64,000 nucleotides of DNA from Rhizobium sp. NXC24. Lineage in GTDB: Bacteria > Pseudomonadota > Alphaproteobacteria > Rhizobiales > Rhizobiaceae. The number at the start of each line of letters is the position of its first letter. Position 1 is the stretch's first letter. This document shows positions 1 through 64,000 of the stretch, in pieces. A model generated the notes under the pieces. That model did no database searches. It had not been told where the DNA came from and saw only the letters and a program-made list of their open reading frames with translations. The stretch covers positions 2,315,651 through 2,379,650 of the forward strand of contig NZ_CP024314.1 of the NCBI RefSeq assembly GCF_002944315.1, given 5' to 3'. The position numbers and the translations under genes are program-made.

Positions 1-1
1 G

Positions 2-364
2 AGGGATGTGCTGCCCGCGGCACCGGCACGATGGCGCCCGACCATTGGCGCGCTGTTGGAGGCAAATGCCTCGTGTCGCTGCTTCGGGAGTTTGGCTTGG
101 CAATACCTGACCGGCCTTTCCTATCTGATCGATACTTCCGATCTCGATCTTTTGATCGAGTGTCGCTCGAGCACAGATGCAATGCGAGCGACGGCTTTGC
201 TGAACCATGTTGCCGAACGCGCGCCGATGCGTATCGACGCGGAATTGATCACGCCTTGCGGCACGGCCGTGCAATGGCGGGAATGGCTGTCGGGAAACCC
301 GGAGCTACTGGTTAAATCCCATACCGGATCGGCCCTGATTGCGCGGGAGGCGCTCTTTGCATGA
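2..364 (+). CDS. mdcG: MdcG, malonate decarboxylase holo-ACP synthase (5' end outside window)
   Basis: The frame is open from the first bases of the window, so only the C-terminal 120 or so residues are seen; the family is usually about 200 residues. MdcG transfers the phosphoribosyl-dephospho-CoA prosthetic group onto the acyl carrier protein of malonate decarboxylase. The visible part has the nucleotidyltransferase-like tail, with the segment LTGLSYLIDTSDLDLL followed by ELITPCGTAVQWREW and a KSHTG..LIAR ending, as in MdcG. Its TGA overlaps the next start (ATGA), so it is translationally coupled to mdcB. The catalytic subunits MdcA, C, D and E would be expected upstream of the window. Confidence 0.85.
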   Translation, partial: RDVLPAAPARWRPTIGALLEANASCRCFGSLAWQYLTGLSYLIDTSDLDLLIECRSSTDAMRATALLNHVAERAPMRIDAELITPCGTAVQWREWLSGNPELLVKSHTGSALIAREALFA

Positions 365-1215
365 CGTTTCCATTGTTGGCTGAACGACGCTCTGTCGCCA
401 TCGAGCATTGCGATCCCGAGCTGATCGGACAGTATGCCGCACGAGCGCTGGTTCTGGAGGTGGAAACTTGGCCCAAGCCCGGCTTGGTCAGCCACATCGA
501 CAACGGCGCTCACGCCGACATGGACGCTGATCTCCTGCGCCTGAGCGCTCGGACGCTGGAACCATTCTTCATCGCGCTTGCCGAGGCGGGCGCCATGGAT
601 GCGAGCATGGATCGTCTGCGCCAAGTCGGTATAGAGGCGGAAAGCGCAATGCGGAGTGCGACCGGAGGGGTCAATACCCATCGCGGCGCCATCTTCGGTC
701 TTGGCCTGCTGGCGGCGGCAGCCGGCTTGGCGGCAACGTGCGATTGGCAGGCACCGCTCGGTGCCCTGATCAAGCTGCGTTGGGGACAGGATATCATCGG
801 CAAGGCGCCGGAGCATGACAGTCACGGCAGTATCGTGGCGCGACGCTACCATGTCGGCGGCGCCAGGACGGAGGCTGCCGCCGGCATGCCGTCCGTCTAC
901 GATATTGCCCGCCCGGCGCTTGCCGAAGGACGGCGTCTGGCCATGGGTGACGAGGAAGCGGCAAGGGTCCATGCGTGCATGGCTCTGATCGCGGTGGTCG
1001 ACGACAGCAATTTGCTCTATCGTGCCGGCTCTGAAGGGCTGAATTTCGCCCGCGACAAGGCACGCGCCTTCCTGGCGGATGGCGGGGTCGGACGGGCGAA
1101 TTGGCGCTGGGATGCCAAAGCCATTCACGAGGCGTTCGTCGCGCGCAACCTCAGCCCGGGCGGGTGCGCCGATCTCCTTGCCATGGCGCTATTTACCGAG
1201 GTGTTGGAATTGTGA
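361..1215 (+). CDS. mdcB: MdcB, triphosphoribosyl-dephospho-CoA synthase
   Basis: The 284-residue product belongs to the CitG/MdcB family, which makes the triphosphoribosyl-dephospho-CoA precursor of the malonate decarboxylase cofactor from ATP and dephospho-CoA. Seen in the sequence are the family blocks KPGLVSHIDNGAH near the N-terminus and GGVNTHRGAIFGLG in the middle, plus an acidic helical C-terminal half. Length matches the family. It overlaps mdcG by 4 bp (ATGA) and mdcH by 4 bp (GTGA), so the three genes form one operon. The call is firm from motifs and context. Confidence 0.93.
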   Translation: MTFPLLAERRSVAIEHCDPELIGQYAARALVLEVETWPKPGLVSHIDNGAHADMDADLLRLSARTLEPFFIALAEAGAMDASMDRLRQVGIEAESAMRSATGGVNTHRGAIFGLGLLAAAAGLAATCDWQAPLGALIKLRWGQDIIGKAPEHDSHGSIVARRYHVGGARTEAAAGMPSVYDIARPALAEGRRLAMGDEEAARVHACMALIAVVDDSNLLYRAGSEGLNFARDKARAFLADGGVGRANWRWDAKAIHEAFVARNLSPGGCADLLAMALFTEVLEL

Positions 1216-2132
1216 CCCTTGCGCTGCTTTGTTCGGGCCAAGGCCATCAGAACCGGGAGATGTTCCGGCTGCTGGCAACGGAACCCGAAGCGCAGCCCAT
1301 ATTCGAGGCCGCGACCGCCGTGCTCGGGATCCACCCAATGGACTTCTGCCGAACTGCTCCCGAAGCCGCCTTGCATGCAAACCGCGAGGGCCAGATCCTG
1401 TGCGTGACGCGCGCGCTTGCGATTGTTCGCGCCCTTTTCCCGACCGGCGCGCCCAGCGAAACGCTGGTGGCCGGCTACAGCGTCGGCGAAATGGCGGCAT
1501 GGGGGGTGGCCGGCATCTGGTCGCCCATGGATACTCTCAGGCTTGTCGATCAGCGGGCACGGGCAATGGATGCAGCGGGCGGGCCAAATGACGGGCTCGG
1601 CTATGTGCGCGGTTTGCCAGAGGCGGCCGTGGAACATCTAGCCAACCGGTTCGGCTGCGCAATCGCCATTGTAAACCCGGATCTCCTGTTCATCGTTGGC
1701 GGTGACAGACGATCAATCGATGCGCTCTGCGCAGCGGCGCTGCAGGAAGGTGCCGCGCGTGCCGCCCCGATGATGGTACATGTCGCCTCTCATACACCAC
1801 GGCTCGCCGGTGCGGTCGCACAGTTTGACAACGCTCTTGCCTCGGCGGTCATGAACCGCCCGATCCTCCGCCTCATGACCGCCAGTGGTGCCACCCTTGT
1901 TACCGATCCGCATCGCGCTCGAAAAGGTCTGGCACGGCAACTGGCCGAGAGGATCGATTGGGCAGGCATGGTTGAAGCCGTGGCCGAACGTGGCGTGACC
2001 GCGATCCTCGAACTGGGGCCTGGCCGTGCTCTGGCGGAAATGGCAGCCGTTGCCCTGCCTTCAGTCATGGTGCGCGCAGTGGATGACTTCCACAGTCTTG
2101 CAGGTGTTAGGGCCTGGCTGGCTGCTCGCTGA
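1212..2132 (+). CDS. mdcH: MdcH, malonyl-CoA:ACP transacylase of malonate decarboxylase
   Basis: A GTG start at 1212 is chosen because it overlaps the mdcB stop (GTGA) and gives the usual N-terminus VTLALLCSGQGHQ; the frame is open 37 codons further upstream, inside mdcB. The 306-residue acyltransferase loads malonyl groups on the decarboxylase ACP. The nucleophile motif GYSVGE has its Ser near residue 90, and the catalytic His lies in VASHTPRL. It is the last gene of the mdc operon visible here; the convergent GH3 gene ends 126 bp downstream. No mdcR or malonate transporter gene is seen in the window. Confidence 0.92.
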   Translation: MTLALLCSGQGHQNREMFRLLATEPEAQPIFEAATAVLGIHPMDFCRTAPEAALHANREGQILCVTRALAIVRALFPTGAPSETLVAGYSVGEMAAWGVAGIWSPMDTLRLVDQRARAMDAAGGPNDGLGYVRGLPEAAVEHLANRFGCAIAIVNPDLLFIVGGDRRSIDALCAAALQEGAARAAPMMVHVASHTPRLAGAVAQFDNALASAVMNRPILRLMTASGATLVTDPHRARKGLARQLAERIDWAGMVEAVAERGVTAILELGPGRALAEMAAVALPSVMVRAVDDFHSLAGVRAWLAAR

Positions 2133-2258
2133 AATCAAGACCTCTGCCTCGATTCCTCGAAGCGACCGCGGCACAGATACCTCTCTCGTAGTGACGGTGG
2201 AAACGGATGCAGACGACCCTTGGGACCGATTTCATTCAGACAAGTGGACGGCCCTATG

Positions 2259-4226
2259 TCAGTACTGCATGCTGAAACCGATCGGATACAGCGGATTGGC
2301 CGTGTCGTGCGGAACGTCGGATTTCTGCGCCAACACCTCGGCCATGGATGAGGGAAGTTCGAACGGCAGCTTGCCTTGCGCCTTCTGCTTACCCTCGATC
2401 ACATCGAACAGGGCTTCGTCGCTGGCACCGAAATTGGCAAGGATAGCACCGGCCCGATCACGGAGGCCGGTGAGGATCGCCGGCCGCGCCAGATAGATCG
2501 TGACAATGGTCGGAACCTCCTTGGCGGCGCTTTTGAAGGCCTCGAAATCAGCATTGCCGTCCTTGAAATCAAGATCGCCCTCCTGGTGACGGGAGCCGAA
2601 GAAATAGTTCATATGCGGCTGTTGATAGGGTGCACTCAGCCGCACCAGCGCAAAATCAGCTTCGCGGGCCGTAGCAACGACCGTAAAGCCGCGGGCCGCT
2701 GCCACTTTCGGATCGACCCCATAAAGGAACACCTTCTTGTCGCTCCGGACCGGCAGAAGCTTGGCTTTGTTGTCGAGCAACACCATTGCCTTGGCCTGCG
2801 CGGCAGTCGCTTCCGCTGCGAATGTCGGATTGCCGACGATCGAGCGTGCCTTCTCCGGATCGACATAGGGATTCTCGAACAGGCCCTGCTCGAATTTCTG
2901 GATCAGGATCCGGGTCGCGGATTGATCGATGCGCTCTTCGTTGATCTTCTTATCCTTCACCGCTTCCACGAGAAGGTCCGAGGACGTCACGCCGCCGAAC
3001 TGATCGACGCCGGCATTGACGGCTTTTGCGAACCGGTCGACACGGCTCATGTCCTCCACACCCCAGGGCATGCCGAAGGTTTCCTCGTTCAGAGTTGGCT
3101 TCACACCCGGCTTCTCACCTTCCAGGCAGGTGCCCTTGCAATCGTTGGTGATAAGCCAATCGCTGAGGATGACGCCGTCGAAACCGTATTTCCCGCGCAG
3201 CAGGTCGGTCAGAAGCTGCTTGCTGTATCCGGCTCCGACCGGTTCCAGCGGCTTGCCGTCAAGGTTGACGCCCTCGAGGATCGAATAGGTGGGCATCACG
3301 CCTGCGACCTTGGCCTTGAACGCTCCTTCGAAGGGGATCAGATGCTCGGCGAAATTATTGCCGGGAAAAACGGAACGGCGGCCATAGGCGTTGTGACTGT
3401 CGTAACCGTCCTTTGCAGCACCATAACCGACCCAGTGCTTAGCAACGGCGACGACGCTATCGCGGTTGATGCCGGTCTCGCCGTTCTGAAAACCGGCGAC
3501 ATAGGCTTCCGCCATGGATTTGGAAAGTTGCGCATCCTCGCCGAACGTGCCGTTGATGCGCGGCCAGCGGGGTTCGCTTGCGAGGTCGATCTGGGGAGAG
3601 AGCGCCTCCTGGATACCGACGGCGCGATATTCCTGGCGGGCAATGTCGCCGAACCTTCGCACGAGCGCCGCATCGCCGATGGCCGCGAAACCAAGAGTCT
3701 CAGGCCACTTCGAGAAGCCGCCGGCAGAAACGCTCGCACCGAGCACGAATTGGAAATGATTGCGAGGATCAGTACTGATCGTCGCCGGAATGCCGAGACG
3801 GCCGGCTTCGGCGATCTCCTGCAACTTGTTGTTCTCTCCGGCGAGAACAGCAGGATCGCCAGACAATCGGGTGATGAAGGTGACGACCTTGCGCTTGTCG
3901 ATCATCTCGCTAGCGCGGTCGAGATCATATTGGGAACCGACACCCATGCCGGCTCCGGGACCGACGGAAGGCGCCGTGCCGTGCATCATCAAGCCCGCCT
4001 TCTCCTCGAGAGTCATACGCCTGACGAGATCGGCAGCGCGCTCAGCGGCCGGCAGCCGCCAATCCTCGTAAGGGTCGAGTTTGCCGTTGCTATCGAGATC
4101 CTTGAACGACAGCCCGTCCACGTTCAGCGTTTTGGCGATGCGGGCGGAGAGCGCCGGCTGCTCCTGCGACAAAGCCGTCGAAGCGAACAGCGATCCGAGC
4201 ACGGACATGGCGATGAAATATTTCAT
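2259..4226 (-). CDS. Exported glycoside hydrolase family 3 protein with EF-hand loop
   Basis: The 655-residue protein starts with a signal peptide (about residues 1-20, ending ALS-QEQ) and is probably periplasmic. Residues 43-54, DLDSNGKLDPYE, form a textbook EF-hand calcium loop. The GH3 (alpha/beta)8 domain follows, with KHWVGYG at 263-269 and the nucleophile Asp356 in GVILSDW; the second alpha/beta domain fills the C-terminal third. GH3 enzymes cleave beta-glucosides, xylosides or related sugars, but the exact specificity cannot be read here. A GAGAGGGATGCC ribosome site precedes the ATG. It sits 95 bp behind the FAH gene on the same strand and may be co-transcribed, although its function is unlike that of the aromatic genes. 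Confidence 0.9.
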   Translation of the reverse strand: MKYFIAMSVLGSLFASTALSQEQPALSARIAKTLNVDGLSFKDLDSNGKLDPYEDWRLPAAERAADLVRRMTLEEKAGLMMHGTAPSVGPGAGMGVGSQYDLDRASEMIDKRKVVTFITRLSGDPAVLAGENNKLQEIAEAGRLGIPATISTDPRNHFQFVLGASVSAGGFSKWPETLGFAAIGDAALVRRFGDIARQEYRAVGIQEALSPQIDLASEPRWPRINGTFGEDAQLSKSMAEAYVAGFQNGETGINRDSVVAVAKHWVGYGAAKDGYDSHNAYGRRSVFPGNNFAEHLIPFEGAFKAKVAGVMPTYSILEGVNLDGKPLEPVGAGYSKQLLTDLLRGKYGFDGVILSDWLITNDCKGTCLEGEKPGVKPTLNEETFGMPWGVEDMSRVDRFAKAVNAGVDQFGGVTSSDLLVEAVKDKKINEERIDQSATRILIQKFEQGLFENPYVDPEKARSIVGNPTFAAEATAAQAKAMVLLDNKAKLLPVRSDKKVFLYGVDPKVAAARGFTVVATAREADFALVRLSAPYQQPHMNYFFGSRHQEGDLDFKDGNADFEAFKSAAKEVPTIVTIYLARPAILTGLRDRAGAILANFGASDEALFDVIEGKQKAQGKLPFELPSSMAEVLAQKSDVPHDTANPLYPIGFSMQY

Positions 4227-4321
4227 GGCATCCCTCTCAAAAGCATCCTAATCGATCCCTAAGCTGAAGGGGCGCAGACTGCGCCGCGTCATTGTGCAAT
4301 CATATAATCCGTAAGCAAAAA

Positions 4322-5170
4322 CTAACGTAACTCATCGACGATCGGATTGCTGAGAATACCGAGCCTGTCGACTTCCACCTCGACGACATCTCCGGGCTTC
4401 ATCCACAACGGCGGCTGGCGCTTGGCGCCAACGCCGCCCGGCGTGCCGCTGACAATGACGTCGCCTGGCTCCAACCGAGTGAAACTGGAGCAATACTCAA
4501 TCTGCTGGGCGATATCGAAAATCATCTGGCCGAAGGTCGCGTCCTGCACGACTGTTCCATTGAGACGCGTCTGAATACGAAGATCGGGCAGCGGACCAAG
4601 CTCGTCCGGCGTCATCATCCACGGCCCGAAAGCGCCGGTGTCGGGAAAGTTTTTGCCCGGGGTGAACTGGTGCGTATGACGCTGGAAGTCGCGCACGCTG
4701 CCATCGTTGTAGCAGGCATAGCCGGCGACATAGCCCATGGCCTCATCGCGCGTAATGTAACGGCCGGACTTGCCGATAATGACTGCCAGCTCGCCTTCGA
4801 AATCGAGTTCCGTCGAGACCTTGGGACGCACGATCGGGCCGAGATGGCCTATCTGGCTATTGGCATAGCGAGCAAAGATCGTCGGATTTTCCACCTCCGC
4901 ACGTCCCGTCTCCTTGCGATGCATTTCATAGTTCAAGCCGACGCAGAGGATCTTGTCGGGATTGGGAATGACCGGCAGCCATTCGATTTGGCTAAGCGGC
5001 GTGGCAGGGGCGGAAGCGGCTGCCTCGGCAACGCCGGCAAGACCGGCGGCCACAGCCGATTTGAGATCGGCATAGCGCGATGCGAGAGCCACGCCGGTAT
5101 CGAGGAAGCGATCGCCCTCCACGACGCCCCAGGTCGTGCGGCCGGCGATCTTGACGGTGGACAGTCTCAT
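4322..5170 (-). CDS. Fumarylacetoacetate hydrolase (FAH) family protein
   Basis: The ATG at 5170 is preferred over an in-frame start 48 bp upstream because a CAGGAGCAAGAACC ribosome site precedes it; the product has 282 residues. FAH-fold enzymes hydrolyse or hydrate C-C bonds or enols in ring-cleavage products. Visible are VGLNYEMHR, the metal-binding DFEGELAVIIGK (two Glu) and YNDGSVRD (Asp), and the family signature SGTPGGVG. It lies 44 bp downstream of the MFS gene in the same direction and probably acts on the ring-cleavage product made by the cluster's dioxygenase. Ureidoglycolate lyase is a related alternative, but the neighbours favour aromatic catabolism. Confidence 0.88.
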   Translation of the reverse strand: MRLSTVKIAGRTTWGVVEGDRFLDTGVALASRYADLKSAVAAGLAGVAEAAASAPATPLSQIEWLPVIPNPDKILCVGLNYEMHRKETGRAEVENPTIFARYANSQIGHLGPIVRPKVSTELDFEGELAVIIGKSGRYITRDEAMGYVAGYACYNDGSVRDFQRHTHQFTPGKNFPDTGAFGPWMMTPDELGPLPDLRIQTRLNGTVVQDATFGQMIFDIAQQIEYCSSFTRLEPGDVIVSGTPGGVGAKRQPPLWMKPGDVVEVEVDRLGILSNPIVDELR

Positions 5171-5214
5171 GGTTCTTGCTCCTGTAGTGGGATCAGACTT
5201 GGCGGCGGGCGCTT

Positions 5215-6525
5215 TCACACCCGCTGCATTTGATCGGTGAAGCGCGTCATCTTGCCGAAGCGCTCAATGGTGCGATCCGGAAAGATCAGCGCGAAGGCGG
5301 AAATTGCGCCGATGATGAGGATTGCGGCGGTGAACAGCATGGCATTTGCATAGCCGGCGGCGACATGATCGGGTCCGGCGGCCTGCACGATCATGCCGGT
5401 GACGGCGTTGGATGCGAGCGCGGAGACAGCGTTTGCCGAATAGATCACAACGATCAGCCGGCCGCGCTGGACGGCGGGCGCGACGCTTCCGAGTGTGATT
5501 GGGCCGTAGATGGTCGTCAGGCTCGGAGCGGCAAAAGCAATCGCGATCAGCGCCAGTTGCAGCGGGCCGCTGACATGAACCGAGGCGATCAGCGCCAGGC
5601 CGCTGACGAGCAATGCATAGCCCGAGGCGCTGCCGAGGGCGGTACGCTTGCTGACACCCTTCTGAAGCATCCGCTGCGCGATCCATGATCCGATGAGCAA
5701 CAGCGGCGACTGAAAGATATAGACAGCCGAGATGATCGAACCGGTCTCAGTCTGCGAATAGCCGAGACCCTGCTGCAGGAAGGGCGGCAGCCATGTGGCC
5801 GACATGCCGACGATCCAGTAAGACATGGTCGACATGATGATGACGCCGATCACGGTCGGGTCGAGCCAGAGCTTGCGAGCCGGAATCGGGGACTCTTCGC
5901 CAACAACGCGAGCTTTTTCATTCTCCGCGACCGCATGCGGTCCCTCGCCGCCGATGAGCAGCCAGGCGATGATCCAGGCGACACCGATCAGCCCGCAGAA
6001 AAGGAAGCCCGAACGCCAGCCATAATTGACGATCACATAGGTCAGGATCGGCCCGCCGGCGAGCAAGCCGACGCTGATGCCCTGCAGCACGACGGCACTC
6101 GGCACGCTGCGCTTTTGCGGGCTGAACCAGTTGTGGCAGGCATGCAATGCCGTCGGCAGCCCAGGTCCTTCTCCAAGGCCGAGCAGGATGCGGCAGGCGA
6201 CAAGAACCGTCACCGAACTGGTGAAGTAGATCGGGATCTGCGCGATCGACCAGATTGCCGCAAGAATGACAAGGATCCATTTGACAGGAACGCGGCCGAT
6301 CACGAAGAGGCCGACGAGGACGCCGGATATCGAGAACAAGAGAAAGAAGCTGCTGCCGATCAGGCCGAACTGCTGCGGCGAAATACCGAGGTCTTTCATG
6401 ATCGACACGGCGGAAAGGCCGAAGACGAGCTTGTCGAAGAAGTTCAGCGTTTGGAACAGAAAGAGAAGGATAAGGACGGCAAAAGGTCGCCAATTGCTGG
6501 CGGTATCAGCGGTTGACTTGGTCAT
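5215..6525 (-). CDS. MFS transporter, aromatic acid/anion-cation symporter type
   Basis: An ATG at 6525 with the ribosome site GGGAGGAACAT is taken as the start, giving 436 residues; the frame extends further upstream without a better site. Twelve hydrophobic segments are visible, with the helix 4-5 motif RILLGLGEGPGLPTALHACHNWF typical of the anion:cation symporter (ACS) branch that includes 4-hydroxyphenylacetate and tartrate permeases. It is placed between the hydroxylase and the FAH gene, so it most likely imports the aromatic substrate of the cluster across the inner membrane. The substrate itself is inferred from context only. Confidence 0.88.
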   Translation of the reverse strand: MTKSTADTASNWRPFAVLILLFLFQTLNFFDKLVFGLSAVSIMKDLGISPQQFGLIGSSFFLLFSISGVLVGLFVIGRVPVKWILVILAAIWSIAQIPIYFTSSVTVLVACRILLGLGEGPGLPTALHACHNWFSPQKRSVPSAVVLQGISVGLLAGGPILTYVIVNYGWRSGFLFCGLIGVAWIIAWLLIGGEGPHAVAENEKARVVGEESPIPARKLWLDPTVIGVIIMSTMSYWIVGMSATWLPPFLQQGLGYSQTETGSIISAVYIFQSPLLLIGSWIAQRMLQKGVSKRTALGSASGYALLVSGLALIASVHVSGPLQLALIAIAFAAPSLTTIYGPITLGSVAPAVQRGRLIVVIYSANAVSALASNAVTGMIVQAAGPDHVAAGYANAMLFTAAILIIGAISAFALIFPDRTIERFGKMTRFTDQMQRV

Positions 6526-6577
6526 ATGTTCCTCCCAGAACCCCACAAAAAACTGCAATTCCTGACGGGCGCATCTG

Positions 6578-8161
6578 TCAGGCGAGACGAGTACGCAGAT
6601 CGGCGATCTGCTGGCGAAGCGTCTCGACGTTGCTGGCGGCGCCAAAAACATAATGATCAGGGCGCACCAGCGCGGCGACCGCGCCATGGCGGTCGAACCA
6701 GGCCGAAAGCACACCGTCCTTTTCACGAAGCGCCGACGGATCGGCTGCATCATCGTTTTGACGCGCAACGGCTTTCACAACGATCCCGTCGATCGCTTCG
6801 GCCAGGGCTTCTCCCTCTCCCGCCCTGATCCGACGGCCGTCGAGAACAAGCCGCCATTCCGGTCCGGTAAAGGTATCCAACAGGCGCGCAGAAGCGCCTT
6901 CGACGATTACCGGCTGCGGGAATAGCAATCCTCGCGCCGGTGTGCCTTCCGCTGCGATCAGACCTTCCTCGATCGGCGGTACGATTTCCTGACGGGTCAG
7001 GACGGGTGGTTTGCCGCCGCCCTCCGCGAGAATGCGTGCGTCGCGTGCGGCAGCTGCCGCCGGGTCGCGTTCACAGATCGTCTGGCCGATCGCCTTGATC
7101 TTGCCGGTCAGCGCCCGCACATGCCGCTTGCGCTCGACCGTGTAAGTGTCCAGCAGCTTTTCGGAAGATTGCCCCTTCAGGATGCGATCAAGCCGCCAGA
7201 CGAGATTGGAGACGTCGCGCAGGCCCTGGCACATGCCTTGGCCGATGAAGGGCGGCTGCTGGTGCGCGGCATCACCGGCAATCATTACCCTGCCCCGTCG
7301 CCATTCGTCGGCGACCAGCGCATGAAAGCGATAGGCGGCGGCGCGCCAAAGCTTACCCTCGTCCGGCGTCAACCAGGGCGACAGCAGCCGCCAGACATTC
7401 TCCGGCTTTTCCATCTCGCGTGGGTCTTCGCCTGGCAGAAGCATGATTTCCCACCGGCGGTGGTTCTTCGGCCCCATGATGTAGCTGGTCGGACGCGCCG
7501 GATTGCAGAACTGGGCCGAAGTCTGCGGCAAGTTACCAAGTGCAGCCTCATGCACCTGCACATCGACGACGAGCCACGGCTCGTCGAAGACGAGATCTTC
7601 GAGCCTCATTCCGGATAATTCTCGCACGCGGCTCCAGGCACCATCGCAGCCGGTCACGTATTTTGCGGTGATCGTCTGATATTCGCCGGAGGCATTCTTA
7701 AGCGTTGCGACGACCTCATCAGACCGCGACTGAAGAGCGACCATTTCCGTACCAAGCTCTATCGTCACGCAGTCGAAGCTCTCCGCATGACGCCTCAAGA
7801 CGGCCTCGACCGGAGGCTGGGTAAACACCATGCTGGGGGTATAGCCGAGCGGATAGGGCTCGGGCACCATATCGATACGGCGAATGAGCTGCCCTTCAGC
7901 GCCAAAGTGCTGGGATGCCGTGAATGGTGCGATATGGGGAAGCACTTCGTCGGCAATGCCCATATTGTCGAAATGGCGCAAAATTTCGTGGTCGAGCGCG
8001 ATGGCGCGCGGCTTGTCGTAAATACCGGTCAGCCGATCGACGACGAGCGTGGAATGGCCGCGTGCGCCAAGCATGCCGGCAGCCACGGCTCCCGCCGGGC
8101 CGAACCCGACCACCAGCACGTCATAATGATTTGAAATATCGTTGTCGTTCTTCACAGGCAT
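6578..8161 (-). CDS. FAD-dependent aromatic hydroxylase, MhpA-like
   Basis: The 527-residue protein, from an ATG at 8161 preceded by AGAGG, belongs to the flavoprotein monooxygenases that hydroxylate phenolic rings with NAD(P)H and O2. The Rossmann motif GFGPAGAVAAG lies about 20 residues in, and the second FAD motif GDAAHQQPPFIGQGMCQGLRD is in the middle; the C-terminal thioredoxin-like region is present. The closest resemblance is to 3-(3-hydroxyphenyl)propionate hydroxylase. With the downstream extradiol dioxygenase it would create and cleave a catechol. The exact phenol used is unknown. Confidence 0.88.
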   Translation of the reverse strand: MPVKNDNDISNHYDVLVVGFGPAGAVAAGMLGARGHSTLVVDRLTGIYDKPRAIALDHEILRHFDNMGIADEVLPHIAPFTASQHFGAEGQLIRRIDMVPEPYPLGYTPSMVFTQPPVEAVLRRHAESFDCVTIELGTEMVALQSRSDEVVATLKNASGEYQTITAKYVTGCDGAWSRVRELSGMRLEDLVFDEPWLVVDVQVHEAALGNLPQTSAQFCNPARPTSYIMGPKNHRRWEIMLLPGEDPREMEKPENVWRLLSPWLTPDEGKLWRAAAYRFHALVADEWRRGRVMIAGDAAHQQPPFIGQGMCQGLRDVSNLVWRLDRILKGQSSEKLLDTYTVERKRHVRALTGKIKAIGQTICERDPAAAAARDARILAEGGGKPPVLTRQEIVPPIEEGLIAAEGTPARGLLFPQPVIVEGASARLLDTFTGPEWRLVLDGRRIRAGEGEALAEAIDGIVVKAVARQNDDAADPSALREKDGVLSAWFDRHGAVAALVRPDHYVFGAASNVETLRQQIADLRTRLA

Positions 8162-8187
8162 GCCTCTGCAAGTGTCTACTGGGCGCA

Positions 8188-9081
8188 TCAGGCGCCGGAA
8201 AATCCGATGGAAATCTGCGCCTTCTTGCAGGCGTCGCTCTTTGGAGGCGCAATGCCCCAGTGGTCGGTCCGACCGGGCGGCCAGACCCATTCCTCCGGAC
8301 CTCGGGCTCGGTAGCTGTCATCGACCTGCAGGACTTCCGCGGTGTATTCGATCACCACGCCATGCGGATCGACAAAATAGGCGAAGACGTTGTCGCCCGG
8401 CCCATGCCGGCCGACGCCCCAGCCGATCGGATAGCCGTGATCGACGACGCGGCCCGAGCCTCGCATGACGGATTCGAGATCGGGCATCAGGAAGGCGACA
8501 TGATTCAGCCCATTTGCCGGTGCTTCAGCCAGCACGACCGCATGATGGTCGTCGTTGCAACGCAGGAAGGCCATAAGCTTCGATCGGTCGGTCAAGCGGA
8601 AACCAAGAACATCGCGGTAGAATTCCGAAAGCGCCTCGATCTGAGCGCTGTTGATATTCACATGGGCAAGCCGCCCGGGCCGATTGGGGACCACATGCCC
8701 TTGCTTGCGGTGGTCACCGTACACAAATTCCAGAACCGAACCTTGTGGCTCGCGGATGACGAAACGCTCGCCGCCAGAGGGCGCATCGGCGGGCCCGATT
8801 TCGCGCAGGACTGCGCAGCCTGCAGTAACTGTTTTTGCGAAGAGCGATCTCAATTCTTCGGGCGTACTCACGCGAAAGCTGATCTTGCGCAATTCCGAGC
8901 GGTCGCTTTGCTTCAATTCCAGCACATGAAAATCATCGCCCGTTGCCGCTAGGAAAACCTTGTTCCCCACCCCGGCAACGACATCCAGCCCCCACACGCG
9001 GGTGTAGAAATCGACCGACGCCGCAAGATCGGGCGTACCCAGTTCCACGCTGCGCAGAGCAATAACAGGAAATTCGGTCAT
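8188..9081 (-). CDS. VOC-superfamily extradiol ring-cleavage dioxygenase
   Basis: The start at 9081 (MTEFPVIALRSVELG, with GAGG upstream) gives 297 residues, the usual size of a two-domain type I extradiol dioxygenase. The catalytic C-terminal module shows the Fe(II) triad: His in LAHVNINS, His in LNHVAFLMPD and Glu in HGVVIEYTAE. The N-terminal module (LGTPDLAASVDFYTRVWGL) is the degenerate VOC copy. It lies 26 bp before the hydroxylase gene and 4 bp after the amidohydrolase gene, so the three are one transcript. Meta-cleavage of a catechol-type intermediate is the likely reaction. Confidence 0.87.
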   Translation of the reverse strand: MTEFPVIALRSVELGTPDLAASVDFYTRVWGLDVVAGVGNKVFLAATGDDFHVLELKQSDRSELRKISFRVSTPEELRSLFAKTVTAGCAVLREIGPADAPSGGERFVIREPQGSVLEFVYGDHRKQGHVVPNRPGRLAHVNINSAQIEALSEFYRDVLGFRLTDRSKLMAFLRCNDDHHAVVLAEAPANGLNHVAFLMPDLESVMRGSGRVVDHGYPIGWGVGRHGPGDNVFAYFVDPHGVVIEYTAEVLQVDDSYRARGPEEWVWPPGRTDHWGIAPPKSDACKKAQISIGFSGA

Positions 9082-9085
9082 AGGA

Positions 9086-10024
9086 TCAAACCTCATCCAG
9101 AGCCAGAAAGGCTTGCGCATTCCCAAATGTCAGGCGCTCGCGCAAACCTGTATCTGCGAACGCTTCCTCGATGCGAGTAACAGGCTCGTTCTCGCGGAAA
9201 TTAAAGGGATAGTCGGTGCCGAGCAGCACGCGCTCCTCGCCGAAAATAGAAACCAAGCGGCGCAGCATGTCCGCATCGAAGACCAGCGAGTCCACGTAGA
9301 GCCGCCGTACCTGCTCCGCGGGCCTCTCCGGCATGGTCTCATTGAGGGCCGGGAAAGCCGAATAACCTTGCTCCAGCCGCGGCAGCAGCGAAGCGAACGT
9401 GCCACCGCCATGACTGAAGGCGATCCGCAGTTTCGGGAATTTCCGAAGTAGCCCGCCGGTAATCACGGATGCGGCTGCCAATCCGACATCGGTCGGGTAG
9501 CCGAGCACCTGCTGAAGCGGAGCCGGCCCAAACAGCCTGTCCATACCGGTCGGACGCACCGCATGTACGAACACGGCGGCGCCAAACTTCTCGGCTTCCG
9601 CAAAGAACGGATGAAAACGCGGATCGCCGATCGTGACACCATTGATGTTGCTGCCGATCTCGACACCGCGAAAGCCGAGTTCGCCGACGATGCGATGCAA
9701 TTCGAGGATGGCAAGATCGATATCCTGAAGGGGAACACCCCCAAGTCCGACGAAGCGCCCCTCTCCTTCGGTAACAATCGCGGCGATCGAATCATTGACG
9801 TGTCGGACCAGGTCGCAGGCAGCGCTTGTTTCGATCCAGTAGCCGAAGAGTTCCGGCATGGGCGAAAGTGCCTGAATCCGAACGCCGGTCCTGTCCATCT
9901 CCTCCAGCCGTCTTTCAGCAACCCAGCAGGCATCGCTGACCGTGCGGTATGGCTTGTCATCGATGCCACGGCAGGTGCAGCCGTTCGAAAAGGCGCCCGG
10001 CGCTCCCTTTTCCGCTCCGCTCAT
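9086..10024 (-). CDS. ACMSD-like amidohydrolase (amidohydrolase_2) lacking the HxH motif
   Basis: The ATG at 10024 has an excellent site (AGGGAGGATCCA) and a stop codon lies in frame 8 codons before the first alternative start, so the N-terminus is fixed at 312 residues. From residue 30 the protein follows 2-amino-3-carboxymuconate semialdehyde decarboxylase closely: DACWVAERRLEEMDRTGVRIQ, GGVPLQDIDLA, metal His in VFVHAV, metal His in AFSHGGGTF and Asp in LGTDYPF. The usual first strand with the HxH zinc ligands is absent; the region instead reads SNGCTCRG. It is the promoter-proximal gene of the cluster and could decarboxylate a ring-cleavage or benzoate-type acid, if active. Confidence 0.83.
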   Translation of the reverse strand: MSGAEKGAPGAFSNGCTCRGIDDKPYRTVSDACWVAERRLEEMDRTGVRIQALSPMPELFGYWIETSAACDLVRHVNDSIAAIVTEGEGRFVGLGGVPLQDIDLAILELHRIVGELGFRGVEIGSNINGVTIGDPRFHPFFAEAEKFGAAVFVHAVRPTGMDRLFGPAPLQQVLGYPTDVGLAAASVITGGLLRKFPKLRIAFSHGGGTFASLLPRLEQGYSAFPALNETMPERPAEQVRRLYVDSLVFDADMLRRLVSIFGEERVLLGTDYPFNFRENEPVTRIEEAFADTGLRERLTFGNAQAFLALDEV

Positions 10025-10148
10025 TGGATCCTCCCTCATCAGCACCCCTCATAATGTATAAACTTTTCTGCGTAAAGCAAAAATTTATAAATTTCGCGCG
10101 GACGCTTCATCGTGTATATAAAAAGCGATTTGCAAGCCAGAGAGCACC
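10025..10148. promoter_or_regulatory. Divergent promoter region between aromatic operon and GntR gene
   Basis: The 124-bp divergent interval is markedly AT-rich (GTATAAAC, ATTTATAAATTT and GTATATAAA elements) against GC-rich surroundings. It must carry promoters for both the minus-strand catabolic operon and the plus-strand FCD-type regulator, which probably binds here. I cannot assign a single operator with confidence. Confidence 0.55.
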
Positions 10149-10874
10149 ATGAACGTCAACCTGCTGAAGAAAGGGGCCGAAAGCCCCGCGACATTGGCAA
10201 CCAGCATCTATGAGCGGCTGAAGGCCGACATCCTCTCAACGCGACTGGAGCCCGGCCGGAAGCTGCAATTGCGCTTTCTGATCGAGCATTACGATGCCGG
10301 CCAGACGCCATTGCGCGAGGCACTGAACCGCCTGACGACGGAGGATCTCGTCATTGGAAAGGAACAGCGCGGCTTCTTCGTGAAACCGATCAGTCTGGAT
10401 GAATTACACGAACTGACGAAAACGCGTTGCTGGGTGGAGGGGCTGGCGCTGCGCGAATCCATGGCGAACGCAACGCCCGAGTGGGAGGAGGCGCTTCTGG
10501 TGGCGCATCACCGGCTGGAGCGCACTCCGCGCTCGCTCAATCCGGACCATTTTGAAGACAATCCGGAATGGGAAAGGTTCCATCGCGCCTTTCATGCGCT
10601 TCTCATTGGCGGCTGCGGATCGAAGCCTCTGATCGGCTTTTGCGAACAGCTTGCTGACCGGCTTTACCGCTATCGAGCCCTTTCAATTCGCAAGGCCTTT
10701 CGGGTCCGCAAGGTCAGCGACGAGCATGCTCGTATCCTGAAAGCCGTGCTTGATCGAGATACCGCTGAAGCTGAGCGGCTATTGCAGCAACATTATGAGA
10801 AGACGGCAGAGATCATCCGCGTTGATCTTGAAGCCGAAACAGTCAGCCCTGACCCGCGAGGCAGAGTAGCCTGA
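10149..10874 (+). CDS. GntR-family regulator, FCD (FadR) subgroup
   Basis: The 241-residue protein has an N-terminal winged helix-turn-helix (SIYERLKADILSTRLEPGRKL and TPLREALNRLTTEDLV, residues about 18-75) and a C-terminal all-helical FCD ligand domain (LHELTKTRCWVEGLALRESM; later HARILKAVLDRDTAEAERLLQQHY). FCD regulators usually repress a neighbouring catabolic operon and release DNA on binding an organic acid. Divergent placement 124 bp from the aromatic cluster makes that cluster the likely target. Start ATG has AGAG upstream. Confidence 0.92.
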   Translation: MNVNLLKKGAESPATLATSIYERLKADILSTRLEPGRKLQLRFLIEHYDAGQTPLREALNRLTTEDLVIGKEQRGFFVKPISLDELHELTKTRCWVEGLALRESMANATPEWEEALLVAHHRLERTPRSLNPDHFEDNPEWERFHRAFHALLIGGCGSKPLIGFCEQLADRLYRYRALSIRKAFRVRKVSDEHARILKAVLDRDTAEAERLLQQHYEKTAEIIRVDLEAETVSPDPRGRVA

Positions 10875-10925
10875 TCCCGTCATGAAAGAGCTCGGCAGGT
10901 AACGGGATAACAAAACCGGGCTCTT
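10872..10925 (+). terminator. Possible terminator after GntR gene (two overlapping hairpins)
   Basis: ATCCCGT (10874-10880) pairs with ACGGGAT (10902-10908), and AGAGCTCGG (10887-10895) pairs with CCGGGCTCT (10916-10924) with one mismatch. The stems overlap and are mutually exclusive. There is no clean T-run, so termination is a guess. Confidence 0.35.
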
Positions 10926-10956
10926 GAAGGGTACCCGAACCGACGGCCTTCTCGTC

Positions 10957-11325
10957 TCAATGCTGGCTGTCAAAGCTTCGTGAATTCAACACGGTATCAG
11001 CATAAAATCCTGCCCCATGGGCTGCCCGGGCCAGCGTAATCAGTGCCCTTGCTCGCTCGGCCACGGACTTGCCCTTGAGGTTCGTCCATCCATATTCCGT
11101 GACGACGATATGCATGTCGTTGCGCGATGTAGTCACCGGCCCGGTCAGTGCCGGAACAATGCGCGAGAGCGGGCCAGGTTTTTGCCGTCATAGGCGCCAT
11201 CGGTGGACGGCAATTGTGTGAGGTGCTTCGCCGTTGTATTCTGTAGGGTGACAAGTGCGTAGCGTGCTCGATTGATAGCCGAGCCGAAGTCCGATCGCGT
11301 TTCAACCCGTGAATAAGTAGCCGCG
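10957..11325 (-). pseudogene. 3' remnant of an acetyl-CoA hydrolase/CoA-transferase family gene
   Basis: On the minus strand this stretch reads as the C-terminal end of an acetyl-CoA hydrolase/transferase: RSDFGSAINRARYALVTLQNTT, then LPSTDGAYDG, then after a one-base frame change SRIVPALTGPVTTSRND and the family hallmark VVTEYGWTNLKGKSVAERAR, ending with a stop at 10957. The join of the two frames is near 11165. Only about 120 of the roughly 450-600 residues remain; the rest is replaced by nuoH starting at 11329. It accounts for the whole 454-bp interval between the GntR gene and nuoH, apart from the first 80 bases. Confidence 0.75.
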
Positions 11326-11328
11326 GAT

Positions 11329-12315
11329 ATGGAACTTATTGTCGCCCTTGGCCTGATCATCTTCAAGGTCGCGTTTCTGATTGCGATCCTTTTACTGCTG
11401 CCCTTGCCGCTGACCTGGCTGGAACGCAAGATTGCCGGGCACATGCAGCAGCGGATGGGCCCGATGCGCGTGGGGTGGCACGGGCTGCTGCAGCCGATGG
11501 CGGATGGGATCAAGCTCTTCACCAAAGAGGACCATATCCCTGCCGAGGCCGATCGCTTCCTGTTCAAACTGGCGCCAATACTGGCACTTGTCCCACCCTT
11601 TGTGGTGTTCGTCGCGATCCCGTTCGGCGAAACCGTCTCGGTTCTCGGCACCAAGATCACGCTCTACGTCTCCAACATGAATGTGGCGATCCTGTTCGTA
11701 TTCGCGGTGATCGGGATCGAGGTCTATGGCGTCATCTTCGGCGGCTGGGCCGCCAACAGCAAATATGCTGTCCTCGGCAGTCTCAGGACGTGCGCGCAGA
11801 TGATCAGCTATGAGATCCCGATGGGGTTCTCGGTCATCGGCGTGGTGATGCTGGCGCAATCCATGAGTCTCCTTGAGATCGTGCGAGCGCAAGCCGATGT
11901 TTGGAACATCGTCTATCAACCGATCGGCTTCTTCGTGTTCTTCGTCGCCGGCCTGGCCGAAGCGCAGCGCATTCCCTTCGATTTGGCGGAAGCGGAAGGC
12001 GATCTAGGGGCCGGGTTCCATACCGAATACAGCGGCATCCGCTTTGCGTTCTTCATGGTCAGCGAATATGCCATCGTCTTGCTGGTGTCCGTCCTGGTGG
12101 TGATCCTATTCTTGGGCGGCTGGAACGGCATATTACTCCCCTTGCCGCCACTCCTCTGGTTTCTGCTCAAGGTCGCGTTCGTCGTCTATTTGTTTATGTG
12201 GTTCCGCTTCACTTTCCCCCGTTACCGCTATGATCAACTGATGGCGATCGGATGGAAAGTCTTGCTTCCTCTGTCGATCGCGAACATAATCATAAGTGGT
12301 ATCGCTTTCTTTTAG
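11329..12315 (+). CDS. nuoH: NuoH, complex I membrane subunit (quinone-site heel)
   Basis: The 328-residue, eight-helix membrane protein joins the peripheral arm to the pumping arm and forms much of the quinone channel. The conserved loops are present: LTWLERKIAGHMQQRMGPMRVGWHGLLQPMADGIKLFTKED, and the acidic loop FDLAEAEGDLGAGFHTEYSGIRFAFF. The ribosome site is weak. It is separated from the other membrane-arm genes: nuoJ to nuoG run on the opposite strand and converge on nuoH-nuoI-CBS. The start directly abuts the CoA-transferase remnant, so its promoter must lie inside that remnant. Confidence 0.96.
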   Translation: MELIVALGLIIFKVAFLIAILLLLPLPLTWLERKIAGHMQQRMGPMRVGWHGLLQPMADGIKLFTKEDHIPAEADRFLFKLAPILALVPPFVVFVAIPFGETVSVLGTKITLYVSNMNVAILFVFAVIGIEVYGVIFGGWAANSKYAVLGSLRTCAQMISYEIPMGFSVIGVVMLAQSMSLLEIVRAQADVWNIVYQPIGFFVFFVAGLAEAQRIPFDLAEAEGDLGAGFHTEYSGIRFAFFMVSEYAIVLLVSVLVVILFLGGWNGILLPLPPLLWFLLKVAFVVYLFMWFRFTFPRYRYDQLMAIGWKVLLPLSIANIIISGIAFF

Positions 12316-12345
12316 GGGCCACGGCGGCTCCGCAGCGAGGCGACA

Positions 12346-12912
12346 ATGTCGCGCGCACAGGACAGACTTGGAACATGGATCGGCTGGGCATTCTTCGCCG
12401 ATCTGGCGGGCGGCTTGGCTTTGACCTTCGGCTACATGTTCTCCAGATCCGTAACCATGCAATATCCTGACAAGGAAAAATGGCTGCCCTACTCGCGTTA
12501 TCGTGGGCACCACTTCCTGACGCGCGACGACGAGGGTGAGATCAAATGCGTGGCCTGCGAACTCTGCGCCCGGATTTGTCCCTGCGACTGCATCGAAGTC
12601 GTCCCCTACGAGGATGCGAAGGGCAATCGGCACCCGGCAAAATTCGAGATCGACACGGCCCGGTGCCTGTTTTGCGGGCTTTGCGAGGATGCCTGCCCCG
12701 CGGATGCGATCGCGCTTGGCCAGCAGTACGAATTCTCTAGTTTTTCCTCCCGTGACCTGGTGATCGGACGCGAGGATCTGCTCGGCAAGCCGGGCAAGGC
12801 GACAACCGGCGGCGGCGTGGTCGCTGCGCGCCTGAACGCCGGACAGGACGTTCGGGTCGAGACGAACGATCCGCAGGGTTACAACTGGTGGCGAAATATC
12901 CGGCGAACATGA
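12346..12912 (+). CDS. nuoI: NuoI, complex I 2x[4Fe-4S] subunit
   Basis: The 188-residue ferredoxin-type subunit carries clusters N6a and N6b that pass electrons from NuoG to NuoB. Both motifs are intact: CVACELCARICPCDC and CLFCGLCEDACPADA. The short N-terminal hydrophobic stretch and the YRGHHFLTRDDEGEIKC lead-in are typical. The C-terminal tail beyond the second cluster is somewhat long. It follows nuoH by 30 bp with a GAGG ribosome site and is clearly co-transcribed. Confidence 0.95.
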   Translation: MSRAQDRLGTWIGWAFFADLAGGLALTFGYMFSRSVTMQYPDKEKWLPYSRYRGHHFLTRDDEGEIKCVACELCARICPCDCIEVVPYEDAKGNRHPAKFEIDTARCLFCGLCEDACPADAIALGQQYEFSSFSSRDLVIGREDLLGKPGKATTGGGVVAARLNAGQDVRVETNDPQGYNWWRNIRRT

Positions 12913-12955
12913 GCGCGCCCGCGGGCAAGCCGGAGCGCGCAGACAGGAGGCTCAG

Positions 12956-13396
12956 ATGCTTGTTTGCCAAATCTTGAAAACCAAATCGCCCGAGCTCATC
13001 TCGATCAGGCCAGATCGGCCCATGTTGGAGGTCCTGCGATTGTTTAGGGAAAACAACATCGGCTTCGTGGTCGTCGGCCGCAAACCGGGGGAATGCCTGG
13101 GTACGCTGTCGGAGCGGGACTGCTGCAATGCGGTGGCTGAATACGGAACCGAGGCTCCGATGATGCGGGTTGCCGACATCATGAACCGCAGGGTGGCGAC
13201 CTGTTCGACACAGGATTTGCTGCCCTTTGTGATGGCGCTTATGACCAAACGACGCACGCGCCATGTGTTGGTCATGGAGGGCGGCAGCCCTGTCGGGGTG
13301 GTGAGCATCGGCGACGTGGTCAAGCACCGGCTCGATGAATCGCTGCGCAACGAGCAGGCACTGCATGATTATATTGCCGGAACCGGTTATCACTGA
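12956..13396 (+). CDS. Two-CBS-domain protein co-transcribed with nuoHI
   Basis: The 146-residue soluble protein consists of tandem CBS domains (about residues 8-62 and 76-133, e.g. NIGFVVVGRKPGECLGTLSERD and RRTRHVLVMEGGSPVGVVSIGDVVKHRL). Such pairs bind adenine nucleotides or NAD(H) and regulate a partner. An AGGAGG site 6 bases before the ATG predicts strong translation. Its position 43 bp behind nuoI suggests it senses energy state for this complex I, but that role is inferred. No catalytic domain is attached. Confidence 0.88.
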   Translation: MLVCQILKTKSPELISIRPDRPMLEVLRLFRENNIGFVVVGRKPGECLGTLSERDCCNAVAEYGTEAPMMRVADIMNRRVATCSTQDLLPFVMALMTKRRTRHVLVMEGGSPVGVVSIGDVVKHRLDESLRNEQALHDYIAGTGYH

Positions 13397-13399
13397 TGA

Positions 13400-13436
13400 T
13401 GCCGGCCTGATATAGAGACGCGGGACCAGGCTGGCA
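13400..13436. terminator. Possible bidirectional terminator between CBS gene and nuoG
   Basis: TGCCGGCCTG (13400-13409) and CAGGCTGGCA (13427-13436) form a 10-bp stem with one mismatch and a 17-base loop in the 50-bp gap between convergent genes. No T-run is present. Confidence 0.4.
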
Positions 13437-13446
13437 GTAGGAGCCC

Positions 13447-16038
13447 TCAGCGCAAGCTATTGGATTTTGCGTCTCCGTCGACGACCGTGGGAATCGCGAA
13501 GGTCGCGTACGCCTTTCGAACGTCGACGGGGCATGGATATTCGCCCCGCCGCATCAATGCGTTGAGGCGCAGAGCTCTGTAGTTTTCGGGAATGAATACG
13601 AGCCCTTCGGGAAAGCGCCTGTTGACCTTGAGCTTCGCCGTCAACTCGCCCCGAGCAGATCGCACGGTGACCTGATCAAGATCCGAAAGGCCGAGTTGAG
13701 CGGCATCCTGCGCGCTCATCTCGACATAAGGGTCATCTGCGACCGTATTCAGGATTTCCGAGCGCTCGGAGAGATACCCGTTGTGGAATAGGCAGTCTCC
13801 GGTGATGAGCATGAGCCGGTCGGCTGCTTTCGGCGCCGGTGGTGACGCGAAGAACTCGCCGGCCGGTATTGCGGGGACTGCCTTGGTGAATGCGCCATCG
13901 GCGCCAAGCCCCGCCTGTGTCAGCCCCTGATAGGCGGGAACCAATTGGGTAATCTCGGCAAAAATTTCGCCTTGTATCGATGGCCGCAAAGCTTGGTTGC
14001 GAAGCGCCGCGACGAAGTCGAAGATCGCCAGATTGCCTCGCGCCTCGAAGGCGGGTTCGCGAAATTTGCGGACCGTTTGAGTCCGGCCTTCATTATTGGT
14101 GAAGGTGCCGGTTTCTTCGCCGTAACCTGCCGCGGGTAGGACGACCTCGGCAAGACCCGCGGTATCCGTAAGGAAAGTGTCCTGCACGATCAGCAGATCG
14201 GCGGCGCCAAGCGCCCGGGTCACGAAATCCCTGTCGGGATAAGCGATCAGAGGATCGGCTCCGGCTATGTAAAGTGCGCCCATCTCCCCACTGACGCAGA
14301 GCTCCAACATGGCGTCGAGACCCGCGCCGGATTCAGACGGGATTTCGGTACCCCAGCTCCGTGCGAGTGTGGCTCGCGCCGCGTCATCATGGATCGCCTG
14401 CAACCCCGGCAGAGCCGCCGGCAAAACCCCCATATCCCAGGCGCCCATCTGGTTGGCGCGGTCGAAGAGGAACTGCATTGCAGGGTTCTTGCCGAGCAGG
14501 CGGAGAACCCGCAGCAGGTTGTTGAGCTGTTGCAACGTCGCCCGCGCTTCGGGTGATCTCAGCAGCTCAATGCTGACGAGCACGCTGACGCTGCCGCCGT
14601 TATTGAGGGCTTCGACGAGGTGATCCGGCCGGTCATTGCCGGTACTCGCCGCCGATCTACCAATTTTTGCGCTGATGTCGGCCAAAGCGTCACGCTGCAA
14701 AGTCTGGTCGGCCGCTGCCAAGAGCCCGGTTACTACCGCCGCGAGGCTCGCCGGTTCTCCACCTGGGGAAACGCGAACGACCACCCGGGCATCGGCATCC
14801 AGACGGGATGGCCGCGCCGAAAGCATCAGCAATGCGGTATGTCGCCGCCGGGCGCCGTCCCGCAGCAGGTATTCGGTAACCGGGTTCTCTTCGGTGACGT
14901 TGCCGCCAACGATCAGCACGCAGTCATTGCCGATCATTTCCTCGAGCGGTGCGCGGCTGTAGAAGCTTGCCGCCAACGGGCCGAGTATATCGAAGGGCGT
15001 GGACCAGCGCGTCGAACAGTCAATGTTGTTGGTCCGGAACACCGTCCGCATCAGCTTCTGGAACTGATACAGCACTTCATTCGGCAAACGCGGCGAGGCC
15101 AGCCCGCTGGCAGCCTTACTCTTGACGTCCGACAACCGCCGGCGCAGATAGTCCCCTGCTTCGTCCCAGGAAACCGGGACCAGGGCGCCATCGCGACGGA
15201 TCATCGGCCGCTTGATCCGGTCTCTGCTCGAGACGAAATCCAGACCGAAGCGTCCTCGCACGCAGAGCGTTTCGCGGTTGAGCCCCTGATCCCACTTCGA
15301 GCGCACCCGCATGAACTCGCCCTTGCGCGTGCCCACCGTTAGCTGGCAACCGGTGCCGCAATGCGGGCAGACAGTATCGGTTTCAACCAGATCCCAGGGC
15401 CGCGCCTTATAGCGATAGGGGAAGCTCATCAGCGCGCCGACCGGGCAGACCTCGATGCAATTGCCGCACTGATCGCAACTCGCGAGGCTACCCTCGAAAC
15501 CGGTGACGGCGGTATCCATGCCTTTTTCGACGGTTCCGAGCGCGACCGCGCCGACGACCTCCTCACACATCCGGACGCAGCGCTGGCACTGGATGCAGCG
15601 GTTGACGTTCATGATGATCACGGGGCTGAGGCGGATGTCCTTGGAGTGGAACACACGCTTTTCATCGCGGAATCCACTTTCACGGGGCCCGTAGGCCATC
15701 ACCATGTTCTGAAGCTCGCATTCGCCGCCCTTGTCGCAGATCGGGCAATCGAGAGGGTGGTTGGCGAGCAGCATGTCGAGCATCGAAGAGCGCGTTTCCT
15801 CAATGAGCGGCGTGGTCGTCCGTACCACCATGCCGTCGGTGACCGCGGTGGCGCAGGACGGCTGCAGCCGCCGCAGCCCCTCGATCTCCACCAGACACAT
15901 GCGGCAGGAGGCCAGCGCCGGCAGGCGCTTCAGATAGCAGAAGGTCGGGATATCGATGCCCAAACGCTGGGCGGCCTGCAGCACGGTCGAGCCAGCCTCA
16001 ACTTCCAGCGTTTGTGTGTCGATCGTAATGCTAACCAT
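13447..16038 (-). CDS. nuoG: NuoG, complex I large iron-sulfur subunit
   Basis: The start at 16038 (MVSITIDTQTLEVEAG, with GAGGAAG upstream) gives 863 residues; 16 further codons are open upstream. An N-terminal [2Fe-2S] domain is followed by the HPLDCPICDKGGECELQN box, two [4Fe-4S] sets (CIQCQRCVRMCE and CDQCGNCIEVCP), then the extra N7-type set CPHCGTGC with a distal Cys in TLCVRGRFG, and a molybdopterin-oxidoreductase fold. The large size and N7 motif resemble E. coli-type and formate-dehydrogenase-like NuoG, unlike the shorter mitochondrial-type NuoG common on alphaproteobacterial chromosomes. It is the last gene of the minus-strand nuo operon. Confidence 0.95.
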   Translation of the reverse strand: MVSITIDTQTLEVEAGSTVLQAAQRLGIDIPTFCYLKRLPALASCRMCLVEIEGLRRLQPSCATAVTDGMVVRTTTPLIEETRSSMLDMLLANHPLDCPICDKGGECELQNMVMAYGPRESGFRDEKRVFHSKDIRLSPVIIMNVNRCIQCQRCVRMCEEVVGAVALGTVEKGMDTAVTGFEGSLASCDQCGNCIEVCPVGALMSFPYRYKARPWDLVETDTVCPHCGTGCQLTVGTRKGEFMRVRSKWDQGLNRETLCVRGRFGLDFVSSRDRIKRPMIRRDGALVPVSWDEAGDYLRRRLSDVKSKAASGLASPRLPNEVLYQFQKLMRTVFRTNNIDCSTRWSTPFDILGPLAASFYSRAPLEEMIGNDCVLIVGGNVTEENPVTEYLLRDGARRRHTALLMLSARPSRLDADARVVVRVSPGGEPASLAAVVTGLLAAADQTLQRDALADISAKIGRSAASTGNDRPDHLVEALNNGGSVSVLVSIELLRSPEARATLQQLNNLLRVLRLLGKNPAMQFLFDRANQMGAWDMGVLPAALPGLQAIHDDAARATLARSWGTEIPSESGAGLDAMLELCVSGEMGALYIAGADPLIAYPDRDFVTRALGAADLLIVQDTFLTDTAGLAEVVLPAAGYGEETGTFTNNEGRTQTVRKFREPAFEARGNLAIFDFVAALRNQALRPSIQGEIFAEITQLVPAYQGLTQAGLGADGAFTKAVPAIPAGEFFASPPAPKAADRLMLITGDCLFHNGYLSERSEILNTVADDPYVEMSAQDAAQLGLSDLDQVTVRSARGELTAKLKVNRRFPEGLVFIPENYRALRLNALMRRGEYPCPVDVRKAYATFAIPTVVDGDAKSNSLR

Positions 16039-16070
16039 GGCTTCCTCACGCGTCTCACCCAACGCTCTGC

Positions 16071-17336
16071 TCAGTGAAACGGACACCTCCGCTCCTCTAT
16101 ATGGGCGACGAATTCAGGCTCGAAATGCTGCAGCGCCGCCCTCAGCCCCATGGCCGCGCCGTCGCCGAGCGCACAGAACGTATTGCCGAAAATGCCCTTG
16201 CAGAGTGCCTTTAACTGTTCCAGGTCGCCCGGTGCGCCCTCCCCGGCCTCAAGCCGGCGCAGCACCTTCACCACCCAGTTCAGCCCCTCGCGGCAAGGGG
16301 TACACTTGCCGCAGGACTCATGGTGGAAGAACTCGATGATCCTGGTGGCGACCTTGACCACGCAGGTCGAGTCGTCGATCACGATCACCCCGGCCGAGCC
16401 TAGCATCGAGCCGACAGCCGCCAGCGAGTCAAAGTCCATTCCAACGTCCAGACCCCTTTCCGGGATCAGCGGCGCAGAAACGCCGCCGGGGATCACCGCC
16501 TTAATCTTGCGCCCGGGCAGCGCGCCACCGGCGTGCTCCTCGACCAGTTCGCGAAGCGGGATGCCCATCGGCAACTCGAAGAGGCCGGGTTTGCGCACCT
16601 GTCCGCTGAGGCAATAGAGCTTCGGGCCGGGGCTCTTCTCCGGGCCGATGCTGCGGAACCAATCAGGCCCTCGCATAACAATGTGCGGCACGCAAACCAG
16701 CGTCTCGACATTGTTGATAACGGTCGGGCTGGCATAGAGCCCGGCCACAGCGGGAAATGGCGGTTTCAGTCGCGGCTGAGCCCGCTTGCCCTCGAGCGAC
16801 TCGAGCATCGCAGTCTCCTCGCCGCAGATATAAGCGCCTGCGCCGCCGTGAATGTGTACGGTGAAATTGAAGTCCGACCCCAGAATGCCCCTTCCGAGAT
16901 AATGCTTTTCATGAGCCTCGGCGATCGCCTGCTCCAGGCGCCGTATCGCCGTTACATATTCTCCGCGAACATAAACATAGGCGATCTCGGCTCCAATTGC
17001 GTAAGCGCTAATTGCCAGCCCCTCGATGAGCTGATGCGGGTCACGCTCCATGATGATCCGGTCCTTGAAGGTACCCGGTTCGCCTTCATCGGCGTTGCAG
17101 CACAGATATTTCGGCTTATCGGCCCGCTTCGGCACGAAGCTCCATTTCATGCCCGTAGGGAATCCTGCACCGCCGCGACCACGCAGGTTGGACTTCTTGA
17201 CGAGTTCGACGATCTCGTCGGGCGCGGACTCGCGCAGCACCTTTGCCAGCGCCTGGTAGCCACCGCCAGCCTCGTAGGTCGAGAGCAAATGGCCTTCGGG
17301 CATTCCGACATTTTTGAGTAGAACCTGCTCGAACAT
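16071..17336 (-). CDS. nuoF: NuoF, NADH-binding flavoprotein subunit of complex I
   Basis: The 421-residue subunit binds NADH, FMN and the N3 [4Fe-4S] cluster. Seen are GRGGAGFPTGMKWSFVP (NADH site), the FMN segment CNADEGEPGTFKDRIIMERDPH, YICGEETAMLESLEG, and the cluster ligands CGKCTPCREG plus a distal Cys. Length is that of the family. It is 2 bp downstream of nuoE and 32 bp upstream of nuoG. NADH-specific input is therefore intact, so this is a true NADH:quinone oxidoreductase and not an F420H2- or ferredoxin-type complex. Confidence 0.96.
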   Translation of the reverse strand: MFEQVLLKNVGMPEGHLLSTYEAGGGYQALAKVLRESAPDEIVELVKKSNLRGRGGAGFPTGMKWSFVPKRADKPKYLCCNADEGEPGTFKDRIIMERDPHQLIEGLAISAYAIGAEIAYVYVRGEYVTAIRRLEQAIAEAHEKHYLGRGILGSDFNFTVHIHGGAGAYICGEETAMLESLEGKRAQPRLKPPFPAVAGLYASPTVINNVETLVCVPHIVMRGPDWFRSIGPEKSPGPKLYCLSGQVRKPGLFELPMGIPLRELVEEHAGGALPGRKIKAVIPGGVSAPLIPERGLDVGMDFDSLAAVGSMLGSAGVIVIDDSTCVVKVATRIIEFFHHESCGKCTPCREGLNWVVKVLRRLEAGEGAPGDLEQLKALCKGIFGNTFCALGDGAAMGLRAALQHFEPEFVAHIEERRCPFH

Positions 17337-17338
17337 GG

Positions 17339-17851
17339 CTACGCTCCCGGCGGTCGCACAGAGGCATGCTCAATGCTCGCTGCCCGCTCGGCTGTCGCCC
17401 GAAGGCGGTCCAAGAGTGCATCGATCCGCGCGATGTCGAGGTTTCCGTGATAGTCGTCGCCGACCTGCATCGTCGGAGCCATTTCACAAGCGCCAAGGCA
17501 TTCGACGGTCGAAAGCGTGAACAGCCCGTCCGGGGTGGTGTCGCCCTTTTTGATTCCCAGCACCGTTTCCAGATGCGTCAGCAGGCTCTCGGATCCGCAC
17601 AGCATGCAGGAGACATTGTCGCAGAGCTGCAGGTGGAAAATCCCCACCGGCTCGGTATGGAAGTGGGTGTAGAAGGTCGCCAGTTCGTAGACCCAGATCC
17701 GCTCGACCCCGAGAATGTCTGCAACCTCTTCCAACACAGAGCCTGGCAGATGGCCATGTTCCCTCTGGGCAATCAGAAGCGCGGGCATGATCGCCGAGCG
17801 CCGGTCGGGATACCGCACTGCCGCCTCTTCGATCTTTTCGCGCATGGTCAT
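17339..17851 (-). CDS. nuoE: NuoE, complex I [2Fe-2S] subunit
   Basis: The ATG at 17851 is chosen over a TTG three codons upstream, giving 170 residues of thioredoxin-like fold carrying the N1a [2Fe-2S] cluster. The four ligands are CDNVSCMLCG (first and second positions) and CLGACEMAP. The segment LPGSVLEEVADILGVERIWVYELATFYTHF is the family helix. It lies between nuoD (16 bp gap) and nuoF (2 bp gap). Confidence 0.94.
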   Translation of the reverse strand: MTMREKIEEAAVRYPDRRSAIMPALLIAQREHGHLPGSVLEEVADILGVERIWVYELATFYTHFHTEPVGIFHLQLCDNVSCMLCGSESLLTHLETVLGIKKGDTTPDGLFTLSTVECLGACEMAPTMQVGDDYHGNLDIARIDALLDRLRATAERAASIEHASVRPPGA

Positions 17852-17867
17852 TGCGTCCAAATCCCTG

Positions 17868-19082
17868 CTACTTGTCCACCTCCGCCATCACGGGGTCGAG
17901 GCTGCCCAGCACGGCGATCATGTCCGCCAGGTAACGAGCGTTGGTGACCCCGAAAAGTGCCTGAAGGTTGACGAAGGAGGGTGCTCGCACCTTCATGCGG
18001 AATGGCTTTGGTGACCCGTCGCTGATGATGTAGAAGCCGAGTTCGCCCTTCGGCGCTTCGATCGCCGAATAGACCTCGCCCTTCGGCACCTTGAAGCCGT
18101 AAGCAGACAGGTCGAAATGCTGGATGAGCGCCTCCATCGAACAGTGCACCCGATCCTTATCCATCGGGAAGGCGATGGTCGGCATGTCGATCTGGAACGG
18201 CCCCTCGGGCATCTGCTCGATGCATTGCTCGATAATCCGGATGCTTTCGCGCATCTCATCGACCCGACACCTCCAGCGTGCGTAACAATCGCCCTCGCTG
18301 CGGGTGATGACGTTGAAATCGAGCCGGTCATAAATTTCATAGGGTTCGTCGCGCCGGATGTCCCAGTCGACTCCGGAAGCGCGCAGGTTCGGGCCACTCA
18401 AGCCGAGATCGATAGCGTCCTCGGCGGAGATCACGCCAACTCCTTCGGTGCGCTTGAGGAACACCCTATTTTTCTCGAGCAACCGCTCATAGTCGCGGAT
18501 ACGGTTCGGGAAGATGTCGCAGAACTCCCTGATCTTGGGCAGGAAGCCGTCAGGCAGGTCCTCGCGCAACCCGCCGACCCTGCAGAAGGAGGTGTGCATG
18601 CGTGCACCGGTAATCATTTCCATCAGGTCCATGATCATTTCGCGTTCGCGCATGGCGTAAAGGAGCGCGGTCATGGCGCCGAGGTCCATCGGCAACGCGC
18701 CAGTGATCAGGAGATGACCGGATATCCGCGCCAGCTCGGCCATCATCACGCGGACATACTGCGCCCTGAACGGTGCTTCTATGCCGAGGAGTTTCTCCAC
18801 CGCCAGTGCAAAGGCCAGATTGTTCGAGGGCGGGCAGAGATAGTCGAGCCGATCCGTCAGCGGGAAAATCTGGGTATAGGTGAAGCTCTCCGCCAGCTTT
18901 TCGGTCCCGCGATGGAGGTAGCCGATATGCGGGTCTACGCGCTCGACGCACTCGCCATCCAGCTCAAGGACGAGTCTGAGAACCCCATGAGTGCTGGGGT
19001 GCTGCGGGCCGAGATTGAGAAGCACTTCCCTGGTATTGAGCGCTTCGCCCTCTGGCCTGCTGAGCTCGGTGACTTCGGTCAT
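17868..19082 (-). CDS. nuoD: NuoD, complex I 49-kDa-type quinone-site subunit
   Basis: The start MTEVTELSRPEG at 19082 gives 404 residues. Hallmarks are LNLGPQHPSTHGVLRLVLELDGE near the N-terminus, HIGYLHRGTEKLAE, the conserved RLDYLCPPSNN and the ending SFVNLQALFGVTNARYLADMIAVLGSLDPVMAEVD. Together with NuoB it forms the quinone reduction pocket. It starts 1 bp after the nuoC stop; nuoC and nuoD are separate genes here, in contrast to the fused nuoCD of E. coli. Confidence 0.96.
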   Translation of the reverse strand: MTEVTELSRPEGEALNTREVLLNLGPQHPSTHGVLRLVLELDGECVERVDPHIGYLHRGTEKLAESFTYTQIFPLTDRLDYLCPPSNNLAFALAVEKLLGIEAPFRAQYVRVMMAELARISGHLLITGALPMDLGAMTALLYAMREREMIMDLMEMITGARMHTSFCRVGGLREDLPDGFLPKIREFCDIFPNRIRDYERLLEKNRVFLKRTEGVGVISAEDAIDLGLSGPNLRASGVDWDIRRDEPYEIYDRLDFNVITRSEGDCYARWRCRVDEMRESIRIIEQCIEQMPEGPFQIDMPTIAFPMDKDRVHCSMEALIQHFDLSAYGFKVPKGEVYSAIEAPKGELGFYIISDGSPKPFRMKVRAPSFVNLQALFGVTNARYLADMIAVLGSLDPVMAEVDK

Positions 19083-19083
19083 C

Positions 19084-19647
19084 TCAACTTTCCGGCGTAG
19101 AACGGACCCCCTGTGGAATGTCCCTGGTGGCGAGGTCCGGCTGCGTTGGCGGCGGGCCTTCGGCACCAAAGGGATTCAGCTTGTCCTTGTATCCGCGCAG
19201 GGGAAAATCCTTGCGCTGGGGAAACCCCGCGAAGCCCTCCCACATGTAGATCCGGCGCAGGTCGGGATGCCCCTCGAACCTGATGCCATACATGTCCCAG
19301 GCCTCGCGCTCATGCCAGTTGGCCGTGCGCCAGACGCCTGTGACCGAGGGAAGCTGCGGTGGGTCGCCAAGCCGGCATTTGATGCGAACTCGCCACCTGT
19401 TGGATAGCGAATAGAGGTGGTAAACCGCTTCGAACCGCGGCGTTTCGGGATAATGATCGACTCCGCAGATGTCCGAAAGAAAATTGAACTGCAGCGCCGG
19501 ATGTTCTTTCAGGAATCGGCAGAACTCGACGATCGCGGCAGGTGGGACAGCAAAGGCATGAATGCCGTGGGCGACGCCGAGATCCTCGATTGCTTCTCCG
19601 AAACGCTCCATGATCAGGGCGGGATTGAGAGGCTGCTTCACGCTCAT
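19084..19647 (-). CDS. nuoC: NuoC, complex I 30-kDa-type subunit
   Basis: The 187-residue hydrophilic subunit shows [13 protein letters not shown], the strand-turn [18 protein letters not shown], and the family signature [23 protein letters not shown] followed by FPLRGY. It overlaps nuoB by 4 bp (ATGA) and precedes nuoD by 1 bp. Length is slightly shorter than chromosomal alphaproteobacterial NuoC. Confidence 0.95.
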
Positions 19648-20147
19648 GACGTTGCAACCCGGTCCAGGGGCGTTCCGGCCAGCGCGCGGGACCTCTTGAT
19701 CTTCTCCTGAAGCAGGAGGAAGCCATGCATCAGCGCCTCCGGCCGCGGTGGACAGCCGGGCACATGCACGTCGACGGGCACGAAGGTTTCCGACCCCTGC
19801 ACCACGGCGTAGGTGTTGTAGACCCCGCCTGAAATAGCGCAGGTACCCATTGCGATCACCCAGCGCGGTTCCGGCATCTGGTCATAAAGCCGCCGCACGA
19901 CGGGCGCGAATTTCCGGGTCACAGTACCCGCGATGATCATCACATCGGACTGTCGAGGCGAAGGACGGAACACCACGCCGAAGCGGTCAAGATCATAGCG
20001 AGCGCAACCCGCCGAAATCATCTCGATGGCGCAGCAGGCAATTCCGAAAGTCTCGGGCCACAGCGCCGACCTTCGACTCCAGCTAATAATGCTGTCGGCC
20101 GTTGTGAAAAGCACGCTGTCGCGGATCGCATTGTTTACGCCTCCCAT
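19644..20147 (-). CDS. nuoB: NuoB, complex I subunit carrying terminal cluster N2
   Basis: The ATG at 20147 with AGGGAG upstream gives 167 residues; a longer open frame upstream lies inside nuoA and is ignored. N2 ligands are present: the tandem Cys pair in GIACCAIEM, Cys in [10 protein letters not shown] and Cys in [13 protein letters not shown]. It overlaps the nuoA end by 13 bp and the nuoC start by 4 bp. Confidence 0.96.
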
Positions 20148-20500
20148 TCCAGCGCTCCCTTCAGCCAGGCGTAGGCGAAGCCCACAAGAAGCAGCAACAT
20201 GAAGACGAACATCTCGACATAGCCGACCAGCCCGATCTCTTTCAGGACGACAGCCCAGGGAAAGAGGAACATTGCTTCGACATCGAAGACGACCAGCAGG
20301 ATTGCAAGAATAAAAAACGGCACCCTGAAACGGCCACCGGCCGCCTCCCCCGCCGCGTCCATCCCACATTCATAGGGCATGTTCTTCGCGGGATAGGGAT
20401 TGGATGGGCGCAGTAGCGAGGAGACGAAAAGCGTCAGCCCCGCCACCAGAACGACTCCGGCGACCATGAAAAGAACCGGCAAGAATTCCATTGCAGTCAT
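20135..20500 (-). CDS. nuoA: NuoA, complex I small membrane subunit
   Basis: The 121-residue protein has three transmembrane helices and the family loop [41 protein letters not shown]. The start is placed at the ATG at 20500; a GTG 12 bp upstream and an ATG 9 bp downstream are also possible. A 150-bp gap separates it from nuoN, the largest gap inside the minus-strand operon, and could hold an internal promoter. Confidence 0.95.
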
Positions 20501-20650
20501 AGCACACTGCACCGGTTACCCACTTGGAGGCTTTCCTCGGCAAACCGACCTCGTTTGGACCGGTAAGCGTCGCTCCGGAAAGCGGCTTGGGCAATCCTTT
20601 CTTGAATTGTCAGTTTATTCCGTCGGGCGGGTCATTGCAAATCCAATTGA

Positions 20651-22090
20651 TCAACCGCCAAACACCGAATGCTGGGCAAGCCTCAGAAACCACGATGGAA
20701 ATAGGCCGATACCGATTGTACCGGCGGCGGTGAAGGCGAGCGTGGCGCGCACCAATGGCGTCAGCGCCGGGGCGAAGGCCCTCCCTGGCTCGCGCATATA
20801 GATCACCATGACGATGCGGATGTAGAAGTAGGCGGCAACGGCGCTCAGCAGCACTGCGATCACCGCCAGCATGACGAAACCTCGCTCGACGAGCGCGACC
20901 AGCACGTAGAACTTGGCGAAGAACCCGGCCGTGGGCGGAATGCCGGCCAGCGAGAAGAGATAGAGCAGCATCAGAAGTGCCAGCCCCGGATGCGACTTGG
21001 CCAACCCCGCATAGTCTTCGATGACTTCGCCCGAAAAATCGCCATTCCGCATCATGATGACGGTGCCGAAGATGCCGAGATTCATGAAAGAATAAATCAA
21101 TAGGTAGAGCATCACGCTGGCGATGCCGTCCGGGCCGCCTGCCGCCACGCCAAAAATCGCGAACCCGGCATGGGCGATGCTGGAATAGGCCAGGAGGCGC
21201 TTGAAATTATCCTGCACCAGCGCCACGAAACTGCCGAGCGCCATCGTCGCCACCGCAATGACCGCAACGATGATCCAAACATTCGAGGCTGCAACGAGCG
21301 GATTGAGGAACACGCGCAGGATCACCGCGAACCCCGCAGCCTTGGGGCCAACCGACATGAAAGCCGTGATCGTCGTCGGCGCGCCTTCGTAAACGTCCGG
21401 CACCCACATATGGAACGGGACCGCGCCGACTTTGAAGACCAGCCCCGCGACGATGAAAACCACCGCCAGCAGTAATCCGGGGTCAAGCGGATTACCGGTC
21501 ACTGCCGCAGCCATCCCGTCTAGCTGCGTCGTGCCGGTGAGCCCATAGACAAGGGAAACGCCGAAAAGGAAAATCCCGGTCGAGACCGAGCCGAGGATCA
21601 CATATTTAAGCGCCGCTTCGTTCGACCGACGCTGCTGGCGCAGGAACCCGGTCAGCACATAGGTGCAAAGCACCATCAGTTCGAGCCCCACATAGATCGA
21701 CAGGAGATCGGTCGCCGAGGCCATGATCATCATTCCCGAAAGCGCGAAGAGCAGCAGGACATAGTATTCGCTGCTGCCGATCCCTTCGATATCGGCATAT
21801 TTTCGTGAAAGGAGGAATGTCAGGATAGTGGCTAGGTAGAACACGAACTTGAAAAAGACCGCGAAGCGGTCGGCGATGAACATGCCTGCATAGGCCGGCC
21901 GCACCTCGCTCGCCAGCATGAGTGTCGCCAGGGCGGCGATCAGCACGACCACGACGGAAGCCCAGACAAGGAAATATTCCTGCTCCTTTCGCACAAACTG
22001 TCCCAGGATCAGCAGGACGCAGGCTCCGGTGACCACCACGATCTCGGGTATGCTCGCCAGGATCGACTGGAAAAGCGCGGCGTCGGTCAT
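20651..22090 (-). CDS. nuoN: NuoN, antiporter-like pumping subunit of complex I
   Basis: The 479-residue, 14-helix subunit has the proton-path residues in context: Glu in YVGLELMVLCTYVL, Lys in FKVGAVPFHMWVPDVYEGAPT, and Lys in SVGPKAAGFAVILRVF, plus YSSIAHAGFAIFG. The start overlaps the nuoM stop by 4 bp (ATGA). It is one of four antiporter-like subunits in this operon. Confidence 0.95.
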   Translation of the reverse strand: MTDAALFQSILASIPEIVVVTGACVLLILGQFVRKEQEYFLVWASVVVVLIAALATLMLASEVRPAYAGMFIADRFAVFFKFVFYLATILTFLLSRKYADIEGIGSSEYYVLLLFALSGMMIMASATDLLSIYVGLELMVLCTYVLTGFLRQQRRSNEAALKYVILGSVSTGIFLFGVSLVYGLTGTTQLDGMAAAVTGNPLDPGLLLAVVFIVAGLVFKVGAVPFHMWVPDVYEGAPTTITAFMSVGPKAAGFAVILRVFLNPLVAASNVWIIVAVIAVATMALGSFVALVQDNFKRLLAYSSIAHAGFAIFGVAAGGPDGIASVMLYLLIYSFMNLGIFGTVIMMRNGDFSGEVIEDYAGLAKSHPGLALLMLLYLFSLAGIPPTAGFFAKFYVLVALVERGFVMLAVIAVLLSAVAAYFYIRIVMVIYMREPGRAFAPALTPLVRATLAFTAAGTIGIGLFPSWFLRLAQHSVFGG

Positions 22091-23562
22091 TGGCCATTCC
22101 CCTCACCGTGTACGTGCGCCAGCAGATGCTTTACCGACACGTCTATGATGTTGAGAAAAGGTTTCGGGTAGAGCCCGACCCAAAGAACAAAGACGGCGAG
22201 CGGCAAGATCGCAGCCACTTCGCGGGCATTCACATCGCGTATCTTGAACCGGATGCCGACGCTGGGCGGACCGAGCGCGACTTTCCCATACATGCCAAGC
22301 AGATAGGCGGCACCCAGCAATGCGCCCAAAACAGCGGCCGCGCCGGCCGCCAGGTTGGTCGCAAACCCGCCCGACAGCACCAGCAACTCGCCCACGAACG
22401 AATTCGTTCCCGGCAGCGCCATTGATGACAGGGTGAACAGCGCGAGAAACGCTGTGTAAACGGGCGCCACCTTCATCAGCCCGCCATAATCCGCGATGCT
22501 GCGAGTATGTGTTCGCTCGTAGATCAGGCCGACGAACAGGAACAACGCACCCGTCGTTATGCCATGATTGAACATTTGCAGAATGCCGCCCTCGAGCCCA
22601 CGAAGGTTCAGCGAAAAAATTCCCAGCGTCACGAAGCCCATGTGGCTGATGCTGGAATAGGCCACCAGCTTCTTCAGATCGTCCTGCGCCAGCGCAAGCA
22701 ACCCGCCATAGACGATCGCAAGCGCCGAAAGCCCCAGCATCAGCGGCCCATAATACACCGACGCCTGCGGCAGCATCGGCAGCGAGAACCGCAGGAACCC
22801 ATAGGCGCCCATCTTCAAGAGCACGCCGGCAAGGATGATGCTGCCCGCCGTCGGCGCCTGCACATGAGCGTCGGGCAGCCAAGTATGAAGCGGGACCATC
22901 GGCACCTTGACCGCGAAGGCGATCAGGAAGGCGAAGAATAGCCAGGACTGGAGCCGGAACGGCAAATCCTGTGCTGTGAGCGCAAGGATGTCGAAGGTCT
23001 TGCCGCCCTGGAGATAGAGCACGATGACACCGATCAGGAACAGAAGGCTGCCCGCCAGCGTGTAGAGGAAGAATTTGAACGCTGCATAGATCCGGCCGTC
23101 GCCGCCCCAGACGCCGATGATCAAATACATCGGGATCAGCATGGCCTCCCAGAAGACGTAGAACAAGAAGAGGTCGAGCGCGCAGAACACCCCCAGCATA
23201 AGAGCCTGCATGACCAGGAGACTGGCCATGAACCCCTTAACCTTGCGGTCGATCGCGACCCACGAGGCGAGTACGCAGATTGAGCCCAACAGCGCAGTCA
23301 GGAACACGAAGAGCGCGCTGATTCCGTCGATCCCAAGCGCATAGCTGATCCCGATTGCGGGCACCCACAGGCGCGTCTCGGTGAACTGCATCGCGTGGCT
23401 GGTGGTGTCAAAGTTCGCAAGCATGACGATGCAGAGAGCAAGGTCGAGAATGGTGACGGTAAGCGCCGTCCAGCGCGCCGCTTCATCGCCGCGCAGAAAC
23501 ATCAGAACCGCAGCACCCGCGGCGGGCGTGAATACGATCAGGCTAAGAAGCGGGAATCCCAT
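22087..23562 (-). CDS. nuoM: NuoM, antiporter-like pumping subunit of complex I
   Basis: The start MGFPLLSLIVFTPAAG at 23562, with AGGGGG upstream, gives 491 residues; the frame continues upstream inside nuoL without meaning. Diagnostic features are YVFWEAMLIPMYLIIGVWGG (essential Glu), AVKVPMVPLHTWLPDAHVQAPTAGS (Lys), LLKMGAYGFLRF (Lys) and YSSISHMGFVTLG. It starts 8 bp after nuoL and overlaps nuoN. Confidence 0.95.
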   Translation of the reverse strand: MGFPLLSLIVFTPAAGAAVLMFLRGDEAARWTALTVTILDLALCIVMLANFDTTSHAMQFTETRLWVPAIGISYALGIDGISALFVFLTALLGSICVLASWVAIDRKVKGFMASLLVMQALMLGVFCALDLFLFYVFWEAMLIPMYLIIGVWGGDGRIYAAFKFFLYTLAGSLLFLIGVIVLYLQGGKTFDILALTAQDLPFRLQSWLFFAFLIAFAVKVPMVPLHTWLPDAHVQAPTAGSIILAGVLLKMGAYGFLRFSLPMLPQASVYYGPLMLGLSALAIVYGGLLALAQDDLKKLVAYSSISHMGFVTLGIFSLNLRGLEGGILQMFNHGITTGALFLFVGLIYERTHTRSIADYGGLMKVAPVYTAFLALFTLSSMALPGTNSFVGELLVLSGGFATNLAAGAAAVLGALLGAAYLLGMYGKVALGPPSVGIRFKIRDVNAREVAAILPLAVFVLWVGLYPKPFLNIIDVSVKHLLAHVHGEGNGQ

Positions 23563-23570
23563 CGCACCCC

Positions 23571-25346
23571 CTACCGCCACACCACGGCGAAGACGACGGT
23601 AGCTGCGATCACACCGACGATCATCGCCAGCGCATAATGGGTGACGACCCCGGTCTGGAGCCGCCGCAGCGCCCCGCCACCACGCAGAATCGAGCGAGCA
23701 ACGCCGTTCACGGCGGCATCCACCCCGCTGAGATCGATCTGCAGTCCCGATCGCGCCGCTCCATGCAGGAAGGGCAGGGCTGCGGTCTCGGACACGTCGC
23801 TCACCGCCTTCTCGTAGCGCGCCAGTGGTTTTTCGGCGAGCCACATGAAGAGCCGAGCGCCCTTGCGATAGAACCAATCAGTATCGATGCTGATCGTGTT
23901 CTCGGGATCGAGCGCCTTGAGGAACAGCACAAATCCCAGGGCGGTGAACATCAAGAGGCCGAGGCTCTCAGTGACATGGAGGCCTGTGTAGGGTTCAAAG
24001 TCGACCGGATAAGGCAGAAGCGCATAGAGCGGCTGGGGGAACACTCCGATCCCAATGCAGAGCACTGCCGCCATGGCCATTGCAACCAGCATGTTGCGTG
24101 GCGCCTCCCGCGCCTCGATTTTCCGATCCGTGCCGAAAAACATATAATACGGCAGCTTGAGCCCGGTGTGCAGGAACGTTCCAGACGACGCCATCGTCAG
24201 CGCCAGCACTACCAGCGCCCGATGATCCGCTCCAGCGGCGGCTATCACCATCGACTTGGTCACAAAGCCCGAGAAGAACGGAAACGCCGAGATCGCGAAA
24301 GCGCCGACCATGTAGAGTGCCACGGTAAGCGGCATGCTCTTGTAGAGGCCGCCAAGCTCGGTGAGCTTGCGCCGCCCGGTAACATAGATCACTGCGCCGG
24401 CTCCCATGAAGAGCAGGGCCTTGTAGAGGATATGCGCGAAGGCGTGGCTGGTGGCCCCATTCACGGCCATCTCCGTCCCGATGCCGATGCCCGCCACCAT
24501 GTAGCCCACCTGGCTGACGATATGATAGGCCAGAAGCCGGCGGCAGTCGTTCTCCAGCACCGCGTAGATGACACCGTAAAGCGCCATTGCCGTGCCGAGC
24601 CAAACAAGAAGCTCGGTGCCTGGAAACGCCCGCGCCAGGGCATAGACGGCGGTCTTGGTGGTGAAGGCGCTCATGAACACCGCCCCGGTGACGGTCGCTT
24701 CCGGATAGGCATCGGTCAGCCAGGCATTGAGTGGCGGCACCGCTGCGTTAAGGATGAACCCGGCGAGGATCAGATAGGCGCCCACGCCCATTCCACCGTC
24801 GATCGGCCCCCACTCCATCGGGCCAAAGAGCAGCGAGCCGGTGGCGAGACCATGGAGAATGATGCCGCCGAGCAGAACGACACCGCCGGTGATATGAACC
24901 ATGAGATACCGGAACCCTGCCCGGATCGCCGGCCCGCCGCGCTGCGCGAAGACCAGGTAGGCGGAAGCGAATGCCATGGCCTCCCAGAACATGTAGAGGG
25001 TCAGGTAATCACCGGCGAACACCACGCCGAGCGCCCCGCCAACATAGATGAAGGCCGCCACGTGCTGACCAGCATCCGTCAGGTGCAGCGCATAGACCAT
25101 GCCGATCAGCGCCATGATGGTGAAAACGGTAGCGAAGACGATGCTCAGCTTGTCGACCTTCGCGATCAGGATTTCCTGCCCGATGAACCGCATCTCGCCA
25201 TAGCTACCCGGCTGCATCGCCAGCACGGCGAGGATCGCAAGCGCCGGGATTACGAGCAAATAGGCCTTGCGGATCGACCCGCTGAGGAACGGGATCGGTA
25301 GAGCGCCCAGAATGAAGAGCAAAGCCGGATGGATGAAGTCAGTCAT
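23571..25346 (-). CDS. nuoL: NuoL-position antiporter-like subunit, MrpD-type core with lengthened lateral arm
   Basis: The 591-residue protein has an antiporter core that reads like MrpD (FWEAMAFASAYLVF; NAAVPPLNAWLTDAYPEATVTG; SAFTTKTAVYALARAFPG), where the usual first channel Lys/His motif is changed (LNAAVPPLNAWL). Its C-terminus is NuoL-like: an amphipathic stretch from DWFYRKG (about residue 490) ends in a final helix LQTGVVTHYALAMIVGV (from 563). From DWFY to HYALAM is about 80 residues, against roughly 50 in E. coli NuoL from memory. It overlaps the 84-residue gene by 8 bp. It is most likely the distal pump with the lateral helix. See findings. Confidence 0.88.
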   Translation of the reverse strand: MTDFIHPALLFILGALPIPFLSGSIRKAYLLVIPALAILAVLAMQPGSYGEMRFIGQEILIAKVDKLSIVFATVFTIMALIGMVYALHLTDAGQHVAAFIYVGGALGVVFAGDYLTLYMFWEAMAFASAYLVFAQRGGPAIRAGFRYLMVHITGGVVLLGGIILHGLATGSLLFGPMEWGPIDGGMGVGAYLILAGFILNAAVPPLNAWLTDAYPEATVTGAVFMSAFTTKTAVYALARAFPGTELLVWLGTAMALYGVIYAVLENDCRRLLAYHIVSQVGYMVAGIGIGTEMAVNGATSHAFAHILYKALLFMGAGAVIYVTGRRKLTELGGLYKSMPLTVALYMVGAFAISAFPFFSGFVTKSMVIAAAGADHRALVVLALTMASSGTFLHTGLKLPYYMFFGTDRKIEAREAPRNMLVAMAMAAVLCIGIGVFPQPLYALLPYPVDFEPYTGLHVTESLGLLMFTALGFVLFLKALDPENTISIDTDWFYRKGARLFMWLAEKPLARYEKAVSDVSETAALPFLHGAARSGLQIDLSGVDAAVNGVARSILRGGGALRRLQTGVVTHYALAMIVGVIAATVVFAVVWR

Positions 25347-25593
25347 AATAATCCTCGCGCCGCATCAGCCCGGCCCGATGGCCGAGAAACTTGGAAACGA
25401 AGATGATCAGTATGCAGGAGCCGAAGCCGTAGACGGCGGACCAGCCAGGCAGGCGGTCCCACAGATATTCGGCATGTTCGTGAGAGACCAGAAAGTCAGC
25501 CGCGACGATCAGAATGAGCACGAGATAGAATAGCCGGCGCCGGCGCCTCGCATATTCCTCGTCACCAAAGAAGTCGATGACACGCTTGATCAT
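25339..25593 (-). CDS. Small two-helix membrane protein of the nuo operon
   Basis: I do not recognise this 84-residue protein. It has a basic N-terminal patch (YARRRRRLF), two hydrophobic segments (about 22-40 and 54-72) and a charged tail ending REDYYD. It overlaps the upstream antiporter-like gene by 4 bp (ATGA) and the downstream nuoL by 8 bp, so it is surely translated with them. It may be an accessory membrane subunit that fits between the two extra antiporter-like proteins. Confidence 0.8.
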   Translation of the reverse strand: MIKRVIDFFGDEEYARRRRRLFYLVLILIVAADFLVSHEHAEYLWDRLPGWSAVYGFGSCILIIFVSKFLGHRAGLMRREDYYD

Positions 25594-27053
25594 TTGACCA
25601 CTCCGTCGGCCAGGGTAAGGAAATAGCCGGGAAAGATGCCCATCAGCACCGACAGGATGGCGGTCGCGACGAGCGGGATCGTGACCATAGGGATTTCACG
25701 GATCGTCGCCGGGTTTTCCTCCGCCTCCGCCCCGAAAAAGGCGGCATAGCTGACTGGCAGGAAGTAGGCAGCATTCAGGATCGAGCTCACCAGGAGCACG
25801 GCCAGGAACGCGATCTGCCCTGCCTCCACGGACCCCAAAGTCAGATACCACTTGCTGATGAAGCCCGCGGTCGGCGGTATCCCGATCATGCTCAGCGAAG
25901 CGATGAAAAATGCGCCCATCGTCCATGGCAACCTGCGGCCGATGCCCGCCATGTCGCTGATGTTGCGCTTACCGGACGCGCAATAGATCGACCCCGCGCA
26001 GAAAAACAGTGTGATCTTCGAGAATGCGTGGGCAGCCATGTGGATAATGCCGCCAACCATCGCGACCGGCGACAGCAGAACCGCACCCAACACGATGTAG
26101 GAGAGCTGGCTAACTGTCGAATAGGCGAGCCTCGCCTTAAGGTCGTCTCGCGTCAGGGCATAGATCGACGCCATGAGGATCGTAAACGAGACCAGATAGG
26201 CCGTGGCGATGCCGAGGCCGAGCTCCCCGACCAACTTGACGCCAAAGACATGAAACACCACTCGCAGCAGGCAAAACACGCCCATCTTGACCACGGCCAC
26301 GGCATGCAAGAGCGCGCTGACCGGCGTCGGCGCCACCATCGCGGCAGGCAGCCAGGCGTGCATCGGCATCACCGCGGCCTTGGCGAAGCCGAAGAGATAG
26401 CAGAAATAGACGATCGTCAGCAGCGCCGCCGAGGCATTGACGCCCGCCAACAGCCCGCCCTCCCTAAAATCGAGCGATCCCGCAATGGAGTAGGTCAGTG
26501 CCAGCGCGGCGAGCAGGACGCTTTTCGAGGCTCCCATCAAATAGACGAGATATTTGTGGGCACCCCTCCACCCCTCTTCATCCTCGTGGTGATAGACAAG
26601 CGGATAGGTAACGAGGCTGAGCACCTCGTAGAAGATGACCAAGGTGAACAGATTGGCGGCGAAGGCACCCCCGACAGCCGCCGCGAGGCTGGTGGCGAAG
26701 CAGGCGAAGAAGCGGGTCTGCGCATGTTCGTTCAAGTGCCGCATATAGCCGATGGAATAGAATGCGGCCACGATCCATAAAAGCGACGAGATAGTGGCGA
26801 ACACCATGCCGAGCGCGTCGGCCCGGAAAGCGAACTCGACCCCCGGCAAGATTTCGAACAGGCGCAAGTCGACGGTCCCGCCCGCCAGCACCGTCGGCGC
26901 CATTGAAGCGACAATCGCAAACAGAACAATTGCTGCTATTGGCGATACGATATCGCGGAGTTTCTCGCGGTTGTTCAGAAGCAGAATTATTAGGGCCGCC
27001 AGGCCTGGGACGGCGACGGCAAGCAGTGGCCGGATCGATATCACCGGGTCCAA
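25590..27053 (-). CDS. Fourth antiporter-like subunit (MrpD/HyfB-NuoM type)
   Basis: The 487-residue polytopic protein is a complete antiporter-like subunit: Glu in FYEVLSLVTYPLVYHHEDEEG, Lys in GFAKAAVMPMHAWLPAAMVAPTPVSALLHAVAVVKMG and YSTVSQLSYIVLG. It lacks a lateral helix. A TTG start at 27053 is used because AAAGGA lies 7 bases before it and nuoK ends just upstream; a GTG three codons in is the alternative. Canonical complex I has only NuoL, M and N, so this is an additional pump-like subunit placed between nuoK and nuoL. Confidence 0.88.
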   Translation of the reverse strand: MDPVISIRPLLAVAVPGLAALIILLLNNREKLRDIVSPIAAIVLFAIVASMAPTVLAGGTVDLRLFEILPGVEFAFRADALGMVFATISSLLWIVAAFYSIGYMRHLNEHAQTRFFACFATSLAAAVGGAFAANLFTLVIFYEVLSLVTYPLVYHHEDEEGWRGAHKYLVYLMGASKSVLLAALALTYSIAGSLDFREGGLLAGVNASAALLTIVYFCYLFGFAKAAVMPMHAWLPAAMVAPTPVSALLHAVAVVKMGVFCLLRVVFHVFGVKLVGELGLGIATAYLVSFTILMASIYALTRDDLKARLAYSTVSQLSYIVLGAVLLSPVAMVGGIIHMAAHAFSKITLFFCAGSIYCASGKRNISDMAGIGRRLPWTMGAFFIASLSMIGIPPTAGFISKWYLTLGSVEAGQIAFLAVLLVSSILNAAYFLPVSYAAFFGAEAEENPATIREIPMVTIPLVATAILSVLMGIFPGYFLTLADGVVK

Positions 27054-27057
27054 GCCG

Positions 27058-27360
27058 CTATCCTTTCATCATGGTAACGTCGTCGACCTTGAGGGTGGAT
27101 TTGTTCCTCACAAGGGCGACCAGGATACCGAGGGCGACGGCAACCTCCGCCGCGGTAATTGCAATGACGAAGATCGCGAAGATCTGCCCGCGGAAATCGT
27201 CGTATTGACGTCCAAAAGCGATGAAGTTGATGTTGACCGAGTTGAGCAGTAGTTCCAGCGACATCAGCACGACCAGAATATTGCGCCTGAGCAGCACGCC
27301 CGCTGCTCCGATCACGAAGAGGATCACTGCGAGCAAAATATACCACCAGAGCGGAACCAT
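27058..27360 (-). CDS. nuoK: NuoK, complex I small membrane subunit
   Basis: The 100-residue, three-helix subunit has the family pattern [30 protein letters not shown] with the conserved membrane Glu in SLELLLN and a second Glu in [15 protein letters not shown]. Its start overlaps the nuoJ stop (TGATGG). Confidence 0.95.
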
Positions 27361-27860
27361 CAGCTCGACTCCTTCCGCGCCAGAACGATAGCCCCGATCA
27401 GTGCCGCCAGCAGAATGACAGAGGCGACTTCAAACGGCAGAAGATAGTCGGAAAAAAGTGTCGTGCTGAGCTGCCTAATCTCATCGCCGCCACGCGCAAC
27501 GACGGGCTCCGTGGCCAAAAAGCGCGGGCTCCGGAGAACCAGCACGAGCATCTCGACGCCAAGCAGAACGAGCAGCACCAGAGCCGGCAGATTGCCACCC
27601 GGCAAGAACCGCTGCAACACCGCTTCGCGCACATCAATCATCATGATCACGAATAGGAACAGGACCATGATCGCGCCGACATAGACGAAGATCTGGATGG
27701 CCGCGAGCAACGGCGCCCCGAGCAAGACGAAAATTGCGGAAACCTGCAGGAAACACGCCATCAGCGCCAATGCGCTGTGAACCGGATTGCGCGCCACGAC
27801 GACCATCAGGGCCGCGATCACGGACACCGTAGCGAACAGAAGAAAGAACCCCTGATCCAT
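27360..27860 (-). CDS. nuoJ: NuoJ, complex I membrane subunit
   Basis: The 166-residue, five-helix subunit shows [50 protein letters not shown], the pi-bulge helix region of NuoJ. A GGGAGGG site precedes the ATG at 27860. It is the first gene of the 14-gene minus-strand operon (nuoJ to nuoG), so the operon promoter must lie in 27861-28049. Confidence 0.94.
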
Positions 27861-28049
27861 CGACGCGACCCTCCCACGCGAGCTCTCACTCGGCGCGAGA
27901 TGGCCGGATTCGAGTTAGCTCCGCACTTCAGGTGCATTCACAAATTGTGCCCTAGTATTAGGTTTTTCACAAGATTGTTGTCGCTAGCGGAGCAACCAAG
28001 CCGGTCCGAATGTGATGAAAACACCTCCGAAGGTCTATAAGGTGGCCGA
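27861..28049 (-). promoter_or_regulatory. Upstream region of the nuoJ-nuoG operon with a small palindrome
   Basis: The 189-bp interval contains the perfect 11-bp palindrome CACAAATTGTG (27939-27949) and a related half-degenerate copy CACAAGATTGTTG 30 bp away. These could be an operator for the nuo operon. A weak hairpin CACCT/AGGTG (28022-28044) followed by TTTT on the minus strand could end the preceding ABC operon. Neither has been matched to a known regulator. Confidence 0.4.
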
Positions 28050-28832
28050 TCAGGTATTTCTTGCCTCATCGGCTGTCAGCGCAGTCTCCCGCGTGCCGGA
28101 AACAATTATCTCCAAGACTTCGTGCTCGTCAGTGTTTTTGATGTAGCGGTCGCCGACATATTCACCGCGCTTGAGGACCATAACGCGATCACCCACAGCG
28201 AAAATATCGACCAGGCGGTGCGAGATGATGATCTGAGCAACGCCTTGTTTCTTCAACTCGAGCATGGTTTCGAGCAGCCGTTCGGTCGCCATCACGGAGA
28301 GGTTGGCGGTCGGCTCGTCGAGAATTACGACGCGCGGGTCGAACGAGATCGCCCGGGCAATCGCCACGGATTGCTGACGGCCGCCCGACAGGCTCTCAAC
28401 CTTTTGATAGACGGAGTTGACGTCGACTTTGAGCCGTTTCAGCACGCCATCGGCTTCCGCATACATCTTCCGGCGGTTGACGAAGGGGCCCTTGAGCGGC
28501 CAACGGCCGAGAAAGATGTTTTGACCGACGTCCATGTTCCCGCAAAGCGCGAAGTCCTGATAGATCATTTCAATGCCGACATCGCGGCTCTCATGCGGGC
28601 TCTTGAAGTGCACCGCTTGACCGGCAACAAGGATTTCACCCGCATCCCGTTGATAGGCACCGGTCAGGATTTTCATCAGAGTGGATTTGCCGGCGGAGTT
28701 GTCACCGACCAGGCCAAGAATTTCCCCGGGATAGAGCACCAGGTCGACTTTGCGGAGCGCCTGCACAGCTCCGAAAGCCTTTTCGACGCCTCGCATTTCC
28801 ACAATCGGCTGTAGTGTTATCTCGTCAGCCAT
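28050..28832 (-). CDS. Sugar-type ABC transporter ATP-binding protein (single domain)
   Basis: The 260-residue ATPase has Walker A GDNSAGKST, Q-loop IYQDFAL, signature LSGGRQQ, Walker B VVILDEP and the switch His in IISHRLVDI. It is most like the single-domain FrcA-type ATPases of the CUT2 (ribose/fructose) group, not the usual double RbsA. It overlaps the permease gene by 8 bp. Two copies would be needed per transporter. Confidence 0.92.
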   Translation of the reverse strand: MADEITLQPIVEMRGVEKAFGAVQALRKVDLVLYPGEILGLVGDNSAGKSTLMKILTGAYQRDAGEILVAGQAVHFKSPHESRDVGIEMIYQDFALCGNMDVGQNIFLGRWPLKGPFVNRRKMYAEADGVLKRLKVDVNSVYQKVESLSGGRQQSVAIARAISFDPRVVILDEPTANLSVMATERLLETMLELKKQGVAQIIISHRLVDIFAVGDRVMVLKRGEYVGDRYIKNTDEHEVLEIIVSGTRETALTADEARNT

Positions 28833-31080
28833 GGATGCCTTCCTCTGTTCGCGCGCGCCTTGCGAGGCGCGCTCGCAGGCGTCCGAAGATATTGGCCTGG
28901 CGCACCCATATATCGATCAGCACCGCGACAATGAGGATGACGCCGATGAAGACATTGATCCAGTGCTGCGGCATGCTGAACCCCTGAACGTTGAGCTGAA
29001 GGAGCGCCCGAACGAGCGTGATAACAGCCGCGCCCGCCAGCGAACCGATCACCGTGCCATAACCGCCGAAGATTGATCCGCCGCCAATGATGACCGACGC
29101 TATGGCGTCAAGCTCACGGAACTGGCCGGCGACCGGATTGAAGCTGCGGAAGTATGCGACGTTGATAATGCCGGCCATCGTTGCGCAGAGCGCGGCCAGC
29201 AAAAGGGAGATGAAGCGTACCCGGTTCGTGTTGATGCCGGCGTAGGCAGCGGCACGGACGTTGCCGCCGGCGGCACAGACCTTCAGCCCGAACGGTGTGT
29301 AGGCAAGCACGATGCCGGCGATGATGGCGACGAAAAACATCCAGATCGTCTGGACGCTGACGACCTCAGCCACCGTGCGAATGATCCCCTGCGGCAACGT
29401 AAGGCCGAAATGGAGGAGAACGTCATTCATTTTTCGACCAAGAAGATTGTAACCTTCCGGCCAGCCGGTCAATTGTTGTCCGGCGACAAACCAGGCGGCC
29501 ATGCCGCGTGCAATGTAAAACATGCCGAGCGTGGCTATGAAGGCGGGGAGTTTGAAGCCGATTGTCACGACGGCGTTGACGAGTCCGGCGACCATCCCCA
29601 CCAGCAAGGCCATGGTAACTGCGGTGAGCGGATCGGCACCCAGCACCTTCAAGAAATAGGCTGCGGTGCTGCCGGCCAAGGCGAGCACCGCACCGACGGA
29701 GAGATCGATGTCGCCGGCCGCGATGACGTAGGTGAGACCGACTGTAATGATTGCCAGCTCCGTGTAGTTGAGCAGGATGGCAAAGGTGTTGGACAGGTAC
29801 CACCAGTAATCCGGCCTTAGTGCAAGGCCCGTCAGCCACAACACGATTGTGAGGATAATCGCGAGAGCGTCGCGTCGGGCGAGAAATTTGCCGAGTCCCG
29901 TCGCAGACAGTGCCGTATCGGTCGCCATAGCTCCCTTGGTCTGGACGCCCTCAAGTGCCACGCCACCCATTTCATAAGCGGGCGGCGGCGGCCTACCGCG
30001 AAGCCACGCCCAAAGCCGGCCCGCGATCTGCCGGCGAATGAGGATAGGCTCAACAAGCACGGCGATAACAAGAAGCAGACCTAGAAAAACCAGCACCGCA
30101 CCCGCGGGCAGCGTGAACTTGGCGCCGACGGCAATGCTTTCACCGTCGATAACGACAGTCCGCGTGATCGGCCAGCCTTCACGCAAGACCTTGTCGATCA
30201 GGACGACGACCGCAGTGCCAAGACACGATCCGATGACCCGCCCGCGCCCACCAAGGATCGACGCACCACCAATAATGACAGATGCTATGACGGTGAGCTC
30301 CCAGCTTACGCCGTAGAGAGGCGTCACGCCCTTGTCCTGCGCAGCCGACAGGAGAGCGGCAAGTGTGGCGCAAAGCGACGAGAGCAGATATGCGCGAATG
30401 CGCACCCAGCGCGTGCGAATGCCGGCATAGACTGCCGCTTGTTCGTTTCCCCCGGTGGCGAAAGTCTCGTAACCCCAGCGGGTCCCGGCAAGCACATAGG
30501 CCCCGATGGCAGCGATGAGGAAGAAGATCGCAATCTGGTTGTTGAACCCCAAAGCATTTGTCTCCCCCAGGTGGAAGAGCAGCGGATGGTCTTTCGCCTT
30601 GTCGGAATAGTAGATCGCCTGTCCATGTGTGAACGCGAGCACGAAGCCACGACCGATGAAAAGCATTGTCAATGTCGCTATGAACGCAGGTACCTTCAGG
30701 ATCGTAACAAACGCGCCGTTGATCAAGCCAATGGCCGTGCCCAGCAGCACACAGAGGATCACCGACGTCGTAACGCTGAAATCGAGAAAGTTCGGGGCAA
30801 AGAGTCTGGCAAAGACGACAGCGACCAGGCCATATGTCGATCCGACCGAAAGATCGAGATCCCTGTTGGCGATCACAAACGTCATTCCTACCGCGATGAT
30901 CCCCACACGGGAAGTGTCACGGAGAAGCGCATGCAGGGCTTCGGTTGATCCGAAAAACGCCGGATTGACGAGAGTGCCGCCAAGATAGAGCAACGCAAGG
31001 AAGATCAACAGCCCGACCTCCCAGCCACCAGCGAGCTGAGGTGGCGCACGGCCCAGCGATGTCGTCGCAGTAAGCGCCAT
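28825..31080 (-). CDS. Fused tandem CUT2-type ABC permease
   Basis: The 751-residue protein contains two complete BPD_transp_2 permease domains, about residues 20-330 and 400-740. Each half repeats the same landmarks: NRDLDLSVGSTYGLVAV versus AAGDIDLSVGAVLALAG, PAFIATLTMLFIGRGF versus PAFIATLGMFYIARGM, and ASVIIGGASILGG versus ASVIIGGGSIFGG. Normally CUT2 permeases are one-domain proteins that dimerise. The fusion allows the two halves to differ. It lies between the binding protein and the single-domain ATPase. Confidence 0.92.
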   Translation of the reverse strand: MALTATTSLGRAPPQLAGGWEVGLLIFLALLYLGGTLVNPAFFGSTEALHALLRDTSRVGIIAVGMTFVIANRDLDLSVGSTYGLVAVVFARLFAPNFLDFSVTTSVILCVLLGTAIGLINGAFVTILKVPAFIATLTMLFIGRGFVLAFTHGQAIYYSDKAKDHPLLFHLGETNALGFNNQIAIFFLIAAIGAYVLAGTRWGYETFATGGNEQAAVYAGIRTRWVRIRAYLLSSLCATLAALLSAAQDKGVTPLYGVSWELTVIASVIIGGASILGGRGRVIGSCLGTAVVVLIDKVLREGWPITRTVVIDGESIAVGAKFTLPAGAVLVFLGLLLVIAVLVEPILIRRQIAGRLWAWLRGRPPPPAYEMGGVALEGVQTKGAMATDTALSATGLGKFLARRDALAIILTIVLWLTGLALRPDYWWYLSNTFAILLNYTELAIITVGLTYVIAAGDIDLSVGAVLALAGSTAAYFLKVLGADPLTAVTMALLVGMVAGLVNAVVTIGFKLPAFIATLGMFYIARGMAAWFVAGQQLTGWPEGYNLLGRKMNDVLLHFGLTLPQGIIRTVAEVVSVQTIWMFFVAIIAGIVLAYTPFGLKVCAAGGNVRAAAYAGINTNRVRFISLLLAALCATMAGIINVAYFRSFNPVAGQFRELDAIASVIIGGGSIFGGYGTVIGSLAGAAVITLVRALLQLNVQGFSMPQHWINVFIGVILIVAVLIDIWVRQANIFGRLRARLARRARTEEGIHG

Positions 31081-31160
31081 GATTTCTACCGACCAATCCT
31101 TGCCACCCGCGTTGCGGGAGGGCTTGTGCCCTCCCGCATTCTCCAGATGCTTCGAGCGGC

Positions 31161-32243
31161 TTAGTTTTCGAAGCGCTTGCCAACCTTTGCGACCGTGTCC
31201 TTCGTCACGAGCTGGGCTCGCGTGTCGAGATTGGCGGCCGCAATGCCACGATCAATTTGCAGATAGAGCTGCATGACAGGCCAGAAGCCCTGCAGGAAAG
31301 GTTGCTGTCCCAGCGAGCCGGTCAGATTTCCAGCGGCAATACCTTCCTGCTGCGCCGGGCCGAGATCGAAACCAAAACTGCAGAACTTGCCGGTCCGCCC
31401 CATCTGAGCCACTGCCTTGACGAGCGGTGGCGTAAAGACGTTGTTGGCTGTGAAGGCGCCGACCACGTCGCCGCGGGATTCGAAAAGCGAAACAAGTGCG
31501 TTGACCGGATCGTTCGGGTTGGTGTCGATGCCGACATTCTCCGGACCCGCGTCAACCTTGAAGGCGTCGAGCTTACCGGCGTCCTTCAGCGTCTTGACGA
31601 TGGCGTTGAAAGCGGCGGTCACGCGATTGTTCACCTCGATGTTGCCCATCGCAGTGGAGGACGGCAGGACAATCGAGCCGCTGGTCGCTCCGCTTGCGAG
31701 CACGCATTTTGCGAGCGCCTCACCGCCGATTGCCGCCGCCGACGCATCCTGACCGGTATGGCTTATGCTGCTCCGGTCCAAGAGGTTCGCATCGAACGAG
31801 TTGGTTGTGGCAACTGGGATACCAGCCGCTTCGGCAGCCTTGACGATATCATTATAGGCGCCGACCTGCGGCGTCGTCATGATAATCCCGTCAATGGTCG
31901 GATCTTGAACGATCTGGTTGAGGATCTCGATCTCGCGGGCGGGATCGTCCACGGGCGATTCCGAACCCAGCAGCAATATCTTGGCCCCGATCATGTTGCC
32001 GGCAACGGTCGCGCCGACATAGACAGGGTCAAAAAAGCCGTTGCCCGCTGTGTGCGTTACAATTGCGAAGGTCAAATGACCATCAGCCGAATGGAAATTC
32101 TTCGTGCCGGGATCTTCCTTGGCGGCTTCAGCGAAATTGTAGCCGCCAACCGCCTTCTCGACGCTGCCGGACTGCGCAAATGCATGCGAGATGCCAAGTG
32201 ATAGTGCCGCGGCCGATACCGTGTACAGCAAAATCCGCCTCAT
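31161..32243 (-). CDS. Periplasmic sugar-binding protein of ABC transporter
   Basis: The start at 32243 has AGGGAGGACCAATC upstream and yields a clear signal peptide (MRRILLYTVSAAALSLGISHAFAQ), total 360 residues. The periplasmic-binding-protein type 1 fold is seen in VTHTAGNGFFDPVYVGATVAGNMIGAKILLLG, NQIVQDPTIDGIIMTTP and GAFTANNVFTPPLVKAV. It delivers an unidentified sugar or sugar-like ligand to the fused permease. The signal-peptide and context calls are firm; the ligand is not. Confidence 0.92.
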   Translation of the reverse strand: MRRILLYTVSAAALSLGISHAFAQSGSVEKAVGGYNFAEAAKEDPGTKNFHSADGHLTFAIVTHTAGNGFFDPVYVGATVAGNMIGAKILLLGSESPVDDPAREIEILNQIVQDPTIDGIIMTTPQVGAYNDIVKAAEAAGIPVATTNSFDANLLDRSSISHTGQDASAAAIGGEALAKCVLASGATSGSIVLPSSTAMGNIEVNNRVTAAFNAIVKTLKDAGKLDAFKVDAGPENVGIDTNPNDPVNALVSLFESRGDVVGAFTANNVFTPPLVKAVAQMGRTGKFCSFGFDLGPAQQEGIAAGNLTGSLGQQPFLQGFWPVMQLYLQIDRGIAAANLDTRAQLVTKDTVAKVGKRFEN

Positions 32244-32596
32244 GATTGGTCCTCCCTTGAACCGAGGGAGAAAAGCCGTTCGGGCGCAATTTATCGGGAA
32301 TGGGGCCGAAGGCTTTTTCCCATTTGCTAATATTCTTCGCAATTCTGATGCAAGTAAACGGTCAACTCATCGTATTGGCGAATTTGTTCGCTCCGAAAAC
32401 ACCCGATGATCGTTTTTGGCGGAATTCGACGGGTCGGCAAGCCTGGAAAAGTTTCTGGCAGGTCAGTTCCGACCGCGTTCCCCGATCCGATTTAGGATCT
32501 GACGGGCGAGCCCAAGCCGAAGAATCCGAGCGGAGTTCGCCGCTGCGCGAAGGCTCGTTTGGGTTCGTATGCCGCCAACAGCAACTCGCTGGTCCC
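32244..32596. other. Intergenic interval upstream of the sugar ABC operon
   Basis: This 353-bp stretch separates the end of the AraC gene from the binding-protein gene, both on minus. It must carry the operon promoter and probably the AraC target. I see no credible gene or strong repeat in it. Confidence 0.5.
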
Positions 32597-33646
32597 TCAC
32601 GCGACCAATGTGACTTTAACTGAACCCGATCCATCATGGTTGAGGGAGGCGTCCAGATCGATATGAACCCTTTCGGCGATACCGGAGAGGTAGTCCCGCG
32701 GCGTATTTCCGAACGCTCTTCGGAATGTTCGCTGAAAGTAAGAAAGATCTGAGAAGCCGGCCTCGAAGGCAATTGTGGATATGAGTTCGACCCGCCTTCC
32801 CGCGATAATCTGGTCTATTTCCTTTCTCGCATGCTCAAGCCGCTTTATCAGCAAATACTTCGTCGGCGTCGTTCCCAACGAGGCGAAGCTACGTTGAACC
32901 TGCCGCATCGACAGGCGTAGCGTGTCTGCCATTTCCCTTATCTTGAAGTCGGGATCACGATAGCGGCTATTGATATATTGCCGGCTTATTCTGAGAGCGT
33001 GATCCATGCCATTGCCCGCAGGGCTCTTGTACTCCTGCTCGCGGTCTGGCGTCTCGCGAAGCATGATGGTCAAAACGCTAAGAAGGGCATCACGCAGCAG
33101 GCTATCGAGCCCGTTTTCCGATGATGTCGTCTGCCTCATTTTCTGAAGCATTGCAGAGATCGCGCCGTTGATCGGATCCAGCCGTGGAAGAAAATTTCCG
33201 CCGACCACCGATCCGCCTAACGCCTTGCCCAAGACATCGCCGCGAGGCAACATGACAAAGCAGAGCTTGTTGAATTCCCCGAAGAAGGTGAATTCCGAAG
33301 GTTCGAGGCTATCGACGAGAACCATGTCCCCGGGTTGCAGCCAGTGAGACAATTCATGCTGGCTTACCAAAGCATTGCCTTCCCGCTGAATGATCAGGAA
33401 GAAATCATCTCTGAAATCGAGGTTTATCTCCCGCCGACTTCTCGACGCCTGCTGGAGATTGGAGCACACCTCCACGAAGCTGATGCCTGCGCCGATCTCG
33501 ATCGATACCTGGCCCTCAGCCTTTTTGTTGCGGGCACTCAAAAGGACGAAGTAGCCGCACATCTTGCGCAAATCCGCTTCGAAAGCCCCGATATCCGACA
33601 TTATGTGCACATCCTGTTTATCGTACCAGTCGGTCTGCGACCGCAT
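32597..33646 (-). CDS. AraC-family transcriptional regulator
   Basis: The C-terminal 100 residues form the double helix-turn-helix (MRQVQRSFASLGTTPTKYLL; STIAFEAGFSDLSYFQRTFRRAFGNTPRDYL). The N-terminal part is an AraC-binding-like ligand domain. The start is uncertain: the first ATG at 33646 is used (349 residues), a GTG lies 9 codons upstream, and an ATG at 33601 has the better AGGA spacing. It is the upstream neighbour of the sugar ABC operon on the same strand and divergent from the peptide-type ABC operon, so it may control either or both. Confidence 0.88.
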   Translation of the reverse strand: MRSQTDWYDKQDVHIMSDIGAFEADLRKMCGYFVLLSARNKKAEGQVSIEIGAGISFVEVCSNLQQASRSRREINLDFRDDFFLIIQREGNALVSQHELSHWLQPGDMVLVDSLEPSEFTFFGEFNKLCFVMLPRGDVLGKALGGSVVGGNFLPRLDPINGAISAMLQKMRQTTSSENGLDSLLRDALLSVLTIMLRETPDREQEYKSPAGNGMDHALRISRQYINSRYRDPDFKIREMADTLRLSMRQVQRSFASLGTTPTKYLLIKRLEHARKEIDQIIAGRRVELISTIAFEAGFSDLSYFQRTFRRAFGNTPRDYLSGIAERVHIDLDASLNHDGSGSVKVTLVA

Positions 33647-34016
33647 TTGGGTCAACACGCCCACTGAAAACACGATCTGTCGCTACAGTCCGCATTTTCC
33701 GTCACTTTTGACCAAGCTTACATGAAACGATTGGTCTTAAATAGCCGTAATGAAACCCCATTCGGCACGCGCAAGCGAGACAAATAACGCGCTCGCAAGT
33801 CGTGAGAAACGAGCCGCATTTAAGGCAAATCCGGGTCAATCCATAGCCGACGCGCTCGTGCCGTTGTGCGGCAGCTTGCCTGCTGTTTGAAAATGCGGTG
33901 CATCGGTCCTGCGCGCAGGACGAGGAAACGGCGGTCAACGCCACATTGCGTATGTAGTCGAGGGCCGGCAGAGAGCCGGCATTCTCCGGGAGGGAGAATA
34001 ATATGGGGGAGAGGAA
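33647..34016. promoter_or_regulatory. Divergent regulatory interval upstream of the SBP5/SMP-30 operon
   Basis: This 370-bp gap lies between the AraC gene and the plus-strand operon. An inverted repeat GACCAA (33710-33715) / TTGGTC (33731-33736) flanks 15 bases. Just before the operon is a GGAGGGAG purine stretch and GGGAGAGGAA immediately before the ATG. No credible gene is seen. Confidence 0.45.
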
Positions 34017-35588
34017 ATGAAGAATTTTTTGACTGGGAATTACGGGCGCCGCGACTTCTTGAAAGCCGGGGCGTTAGCGGGCGCTGCCCTCGCCGGCGGG
34101 ACCTCCTTCGTCGATCATTTTGGAAATCCGCTTGTCACAGAGGCCCGGGCCGCAACGCCAAAGCGCGGCGGCATGCTTATCCACGGTATTCAGGGCGGCA
34201 GCGCCGGCGATTCACTCGATCCGTTCAAGGTGCTTTCGGCGGCGGACTACGCGCGGTTCACGGCACTTTACGAGACATTATGGTCGGCTTCCGCAGCTTA
34301 TACGATCGATCCGTGGCTGATTGAATCGGGCGAACCGAACGCAACGCTGGACGAATGGACAATCCGTCTCAAGAAAGGAATTCAGTTCCATCACGGCAAG
34401 ACGCTGAGCGCCGACGATGTCATCTACAGTGCCCAGCGCTGCCTCGATCCGGCGACGGGAGCCATATATGGCGGTCTGCTGGCAACGCTCGATCTGAAGG
34501 AAACGAAGAAGCTCGACGAGCGCACGGTGCGCTTCAAGCTCAAATCCGGCATGATTTGTTTTCCGGAGGCCGCATCACTTGCCTTGCCGATCGTCCCGAC
34601 GGACTTCGACCTCGCAAAGCCAGTCGGGACCGGTCCATTCAAACTGCAAAGCTTTGTGCCGGGCCAGCAATCCGTCATGGTGCGGAACGAGAACTACTGG
34701 CGCGATGGACGTCCCTATGTGGACGGCATTACGCATGTCAATTTCAACGACGAAACCGCAAGGATCAATGCCTTGCAGGGCGGCCAGATCAACATGGCCG
34801 ATTTCGTATCCTTCCCGTTGATCCGCGTCCTCGCTGCGGACACCAGCCTCCAGATTAATCGCAGCGAGACAGTCAGCTTTATCCCACTCAACGTGCGGGT
34901 CGACCAGAAGCCCTATGACGATGTGCGGGTTCGCGAAGCACTCAAACTGCTCGTTGATCGCGATGCCATGGTTAAGGGTGCCTATCTGGGCGAAGGCCGC
35001 ATCGCTAACGATCTCTATGCGCCTCTTGACCCCTTGTTCAATAAGGATTTGCCGCGGCGTCAGCACGATCCCGATAAGGCGAAGTTCCTGCTCAAGCAGG
35101 CCGGATTCGAAAATCTTCAAGTCGAATTGACGACCAGCGATCTCGGCTCCGGCGTGCTCACCTCGACCGAACTATACGCTGCGCAGGCGCGATCGGCAGG
35201 CGTCGACGTGAAGCTGAACAAGGTGGATTCCGCCGCATTCTATGGCGATCAGTATGGAAAGTGGAGCTTTTCTCCGAACCTTCAGCCGCCCTACAATTAT
35301 TTCGTCACACTGATGCAGGCGGACGGTCCGACTTCGAGCCTCAATCTCTCGCATTTCAATGACGAGGAATTCTCCGGCCTGTTCTACAAGGCGCTTGCTG
35401 AAGCAGACGATGCAAAGCGGACATCGATGGCCCATCGTATGCAGGAAATCCAATACCAAAAAGGTGGCACGATTATCTGGGGCTTCCAAAATTCAGTCGA
35501 CTTCACTCGTGGTGTGGCTGGAATCGCACCTGATGTGTCCGGTTTCTCCACCTACCGGTCCGCAGATCTCTGGATTGAAGAGCAATGA
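34017..35588 (+). CDS. Extracellular solute-binding protein family 5 (peptide/nickel type) with Tat signal
   Basis: The 523-residue protein begins with a twin-arginine signal (RRDFLK at 11-16, followed by AGALAGAALAGG), so it is exported folded. The SBP5 fold is evident in LIESGEPNATLDEWTIRLKKGIQFHHGKTLSADDVIYSAQR, GTGPFKLQSFVPGQQSVMVRNENYW and VRVREALKLLVDRDAMVKGAYLGEG. It is the first gene of a long co-oriented operon and feeds the two Dpp-like permeases downstream. The ligand need not be a peptide: this family also takes up glycosides, opines and other small molecules. Confidence 0.92.
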   Translation: MKNFLTGNYGRRDFLKAGALAGAALAGGTSFVDHFGNPLVTEARAATPKRGGMLIHGIQGGSAGDSLDPFKVLSAADYARFTALYETLWSASAAYTIDPWLIESGEPNATLDEWTIRLKKGIQFHHGKTLSADDVIYSAQRCLDPATGAIYGGLLATLDLKETKKLDERTVRFKLKSGMICFPEAASLALPIVPTDFDLAKPVGTGPFKLQSFVPGQQSVMVRNENYWRDGRPYVDGITHVNFNDETARINALQGGQINMADFVSFPLIRVLAADTSLQINRSETVSFIPLNVRVDQKPYDDVRVREALKLLVDRDAMVKGAYLGEGRIANDLYAPLDPLFNKDLPRRQHDPDKAKFLLKQAGFENLQVELTTSDLGSGVLTSTELYAAQARSAGVDVKLNKVDSAAFYGDQYGKWSFSPNLQPPYNYFVTLMQADGPTSSLNLSHFNDEEFSGLFYKALAEADDAKRTSMAHRMQEIQYQKGGTIIWGFQNSVDFTRGVAGIAPDVSGFSTYRSADLWIEEQ

Positions 35589-36361
35589 CGAGGACCGGGA
35601 AGCCCGTAGCGATCGTGACAGGTGGCGGAAGCGGCATCGGCCTTGCTTGTGCTAGGTCACTCGCCTTGGCCGGATATCGGCTTGTCATCAACGGCCGGCG
35701 TCAACGCACACTCGATGAGGCGGCGCACTCCATCCTCAGCACGGTCGCCGACGCGGAAATAGAAACGGTCAGCGGCAGCGTCGCCAACTCGTCCGATGTC
35801 GATGCGGTTTTCGTTCGCGCGGCAAGCGCTTACGGCCGTCTGGACGCTGTTGTCAGTGCAGCGGCTGCCCTTCATGTCGCCAATTTCAAAGATATGAAGT
35901 TGCAGGATTGGGACGACATGAACGCCACCGTGCTTCGCGGCGCGGCCTTGATCGCCATGGCTTCGACAAAGGCCTTTCTCGCCGCCGGTACGCATGGGCG
36001 CATGGTGTTCATCTCCTCGATCAGCGCGCGTGTCGCCGATCCGGGTCTTGCGCATTATTGCGCGGCGAAAGCGGGCGTCGACGCGCTCGTGCGGTCCCTT
36101 GCAGTCGACCTGTCCTCCGACGGCATCGTTGCGAACTCTGTCGCCCCGGGCTGGATTCACACGCCCATGATCGGAGAGTTCGTGGAATCCCTGCCCCCCG
36201 GCGCACTCTCGGTCATGAACCCTCAGGCACGCGCGGCTAACCCTGACGAAGTTGCGAAAGTGGTCCGGTTCCTGGTGGTGGACGCCCCGGACTTCCTCAC
36301 CGGATCGACCATCACGGTGGATGGCGGTCAAACTATCATGAACCACGTAATCGATGGATGA
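35585..36361 (+). CDS. Short-chain dehydrogenase/reductase
   Basis: The 258-residue classical SDR has the cofactor motif TGGGSGIG (12-19), catalytic Ser in VFISSIS, the YxxxK pair as Tyr158 and Lys162 in YCAAK, and the C-terminal TGSTITVDGGQ. It overlaps the binding-protein stop by 4 bp (ATGA). NAD(P)-dependent oxidation of an alcohol or lactol in the operon's catabolic route is likely, with the substrate unknown. Confidence 0.92.
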   Translation: MTRTGKPVAIVTGGGSGIGLACARSLALAGYRLVINGRRQRTLDEAAHSILSTVADAEIETVSGSVANSSDVDAVFVRAASAYGRLDAVVSAAAALHVANFKDMKLQDWDDMNATVLRGAALIAMASTKAFLAAGTHGRMVFISSISARVADPGLAHYCAAKAGVDALVRSLAVDLSSDGIVANSVAPGWIHTPMIGEFVESLPPGALSVMNPQARAANPDEVAKVVRFLVVDAPDFLTGSTITVDGGQTIMNHVIDG

Positions 36362-36659
36362 AATGACAGCATCAGAGAAAACCGGCCTGGTCGAAGTCGT
36401 GCATATTCGCCCGAAAGAGGGCATGGCCGACGCGATCCTGGCCATGCGCCCGCGCTTCTGCAGCGATTTGAGGGAAAAGACACCCGGCTTCATTTCCAAC
36501 GCCTTCTATCAGATGGCCGATGGCACGTTTCTCGACGTCGTTTTGTGGACTGACGCGGCATCGCTTGAGGCCGTGGACGAAAACCATCCGCTGCTCGAGG
36601 AATGGTACGACAAGGTCGAAATCATTTCGATGGAAACAGGAGTGCCTGTCGATGCCTGA
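36354..36659 (+). CDS. Antibiotic biosynthesis monooxygenase (ABM) domain protein
   Basis: The 101-residue product has the ferredoxin-like ABM fold pattern: VEVVHIRPKEGMADAILAMRP, FISNAFYQMADGTFLDVVLWTD and ASLEAVDENHP. Such small dimers act as cofactor-free oxygenases or isomerases, or simply as binding modules. It overlaps the SDR end by 8 bp and the next SMP-30 start by 8 bp; an ATG at 36363 is an alternative start. Confidence 0.82.
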   Translation: MDEMTASEKTGLVEVVHIRPKEGMADAILAMRPRFCSDLREKTPGFISNAFYQMADGTFLDVVLWTDAASLEAVDENHPLLEEWYDKVEIISMETGVPVDA

Positions 36660-37539
36660 ACTTGCGGCTACGATTGCGGAGTCGCTCGGGCATCCTCAAG
36701 GACCTGACGTCATGGACGACGGCACCGTGATTTTCGCGGAAACATACAGGTCCCGTCTTATGCTGTGCAGCGCCTCGGGACGACTGTCCGAGCTTTATCG
36801 CTGCGGCGGAGGACCAAATGCGGTGCTGCTCGGAAGCGACCTGCAGGTCTATTTCACGCAGAATGGCGGACAGGCGGGTGATTGGCGCGCCGACCATCAA
36901 CGCCCACCGGCACTAGAATGCCTTGACATGTCCACTGGCAAGGTGACGGAAATCTGCCGCGAAGTGGGGGGACGGCCTCTACTTGCCCCTCACGATCTGG
37001 CGTGGGGTCCGGACGGATCCTTGTATATGACAGATTCAGGGACATGGGCTCCCGACGGAGATACGGAACCCGGTGCCATCATTGCCATTTCGCCACGCGG
37101 GCATGCCGAATTGATCCTCGACACCGGCCATGTGTTCCCGAGCGGAATCGCACTTGCCGGGGACGGGACCGTTTATTGGGCGGAATGTTATACTCGGCGG
37201 ATCATGCGCATGAAAAAGGGAGGCTCGCCGGCTGAGGTTTGCACCTTGCCTCCCGGCCATACGCCGGAGTCGCTCAAAATCGACGAGAATGGCAATTTCT
37301 GGGTCGCTGCCCTGGAAGCCGCGGGCTTCGATATCATCACGCCAAACGGCGAAATCATCGGCTTCATTCCAACCGGTGGTTTGCCGCTGAACGGAACACT
37401 TCATGGCGGACGACTTTACGTTGCCGACTTGGGGCCATTCGACGAAAGCCAGCCGGCTCCACAATTTCTCGGCCGTATTCAAGCGGTGCAATGCGATGCC
37501 CGCCCCTGGCCGGCTTTTCGCTCAACGATCGACATGTGA
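36652..37539 (+). CDS. SMP-30/gluconolactonase family protein, copy 1
   Basis: An ATG at 36652 (AGGAG upstream) gives 295 residues with the six-bladed propeller signature GPDVMDDGTVIFAETY, PHDLAWGPDGSLYMTDSG and ENGNFWVAALEAAG. SMP-30 enzymes hydrolyse sugar lactones or related esters with a bound divalent metal. At two positions where active lactonases usually carry Asn this copy has His (APHDLAW) and Ser (PSGIAL), so its metal site differs from the classic one. The first of three paralogs in the operon. Confidence 0.87.
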   Translation: MPELAATIAESLGHPQGPDVMDDGTVIFAETYRSRLMLCSASGRLSELYRCGGGPNAVLLGSDLQVYFTQNGGQAGDWRADHQRPPALECLDMSTGKVTEICREVGGRPLLAPHDLAWGPDGSLYMTDSGTWAPDGDTEPGAIIAISPRGHAELILDTGHVFPSGIALAGDGTVYWAECYTRRIMRMKKGGSPAEVCTLPPGHTPESLKIDENGNFWVAALEAAGFDIITPNGEIIGFIPTGGLPLNGTLHGGRLYVADLGPFDESQPAPQFLGRIQAVQCDARPWPAFRSTIDM

Positions 37540-37547
37540 GGAAAGTC

Positions 37548-38109
37548 ATGCGTTTGCAAGACATTGACGCAGCCAGCACGGCACTGATCATTCTGGACAT
37601 GCACGTCTGCATCGTCGGCCCGGAGGGAAATGCACAACCTCACGCGACCGAGCAGAATTTGGTCGCCAATATTGTCGCTCTGCGTGACGCAGCAAACAAG
37701 AAAGACGTCGCCGTCGTCTTCATTCATCATCGCAGGCCACGGGGCCTGAGGGCACGCTGATCCCGATCTTCAGCCGGGCGCCCCTGGACTGGAGATGCTG
37801 CCGGAGCTTTCGGTAGGCCCTAGCGATATCGTCATCGAGAAGCAGCGGGCGGGCGCTTTCGCCGGCACCGATCTCGACCAGACGCTGAGGGCGATGGGGA
37901 TCGACACCCTCGTCTTGACTGGCGCATGGACTAATCTTTCGGTCGAATCGACCGCGCGCTACGGGAGCGATCTCGGGTATCGCGTAATCATCGCCAGTGA
38001 TGGCACAGCATCGCAAAGCGCTGAAATGCACGAGATCGCATTGAGCGGCGGCCTGTCCATGCTTGCCGAAATAGCGACCTGCGACGAGGTGATTGGTGCG
38101 CTGCGATGA
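37548..38109 (+). pseudogene. Isochorismatase/cysteine-hydrolase-like gene, frameshifted
   Basis: The gene begins at the ATG at 37548 (GAGGAAAGTC upstream) with MRLQDIDAASTALIILDMHVC and runs to VAVVFIHHRRP, then loses frame; its frame stops at 37760. The family continues in another frame from about 37750 (HADPDLQPGAPGLEMLPEL) to the stop at 38109, including KQRAGAFAGTDLDQTL and TGAWTNLSVESTARYG. A single-base indel near 37735-37750 explains this. The position of the catalytic Cys (TNxCVExT) is Ser here. Whether the shift is genuine or a sequencing error cannot be told. Confidence 0.78.
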
Positions 38110-39131
38110 AGCCAATGTCTGACGCCGAAGCAAGAACCGTAAGCATGCCGGCGAGTTCAGACGCAGCGGCACAGCTCAAATGGCTGTTCCGGAGGATGTT
38201 GAGCGGCGTCCTCGTTCTTTTTGTCGTTTCCATTCTGATTTTTGTAGCCACCCAGGCGTTGCCCTCGGATCCGGCACAGACCATTCTGGGCCGGCAGGCG
38301 ACACCCGAACTCCTGGCCAATCTGAGGGAACAGCTCGGGCTGAACCGTCCGTTGCCAGTTCAATACGTCTCTTGGCTTGGCGGCCTCCTGACGGGCGATC
38401 TTGGCGTTTCGATTGCGGCAAAGCAGCCTGTCGTCTCCTTGATCGGAGCCCGGCTTCTCAATTCTCTGGCTCTTCTCATCTTCTCAGCGGCAATTCTCAT
38501 TCCGCTTTCCATCGCTGTGGGCGTCGCAATGGCGGTCTGGCGCAACCGCATTGTGGACAGATCGCTAATGCTGGTTTTTCTCAGCCTCATGGCGCTGCCG
38601 GATTTCGTGATCGGCACCATATTGCTGATTTCGCTCGCCACGCTCGTCTTCCAGATCTTTCCCGCCGTTTCTCTGATTCCACCGGGGCAAAACGGCTTCG
38701 GACATCCCTACAAGCTCGTCTTGCCCGTGCTGACCGGCGTGCTGATCACCGCGCCCTATCTCATACGCCAAATGCGGGCCGCGATGATCGAGGCGCTTGA
38801 ATCGGAATATGTGGTCCAGGCGCGGCTGCGCGGCATCAACGAACGGCGAGTGGTGTGGCGGCATGCGCTTCCGAATGCCCTGGTGCCGATGGTGCAGGGA
38901 AGCGCCCTGATGCTCAGCTATCTCCTCGGTGGCGTTGTCGTCATCGAATACATCTACAACTATCCCGGTCTCGGAGGGTTGCTGAATGATGCGGTCCGCT
39001 TTCGTGACCTGCCGGTCCTGCAGGCCGTGACCCTGATCTTCGCCACCGGCGTCGTCATCTTCAACATCGTCGCGGATCTGCTGACGATCCTGCTCACACC
39101 CCGCCTGCGAACCATCGAGTGGAGCAAATGA
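38106..39131 (+). CDS. ABC transporter permease, DppB-like
   Basis: The 341-residue inner-membrane protein has the Dpp/OppB pattern: FRRMLSGVLVLFVVSILIFVATQALPSDPAQTILGRQATPE, LREQLGLNRPLPVQYVSWLGGLLTGDLGVS, and the EAA loop EYVVQARLRGINERRVVWRHALPNALVPMVQ. It overlaps the isochorismatase-like gene by 4 bp and the next permease by 4 bp. It forms one half of the channel for the SBP5 ligand. Confidence 0.93.
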   Translation: MKPMSDAEARTVSMPASSDAAAQLKWLFRRMLSGVLVLFVVSILIFVATQALPSDPAQTILGRQATPELLANLREQLGLNRPLPVQYVSWLGGLLTGDLGVSIAAKQPVVSLIGARLLNSLALLIFSAAILIPLSIAVGVAMAVWRNRIVDRSLMLVFLSLMALPDFVIGTILLISLATLVFQIFPAVSLIPPGQNGFGHPYKLVLPVLTGVLITAPYLIRQMRAAMIEALESEYVVQARLRGINERRVVWRHALPNALVPMVQGSALMLSYLLGGVVVIEYIYNYPGLGGLLNDAVRFRDLPVLQAVTLIFATGVVIFNIVADLLTILLTPRLRTIEWSK

Positions 39132-39982
39132 GTAATCCATCCTACGACGCGACCGGAACCGGATTCTGTCGGAAACTGCTTGCCTCGGGGCGGGTACGCC
39201 GTGCGGCTGTGGCGACGTTTCTGTTGCTGGCGATCGCATATCTCGGACCTTTGTTCGCACCCCACGAGCCATCTGATATTGTCGGAATACCCTTCGACGT
39301 GGCAGGCGTCGGTGTCTGGCTCGGGACCGACTACCTCGGGCAAGACATATTCTCGCGAATTCTGTGCGGAGGCCGGTCGGTTGTCTGGATGTCCACGCTG
39401 GCAAGCCTCATCGCGATCGTCTTCGGTGCCGCCCTCGGCTTGTTCGCGGCCTATGCAGGCGGGCTCGTCGACACGGCAGTTGGCTGGTTTAACGACATTC
39501 TGCTGGCGTTTCCCTTGATCGTCCTCGTCATATTGTTTCTGTCCATGCTCGGCCACGATCCGTCGTTGATCGTCGTGGTCGTCGCCATAGGCTGGCTTCC
39601 GACGGTGACGCGGCTTAGCCGCGGCGTGGCGCTGTCTGTCATCCATCAGGAATATGTCGCCTGGGCGGAGCTCGTGGGGATGCCTCGCTACAAAATTCTG
39701 CTCAAGGAAGTCCTGCCCAACGTCACAACGCCGCTGATCGTCCAATTCGGAGCGCTCCTGACCTGGTCCATCGGCATCATCGCGGGATTGAGCTTCCTCG
39801 GTTTCGGCATTCAGCCGCCGAATGCCGATTGGGGCCTGATGGTCAACGAGAACCGAAGCGGCCTGATGATCGCCCCGTGGGGAACTATCGCACCGATCGC
39901 AATGATCGCCTTCTTCGCGCTGGCAGTGAATTCACTGACGGATGCCGTCAGCGACATACTCGGTATCGGAGACGTGCTGTGA
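39128..39982 (+). CDS. ABC transporter permease, DppC-like
   Basis: The ATG at 39128 overlaps the previous stop (ATGA), giving 284 residues. Typical OppC/DppC features are the N-terminal helix, GTDYLGQDIFSRILCGGRSV, and the EAA loop EYVAWAELVGMPRYKILLKEVLPNVTTPLIVQ. It pairs with the DppB-like permease. The stop overlaps the next gene's GTG start (GTGA). Confidence 0.93.
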   Translation: MSNPSYDATGTGFCRKLLASGRVRRAAVATFLLLAIAYLGPLFAPHEPSDIVGIPFDVAGVGVWLGTDYLGQDIFSRILCGGRSVVWMSTLASLIAIVFGAALGLFAAYAGGLVDTAVGWFNDILLAFPLIVLVILFLSMLGHDPSLIVVVVAIGWLPTVTRLSRGVALSVIHQEYVAWAELVGMPRYKILLKEVLPNVTTPLIVQFGALLTWSIGIIAGLSFLGFGIQPPNADWGLMVNENRSGLMIAPWGTIAPIAMIAFFALAVNSLTDAVSDILGIGDVL

Positions 39983-40875
39983 CAGCGGTCGTGGAAATCG
40001 AAATTCTGGCTGAGGGCCTTGGCCATCCGGAAGGTCCCGATGTCTTGCGGGATGGCGGTATCCTGTTCGTCGAGGCCGATAGCGGCCGGGTTTGCGTATG
40101 GTATCCGGATCGAGCCGTTGTAACGCTTGCCGCCACAGGTGGCGCTCCCTACGGCTCCACGCTCGGCTCCGACGGTTGGATCTATGTCACCCAAAGTGGA
40201 GCCAATTACGGCGGCCATGCCCTTCCGCGGCCGCAGATGCCTTCGATACAACGAATTTCGCCGGATGGCGCTGTCGTGCAGTCGGTTTGCTCGGCATCAA
40301 ATGGCGAGCCATATTTCGCACCCAACGATCTGGTCTGGGGACGGGACGGACGGTTGTATTTCACCGATTCCGGCCTCTGGGAACCGGACAATCCGACACA
40401 ATCGAGCGCCATCCACGCCGTAAGCGCGGATGGCTTGGCCGAGAAGATCATTGATCTCGGACCTGTTTTCGCAAACGGCATCGGCTGCGAAGCGGACGGG
40501 TCGATCATCTGGCTCGAATCCTACACGAGGGTGATCGGACGATTGCGTCCCGATGGCCGACGCGAAGTCGTCGCTCGCCTGCCCGCCGGCCAGACCCCCG
40601 AGGGTGTTGCCATCGATAGCGAGGGAAATCTCTGGATCACGACGTTCGAAGCAGGGCTTGTCGCGGTCCTTTCGCGCGACGGCAGGACGCTCAGGGAAAT
40701 CGAAGTCGGCGGCGTACCCGTCAATTGCACGTTTGTCGATGACTGGCTCTACGTTACCGATTTCGGATCGCCGGTCGATCCCGGCGATGAGGACTCGCTG
40801 CGACCGGGCCGCTTACTTCGCATGCGCGTCGATGCCAAGGGCATGCCGATGACGCGCGGCTTCATGAGGTTATGA
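39979..40875 (+). CDS. SMP-30/gluconolactonase family protein, copy 2
   Basis: The GTG at 39979, overlapping the permease stop, starts a 298-residue propeller protein (VTAVVEIEILAEGLGHPEGPDVL). It retains the Asn residues at both usual positions (APNDLVWGRDGRLYFTDSG and FANGIGCEADG) and PEGVAIDSEGNLWITTFEAG, so of the three copies it is the one most likely to be a classical lactonase. It is embedded between transporter genes, which ties the transport and hydrolysis steps together. Confidence 0.88.
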   Translation: MTAVVEIEILAEGLGHPEGPDVLRDGGILFVEADSGRVCVWYPDRAVVTLAATGGAPYGSTLGSDGWIYVTQSGANYGGHALPRPQMPSIQRISPDGAVVQSVCSASNGEPYFAPNDLVWGRDGRLYFTDSGLWEPDNPTQSSAIHAVSADGLAEKIIDLGPVFANGIGCEADGSIIWLESYTRVIGRLRPDGRREVVARLPAGQTPEGVAIDSEGNLWITTFEAGLVAVLSRDGRTLREIEVGGVPVNCTFVDDWLYVTDFGSPVDPGDEDSLRPGRLLRMRVDAKGMPMTRGFMRL

Positions 40876-40886
40876 GGAACACCAAA

Positions 40887-41783
40887 ATGAGCGATCAAAA
40901 CACGGTTCATATCCTGGAGCGGAACTTCGGTGAGATGCCGCAGGGCGGCGACACCCTGAAAGATGGACGCTTCCTCACGGTCGACGTAATGACTGGCGAG
41001 ATCGTCGCTTATTCGCTGCGGAGTGGGCGGGAGGTTATTTCCAGGGTCACAAGTGGCCCGATTGCCATCCTTCGCGGTAGCGACGACGCATTCTATCTCG
41101 CCCATACGGGCGGTGTCCTCGGCAATTTCTGGGCGGCGGATGACCAGATCGCACCCTGCATACAGAAGATATCGCCTGGTCAGGATCAAGCCGAAACCAT
41201 CCTGACCGAGGTTGCCGGAGTGCCTCTTGTTTCTCCTCATGATATCGCTTTCGGACCGGACGGCCGGCTTTATGTCGCGGACTCCCACATTTGGGAGTGG
41301 GAGAAGGAGAACCGGAAAGGCGAAGGCCGGATTTTCGCGATCAATCCGGACGGCAGCGCGGAACTTCTCGTCAATACGGGATGCACATTCCCTTGCGGAC
41401 TTGTGGTCGAGGCGGATGGGGCCGTCGTCTGGACGGAAGCTTATTCGGACAGGGTTCGTCGCCTGCGCAAGGACGGAAGGATCGAAGACGTCATTCAATT
41501 GCCTGAAGGCCACACGCCGCACGGCATCCGCGTCGGCGAGGACGGGACGCTTTGGATCGCTTCCTTCGGTTCCAGTTCGATCGATGAAGTCGCCCCGGAC
41601 GGAAGCAGCCTGATATCCCATCCAGTCCCTGGCCACCCGATGCATCTCGCATTCGACGGCGACGGTCTCTTGATCGCCGCCTTCCGGGCTGCCGATGCGG
41701 ACAACATGGTCGGCCAACTGCTGAGGCTCCACACCGGACGGCTGGGCGCTTCGACCGCGCGCGGCGCGATCACATTGCAATGA
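40887..41783 (+). CDS. SMP-30/gluconolactonase family protein, copy 3
   Basis: An ATG at 40887 with GAGG 9 bases upstream is preferred; an in-frame ATG at 40872 overlapping the previous stop is the alternative. The 298-residue propeller has SPHDIAFGPDGRLYVADSH, FPCGLVVEADGAVVWTEAYSDRVRRLRKDG and PHGIRVGEDGTLWIASFG. As in copy 1, the usual Asn residues are replaced (His and Cys). It may bind a ligand or act with a different metal geometry. Confidence 0.86.
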   Translation: MSDQNTVHILERNFGEMPQGGDTLKDGRFLTVDVMTGEIVAYSLRSGREVISRVTSGPIAILRGSDDAFYLAHTGGVLGNFWAADDQIAPCIQKISPGQDQAETILTEVAGVPLVSPHDIAFGPDGRLYVADSHIWEWEKENRKGEGRIFAINPDGSAELLVNTGCTFPCGLVVEADGAVVWTEAYSDRVRRLRKDGRIEDVIQLPEGHTPHGIRVGEDGTLWIASFGSSSIDEVAPDGSSLISHPVPGHPMHLAFDGDGLLIAAFRAADADNMVGQLLRLHTGRLGASTARGAITLQ

Positions 41784-41803
41784 TCGTGGAAGAGGAGCTG
41801 ACG

Positions 41804-43441
41804 ATGGCGGACCAAGATCCAGCAAGGGCTTCCCGCGCAAAGGTGACCAATCTCTGCGTCGCGCTGAAGGACGGTCGGCAAATTGTCTCAAACGTCAATT
41901 TTGAGATCTCGCCCGGCGAAATCCTATGCCTGATTGGAGAATCGGGATCGGGCAAGACGACAGTCAGCACCGCCCTCCTGGCACACACCCGCACCGGCGC
42001 AACGATCGCATCCGGTCACGTATGCGTCGAAGGGATCGATATTCTCTCTCAGACACCGCAATCCCTCCTATCGGTTCGCGGAAAGATCATTGCCTATGTT
42101 GCGCAGGACCCGGCCTCTGCGTTCAATCCGGCCATCCGTATCCTCGATCAGATGATCGATGTCGCCCTGTGTCACGGCTGGGATCGTAGGACGGCACGAA
42201 TCCGGGCAACCGAGATCCTCGGTGAAGTTGGCCTTCCCACCCACGACGAATTTCTTGCCCGCTTTCCGCATCAGGTTTCCGGCGGCCAGCTTCAGCGTCT
42301 CGGCATAGCCATCGCCATGCTGCTGGAACCAGCGGTACTGGTGCTCGACGAGCCGACGACAGGCCTTGACGTTGCGACCCAGGCAGTCGTGCTGAAGCTC
42401 GTGCGCCGGCTTTGCACGGATCATGGCATCGGCGCCCTCTATGTGACGCACGACCTCTCTGTGGTCGCAGCGATAGCCGACCGCATCGTCGTTATGCGCG
42501 ATGGAAAGATCGTGGAGGAGAAAGCGGCAGGCCCGTTTTTCAAGGCGCCGGCACATATCTATAGCCGCGAGCTCCTGGCCGCCGCCCCGGATGTCGCACT
42601 CACCGGACCGCACAGGAACATTCGGCCGGGTGGTGATGCGTCCGCAAGACCAGTGTTGAGGGTCGTTGACCTTGCGGCGCACTACGGCACGATCTCGGTG
42701 CTGGCCGGAGTCACTTTCGATGTCCATGCGGGCGAGTGCCTGGCCGTTGTCGGCGAATCGGGTTCGGGAAAAAGCACCCTCTCGAAGAGCATCGTCGGGC
42801 AGCACGTGCAACAGAACGGTTTGGTAGAGCTTGAAGGCATCGCCCTGCCAGCACGCGCCCGTCAACGTTCTCTGCAAGCGCGGCGGGAGCTGCAATACGT
42901 CTTTCAGTCCCCGTTTTCCGCCTTAAATCCGCGGAGGACGGTCGGCGAGAGCATCGGGGCAGCCTATGACCTCGTTGAAGGCGATCGGGGAAGGCGGCGG
43001 GACGCCATTGTTGAAGTGCTGTCGAAAGTCGGGCTTCGCGCGGATCAAGCGAACCTGCGGCCGGATCGCCTTTCCGGTGGCGAACGTCAGCGTGTCTGCA
43101 TAGCACGCGCGCTGATCTGCAAGCCCAAAGTCCTCGTTTGCGATGAGATCACCTCCGCTCTCGACGTCGTTGTACAGGAAGCCATACTCGATCTCTTGAC
43201 CAGGCTTCGGGACGAGGAAGGGCTGGCGATGGTTTTCGTCACCCATAATCTGGCGGTCGTCCGCAATCTTGCGGATCGGGTTTTGGTTCTGGACAAGGGC
43301 AGGACCGCGGAAATTGGCATGACTGAGGATGTGCTGACACGGCCAAGCCATCCTTACACCCGGTCCCTGCTCGCGAACACGCTGTCTATTTCCACCATTT
43401 CGCAGGAACGATGGGGAAAGTCGGCGCCGACTGCCGGATAG
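41804..43441 (+). CDS. Fused DppD-DppF type ABC ATPase
   Basis: The ATG at 41804 follows AGAGGAGCTGACG; the frame is open 8 codons earlier. The 545-residue protein holds two nucleotide-binding domains: the first with GESGSGKTT, VSGGQLQRLGIA, VLVLDEP and VTHDLSV, the second with GESGSGKST, LSGGERQRVCIARAL, VLVCDEITSALD and VTHNLAV. In the second Walker B the usual Glu-Pro is Glu-Ile. It energises the two permeases. Confidence 0.93.
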   Translation: MADQDPARASRAKVTNLCVALKDGRQIVSNVNFEISPGEILCLIGESGSGKTTVSTALLAHTRTGATIASGHVCVEGIDILSQTPQSLLSVRGKIIAYVAQDPASAFNPAIRILDQMIDVALCHGWDRRTARIRATEILGEVGLPTHDEFLARFPHQVSGGQLQRLGIAIAMLLEPAVLVLDEPTTGLDVATQAVVLKLVRRLCTDHGIGALYVTHDLSVVAAIADRIVVMRDGKIVEEKAAGPFFKAPAHIYSRELLAAAPDVALTGPHRNIRPGGDASARPVLRVVDLAAHYGTISVLAGVTFDVHAGECLAVVGESGSGKSTLSKSIVGQHVQQNGLVELEGIALPARARQRSLQARRELQYVFQSPFSALNPRRTVGESIGAAYDLVEGDRGRRRDAIVEVLSKVGLRADQANLRPDRLSGGERQRVCIARALICKPKVLVCDEITSALDVVVQEAILDLLTRLRDEEGLAMVFVTHNLAVVRNLADRVLVLDKGRTAEIGMTEDVLTRPSHPYTRSLLANTLSISTISQERWGKSAPTAG

Positions 43442-43479
43442 GCCCGCCAAACATTCACATCCCGTAAAGGAACATTGCG

Positions 43480-44283
43480 ATGAACGAACAGGTAATGCCG
43501 CAGTCCGACAATGCCCTCGGCCTTGGTGCGAATTTTACTGCCAACAAAGCTGAGCGCAGCGCCGAGCTTGCCGGGCGAAAGATCGATCTCGAACTGAGCA
43601 ACGGCCAGGATTTTTCTTTCGAGTTCGTCGATGCGGAGAAGATGCGCTGGAGCTCGCGGGGAGCGGCCGTCAAGCGCAATGAAACCTATGAAGCACAGAG
43701 GGTCGCCGATGACCTGTTTCTCATTGCCTTCCAGCATGCGGACGATCTTCGTACATCGATGAGCGTCGTCGCTGATCTCCGTTCCGGCGAAGTCGTCTTC
43801 ATTCAAAACGTCGTGGGTGAAAAAATCGGCAATGAACCGGCCGTCATTCAGACCGTCACTCTCGGCAGGGTCGCCGACCAGGCGCTGCAGGGGGAAAAGA
43901 TTGCGCAAACGAGCGATCTGTTTGGTCGTCGCGCGATGTGGATCTACAGCGAGGACGACGTTTACGAACATATATACCTCAACGCCGAATGGTACGCGTG
44001 GCACTGCCTCAAAGGTGAGGAATATCCGAAGGCCGACATCGATCCTTGCCAGATGTTCAGGCTGCGGGAAGACATCTATCTCCTCACATTTTCCGAGAAA
44101 GTGATGGTCATGGCCGCTGGCATGGTACTGGACTTTTCCGGGCTGCGTTCGTACTGCGCGGCACTCGGACGGGATCCTGCGACGAACGAGATCACCCATT
44201 TCACCTTCGGCGCGTACGGAATGATCCTCAGCCAGACAAACTATCCCGAACCGCTTGTGAAACCGGCGGCGCTCGCTCCGTAG
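43480..44283 (+). CDS. MoaF-type (monoamine-regulon MoaF) domain protein
   Basis: The 267-residue soluble protein resembles MoaF: two halves of a lipocalin-like barrel, GRKIDLELSNGQDFSFEFVDAEKMRW and DVYEHIYLNAEWYAWHCLKGEEYPKADIDPCQMFRLREDIYLLTFSEKVMV. MoaF was named from the Klebsiella monoamine regulon and its function is unknown; it is not a molybdenum cofactor enzyme. It follows the ATPase by 38 bp and belongs to the operon. The family assignment is from memory of the pattern and should be verified by profile search. Confidence 0.75.
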   Translation: MNEQVMPQSDNALGLGANFTANKAERSAELAGRKIDLELSNGQDFSFEFVDAEKMRWSSRGAAVKRNETYEAQRVADDLFLIAFQHADDLRTSMSVVADLRSGEVVFIQNVVGEKIGNEPAVIQTVTLGRVADQALQGEKIAQTSDLFGRRAMWIYSEDDVYEHIYLNAEWYAWHCLKGEEYPKADIDPCQMFRLREDIYLLTFSEKVMVMAAGMVLDFSGLRSYCAALGRDPATNEITHFTFGAYGMILSQTNYPEPLVKPAALAP

Positions 44284-44375
44284 CCGAACATGCCGACGGC
44301 GCCTGCCGAAATCAAAAGAGCAGCAAGGGGGCAGCCGCGCGTCGCCCGACGTCGCGGCGAGCGAGGCGGTTAGAC

Positions 44376-45746
44376 ATGGATCAATCAAACAATGCGCACC
44401 GGCAAAGTTGGAGCGAGCACTTTTCCGGAACGCTCCGCCTCGGCCTGCCTCTCATAGGCGCACAATTGGCGCAGCTTGCCATCAATACGACGGATGTCAT
44501 GATTGTCGGTCGTCTGGGTGCAATGGACCTGGCCGGCATCGTGCTGTCGATCCAATACTTCTTCGTGATCCTGTACTTTGGCTCAGGGTTTTCGATCGCA
44601 ATCCTGCCGCTCGTCGCCCAAGGCATTGGACGCGGAGACAGGGATGGCGCGCGCCGCTTTATCCGCATGGCAGTATGGGCCTCGCTGGCCTATTCCGTTT
44701 TGGTTTTGCCGTTATTTTTGTTTTGCGAGCCCGTCTTGCTCTGGATGGGACAGAAGCCTGACGTGGTCGCGAAGGCTGCGTCCTATCTGACGATCATGGG
44801 CTTCGGCGTTGCACCTGCATTGGCGTTCATGGTGCTGAAGTCGTTCTTGAGTGTCATGGGCAGGACACGCATCATCTTCTACGTCAACCTCATATGTGTC
44901 GTCTTCAACGCGATCTTTGGCTACACATTTGCGCTTGGCCATTTTGGCTTTCCCACATACGGCCTGAAGGGTGTGGCCTGGGTTGCCGTTGCAGTGGAAG
45001 TGCTGTTCGCACTCTGTCTCGCCATTTACATCGCACTTGTTCCGGAGTGCAGGAAATTTGCGCTTCACAAGGAGATGCTCACGCCGAATTGGCCAGCGCT
45101 CGCGGAAGTGCTCCGCCACGGCATACCCATCAGCATGATGATCCTGTCGGAAATGAGCCTGTTTTCCGTAGCAGCCGTCATGATCGGCTGGATCGACACA
45201 CTTCAACTCGCCGCACATGGCGTCGCCATGCAATTGGCCGCCATTGCGTTCATGGTCCCGCTCGGCCTCTCGCAGGCCGCAACCGTCAGAGTTGGATTGG
45301 CAGCGGGCCGCGCCGACCGCAGCGCCATCATCAGGACCGGGATCACCGCACTCGCCATGGCAGCGCTATTCGCATTGCTAAGCGGTAGCCTGCTGCTTTC
45401 GCAAGCACGGCTTCTCGCGGGATTTTTCATCGATGCATCCGCGCCCGACGCCGGGAAGGTTGTCGAGCTGGCAATACCCTTCATCACGCTTGCGGGCGCC
45501 TTTCAACTGTTCGACGGCCTGCAAACGGTCGCGGCGGGTCTCACTCGCGGCCTGAAGGATTCGGTCGTGCCGATGACACTCGCAATCGCCAGCTATTGGG
45601 GTATAGGCTTCCTCGGCGCCTACGTCCTCGCATTCCCGCTCGGCTTAGGCGGCATTGGGATATGGTTTGGTTTCGTCGCCGGTCTCGGTGCTGCCGCCGT
45701 TTCGCTGATCGTTCGCTTCGCGATACTTGCTCGGCGACCTCGATGA
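44376..45746 (+). CDS. MATE-family multidrug/toxin exporter
   Basis: The ATG at 44376 with GAGG upstream gives 456 residues and twelve helices. The MATE features are LRLGLPLIGAQLAQLAINTTDVMIVGRLGAMDLAGI, the second-half counterpart HGIPISMMILSEMSLFSVAAVMIGWID and GVAMQLAAIAFMVPLGLSQAATVRVGLAAG. It sits 92 bp behind the MoaF gene and could export an end product or toxic intermediate of the operon, or be independent. Confidence 0.93.
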   Translation: MDQSNNAHRQSWSEHFSGTLRLGLPLIGAQLAQLAINTTDVMIVGRLGAMDLAGIVLSIQYFFVILYFGSGFSIAILPLVAQGIGRGDRDGARRFIRMAVWASLAYSVLVLPLFLFCEPVLLWMGQKPDVVAKAASYLTIMGFGVAPALAFMVLKSFLSVMGRTRIIFYVNLICVVFNAIFGYTFALGHFGFPTYGLKGVAWVAVAVEVLFALCLAIYIALVPECRKFALHKEMLTPNWPALAEVLRHGIPISMMILSEMSLFSVAAVMIGWIDTLQLAAHGVAMQLAAIAFMVPLGLSQAATVRVGLAAGRADRSAIIRTGITALAMAALFALLSGSLLLSQARLLAGFFIDASAPDAGKVVELAIPFITLAGAFQLFDGLQTVAAGLTRGLKDSVVPMTLAIASYWGIGFLGAYVLAFPLGLGGIGIWFGFVAGLGAAAVSLIVRFAILARRPR

Positions 45747-45779
45747 AGGGCTGGCTGAGTAAACTACGGCCGCGCCCGG

Positions 45780-45804
45780 AGCAAACAAGTATTAGTTGTT
45801 TGCT
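45780..45804. repeat. Perfect 9-bp inverted repeat downstream of the MATE gene
   Basis: AGCAAACAA (45780-45788) and TTGTTTGCT (45796-45804) flank GTATTAG. The stem is AT-rich, so it is a poor terminator; an operator or a recombination-site relic are the alternatives. It lies 28 bp from the serine-recombinase remnant. Confidence 0.6.
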
Positions 45805-45831
45805 GCCACGGCTGTGACGAGTACCTGAACC

Positions 45832-45933
45832 TCATTGACTGGATTGGAAAGGGATCGCGCCGGCGAGATCGAGATTCTGCTCGCCGGTCGAGACGCGCAT
45901 GTAGCCAATCAGCATGTCACTCCGCGTTTCCAT
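45832..45933 (-). pseudogene. N-terminal remnant of a serine recombinase (resolvase)
   Basis: On the minus strand, from an ATG at 45915 (or 45933 in frame), the sequence reads MLIGYMRVSTGEQNLDLAG, then a few unrelated residues and a stop at 45832. This is the conserved start of Tn3/Pin-type resolvases, including the active-site Ser in RVST and the Gln of the DQNLDLQ motif. Only the first 20 residues survive out of about 190. It lies in the 418-bp gap 45747-46164, which otherwise holds the nearby inverted repeat and nothing else I can identify. Confidence 0.65.
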
Positions 45934-46164
45934 ATTAACTCAGACGGCAGGGAGTCTATCGGCTGTAGGTTTCTAAATAGGTATTGATGAAAATTAAGAC
46001 TTTCGCGGTTCGGTTTCCGTGACAAAAATAGCCCGCGTATTTAACCAGGGGCTTGTCGAAATAATCCGAGCAAGAGATGGTCGGCTCTGCTACCCCGCAT
46101 TGCACGATCCACCTCGGCCATGTGTGTCAGGAAGAGAAGTCTCCACTCTGCAATAGGTCATCTT

Positions 46165-46803
46165 ATGTCTGAGATTCCCCGCACTTCGGTTCCCAAAATC
46201 TGGCCGGCAAGCCGTGAGCCGGGTTTCCATAAGGTGTTTGAACTAACCCTGGATGATCATCTGGCGATTCAGCACACGACGCGCCAGCTACTGCCACTGC
46301 GGCCTTCCGTGCTTGCCATCTCGTTCATTGCGCTGTTCGTCGCTCTCATCACAAGCTACGATAGCTGGCGCTCCGGCAACGTGGTGCGGTTTGCCTTGGT
46401 GGTCGTCGCGACGGTGGCTCTATGCGCTCTGGCAACGGTCGTCCTGATCAAGCCGGCGCGCGCACTGCTGCGCGCCATGTATCGTCGAGGGCTGGTCAAA
46501 AATGGCGGAGCGGGCGTACCGGTCGAGGCATGGGTGGATCAGGAAGGTATCCGCTTTACAGCGAACGGTCAGACGCTGAGCTGCCCGTGGCCGTCGCTCC
46601 GCGCGATCGAGGAAGAGAATGGCACTTTTTATTTCTGGATGTCCAAGACATGGGCGCATGTCTGGCCTGATCGCATTTTCGCTTCCGCAGAGGAACGACA
46701 GCATTTCCGCGACTATATTTTGAAGTGGTCCGGGCGTCCGATCGCCTCGCCGCCAGTTCTCGCCAGACTCGGCGCTGGCGGGCGGGCCAATCTTCCCGAT
46801 TGA
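46165..46803 (+). CDS. YcxB-like membrane-anchored protein
   Basis: The start MSEIPRTSVPKIWP at 46165 gives 212 residues. Two helices (about 50-68 and 75-95: SVLAISFIALFVALIT and FALVVVATVALCALATVVLI) precede a soluble tail with SWxxLRAIEEENGTFYFWMSKTWAHVWPDRIFAS-type pattern, as in the YcxB C-terminal domain. Function of the family is unknown. It stands alone between the recombinase remnant and serA. Confidence 0.72.
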   Translation: MSEIPRTSVPKIWPASREPGFHKVFELTLDDHLAIQHTTRQLLPLRPSVLAISFIALFVALITSYDSWRSGNVVRFALVVVATVALCALATVVLIKPARALLRAMYRRGLVKNGGAGVPVEAWVDQEGIRFTANGQTLSCPWPSLRAIEEENGTFYFWMSKTWAHVWPDRIFASAEERQHFRDYILKWSGRPIASPPVLARLGAGGRANLPD

Positions 46804-47064
46804 AGGAACGCAGCCTCGGGCAGCGACAACACTTGCGCTCGCTCGCAAAACATCGCCGAACGTGCTTTCTCATCTTCGATCGGTTATGAGCCGATTCCCC
46901 AAAAGTCGTCGACCATGGGCGTGGTCCTTTGCCGCCAAATATGGTTGAGTTTGTTCTTGCGCTGTCCGCCGGATGGTCGCTAAAGCATGTTGCCATATCT
47001 GTGCGTTTCTCTGGCCGACAAGCGACCTCGGCTTAATCGAATGCGACAATCGAAGGCAATTCAA

Positions 47065-48303
47065 ATGACCCGACATCTTTCTCTTCCGCGCGATCGGATT
47101 TCCGTACTTCTGCTTGAGGGCATCAGTCAGAGCGCCGTGGACTACTTTTCGTCGTCCGGCTACGTCAATCTCACGCATTTGCCGAAGGCTCTGGATGACA
47201 AGGATCTCAAAAGTCATATAGCCGATGCGCATATCATTGGAATTCGCTCACGCACACATCTGACAGACGAAATTTTCAGATCCGCCAAAAAGCTTATCGC
47301 CGTCGGTTGTTTTTCCGTGGGGACCAATCAGGTCGACCTGGATGCAGCGCGTCGACGCGGAATCCCCGTATTCAACGCTCCTTATTCGAACACGCGCTCG
47401 GTTGCAGAGCTTGTGATCGGCGAAATCATCATGCTGACCAGGCAGATTTTCCCGCGTTCAGCATCCGCCCACAAAGGTGGGTGGGAAAAATCGGCCGTAG
47501 GCAGTCGTGAGGTGCGCGGGAAAACGCTGGGCATCGTCGGCTACGGCAACATTGGGTCGCAGCTTAGCGTCCTTGCGGAAAGCATGGGCATGATTGTGCG
47601 CTATTTCGATCCTTCAGATAAGCTTCGCCACGGCAATTCAGAGTCGATGGCAACGCTCGGCGAGCTTCTCGAAATCTCGGATTATGTGACGATGCATGTT
47701 CCGGAAACCAGTTCGACGCAAAACATGATCACTGAAGCCGAACTGCGCAGGATGAAAAAGGGAGCCATTTTCATCAACAATTCGCGCGGGACCGTGGTGG
47801 ATCTCGAAGCGCTTGCCAAGGTTTTGAAAGAAGGACATCTCGCGGGTGCGGCTGTGGATGTGTTCCCGAAGGAGCCGGCATCAAATAGCGAGCGCTTCGA
47901 CACGCCGCTGCAGGGTTTGGATAATGTCATTCTCACTCCGCACATCGGCGGGTCGACCGAAGAAGCCCAGGAGCGCATTGGAAGGGAAGTCTCCAGGAAG
48001 CTTGTCGAGTATTCCGACGTCGGCTCGACGCTGGGCGCGGTCAATTTTCCCCAGGTTCAATTGCCGCCACGTCCAAATGGAACGCGTTTCATCCATGTTC
48101 ATGAAAATCGCCCTGGCATCCTGAACAATCTGAATACGATTTTTTCGTCCCGTGGACTGAATATCGTCGGTGAGTTCCTACAGACGCACGGCGAAACGGG
48201 TTACGTGGTCATTGAAGTCGAGGACGTTGGCGAGACGCCGGATGACATACTTGACGCGCTTCGCCAGATTCCGGGGACGATACGAGCTCGATTGGTTTAC
48301 TGA
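47065..48303 (+). CDS. serA: D-3-phosphoglycerate dehydrogenase, E. coli SerA type
   Basis: The start at 47065 (MTRHLSLPRDRISVLL) gives 412 residues, the length of E. coli-type SerA. The NAD domain has GIVGYGNIGSQLSVLAESMGM, catalytic Arg/Glu/His in NNSRGTVVDLEAL, KEPASNSERFDTPLQGLDNVILTPHIGGSTEEAQ, and a C-terminal ACT domain (HENRPGILNNLNTIFSSRGLNIVGEFLQTHGE) that would bind serine. It oxidises 3-phosphoglycerate in serine synthesis. As a plasmid copy it is likely a paralog of a chromosomal gene; 2-hydroxyglutarate-type activity is possible too. Confidence 0.9.
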   Translation: MTRHLSLPRDRISVLLLEGISQSAVDYFSSSGYVNLTHLPKALDDKDLKSHIADAHIIGIRSRTHLTDEIFRSAKKLIAVGCFSVGTNQVDLDAARRRGIPVFNAPYSNTRSVAELVIGEIIMLTRQIFPRSASAHKGGWEKSAVGSREVRGKTLGIVGYGNIGSQLSVLAESMGMIVRYFDPSDKLRHGNSESMATLGELLEISDYVTMHVPETSSTQNMITEAELRRMKKGAIFINNSRGTVVDLEALAKVLKEGHLAGAAVDVFPKEPASNSERFDTPLQGLDNVILTPHIGGSTEEAQERIGREVSRKLVEYSDVGSTLGAVNFPQVQLPPRPNGTRFIHVHENRPGILNNLNTIFSSRGLNIVGEFLQTHGETGYVVIEVEDVGETPDDILDALRQIPGTIRARLVY

Positions 48304-48505
48304 CGCCGGTGGGAAATTGGCATTCTCTAGGTGTTTCTGAGAGAGCTTTGTCGCCAGCGACCCAATCAGGCTAAGATTCACGCAAGGGGCGAGTCCCGTC
48401 ACTTAAGAAAAGCCGATGGTGTGGAAGAACAGCGACATGCGCTCTGGCGCGGCATTGCGATCTTTCGACAGGCCTTATGCCGAAAACCACTGAAAGCTGC
48501 CCTTG

Positions 48506-49390
48506 ATGGATATCACCGTTGAATTGTGTTCTTATCCCGATCTCGACGATCGCATCGCCATTATCAGAGCAGCGGACGAAGTCGACAGCGTCTTCGTCCG
48601 CACCGAGAGATTCAACGTTCTGATTGATACGCTGGCGACCCCGGCCCTCTGTGCGAGGGCACTCGAACTGCTTGGCGGTCATTTGCAGGATCGACCGCTC
48701 GTTGTCGTCAACTCCCATATGGACTGGGATCATTTCTGGGGCAATGCGGCACTCCGCGGCGGAGTGCCGATCGTCGCGCATGCCAAAGCACTCGAGCGGT
48801 TGCATGATCCGTCATCCCGGCAAACTCTCAGCGACAAGATGCAGGAAAGCGCGCGGTTCCATGATGTCGAGATCATCGCACCCAATATCACCTTCGCTGG
48901 CGAGGAGATGGCGCTTCATGGCGGGGACCTCACGCTGGAGCTCATTCATACGCCCGGGCACGCTCCCGACCATGTGTCTGTGTGGATTCCCGAGATTCGC
49001 GTCTGCCTGGCCGTCGACGCAGTCGAGACGCCGATTCCGGAAGTTTGGAGCAAAGCTCCGGCTGACCTTCATGCGCTTTGCTCATCGTTGCAGCGGATCC
49101 GTGATTTGAAGGCAAATCACGTTGTCCTCGCGCACGGCCAAACCTCCGCACCATCCGTCGTGGACGAAAACCTTTCCTACTTCGCAGCATTGCGCGACCG
49201 CGTCGCCGAACTAGCTGATGAACACTTGGCTGATCCGGCTCTAAACGAGCGACCCGGCCTACGACTACAGGATTTTGTCAACGTCCCGGCTGCGATGCCG
49301 GCGGAGACCGCCGTCTTCTACGAGAACTGCCACAAATCGAACCTTCGCGCGGCTGTCGAAGCGCGAAAAGCCACGTTTGCGTTCATTTAG
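48506..49390 (+). CDS. Metallo-beta-lactamase fold hydrolase
   Basis: The ATG at 48506 is used rather than a TTG one codon earlier; 294 residues. The metal motif is the variant HMDWDHFWGN, where the second His of HxHxDH is Asp, as in a known subgroup of the superfamily. Later ligands are in LIHTPGHAPDHVSVWIPE, and AVDAVETPIPE, and VLAHGQTS. The substrate is not evident. A strong hairpin follows the stop directly. Confidence 0.87.
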   Translation: MDITVELCSYPDLDDRIAIIRAADEVDSVFVRTERFNVLIDTLATPALCARALELLGGHLQDRPLVVVNSHMDWDHFWGNAALRGGVPIVAHAKALERLHDPSSRQTLSDKMQESARFHDVEIIAPNITFAGEEMALHGGDLTLELIHTPGHAPDHVSVWIPEIRVCLAVDAVETPIPEVWSKAPADLHALCSSLQRIRDLKANHVVLAHGQTSAPSVVDENLSYFAALRDRVAELADEHLADPALNERPGLRLQDFVNVPAAMPAETAVFYENCHKSNLRAAVEARKATFAFI

Positions 49391-49391
49391 T

Positions 49392-49419
49392 GCGGATAGG
49401 CTTTTGTCGGCCTATCCGC
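49392..49419 (+). terminator. Strong hairpin directly after the MBL-fold gene
   Basis: GCGGATAGGC (49392-49401) and GCCTATCCGC (49410-49419) form a perfect 10-bp stem with an 8-base loop, starting one base after the TAG. The following bases TCGATT are not a real T-run, but position and stem strength favour a terminator. Confidence 0.6.
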
Positions 49420-49423
49420 TCGA

Positions 49424-49585
49424 TTAAGCAGAAACCTGAAACACACCATCAACATCGGTCGAAGCGAAAGCTCGCCTCGTTCCGCCTTGCGGGTGAAGTT
49501 ACGCAAATAACCACCCGCATTGTTGATGTGCCCTGCCCTCGTCACCGCGGTCGCGGTTTTCGGCCCGGGCGCATTGCAGGCGTTA
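49424..49585 (-). pseudogene. Vestigial 3' end of a repC gene
   Basis: On the minus strand this reads NACNAPGPKTATAV, TRAGHINNAGGYLRNFTR and KAERGELSLRPMLMV, which aligns with the end of the intact RepC in this window (DACNVMGPENAATV, QRAEHINSAGGYLRNLTR, RAQCGEFAIGPMLMA) with a short internal gap. About 50 of some 430 residues remain and the orientation is opposite to the living cassette. Differences from the intact copy suggest it came from another replicon and not from a recent duplication. It fills most of the 228-bp interval. Confidence 0.8.
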
Positions 49586-49618
49586 ACCACCGACCGCTTT
49601 GCTGCCCAGGTACGAAAC

Positions 49619-52600
49619 TTACGCCGCTTGCGACTGCGACAGTCCTTCCATCGCCACGGCGCGCGCCGTCACGAAATCGATCTTGCCAGAGCCGAGTACC
49701 GGCACCTTGCCGACGGTGACTTCGGCAGGGACCATCATTTCCGTGGCGCCCTTCGATTTGGCGAATGCCAGGAAATCGCTTCGGTTCGCATCCGGCGCAT
49801 CGGTCAGCAGGATAAGACGCTCGCCTTTCTTCGCATCCGGCACGGCCGATACGACGCTGAGAGCACCAGGCCAGAGCTGCGCGGCAAGGGTCTCCACGGC
49901 GGCAAGCGAGATCATTTCGCCGCCAATCTTGGCAAAGCGCTTGGCACGGCCGCGGATCTTGACGAAACCGTCCTCATCGATGGTGACGATGTCGCCGGTA
50001 TCGTGCCAGCCCTCCCGCAGCGGCTCGAGGACGCCGGGATTGTCGGCGCGCAGGTAGCCGGCCATCACATTGGCGCCGCGAATAAGAAGACGGCCGCCCT
50101 CGTCGATGCCGGGAACCGGATCGAGCTTCCATTCCATCCCCGGCATGATCTTGCCGACCGTTCCCGTGCGGTTGTACATCGGCGTATTCAGCGAGATCAC
50201 TGGGGCTGCTTCGGTCACGCCATAGCCTTCCAGGATACGCAGGCCGAATTTCTCCATATAGACCTCGCGGGTCGACGCCTTCACCGGCTCGGCGCCCGAG
50301 AAGATGTAGCGGATCGACCGGAGGTCGTAAGGATGAGCGGTGCGCGCATAGCCGTTCAGGAACGTATCCGTGCCGAAGACGATGGTGGCGTTCGAGACGT
50401 AGATCAGCTCCGGCACGATGCGGTAGTGCAGCGGCGACGGATAGAAGAACACCGGCACGCCCGAAACCAGCGGCAGGATCGTGCCCGCCGTCAGGCCGAA
50501 GGAATGGAACATCGGCAGAATGTTGAACACCTTGTCGCCGGGGTGGAAGTCTATGCGCGAGGCCGCCTGGGCTGCGTTCGATAGGATATTGCGGTGGCTC
50601 AGCACCACGCCCTTCGGCGCACCTTCGGAACCGGAGGTAAAGAGGATAACGGCCGGATCATCGGCACTGCGCTTGACCAGCGGCCGGTACTTGCGGACGA
50701 GGCCGACGATCTTGTCGAGCGAGGTGACCTGCGTGCGCAGTTCGTCCAGCCACACGAACGTCACGTGCTTTTCGAGTTCCTCGACCACCGGGCCGAGCTT
50801 GGCCTGGGTGATGAAAGCGCGTGAGCAGAGCACATGCTTGACCTCTGCCGTCCGGCAGGCCGACAGGATGTTCGCAGCGCCGGCCGTAAAATTCAGCATG
50901 GCCGGAACCTTGCCCGCCGACATGACGCCGAGGACGGTCGCGGCCGTGCCATTGGCGTTCGGCAGCATGACGCCGAGCGTCTTCTCGTTCGGGAACATCT
51001 TCCGGAACTTCGCGCCCAGCACCGCAGCACCGGTCAGGAGCTTGGCATAGGACAGCTTGCCGGCAATCGGATCTTCGACGGCGAGCTTCTTGCCGCCATA
51101 TTCATGGGCGCTTTCGATGACGCGGCCGAGGACGGTGTTGTCGGTGTCGGCGGTGCGGAACATCAGCGTCGACATGATCTGATAGAGAGCGGCACCGGCC
51201 GCGATGCGCCGTTTCCTGCCCTTGAGTTCTGCCGGAACGTCGAGCTTGACCGGCTCAAGGATCGTCACCTTGACCTTGGGGAAGAGACGGCGACGAACGT
51301 GACTCGAGGTCAGATAGGAGGCGTAGCTCTTTTCCAGGCCATCGATGCGAACGGGCACGATCATCGCGCCGGTCTTGTCTGCGACCATGGCCGCGCCGTC
51401 ATAGACCTTCATCAGCGTGCCGGTGACGGTCAGGCGACCCTCGGGGAAGATGCCGACCGGGCTGCCATCCTGGATCACCTTGATCAGCGAGCGCGTCGCC
51501 ATCGGCTTCGTCGGGTCGAGCGGCAGGAATTTGCACTTCGTCAAAAGCGGCCGCACCCACCATTTCTTGGCGAAGGCATAGTCGATCGCAAAGACAGGCT
51601 CTTCCTCGGTGATGGCAAGCGCCAGAGCACCGTCGAGCAGGCTCACATGGTTGAGCGCGATGATCGGCGCCGGGCCGGCCTTGCGGATGTTTTCAAGACC
51701 TTCGACTTCCAGCCGCATGAAGGCGCGGAAGATAATGGAGATGAGATCGCGGAAGGCGTTGGTCGGCAGCATTTTCAGCATGACCCAGGCGATCGCGATG
51801 TTAAGCACGGAGATGCTGAGAATGATGACCGGAACCGACAGCCCGACTGCCTGCAGCACAGCCACAAGCGCCAAGCCAACGGCAATAAAGAGAGCGGACA
51901 GGACATTCGATGCGCCGATGACGCGGGCGCGGCGATCCTCATGTGCCCAGCTCTGCATGGCCGAGAAAGTCGGAACGGCCAGGAAGGCACCACCGATTGC
52001 CATACCGGCGAGGTCGATGGCAACGCGAATGGTCTTCGGTCCGGCAAAGAAGGCAAGAATGGTTTCGGCATGGGCGGTCGACTGAAGGCCCCACAGGTTC
52101 CAGGCGAGATCGAGACCGAAGAGCGCAACAATCAGCATGCCGACGGGCGCCGGCAGCAGCACGATACGGCCTGCAGCCATCCAGCCGGCGATGGCCGAGC
52201 CGATGGCGACGGAGATGGCAAAGATCGCCAGATAAGCAGGGACGACAATTTCCGAGCCGCCGAGGATGTCGGTCACCATGACCGGCAGCATCGACATGAT
52301 GAAGGAGCCGACGAACCAGAACCAGCAGTTCATCAACGAGGCGCGCCAGATGCGGCTATCGGCGCGAAGTTCGTTCACGAGCCTGTAGCTGGAACGCACG
52401 ACATTGGTGTCGACGACCAGATCCGGCGCCTTGGAACCGGTCGAGGGGATCATGCGCGCAGCAAACCAGCAGAGGATGGAAAGCCCCATCATCATCGGGC
52501 CGAAGATCCAGACATTCTCGCCCTCGCGGAAGGCGACTGCCGCAACCATGGTGCCCGTGAGAATGGCGATGAAAGTGCCGCCCTCGATCCAGGCATTGGC

Positions 52601-53014
52601 CTTGGGAAGATCCCGGCTTTCCAGATGATCCGGCAGGATGCCGTATTTGATCGGCCCGAAGAGCGAGGAGATGACGCCAAAGCCGAAAAGGGCGAGCATC
52701 AGTATCCAGATGGACGAGAAGCCGATGCCGACGACGGAGATCGCTGCCACGCCAAGCTCACATCGCTTCAGAAGCTCAGCCATCTTCGCCTTGTCATATT
52801 TGTCGGCGAGTTCGCCGGCAATCGCCGACAAGAGCAGAAACGGCACGATGAAGATGCCGCCGGCAAGCGTCACCAGCGCCGCACCCTCCGTCGCCATCTC
52901 CGCTAGAATGACAAAAACCAGAGTCTGCTTGAGAAAATTATCGTTGAAAGCGGTGAGGAACTGCGTCCAAAACAGCGGCGCAAACTTCCTCGATCTCATT
53001 AAGTGCTTTTGCAT
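49619..53014 (-). CDS. aas: Trifunctional Aas-like protein: LplT transporter, PlsC acyltransferase, acyl-ACP synthetase
   Basis: The ATG at 53014 after GAGGGGTACGCC gives 1131 residues. An N-terminal twelve-helix MFS domain (about 1-400, FLTAFNDNFLKQTLVFVI) resembles lysophospholipid transporter LplT; a PlsC acyltransferase (about 430-600) has NHVSLLD and IFPEGRLTVTG; an AMP-forming acyl-ACP/CoA ligase fills the rest (LFTSGSEGAPKGVVLSHRN, GYGVTEAAP, DTGDIVTIDEDGFVKIRGRAKRFAKIGGE). Together these would flip lysophosphatidylethanolamine inward, activate a fatty acid and re-acylate the lipid. In E. coli LplT and Aas are separate proteins. Confidence 0.92.
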   Translation of the reverse strand: MQKHLMRSRKFAPLFWTQFLTAFNDNFLKQTLVFVILAEMATEGAALVTLAGGIFIVPFLLLSAIAGELADKYDKAKMAELLKRCELGVAAISVVGIGFSSIWILMLALFGFGVISSLFGPIKYGILPDHLESRDLPKANAWIEGGTFIAILTGTMVAAVAFREGENVWIFGPMMMGLSILCWFAARMIPSTGSKAPDLVVDTNVVRSSYRLVNELRADSRIWRASLMNCWFWFVGSFIMSMLPVMVTDILGGSEIVVPAYLAIFAISVAIGSAIAGWMAAGRIVLLPAPVGMLIVALFGLDLAWNLWGLQSTAHAETILAFFAGPKTIRVAIDLAGMAIGGAFLAVPTFSAMQSWAHEDRRARVIGASNVLSALFIAVGLALVAVLQAVGLSVPVIILSISVLNIAIAWVMLKMLPTNAFRDLISIIFRAFMRLEVEGLENIRKAGPAPIIALNHVSLLDGALALAITEEEPVFAIDYAFAKKWWVRPLLTKCKFLPLDPTKPMATRSLIKVIQDGSPVGIFPEGRLTVTGTLMKVYDGAAMVADKTGAMIVPVRIDGLEKSYASYLTSSHVRRRLFPKVKVTILEPVKLDVPAELKGRKRRIAAGAALYQIMSTLMFRTADTDNTVLGRVIESAHEYGGKKLAVEDPIAGKLSYAKLLTGAAVLGAKFRKMFPNEKTLGVMLPNANGTAATVLGVMSAGKVPAMLNFTAGAANILSACRTAEVKHVLCSRAFITQAKLGPVVEELEKHVTFVWLDELRTQVTSLDKIVGLVRKYRPLVKRSADDPAVILFTSGSEGAPKGVVLSHRNILSNAAQAASRIDFHPGDKVFNILPMFHSFGLTAGTILPLVSGVPVFFYPSPLHYRIVPELIYVSNATIVFGTDTFLNGYARTAHPYDLRSIRYIFSGAEPVKASTREVYMEKFGLRILEGYGVTEAAPVISLNTPMYNRTGTVGKIMPGMEWKLDPVPGIDEGGRLLIRGANVMAGYLRADNPGVLEPLREGWHDTGDIVTIDEDGFVKIRGRAKRFAKIGGEMISLAAVETLAAQLWPGALSVVSAVPDAKKGERLILLTDAPDANRSDFLAFAKSKGATEMMVPAEVTVGKVPVLGSGKIDFVTARAVAMEGLSQSQAA

Positions 53015-53104
53015 GGCGTACCCCTCATTCAGCCAACAAGACGCCACAGAGTTATTACGCAAAGGTTGAGCGCCGATACAACTCTGCGGCGTCGTTAATA
53101 AAGT

Positions 53105-53386
53105 TTAGTCCTGACCGTCACGATTGAACTTAACCAGCAGCTTTTCCGTGCGGGCATCCTCTACCTTGCGGATCAGCCTGTCAGCCTCGGCATTGTCGCG
53201 GATCGTCTTGGTCACGTTGACCGCCGTCTGCACCAGCATCAGGATGCCCATGGCGAGATAGCCTTTGCCCCAGAGATCGATCGGCATCATGTAGAGACCG
53301 ACGAACAGCATGAAGGCGGCGGCGCCGAAGGAGATGTAGGAAAAGCTGACCCAAGCCTGGGAGTGTTTCTGGAAGCTGTCGTTCAT
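53105..53386 (-). CDS. YiaA/YiaB-family inner-membrane protein
   Basis: The 93-residue protein has the two-helix YiaAB domain (WVSFSYISFGAAAFMLFVGLYMMPIDLWGKGYLAMGILMLVQTAVNVTKTIRD) and a charged cytoplasmic tail. Its role is unknown. It lies 37 bp downstream of pspA on the same strand with a GAGG ribosome site, so it probably belongs to the same envelope-stress operon under the neighbouring TetR regulator. Confidence 0.88.
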   Translation of the reverse strand: MNDSFQKHSQAWVSFSYISFGAAAFMLFVGLYMMPIDLWGKGYLAMGILMLVQTAVNVTKTIRDNAEADRLIRKVEDARTEKLLVKFNRDGQD

Positions 53387-53423
53387 GATCGTATCCTCTC
53401 TTATGTGTTTGATGTGTTTGGTT

Positions 53424-54113
53424 TCAGGCTGCTGAATTCATGCGTTCGCGAAGGCGGGCGAGCACGCCATCGGCCGAGGGGCCAAGCGGTGCGCCGAAGC
53501 CGGCGCTGGCGAGTTTTTCGATGACGATTTCGGGCCGGCTCGCGGCGTCCATTTCCTTCATGGCCGATGCGGTGATCTCGCAGCGATTTTGATAGGCCTG
53601 GAGGCGGGCAAGCGTTTCCTCGGCCTCGTCGAGCGTAACCAGGCCAGCGGCGGCGTCGCTAACGGCATTAAGCTTCTGTGTCTGTTCGGTGGCACGAGCC
53701 AGCCGCTCGCCACGCTGCAATTGCTGCAGACGCGCTTCCGATGCGCGGACGGTTGCCTTGAGCTTACCGATCGTCTGGATGAATTGCGCCTGTGCCTTCT
53801 CGGAGGCATCGCGCTCAGCCTCGAGCTGGGCAATCGCTTCTGCCGCTTCCCGGGCAAGCTCGTCACTGCCCTTCTGCAGGGCGGCAATGGCCCGGGTTTC
53901 CAGATCCGCGATGCGCGCGGTGATCGCCATGTGCTGGCTCTTTTCCTGCTCATTCTGCGCAATGGCAACCGCCACTGCTCGCCGCGCCGACTGGATGGCG
54001 CTCGCCGCGTCGCGGATCTGCTGCGCAAGCAGCGGCACGGCATTGCGATCGATGAACGCCTGCTCCGCATCGTAGGCCCGGCCGCGGATGAGCGTCAGAA
54101 TTGAATTGAACAT
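53424..54113 (-). CDS. pspA: PspA/IM30-family envelope stress protein
   Basis: The 229-residue protein is almost wholly alpha-helical coiled coil, with the family start FNSILTLIRGRAYDAEQAFIDRNAVPLLAQQIRDA and long heptad regions through residue 200. PspA proteins are ESCRT-III-like and protect damaged membranes. A GGGAGACGACAA site precedes the ATG. Three palindromic operators lie just upstream, between it and the divergent TetR gene. No pspBC or pspF genes are near. Confidence 0.9.
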   Translation of the reverse strand: MFNSILTLIRGRAYDAEQAFIDRNAVPLLAQQIRDAASAIQSARRAVAVAIAQNEQEKSQHMAITARIADLETRAIAALQKGSDELAREAAEAIAQLEAERDASEKAQAQFIQTIGKLKATVRASEARLQQLQRGERLARATEQTQKLNAVSDAAAGLVTLDEAEETLARLQAYQNRCEITASAMKEMDAASRPEIVIEKLASAGFGAPLGPSADGVLARLRERMNSAA

Positions 54114-54130
54114 TTGTCGTCTCCCGTTTA

Positions 54131-54202
54131 TGAACGATGTTCATGAAATGATGTATGCCAGAATCGTGAACGTCGTTCAAGAATAATTTTGAACGACGTT
54201 CA
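54131..54202. promoter_or_regulatory. Three TetR-type operators (TGAACGNNGTTCA) between pspA and tetR-like gene
   Basis: Three 13-bp palindromes are present: TGAACGATGTTCA (54131-54143), TGAACGTCGTTCA (54167-54179) and TGAACGACGTTCA (54190-54202). Centre distances are 36 and 23 bp. The last ends 22 bp before the tetR-like start and the first begins 18 bp before pspA, so the repressor could control both promoters. Confidence 0.85.
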
Positions 54203-54223
54203 AAAATCGGATTGGAATGGTTA

Positions 54224-54832
54224 ATGGCGAGAAAAACCCTGGAAAAGCGCGAGGATCTGAGGTTGCGGCTGATCGAGGCGGCGCGAAATCGCATCGCGAC
54301 CGACGGCCTTTCCAACCTCAGGGCACGCGACGTCACGCAGGATGTCGGCTGCGCTCTTGGAGGTCTCTATACGGTCTTTGCCGATCTCGACGATCTCGTC
54401 ATTCACGTCAATTCGTCGACGCTGAAGGCGCTTGAAGCCTCGCTGACGCTGGCGGAGGTCAAGGATCACACGCCGACGGACCGCCTGCGCAACCTCGCAC
54501 GCGGTTATCTGCGGTTCGCGGTCGCTCATCGCAATCTATGGAAGGCGCTCTTCGACCATCGGCCGCCGGATAATCGCCCGAGCCCCGAATGGCATCTGGA
54601 AGAGCACATGTTTTTGATGGGCATCATTGCCGAGCCGCTTGCCGAACTGCAGCCGACCATGTCGGAGACGGCGCGCGCCATCCGTGCGCGAACCTTGTTC
54701 GGCGCCGTTCACGGCGTCGTCAGCATCAGCCTCGAAGGGCGGTTCGTCGGCCTGCCGGTTGAAAGCCTGGAACGGGAGCTCGACGACTTCATCCTGACGG
54801 TCGCGGCCGGAGCCGCGGCAAGGCAGGGCTAA
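54224..54832 (+). CDS. TetR-family regulator
   Basis: The ATG at 54224 gives 202 residues (MARKTLEKREDLRLRLIEAARNRIATDGLSNLRARDVTQDVGCALGGLYTVFADLDDLVIHVNSSTL), a typical TetR helix-turn-helix in residues 10-60 and an all-helical ligand domain resembling the TetR C-terminal WHG-type domain (RFAVAHRNLWKALFDHRPP). It is divergent from pspA and flanked by three matching palindromes, which are its likely targets. Confidence 0.92.
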   Translation: MARKTLEKREDLRLRLIEAARNRIATDGLSNLRARDVTQDVGCALGGLYTVFADLDDLVIHVNSSTLKALEASLTLAEVKDHTPTDRLRNLARGYLRFAVAHRNLWKALFDHRPPDNRPSPEWHLEEHMFLMGIIAEPLAELQPTMSETARAIRARTLFGAVHGVVSISLEGRFVGLPVESLERELDDFILTVAAGAAARQG

Positions 54833-54858
54833 AGCAGGGACCGGGATGGCGTGCCCGA

Positions 54859-55050
54859 TCATCGCGCGATGTACAGCAACGCGCTGACAACAGAGACGCC
54901 GCCGATCGGGGCTAAAAATAGGAGCAGGAGTTCAAGTCCGAGCGCCCACATCAGCAATTTCTGCTGACCCGGCGTCAAGTGCGGAGGCTTTCTTTCCGGC
55001 TTCCGAGGGCTCCCTCCTCCTCCATAGAACCCATTTAAATCGCGATACAT
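54859..55050 (-). CDS. Small hypothetical membrane protein
   Basis: The 63-residue protein (MYRDLNGFYGGGGSPRKPERKPP) has a Gly/Pro/basic N-terminal half and one hydrophobic stretch, LLMWALGLELLLLFLAPIGGVSVVSALLYI, near the C-terminus. A GGAGGCGCAA site precedes the ATG. I do not recognise a family. It is convergent with the tetR-like gene. Confidence 0.65.
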   Translation of the reverse strand: MYRDLNGFYGGGGSPRKPERKPPHLTPGQQKLLMWALGLELLLLFLAPIGGVSVVSALLYIAR

Positions 55051-55148
55051 TTGCGCCTCCATCATTTATGGAGAAACTATGGTTGCTGCACATGGTTCCT
55101 GCGATGGATTTGGAACCAAGCACCGCACTCCATATCGCTGGGATTAAG

Positions 55149-55739
55149 ATGTTTCGCCTTGAAGAGCAGTGCAGTTTCGAACAGATCATCAAGAAGAGCA
55201 CGTTTCGCGCCGTCGCAATCCCGGTCGATACCGAGGAGACCGCGAAACTGGCTCTTCAGACCGTCGCCACAGCAACAGGGGCCAATCACAATTGCTGGGC
55301 CTGGCGCATCGGACAAGCCTACCGCTTTTCGGATGATGGCGAGCCGAGCGGTACGGCCGGAAAGCCGATATTGGCTGCAATCGACGGGCAGTCAGTTGAC
55401 CGTGTGATTCTGGTCGTTTCCAGATGGTTCGGCGGCGTTCTGCTTGGGACGGGAGGTCTCGTGCGAGCCTATGGCGGGAGCGCCGCAGCCTGCCTGCGGG
55501 CAGCGAAGCTCATCGCTTTTACGCCGATGATCGCCGGACAAGCGAAAATTCAGTTTAGCGATCTGGCTCTCGTAAAGGCACGCCTCGCCTCGCTCGATCA
55601 GGTTCGCATTGTCGAACAGCACTTCACCGACGAAGGTTGCGACGCGACAATCCAATTGCCTCAAGAGGATGTCCAAGCCGTCGCACAACTCATAAATGAT
55701 CTTACAAACGGGCGCTCGTCGCTTCGTATGGACGACTGA
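55149..55739 (+). CDS. YigZ/IMPACT-family protein (UPF0029)
   Basis: The start MFRLEEQCSFEQIIKKSTFRAVA at 55149 gives 196 residues, the usual size; 27 further codons are open upstream. The family blocks KKSTFRA, DDGEPSGTAGKPIL (about 62-75) and VVSRWFGGVLLGTGGLVRAYG are intact. The family includes YigZ and the eukaryotic IMPACT, thought to act in translation-related regulation. It stands alone. Confidence 0.88.
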   Translation: MFRLEEQCSFEQIIKKSTFRAVAIPVDTEETAKLALQTVATATGANHNCWAWRIGQAYRFSDDGEPSGTAGKPILAAIDGQSVDRVILVVSRWFGGVLLGTGGLVRAYGGSAAACLRAAKLIAFTPMIAGQAKIQFSDLALVKARLASLDQVRIVEQHFTDEGCDATIQLPQEDVQAVAQLINDLTNGRSSLRMDD

Positions 55740-55773
55740 TCTTAATTCGATCGCTCCTCTTGAACCTATCTCG

Positions 55774-55989
55774 TTACCAGTTGCCGGGGTCTGCGGTATG
55801 GTCGATGCTGGCAAATTCATCTGCCTTTTCACGATCCAGCGTTATGCTGGTAGTGGAGTTTGCGTCATCCATGACCGAAAAATGAAGCGGTGGCTGCCCT
55901 TTCGTCAGCTCCTGGTACATGAGCAGGGCGGCCTCTTCGGCGGTATCAGCTTCGATTTCGTTCGCGACGATAACGTTAAACTTGCGCAT
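55774..55989 (-). CDS. Small hypothetical protein
   Basis: The 71-residue acidic protein (MRKFNVIVANEIEADTAEEAALLMYQELTKGQPPLHFSVMDD) has no signal or membrane segment and a pattern suggesting a small alpha/beta domain. AAGGGA precedes the ATG by a good distance. No family is recognised. Plausible length and ribosome site support it as real. Confidence 0.65.
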   Translation of the reverse strand: MRKFNVIVANEIEADTAEEAALLMYQELTKGQPPLHFSVMDDANSTTSITLDREKADEFASIDHTADPGNW

Positions 55990-56111
55990 CTCAGTTCCCT
56001 TATCTTTGCCGCCCTGATCCTAGCATCACCTCGCAGGACCGTCGCCTGCCGAAGCGACCGACCGGCACCTCGGCGTTCAATTCTCTCCCGCCCCATCGAA
56101 AATCTCGCATG

Positions 56112-57134
56112 CTACTGTAGCGTATGCTTCAGATCCAAATCCCGAACAAAGGCGTCCATCGGTTCAAGCATTCTGCGGCCATCCAATCCGGTCGCCACAA
56201 CAGAGAGGCGGAACCTACCGTCGAGATTGCGGTCGAAGATCGCACCGATGACGATTTCCGCATCGCCTTCCACTTCGTCGCGAATGCGGCTCGCTGCCTC
56301 GTCCACCTCAAAGAGCGTCATATCCGAGCCGCCGGAGATCGAGACTAAAACACCCTTCGCACCTCTCATTGAAACGTCGTTCAGCAACGGATTCGCGATT
56401 GCCGCCTCGGCCGCTCTCATCGCACGGTTTTCCCCGGTCGCTTCGCCCGTGCCCATCATAGCTCGGCCCATACCTCGCATGACCGATTTCACGTCAGCGA
56501 AATCAAGGTTGATCAGGCCTTCCTTGACGATGAGATCGGTGATGCATCCAACGCCGGAATAAAGCACGCGATCGGCGGTCATGAAGGCATCCGCGAAAGT
56601 GGTCTTTGCATCGGCTATGCGAAACAAATTCTGATTGGGAATTACGATGACGGTATCGGCTGCCTGCTGCAGCGCCTCGATGCCGAGCTCCGCTGTCTTC
56701 ATGCGGCGATTGCCCTCGAACGAAAACGGCTTGGTGACCACGCCGACGGTTAGGATGCCAGCCGAACGGGCAGCTTGTGCGATCACCGGCGCCGCACCCG
56801 TCCCCGTTCCGCCGCCCATTCCGGCGGTGACGAAGCACATGTGCGAACCGCTCAGATGATCCATGATCTCATCGATCGATTCCTCGGCAGCCGCGCGGCC
56901 AACTTCCGGCAGCGAACCTGCACCGAGACCTTCGGTTACATTTGCTCCGAGCTGGATGCGGCGAGCTGCCTTCGATGTCGCGAGGACCTGGGCGTCCGTG
57001 TTTGCCGCGATGAAGTCCACACCCGCCAGATTTTCAGCAATCATGTTATTGATCGCGTTTCCGCCGCCACCGCCTACGCCAATGACAGTAATGTTTGGCC
57101 TTAGGCCAGAGATGCCGCTCTTGGCGTCCGTCAT
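56112..57134 (-). CDS. ftsZ: FtsZ paralog without C-terminal linker and tail
   Basis: The ATG at 57134 (GAGGGA upstream) gives 340 residues. The GTPase core is intact: nucleotide loop [13 protein letters not shown], tubulin signature GGGTGTG (107-113), and the T7 loop [11 protein letters not shown] (209-219) with catalytic Asp residues. The protein ends some 25 residues after the SVVATGLD strand, so the long linker and the conserved C-terminal peptide that bind FtsA and membrane tethers are missing. Short FtsZ2 proteins of this kind are known in rhizobia; a role in modulating FtsZ filaments is inference. It is divergent from the TPR gene. Confidence 0.9.
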
Positions 57135-57354
57135 GTTTACTTCCCTCATCCATCTTGGTCGCACGTTTATCGCTTCGAACAGCGAGTCGCGGTTCATCGT
57201 AGAAGCGCAACAAGGCGTTGACAGGGCAAAGGCCGACCGTTTGAGCGCAATCGGGCGGATGAAATTCCACAATTGACGGCTCGATATCGGCGGCGGATAA
57301 CTCCGTCATGGCGATACGGGGTATTGCGGTCGGGAGCATCTGGATGGCTTGCGC

Positions 57355-58215
57355 ATGAAAGAAAGTGAGCGTTTGGCGATCATTGCGAACGCGATAGCGG
57401 CGTTCAATGAGAGCAATCGTGAGCTGGCAAAGCAGCTTTGCGAAGCCGGTTTAAATCAGTTTCCATCGGACCCGTCGCTCTCTCATCTTTTGGCAGCTAT
57501 TCTGTTTGCAGAAGAAGATTTTTCCGGTGCTCGGGAAAAAATAGAGAAGAGTCTTGCAGCTCAACCAAGGAACGCCCCCGCCCTCATTCTCGCGGGTAAA
57601 ATTTATCGAGCAGAGCATAAACTGGAAGCGGCATTGATGCAGCTTGAGAAAGCGGCAAGCCTAGAAGTCCGGCTGGAGATTTTTGTCGAGAAAGCCCGAA
57701 TTTTCGACCAGGTGGGCAACAAGTCGGCTGCACGCGATGCTTGGAGCATGGTTCTCAATGCCAAGCCGACATCCCTGGAAGCTTTGAATCGGCTCGGTTC
57801 GCTAGCGAGAGAACGTGGCGCCCTCGTTGAAGCAGAGCAACTGCTCGAACGCGCCGTTGCCCTCGAAGACCATCCAAAAATTTGGTTTGAGTTAGCACTC
57901 GTGCGGCACGATCTGCAGAACCTGGACGGCGCAGCCGAGGCTTACCAACGTGTGCTCGAAATGAACGCAGATGCGCCGGAGGCGGCCGTCAACTTGGGTG
58001 TCGTATTGCAAGAGGCGGGCAGAATGGACGAGGCGATGGCGGCCTTCTCGACGGCTTATGCGCTGGACGCATCCACGTTTGGCGTCATTGCCATGGCTCT
58101 TACCTCGGCGCCGTGCGGTCGGCTGTGGCTCGACGAGGAGGTTCTGCGTCAATCATTGGTTAGCGGAGCGACCGCGCTTGGCCCGAAATCGCTTGCGGTA
58201 GACGCCCGGTGTTGA
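57355..58215 (+). CDS. TPR-repeat protein
   Basis: The ATG at 57355 is used; a TTG two codons earlier is possible. The 286-residue product consists of tandem tetratricopeptide-like repeats throughout, for example LAAILFAEEDFSGAREKIEKSLAAQP, LAGKIYRAEHKLEAALMQLEKAASLE and LGVVLQEAGRMDEAMAAFSTAYALD. It has no signal peptide. Its 3' end overlaps the convergent next gene by 63 bp. Confidence 0.82.
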   Translation: MKESERLAIIANAIAAFNESNRELAKQLCEAGLNQFPSDPSLSHLLAAILFAEEDFSGAREKIEKSLAAQPRNAPALILAGKIYRAEHKLEAALMQLEKAASLEVRLEIFVEKARIFDQVGNKSAARDAWSMVLNAKPTSLEALNRLGSLARERGALVEAEQLLERAVALEDHPKIWFELALVRHDLQNLDGAAEAYQRVLEMNADAPEAAVNLGVVLQEAGRMDEAMAAFSTAYALDASTFGVIAMALTSAPCGRLWLDEEVLRQSLVSGATALGPKSLAVDARC

Positions 58216-58869
58216 AAGCACGGTGGCAACCGTCTGCGTATACGCTTCCTGCCGTTGCTCATCCAACTCCTCAAAAACAAGTTCGGGCATGCTGCGTGGA
58301 ACCGCAAAACACTGTGCGACCGGCGTTCCGCGGGCCAGGATCCCCGAGAATTCAGGTTCAGTCCAAATTGCCGGGAAATTGATCCCGCCGTCAGTAAACC
58401 GGTCGGAATCCACAAGGCCTGTGACAAGCCGAAAGGGAAGATCGGCACGGTTGATGGGATGTGTTGCAAAGAGCGACCAGCCATCATCGAGCTGGATTGT
58501 CCAGAAACTGTTGAATTTGACCGCCGCCTGCCCGGCGATTTCAAACGGGCTGCCGGTCAATTGCCCAGGCGTATGAAAACTGAGCGGCGATCGAGGATGT
58601 CGCTCGGTGGCTGGCGACGGAATATCCCAATTCCAGGAAAAGGCACCCTTATCCACAAGCACATCGCACGGCAAAAGTATCGTGAAGCCATACGCCATCG
58701 CATCGACCACGGGAGGGCACTGCTTCAAAGTGCGCACGTCGCGACCGTGAATTGCCGAATAGGCGGTGTTGGGCATAGTGCGCAGCCAGTCCGGCAGCGC
58801 ACTGCGAGCAAGGACGGGACGCGGCAGATATTCGGCCAAAGCCGGGTCACATCGGAAAATAATACGCAT
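58153..58869 (-). CDS. Uncharacterised protein, possibly DUF6065
   Basis: The start MRIIFRCDPALAEYLPRP at 58869 (GGAGGCGGG upstream) gives 238 residues with no membrane segment. Recognisable stretches are TLKQCPPVVDAMAYGFTILLPCD, VKFNSFWTIQLDDGWSLFATHPINRADLPF and DGGINFPAIWT, which fit an uncharacterised family found in several bacteria and phages (DUF6065 by memory, unverified). It overlaps the TPR gene tail-to-tail. Function unknown. Confidence 0.7.
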   Translation of the reverse strand: MRIIFRCDPALAEYLPRPVLARSALPDWLRTMPNTAYSAIHGRDVRTLKQCPPVVDAMAYGFTILLPCDVLVDKGAFSWNWDIPSPATERHPRSPLSFHTPGQLTGSPFEIAGQAAVKFNSFWTIQLDDGWSLFATHPINRADLPFRLVTGLVDSDRFTDGGINFPAIWTEPEFSGILARGTPVAQCFAVPRSMPELVFEELDEQRQEAYTQTVATVLSTPGVYRKRFRAKRGRSANQ

Positions 58870-59003
58870 TGCGCCCGCCTCCAGTGCTGTCCGCCGGTCA
58901 AGACCGACGAGTTGGGGGACGCTATCATGGGAATCTTCGCATTGATACACGGCCGTGCGCTCGTTCCCGCAGAGCAATTTGCGGCCGGCGTCAGAGAACT
59001 AGG

Positions 59004-59153
59004 CTAGTTCGACGCCTTCAGCACCCGATGCGTACTCGAATCCATCGCCTGGCCGGTTTCTTTTGCATCCTTCGCCATTCCCTTTACCGTGTTTGCGCAA
59101 GACGATAGCGTCAACAGGACCAGCATTGCAGTGGCGAGTGAGACTTTGAGCAT
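59004..59153 (-). CDS. Entericidin A/B-like small lipoprotein
   Basis: A 49-residue gene with a GGGGAGATTTAACG ribosome site. The product MLKVSLATAMLVLLTLSSCA has a lipoprotein signal with lipobox LSSC, then NTVKGMAKDAKETGQAMDSS, which matches the entericidin family pattern (CNTVKGxGxDxxxxG). Entericidins are small outer-membrane-associated lipoproteins, in E. coli linked to stationary phase and membrane toxicity. Here it follows no obvious antidote gene. Confidence 0.82.
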   Translation of the reverse strand: MLKVSLATAMLVLLTLSSCANTVKGMAKDAKETGQAMDSSTHRVLKASN

Positions 59154-59355
59154 CGTTAAATCTCCCCATGGAATGGTATGGATTCAATTTAACCGCGCAT
59201 CTTTTCTTTTCAAGGAAGGCCGATCCGAAACTCGCATAGGGGTCGATTCTCAACGGACGTGGAGGGTATGGAGATGGCAGCATCTCGGATTGCCGGTGTG
59301 ATGGTTGCGGGCTATGTAATCGGCAATAGGCTCTGAAATAGCGAGGGCTTTCGGA

Positions 59356-59721
59356 ATGGCTCATTCGCTTCTGAAACTGAAACGCGTATATGACGAACCC
59401 TCGAACGAAGACGGTCGCAGGGTGCTTGTCGATCGGTTGTGGCCACGCGGTCTATCCAAGAAAGATGCGGAACTGAGCGACTGGATCAAGGAAGTGGCTC
59501 CATCGCCGGAGCTCCGGAAGTGGTTTGATCACAGGCCGGAGCGGTTCATGGACTTACGGGAAAGATACCGGCAGGAACTGGCGTCGAATCCGGCGGTGCA
59601 GGCATTGCTTCATTTTGAGGATGGACCGGTGACACTGCTGTATGGCGCGAAGGATCCGGTTCACAACCATGCAGTGGTGCTTCTGGAGTTTCTGAAGACC
59701 TTGGAAGATCGGGGCTCGTGA
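59356..59721 (+). CDS. DUF488-family protein
   Basis: The 121-residue protein shows the family blocks LKRVYDEPSNEDGRRVLVDRLWPRGLSKKDAELSDWIKEVAPSPELRKWFDHRPERF and VTLLYGAKDPVHNHAVVLLEFL. The function of DUF488 is unknown; small single-domain forms are common in bacteria. It is a single-gene unit about 330 bp upstream of repA. Confidence 0.9.
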   Translation: MAHSLLKLKRVYDEPSNEDGRRVLVDRLWPRGLSKKDAELSDWIKEVAPSPELRKWFDHRPERFMDLRERYRQELASNPAVQALLHFEDGPVTLLYGAKDPVHNHAVVLLEFLKTLEDRGS

Positions 59722-60054
59722 CCAGCGCGGTTTAAACAGGAAACGAAGAATGTTAGCGGGCGATCGACACGAAAATGAGTCGCGACTCATCATAATGTTT
59801 GGAGGCTCGAAGGCGAATTCGGTCGCTCGAACGCAACCATTTCTCTTTATGCCAAAGCGCTAATCAAGATGGGCGCTTCATCGGGCAATGCGGCTAACCG
59901 ATGGAGAAAACAGGGAGAATCGTGATTCGTTGCTTAGCCGGGAAACGGCGTTAGGATTGCTCTAACCTTATTTTGCTGGACGAAAACACAGAATCATGGC
60001 CTTTGTTAGCGGGTGGCGGCCGATAGAACGAGTGTAGGCCGCCAAGAGGGACAG
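59722..60054 (+). promoter_or_regulatory. repA upstream region with a 16-bp perfect palindrome
   Basis: The 333-bp interval must contain the repABC promoter. It holds the perfect palindrome ATGAGTCGCGACTCAT (59775-59790), an inverted pair CGGCTAA (59891-59897) / TTAGCCG (59934-59940), and GTTAG/CTAAC around 59951-59967. RepA usually represses its own operon, so the palindrome is a candidate operator; a partition site is the alternative. No gene is seen. Confidence 0.55.
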
Positions 60055-61278
60055 ATGGCGCTAACAGAACAAATCGAGCAGGAGAATGCTTTTTCCGAGG
60101 ATGCTGCGACGAAGATCGTCCGGCATGCTGGCATGCTTTCGAACCAGCTCCAGGCTCTGCGAACCCGCATGTATCCGCCGAAGGCGGAAAAGAGCCTGCG
60201 ATATTTCATGACGAATGAGGTCTCGAAATTGACCTCCATTCCCGACTCGACCCTGAAGCTGCTGTCCAATGAGGGCCGCGGCCCGGTTCCTAGCCGGCTA
60301 GAGAATAACCATCGCGCCTATACGCTGCAGCAGATCAATCAGTTGCGTGCCATGTTTGCCGAGCAGAAGCCTTCGGACGCATTGCGGTTTCTTCCTTATC
60401 GGCAGGGCAGGGAGCATCTTCAGGTGCTCGCGGTCGCAAACTTCAAAGGCGGCAGCGCCAAGACGACAACCAGCGTCCACCTTGCACAATATCTCGCGCT
60501 CCACGGCTATCGTGTTCTGGCGATCGATCTCGACCCGCAGGCCTCGCTTTCTGCGATGTTCGGTTTCCAGCCCGAGATCGACGTGCAAGCCAACGAGACC
60601 ATCTATGCCGCTTTGCGGTATGACGACGAACGCCGGCCGATGAAAGAGATCATCCATCGAACCTACTTCGATGGCATCGATCTCATTCCGAGCAATCTCG
60701 AGGTTATGGAATACGAGCATGAGACGCCTCGCATTCTGGCGCAGCGATTGGGCAGTCGCGAGGGGATGTTTTTCGAACGGCTGAAGCTCGCATTGGACGA
60801 AGTCAGACATCGTTACGATGTGGTGATCTTGGACACTCCGCCATCCCTGGGTTTCCTGACGCTTGGCGCCATTCACGCTTCGACGGGGATGATTGTAACT
60901 GTCCACCCGGCAATGCTGGACGTCTCGTCGATGAGCCAGTTCCTGTTGATGATGGGAGATCTCATCCAGGTTTTGGGCGAGAGCGGTGCCGTGTTGAAGC
61001 AGGATTTTTTCCGCTACCTCATCACCCGCCACGATCCGAACGATCAGCCGCAGTCGCAGGTGGTGGCCATGCTTCGCCATCTTTTTGGCGACGACGTCAT
61101 CTTGCCGACGGCGATCGAAAGCACGGCAGTCGAGGCCGCAGGTCTTGCCAAGCGCAGCCTGTACGAATTGGAGATGGGTCAGGTCGGCCGCGATACCCAT
61201 CGCCGTGCCCGCGATGCAATGGATGCCGTAAACGATGCCATCCTGGATTTGATCAAAAGCAGTTGGGGGAGGCGATGA
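60055..61278 (+). CDS. repA: RepA, plasmid partition ATPase (ParA type)
   Basis: The ATG at 60055 follows AGAGGGACAG and gives 407 residues, the usual length. An N-terminal helix-turn-helix region (LTSIPDSTLKLLSNEGRGPVPSR) precedes the ParA ATPase with deviant Walker A KGGSAKTTTS (131-140), YDVVILDTPPSLGFLT and the later AGLAKRSLYELE. RepA segregates the replicon with RepB and autoregulates repABC. Its TGA overlaps the repB start (ATGA). Confidence 0.97.
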   Translation: MALTEQIEQENAFSEDAATKIVRHAGMLSNQLQALRTRMYPPKAEKSLRYFMTNEVSKLTSIPDSTLKLLSNEGRGPVPSRLENNHRAYTLQQINQLRAMFAEQKPSDALRFLPYRQGREHLQVLAVANFKGGSAKTTTSVHLAQYLALHGYRVLAIDLDPQASLSAMFGFQPEIDVQANETIYAALRYDDERRPMKEIIHRTYFDGIDLIPSNLEVMEYEHETPRILAQRLGSREGMFFERLKLALDEVRHRYDVVILDTPPSLGFLTLGAIHASTGMIVTVHPAMLDVSSMSQFLLMMGDLIQVLGESGAVLKQDFFRYLITRHDPNDQPQSQVVAMLRHLFGDDVILPTAIESTAVEAAGLAKRSLYELEMGQVGRDTHRRARDAMDAVNDAILDLIKSSWGRR

Positions 61279-62303
61279 CGAAGTCCCCAAAAAGATCATC
61301 GCTTGCCGCAAGCTTCGGATTGCTGGCAGCCGATATCAATGCCGATACGAAGAACAGCGTTGAGCAGCAGGTGTCCGCTTCGGCGCCTGTCCGTGTGGGC
61401 GCCGGCGTCATTGGCGCGACCCATAAGGCGATCAGTGACATCAGGGACGAACGCGACCGGCTTCTTGCCATGCTGGAGGCGGGCTCCGGCGGCTCGACCG
61501 AAATCGACACTGATCTGATCGATCCGTCGCCCTTTCCTGACCGGCTTCCTGACGACAACGACGAGTCTTTTGCGGAGTTCAAGAAGAGCATCGAGGAAGA
61601 TGGGCAGAAGATCCCCATCCAGGTCCGCCTTCATCCGACGTTGGCAGGCCGATATCAGGTGATCTACGGCCATCGCCGCCTGCGCGCCGCCCGTGAGCTT
61701 CAGCGCCCCATCAAGGCGTTGACCTTGGACATGTCTGATCGAGATCTTGTTGTCGTTCAGGGGATCGAGAATGCTGCGCGTCAGGATTTGAGCTGGATCG
61801 AACGGGCGCTGTTTGCATGGCGTATGGACGAAGCCGGCATCCGCCCGAGAGATATTTATGCAGCGCTTGGGATCGACGACGCAGAGCTTGCACGTATGCG
61901 TTCCGTCTATCGCGTCGTCCCTCTCGACGTCATCGAGGCCATTGGCAGGGCGCCTAAAATTGGGCGCCCGCGATGGGTCGAATTCGGCGGATCGTTAAAA
62001 GCGAAACCTGATGCACTTAGGGCGATCAGAGAGACCCTGTCATCTGACAGGGTTTTGCGCTTGATGTCGAATGAGCGGTTCAGTCAGGCCATGGGAATGT
62101 TGAAAACTCCTGCGGCTCGCCTGCCCGGTCGAGATATTCGTGATGGACGCGGCAAATCCCTGGCGAGGCTTCAGATTTCGAAGAAAGAACTGAAGCTTAT
62201 GCCAGAGACCGACCGAGGTGTCCGGTTTGCAGCCTTCCTGGAAGGCGAAATACCGGCGCTGATCGCGAAGTTCGATGCCGCAGATAAACAGGATGATTCA
62301 TAA
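61275..62303 (+). CDS. repB: RepB, centromere-binding partition protein (ParB type)
   Basis: The ATG at 61275, with GGGGGAGGCG before it and overlapping the repA stop, gives 342 residues. The ParB CTP-binding boxes are present (QKIPIQVRLHP and YGHRRLRAAREL), followed by a helix-turn-helix (DLSWIERALFAWRMDEAGIRPRDIYAALGIDDAEL). It binds parS sites and stimulates RepA. One candidate parS lies inside this gene and another starts at its stop codon. Confidence 0.97.
   Translation: MTKSPKRSSLAASFGLLAADINADTKNSVEQQVSASAPVRVGAGVIGATHKAISDIRDERDRLLAMLEAGSGGSTEIDTDLIDPSPFPDRLPDDNDESFAEFKKSIEEDGQKIPIQVRLHPTLAGRYQVIYGHRRLRAARELQRPIKALTLDMSDRDLVVVQGIENAARQDLSWIERALFAWRMDEAGIRPRDIYAALGIDDAELARMRSVYRVVPLDVIEAIGRAPKIGRPRWVEFGGSLKAKPDALRAIRETLSSDRVLRLMSNERFSQAMGMLKTPAARLPGRDIRDGRGKSLARLQISKKELKLMPETDRGVRFAAFLEGEIPALIAKFDAADKQDDS
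62034..62053. repeat. Candidate parS palindrome 1 (inside repB)
   Basis: ACCCTGTCATCTGACAGGGT is a perfect 20-bp palindrome apart from its TC centre. The same 9-bp arms recur in the palindrome right after repB. Arms at this length inside a coding region are unlikely by chance, and RepB needs such sites. Confidence 0.65.
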
Positions 62304-62325
62304 ACCCTGTCAGTTGACAGGGTTT
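62302..62325. repeat. Candidate parS palindrome 2 (at the repB stop)
   Basis: AAACCCTGTCA (62302-62312) and TGACAGGGTTT (62315-62325) form an 11-bp perfect inverted repeat around GT, sharing both 9-bp core arms with palindrome 1. The TAA stop of repB is part of the left flank. It is followed by TTTTATCG, so it could also act as a terminator that reduces repC transcription. Confidence 0.65.
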
Positions 62326-62381
62326 TATCGCCGCGCCCCCGCGCGGATTTGGAATAAACTTATCAACGGATGAAGCCCTCA

Positions 62382-62428
62382 CGGCGAGCCATTCGAGAGC
62401 CTTTGTATTCTTGTAGCGAAGATATCAT
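62382..62428. repeat. Upstream copy of the ctRNA target sequence (direct repeat 1)
   Basis: This 47-bp stretch matches 62561-62607 with three substitutions, including CCATTCGAGAGCCTTTG and TTCTTGTAGCGAAGATATCA. On the minus strand it would be a second ctRNA body, but no TTGACA-like box lies 17 bp before its -10 equivalent, so it is probably not transcribed in that direction. Confidence 0.85.
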
Positions 62429-62462
62429 TGCTCTTTTGCCGCGACCTTCGATCTGTTTGGTA

Positions 62463-62500
62463 TCCGCTAATCAGCGGAAATCGCTCGGTCAAACACCGAG
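62463..62500 (+). promoter_or_regulatory. Twin hairpins in the repC leader
   Basis: TCCGCT-AATC-AGCGGA (62463-62478) and CTCGGT-CAAAC-ACCGAG (62484-62500) are two adjacent perfect 6-bp stem-loops between the two copies of the ctRNA target. They are well placed to shape the repC leader RNA. Confidence 0.5.
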
Positions 62501-62540
62501 AAACCATGATTGAAACGAAGAGAGAAAGGTAAGCGACGGC

Positions 62541-62597
62541 AAAAAGAAAAGGCCCCCAAACGGCGAACCATTCGAGAGCCTTTGCATTCTTGTAGCG
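62541..62597 (-). ncRNA. ctRNA, antisense regulator of repC
   Basis: On the minus strand a near-consensus promoter is present: TTGACA (62632-62627), a 17-bp spacer and TATTGA (62609-62604). The RNA of about 57 nt would end in AAAGGCUCUC paired with GGGGGCCUUU (with G-U pairs) and a TTTTCTTTTT run at 62550-62541. A counter-transcribed RNA in the repB-repC gap that limits repC expression is a standard part of repABC cassettes. Exact ends are estimates. Confidence 0.85.
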
Positions 62598-62603
62598 AAG
62601 ATA

Positions 62604-62632
62604 TCAATAGCTCCCCCCGAATCAGTTGTCAA
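62604..62632 (-). promoter_or_regulatory. Promoter of the ctRNA
   Basis: TTGACA at 62632-62627 and TATTGA at 62609-62604 with exactly 17 bp between them on the minus strand, in the repB-repC gap and just ahead of the ctRNA terminator hairpin. Confidence 0.85.
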
Positions 62633-62689
62633 TGCATCGAAGTCGTTTCGGTGGCCGTATTCGCTTTGCCTGAGATCAGAGGCGAAGAT

Positions 62690-64000
62690 ATGCACAATTC
62701 GAATTTCATAACGACGCCGTTTGGGCGGCGGTCGATGACGCTTGGCATGTTGTCAAATCAGTATGACGCCAAGGATATCGAACCCGGGAAATCCGTCGAC
62801 AAGTGGAAGCTGTTTCGCGCTCTCTGCGAGGCCAGAAGCGTTTTCGGAATTTCCGACCGCGCCCTTGCCGTATTGAACGCACTCTTGAGCTTTTATCCGG
62901 AAAATGCCTTGTCGGAGGAAAACGGCCTGGTGGTTTTTCCGTCCAATGCGCAATTGTCGTTGCGGGCGCATGGCATTGCTCCGGCGACATTGAGACGCCA
63001 TCTCGCTGCTCTGGTGGCGGCAGGTCTGCTGATCCGCAAAGACAGCCCGAACGGCAAACGCTATGCAAGGCGGGACCGGAAAGGCGAAATCGACGAGGCC
63101 TTCGGCTTCAGCGTGGCGTCTCTCATCGCCCGCGCCGATGAAATCTTTGCCCATGCGGCAAGGATCGTCGCCGATCGCCTGCGCCTGCGCGTCACCAAGG
63201 AACGTCTGTCGATTTGCCGCCGTGACATCGCAAAGCTGATCGAGATCGCCCTGCAGGAACAAGCCCCGGGCGACTGGATGATGATCCAAAAGACATTCCA
63301 GTCGATCCTCGCAGCCATCCCGCGCGCGCCGCATGTCGGCGACTTAAGCGGAGTGCTCGACGAGCTGGAGATGCTGCGGGGTGAAATCCTTATCCGATTG
63401 GAAAAGCAGCTAGAAACACAAAAACAAAGCGCCACCGAATCCCAAACTGAGCGCCATATACAGAATACAGATTTAAAAAACATTCTTGAATCTGAACCGG
63501 CCTCCAGCACGCAACCAGCTCGAGACGCAACCCAGGACGACACCGTTGGTGCGTGCGACAGCCAGGAGAGTTCGCATCACCTTTCCATACCCACAGGCAA
63601 CGTATATCGAGTGGCCACAGCCCAAAGACCAAGTAATCCTTCTATTCAGCCGCTGAAGTCTTTCCCGCTTGATCTTGTGATCCAGGCTTGCCCTGAAGTC
63701 GCATCATACGGCCACGCCGGTAAGGTCGAGAGCTGGCGAGACCTCATGACGGCGGCAATCGTCATTCGTACCATGTTGGGCATCAGCCCATCCGCTTACC
63801 AGGACGCTTGCAACGTCATGGGACCTGAAAATGCAGCAACCGTCATCGCCTGCATGCTGCAGAGGGCAGAGCATATCAATTCGGCAGGAGGTTATCTGCG
63901 CAATCTGACGCGAAGAGCGCAATGTGGTGAATTCGCTATTGGCCCAATGTTGATGGCTTTGGCGCGGTCACACAGGCTGCCAGGACGAGATGCGGCATGA
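62690..64000 (+). CDS. repC: RepC, replication initiator
   Basis: The ATG at 62690 (GAGGCGAAGAT upstream) gives 436 residues, MHNSNFITTPFGRRSMTLGML being the standard RepC start; the stop is at the very end of the window. A winged-helix DNA-binding region lies in the N-terminal half (PSNAQLSLRAHGIAPATLRRHLAALVAAGLLIRKDSPNGKRYARRD), a variable charged linker in the middle, and the conserved tail INSAGGYLRNLTRRAQCGEFAIGPMLMAL at the end. RepC is essential and rate-limiting for replication of these replicons. Confidence 0.97.
   Translation: MHNSNFITTPFGRRSMTLGMLSNQYDAKDIEPGKSVDKWKLFRALCEARSVFGISDRALAVLNALLSFYPENALSEENGLVVFPSNAQLSLRAHGIAPATLRRHLAALVAAGLLIRKDSPNGKRYARRDRKGEIDEAFGFSVASLIARADEIFAHAARIVADRLRLRVTKERLSICRRDIAKLIEIALQEQAPGDWMMIQKTFQSILAAIPRAPHVGDLSGVLDELEMLRGEILIRLEKQLETQKQSATESQTERHIQNTDLKNILESEPASSTQPARDATQDDTVGACDSQESSHHLSIPTGNVYRVATAQRPSNPSIQPLKSFPLDLVIQACPEVASYGHAGKVESWRDLMTAAIVIRTMLGISPSAYQDACNVMGPENAATVIACMLQRAEHINSAGGYLRNLTRRAQCGEFAIGPMLMALARSHRLPGRDAA
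63416..63500. other. Candidate replication origin: AT-rich patch within repC
   Basis: Around 63416-63500 the repC coding sequence becomes AT-rich with A-tracts (ACACAAAAACAAAG, ATTTAAAAAACATTC) in the linker between the two RepC halves. The origins of repABC replicons have been mapped inside repC at an AT-rich segment, so this is the best candidate; no experimental or repeat evidence here. Confidence 0.5.

Follow-up and report, generated by a model that had tools for sequence, protein, structure and literature searches.

Whether the proton stoichiometry of complex I tracks the number of its antiporter-like subunits, and whether a Glu-Lys pair is needed in each of them, are open questions in the mechanism of this enzyme, and both are raised by a nuo gene cluster of Rhizobium sp. 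NXC24 that encodes four such subunits. We analysed the cluster in a stretch of 64,000 nucleotides (contig NZ_CP024314.1, positions 2,315,651 to 2,379,650), referred to below as the window and numbered from its first letter. The preliminary description of this DNA had proposed a four-pump complex I with an MrpD-like core, and this stands insofar as an MrpD-like pair occupies the place of NuoL. The enzyme is not new, however: an undescribed four-pump enzyme is ruled out, since the cluster is the rhizobial "green complex I" already described in PMC9040806 and PMC7415380. Our preferred reading, with a probability of about 0.75, is that the window carries the genes of a plasmid-borne second complex I of this green type, with the origin and architecture set out below.

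Gene content and conservation of the cluster

The minus-strand genes are in the order nuoJ-K-D1-orf84-D2-M-N-A-G, where D1 and D2 are the MrpD-like pair, and nuoH-I are on the plus strand. All 13 other complex I subunits (J, K, M, N, A-G, H and I) are encoded beside the pair, as identified by profile and domain searches and BLASTP.

27360..27860, minus strand: nuoJ, opening the minus-strand series (NCBIfam NuoJ models, best E-value 8.8e-39, below curated cut-offs)
27058..27360, minus strand: nuoK (NCBIfam NuoK, 110.7 bits, cut-off 57)
25590..27053, minus strand: D1, MrpD-type antiporter-like subunit of 487 aa, TTG start, without a lateral helix (PRK08375.1-1 above cut-off, tree, key residues)
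25339..25593, minus strand: orf84, small conserved protein of 84 aa with two hydrophobic stretches, member of the D1-orf84-D2 cassette
23571..25346, minus strand: D2, antiporter-like subunit of 591 aa in the NuoL position, with lateral helix (HL) and TM16 (PRK12668.1 above cut-off, tree, HL and tail, TM7, fold)
22087..23562, minus strand: nuoM, 491 aa, ATG at 23560-23562, 8 bp past the D2 stop (TIGR01972, 628.9 bits for a 489-aa piece; tree)
20651..22090, minus strand: nuoN (TIGR01770, 518.7 bits; with canonical NuoN in the tree)
20135..20500, minus strand: nuoA (NuoA models below curated cut-offs; start taken from the L201 homologue, 121 aa)
19644..20147, minus strand: nuoB (TIGR01957 above cut-off; start taken from the L201 homologue, 167 aa)
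19084..19647, minus strand: nuoC (TIGR01961 above cut-off)
17868..19082, minus strand: nuoD (PF00346, 394 bits; start taken from the L201 homologue, 404 aa)
17339..17860, minus strand: nuoE (PF01257)
16071..17336, minus strand: nuoF (PF01512, PF10589)
13447..16086, minus strand: nuoG, 879 aa, with molybdopterin-oxidoreductase-type domains (PF13510, PF10588, PF22117, PF04879, PF00384, PF01568)
12956..13396, plus strand: CBS-domain protein, 3' of nuoI (PF00571, 71 bits; CBS gene at the same place in L201)
12346..12912, plus strand: nuoI (Fer4 domains; annotated nuoI at the same place in L201)
11329..12315, plus strand: nuoH (PF00146, 401 bits; nuoH at the same place in L201)

All four antiporter-like reading frames are open where the preliminary description had placed them, and their products match NCBIfam models (best E-values of 2e-155 or lower) and, above its cut-off, PF00361, which bears out its claim of four such subunits in one nuo cluster. 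Its observation that the genes overlap or nearly touch is likewise correct (overlaps of 4 bp for D1/orf84, 8 bp for orf84/D2 and 4 bp for M/N), although its gene list lacked orf84, which lies between the genes of the extra pair. NuoM is of the same length as the annotated homologue in L201 and keeps the TM12 Glu. The CBS-domain gene is possibly part of the H-I unit, and no FixK-type box (TTGA-N6-TCAA) is present in the window, where 0.83 would be expected.

The genome also holds a canonical nuo operon, further genes of which are in L048, and its gene order differs from that of the cluster. The nuoI product of the cluster has a 37% BLASTP match to nuoI of that operon, and the canonical NuoL on contig C1 (888.5 bits) is the only NuoL of the genome above the family cut-off. 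At least 80% of window positions 19000-28000 is present in 98 plasmid records. The J-K-D1-orf84-D2-M-N order, judged by stop positions, is found in 78 of 80 related loci, all close relatives retrieved with a single protein as query; the other two reach a contig end before D1. When the window was paired with each locus and pairs of unequal length were skipped (leaving 80 pairs for D2, 77 for orf84, 76 for M and 60 for D1), the median dN/dS was 0.10 for D2, indicating purifying selection, and 0.22 for orf84.

Probable origin of the MrpD-like pair and the apparently chimeric lateral helix

D1 matches NCBIfam PRK08375.1-1 with 841.6 bits (cut-off 663) and D2 matches PRK12668.1 with 785.3 bits (cut-off 564), both models being named 'antiporter subunit D', and the two proteins are called antiporter subunits in public records; the remaining two antiporter-like subunits are NuoM (scanned as 22087-23556) and NuoN by NCBIfam. 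The tree comprises 106 of 158 rows with SH-aLRT as its sole support measure (no bootstrap) and L071 on long branches. In it, D1 of the window groups with stand-alone D1 and D2 with stand-alone D2 (SH-aLRT 100 each), while the window's NuoM is with NuoM (100) and its NuoN with NuoN (98-100). D1 and D2 fall outside the NuoM clade, and an origin of D1 as a duplicate of NuoM or NuoN is ruled out by the tree. Nor is D2 a plain NuoL (785 bits for NF009310 versus 136 for TIGR01974), although its tail is nonetheless NuoL-like.

The D1-orf84-D2 cassette is also present within Mrp-type antiporter clusters. Those at L053-L070 contain D, D1, an orf84-like gene between D1 and D2, and D2, with D1 and D2 being 40-54% identical to those of the window. 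They differ from the window in that no nuo operon adjoins them in the 20 kb examined, and in that their D2 has an HL of normal length and no NuoL tail. By Pfam names, the L054 cluster includes MrpE, F, G, MbhD/E-like, MnhB and a NuoK/MrpC-type gene. At L060 and L071 (the latter below the family cut-off) no further MrpD adjoins D1/D2, and L031 stops at a contig end. We found 257 homologues of orf84, and no match to it in Pfam, NCBIfam or solved structures.

The distance from the HL anchor to the centre of TM16, derived from hydropathy and a sequence anchor (unusual in L196), is 90-91 residues in the D2 of green clusters (84/84), versus 59-73 in stand-alone D2 (20/20) and 61-70 in canonical NuoL (16/17, one being unmeasured); it is 32-38 in five MrpA proteins with anchors set by eye. 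By sequence, the D2 helix exceeds that of relatives with three antiporter-like subunits by 22-24 residues. The TM15-to-TM16 distance splits the classes less clearly (median 111 in green D2, 103 in NuoL). AlphaFold2 places the HL of D2 with a pLDDT of about 50 or lower, so the reach of this helix is not confirmed by the model. PMC9040806 takes the rhizobial HL to be without an insertion, in a passage where the comparator is a five-pump enzyme.

Over its C-terminal 54 residues, D2 of the window has a median identity of 39% to NuoL (n=16) and 23% to stand-alone D2 (n=20), whereas the body is 28% identical to NuoL and 47% to stand-alone D2. A NuoL-tail profile matches the green D2 proteins in 84 of 84 cases with a median of 41.9 bits, versus 19 of 20 stand-alone D2 with a median of 0.9. 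The first part of the helix matches stand-alone D2 weakly (11.1 bits; 30% identity versus 26% to NuoL). The D2 lateral helix therefore looks chimeric, with an Mrp-D2-like start and a NuoL-like end and last transmembrane helix. An origin of the tail from MrpA is not supported, as direct scores against five MrpA proteins are 12-22 compared with a median of 64 for NuoL; the profile scored at most 6.4 bits against ten long ORFs of five MrpA loci, some of which are not MrpA.

An extended helix with a NuoL-type tail is as expected if four subunits share one complex, and a gain of roughly one subunit's span in HL is a general mark of four-pump enzymes that the sequence of D2 shows. The preliminary description had regarded grouping of the 487-aa subunit with Mrp-type antiporters, joined to a three-pump complex, as contrary to its proposal. 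The 487-aa and the 591-aa subunit both group with Mrp-type proteins, yet HL and tail, as far as they can be read, do not point to a complex with only three antiporter-like subunits.

The TM7 lysine missing from D2 and the number of protons pumped

The preliminary description had also stated that all four subunits carry the charged residues of proton channels, which is not quite so: the TM7 Lys present in D1, NuoM and NuoN is replaced by Asn200 in D2. Asn is at this site in all 84 green D2 proteins, while the Lys is kept in every NuoL, NuoM, NuoN, MrpA, MrpD, stand-alone D and D1 compared, and in 16 of 20 stand-alone D2 (a set that includes L031 and L071). D2 retains the TM5 Glu, TM8 Lys and TM12 Lys, and D1 retains the TM5 Glu, TM7 Lys, TM8 His and Lys, and TM12 Lys; the Glu(TM5)-Lys(TM7) pair is thus present in three of the four subunits (N, M and D1) and not in D2. 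Mutants of NuoL, M and N in which this lysine is substituted are reported to lose function (PMC3046159), and ND4 K232Q to be incapable of catalysing NADH:ubiquinone reduction (PMC9802314).

Among homologues of one stand-alone Asn-type D2, collected whatever their gene context and scored by pattern match, 118 of 120 have Asn at TM7, one has Leu and one is unmatched; among green D2 homologues one of 120 (P0105) failed the pattern. The wide occurrence of Asn indicates that a TM7-Asn subunit can be retained by selection, and Asn is no proof of non-pumping. TM6 His151 is present in 84 of 84 green D2 and in all three Asn-type D2 above the cut-off, with Gln in 12 of 16 Lys-type proteins, and could be a candidate partner of Glu122. 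The fork of green, Asn-type and Lys-type D2 lacks resolution in the tree, and the Lys may have been lost before or after the transfer.

We suggest that an ancestor exchanged the NuoL body for a D1-orf84-D2 cassette, probably transferred from an Mrp-type cation/proton antiporter in which there would already have been three subunits of the antiporter-like kind. The tail of NuoL, comprising the distal part of the lateral helix and the final transmembrane helix, would have been kept or grafted onto D2, and the resulting helix may reach far enough to brace all four antiporter-like subunits of a single assembled complex with the putative order K-N-M-D1-D2. N, M and D1, with their Glu-Lys pairs, are likely proton pumps, D1 being the presumed functional counterpart of NuoL, while D2 would hold the brace and could act as a terminal relay whose gating is altered or as a non-canonical fourth pump. 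The missing TM7 Lys weakens the claimed change in energy yield, and any fifth proton per NADH is hypothetical; we lean slightly toward 4 rather than 5 H+ per NADH. The further generalization is tentative, at somewhat under even odds: four antiporter-like modules, three with the Glu-Lys pair, the cassette having been spliced in through fusion of two half brace helices, one from Mrp and the other from NuoL, and a distal module that works without the TM7 Lys, so that module number is uncoupled from proton number.

The same architecture with four full pumps, D2 pumping through its TM8 and TM12 lysines to give five H+ per NADH, is possible though not what we favour. The extended HL, the retained TM5, TM8 and TM12 residues and the purifying selection on D2 are consistent with it, and PMC9040806 proposes 5 to 6 protons with one to two extra subunits; set against these are the replaced lysine throughout the green D2 proteins and the reported defects of mutants at this position in NuoL, M, N and ND4. 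That the enzyme moves Na+ or runs in reverse for uphill NAD+ reduction, having acquired the pair for ion specificity, is unlikely. The pair probably does originate in Mrp-type clusters, but MrpB and MrpE types are absent from the green cluster, and PMC7419157 has MrpA-N/MrpD as an H+-translocating domain with the putative Na+-translocating domain separate; these points bear on Na+ transport and do not speak against reverse electron transport. It is very improbable that D1, orf84 and D2 make up an Mrp-like antiporter of their own, sharing the operon with a redox enzyme that has M and N only, despite the position of D1 and D2 in the tree and their names in public records. The genome has one MrpE-type (PF01899) and one MrpB-type (PF04039) match, both at the Mrp/Pha locus of C1 and neither in this cluster; the only NuoL above the family cut-off is on C1 too, and the NuoL-type tail of green D2 is missing from stand-alone D2.

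Under our preferred reading, green complex I is a natural test of the coupling mechanism, with four modules, one of them without the Lys whose loss NuoL, M and N mutants do not tolerate; rhizobia with the green enzyme also carry the canonical one, providing a built-in control. The chimeric helix suggests a route for adding a module during evolution. The passages on green complex I in PMC9040806 and PMC7415380 mention neither this helix, the TM7 Asn nor orf84. As in the window, they describe two MrpD-like subunits instead of NuoL and a second complex I beside the canonical one in rhizobia, and we found no difference between this description and the window's cluster; Rhizobium freirei, the name given in a figure legend for green complex I, encodes a D2 95% identical to ours. 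A peculiar gene-order rearrangement and raised expression in symbiosis are reported for green complex I (PMC7415380), as is an additional 4Fe4S cluster in its NuoG (PMC4967309). Complex_I_3 of Ca. Manganitrophaceae, a five-pump enzyme by its description in PMC9040806, has a related pair of MrpD type where NuoL would be, but unlike the window it also encodes a second NuoM, and its HL carries a further insertion of 26 residues. The Nitrospira 2M complex I (PMC9040806, on Chadwick 2018) shares with the window four antiporter-like subunits and a lengthened HL, although its extra subunit is a second NuoM whereas the extra pair here is Mrp-type.

The complex I cluster and its D1-orf84-D2 cassette

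The cluster encodes an already known system, the green complex I, a second, plasmid-borne rhizobial complex I in which an MrpD-like pair (D1 and D2) is present instead of NuoL, the sole complex I subunit without a gene in the cluster. The genes are arranged as follows.

27860 to 13447, minus strand: nuoJ, nuoK, D1, orf84, D2, nuoM, nuoN, nuoA, B, C, D, E, F, G, in that order
25590-27053, minus strand: D1 (487 aa)
25339-25593, minus strand: orf84 (84 aa)
23571-25346, minus strand: D2 (591 aa)
11329-13396, plus strand: nuoH, nuoI, CBS-domain gene

D1 and D2 each score above the curated cut-off of an MrpD-type model (two models). At the annotated locus of Rhizobium sp. Pop5 (L201) their counterparts are called antiporter subunits and that of orf84 a hypothetical protein. 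The genome is 7.3 Mb with nine PF00361 proteins in all; the window is on contig C4, and contig C1 carries a canonical nuo operon along with one Mrp/Pha antiporter. Window positions 19000-28000 are 100% identical to a Rhizobium sp. CB3060 plasmid and are found at at least 80% identity in 98 plasmid records, with five different first organism names. We note that the CBS-domain gene (12956-13396, plus strand) comes after nuoI both here and in Pop5, and its product may be a regulator or a part of the green enzyme. Upstream of nuoJ (28050-33673, minus strand) are an ABC transporter set (ATPase, permease and periplasmic binding protein) and an AraC-type regulator; the Pop5 neighbours there differ, and are NfeD and SPFH proteins.

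When a species-genome collection was scanned with the window's D2, 169 stretches coding for a related protein turned up, and in 78 of the best 80 of these (the ones kept, all at least 84% identical) the order by stop position is J-K-D1-orf84-D2-M-N; in the remaining two it is interrupted by a contig end. In a sample of 398 genomes of the window's phylum, 21 have a D2-model score above cut-off. Four of these 21 have the green complex I; they include the window's own genome, and all belong to its genus. No nuo operon was recognised beside D1/D2, in stretches of ~20 kb, in 16 of the 17 non-green genomes; in the 17th (G169) the D1/D2 stretch is a 3.2 kb contig. The set of 20 stand-alone loci (19 above cut-off, of which one genome contributes three, and L071 below it) has MrpD upstream of D1/D2 in 17 and an orf84-like gene in 16 (BLASTP). 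One example is L054, where the cassette's neighbours by Pfam are MrpE, F, G, an MbhD/E-like gene, MnhB and a NuoK/MrpC-type gene. At two loci no other Mrp or nuo genes were recognised alongside the D1-D2 pair: L060 (7251-10816, genome G081), which also has an orf84-like gene, and L071 (8849-12228, genome G337).

In a tree of 106 of the 158 alignment rows, with SH-aLRT as the sole branch support, green D1 and D2 group with stand-alone D1 and D2, respectively, and the M and N of the green loci join canonical NuoM and NuoN, respectively. To judge from sequence comparisons, purifying selection acts on orf84 (dN/dS between 0.12 and 0.54 with a median of 0.22 across 77 pairs, each with the window), and the rows aligned from both green and Mrp-type settings retain a pair of hydrophobic stretches plus an R-x-(E/D)-x-(Y/F)-Y motif at the C-terminus. 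Searches of Pfam, NCBIfam and solved structures with orf84 gave no match.

Length and origin of the lateral helix

The lateral helix (HL), taken as the span between a conserved D-x-x-Y-type anchor and the TM16 centre, is 90-91 residues in all 84 green D2, 59-73 (median 67.5) in all 20 stand-alone D2, 61-70 (median 66) in 16 of the 17 canonical NuoL, and 32-38 in five MrpA sequences (anchors set by hand), where there is one neighbour to span. HL lengths of about 36, 67 and 90 residues thus accompany two, three and four antiporter-like subunits, although TM15-to-TM16 distances set the classes apart less clearly, which counts against such a relation. At a rise of 1.5 angstroms per residue the net gain of 22-24 residues is ~35 angstroms of helix, close to the width of one antiporter-like subunit. 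Several VIA-align rows stop at residue 492 of D2, on the border of the confidently modelled part, and at residue 544 of E. coli NuoL; 99 vs 69 residues then remain to the C-terminus. According to PMC7419157, HL is a long amphipathic helix from TM15 to TM16 bracing complex I and Mrp; PMC9040806 gives a five-subunit enzyme a further 26 HL residues and describes the rhizobial protein as without the 26-residue insertion, relative to the five-subunit homologue.

The green HL appears to be chimeric. On the N-terminal side of the anchor, the median identity of the window's D2 is 47% to stand-alone D2 (n=20) and 28% to NuoL (n=16), but in the last 54 residues of the protein the ranking is reversed, with 39% to NuoL (score 64) and 23% to stand-alone D2 (score 8). 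Shuffled tails (n=200) score 1.9 (sd 4.4) and at most 17.2; the median score between stand-alone and NuoL tails is 4 (320 pairs, maximum 34), and the D2 tail scores 12-22 against five MrpA. A profile of the 16 NuoL tails matches all 84 green D2 (median 41.9 bits; residues 48-98 past the anchor in the window) and its hits to stand-alone D2 (19 of 20) have a median of 0.9 bits; a stand-alone D2 tail profile matches the start of the green HL weakly (median 11.1 bits; residues 1-34 in the window). The simplest reading would be that the cassette took the place of the NuoL body, with the distal NuoL HL and TM16 either retained or grafted.

Key residues of the antiporter-like subunits

All 158 rows have the TM5 Glu, and the TM7 Lys, its partner in the Glu-Lys pump pair, is found in every NuoL, NuoM and NuoN (17/17 each), MrpA (6/6), MrpD (5/5), stand-alone D (17/17), stand-alone D1 (19/19) and green D1, M and N (10/10 each). 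Green D2 has Asn for this Lys in 10/10 rows and in 84/84 of a larger alignment, and a pattern match gives Asn in 119 of 120 close homologues; the adjacent TM7 His is likewise Asn, and the TM8 and TM12 Lys are retained. The Glu-Lys pair is thus present in three subunits, not four. PMC3046159, citing earlier studies, reports that substitutions of this lysine in NuoL, NuoM and NuoN lead to loss of function. D1 has His and Lys in TM8, as in MrpA, and seems to be NuoL's counterpart in function.

Stand-alone D2 have Lys at TM7 in 16 and Asn in four of 20, and a pattern search of 120 homologues of one of the Asn-type proteins, covering the protein sequences alone, gives Asn in 118, so that the change is also found outside complex I. 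Loci L062, L063 and L064, with Asn, are Mrp-type clusters. A TM6 His at D2 residue 151 is present in 84/84 green D2 and in 3/3 above-cut-off Asn-type stand-alone D2, with Gln at this position in 12 of 16 Lys-type D2; His151 is a possible compensating residue.
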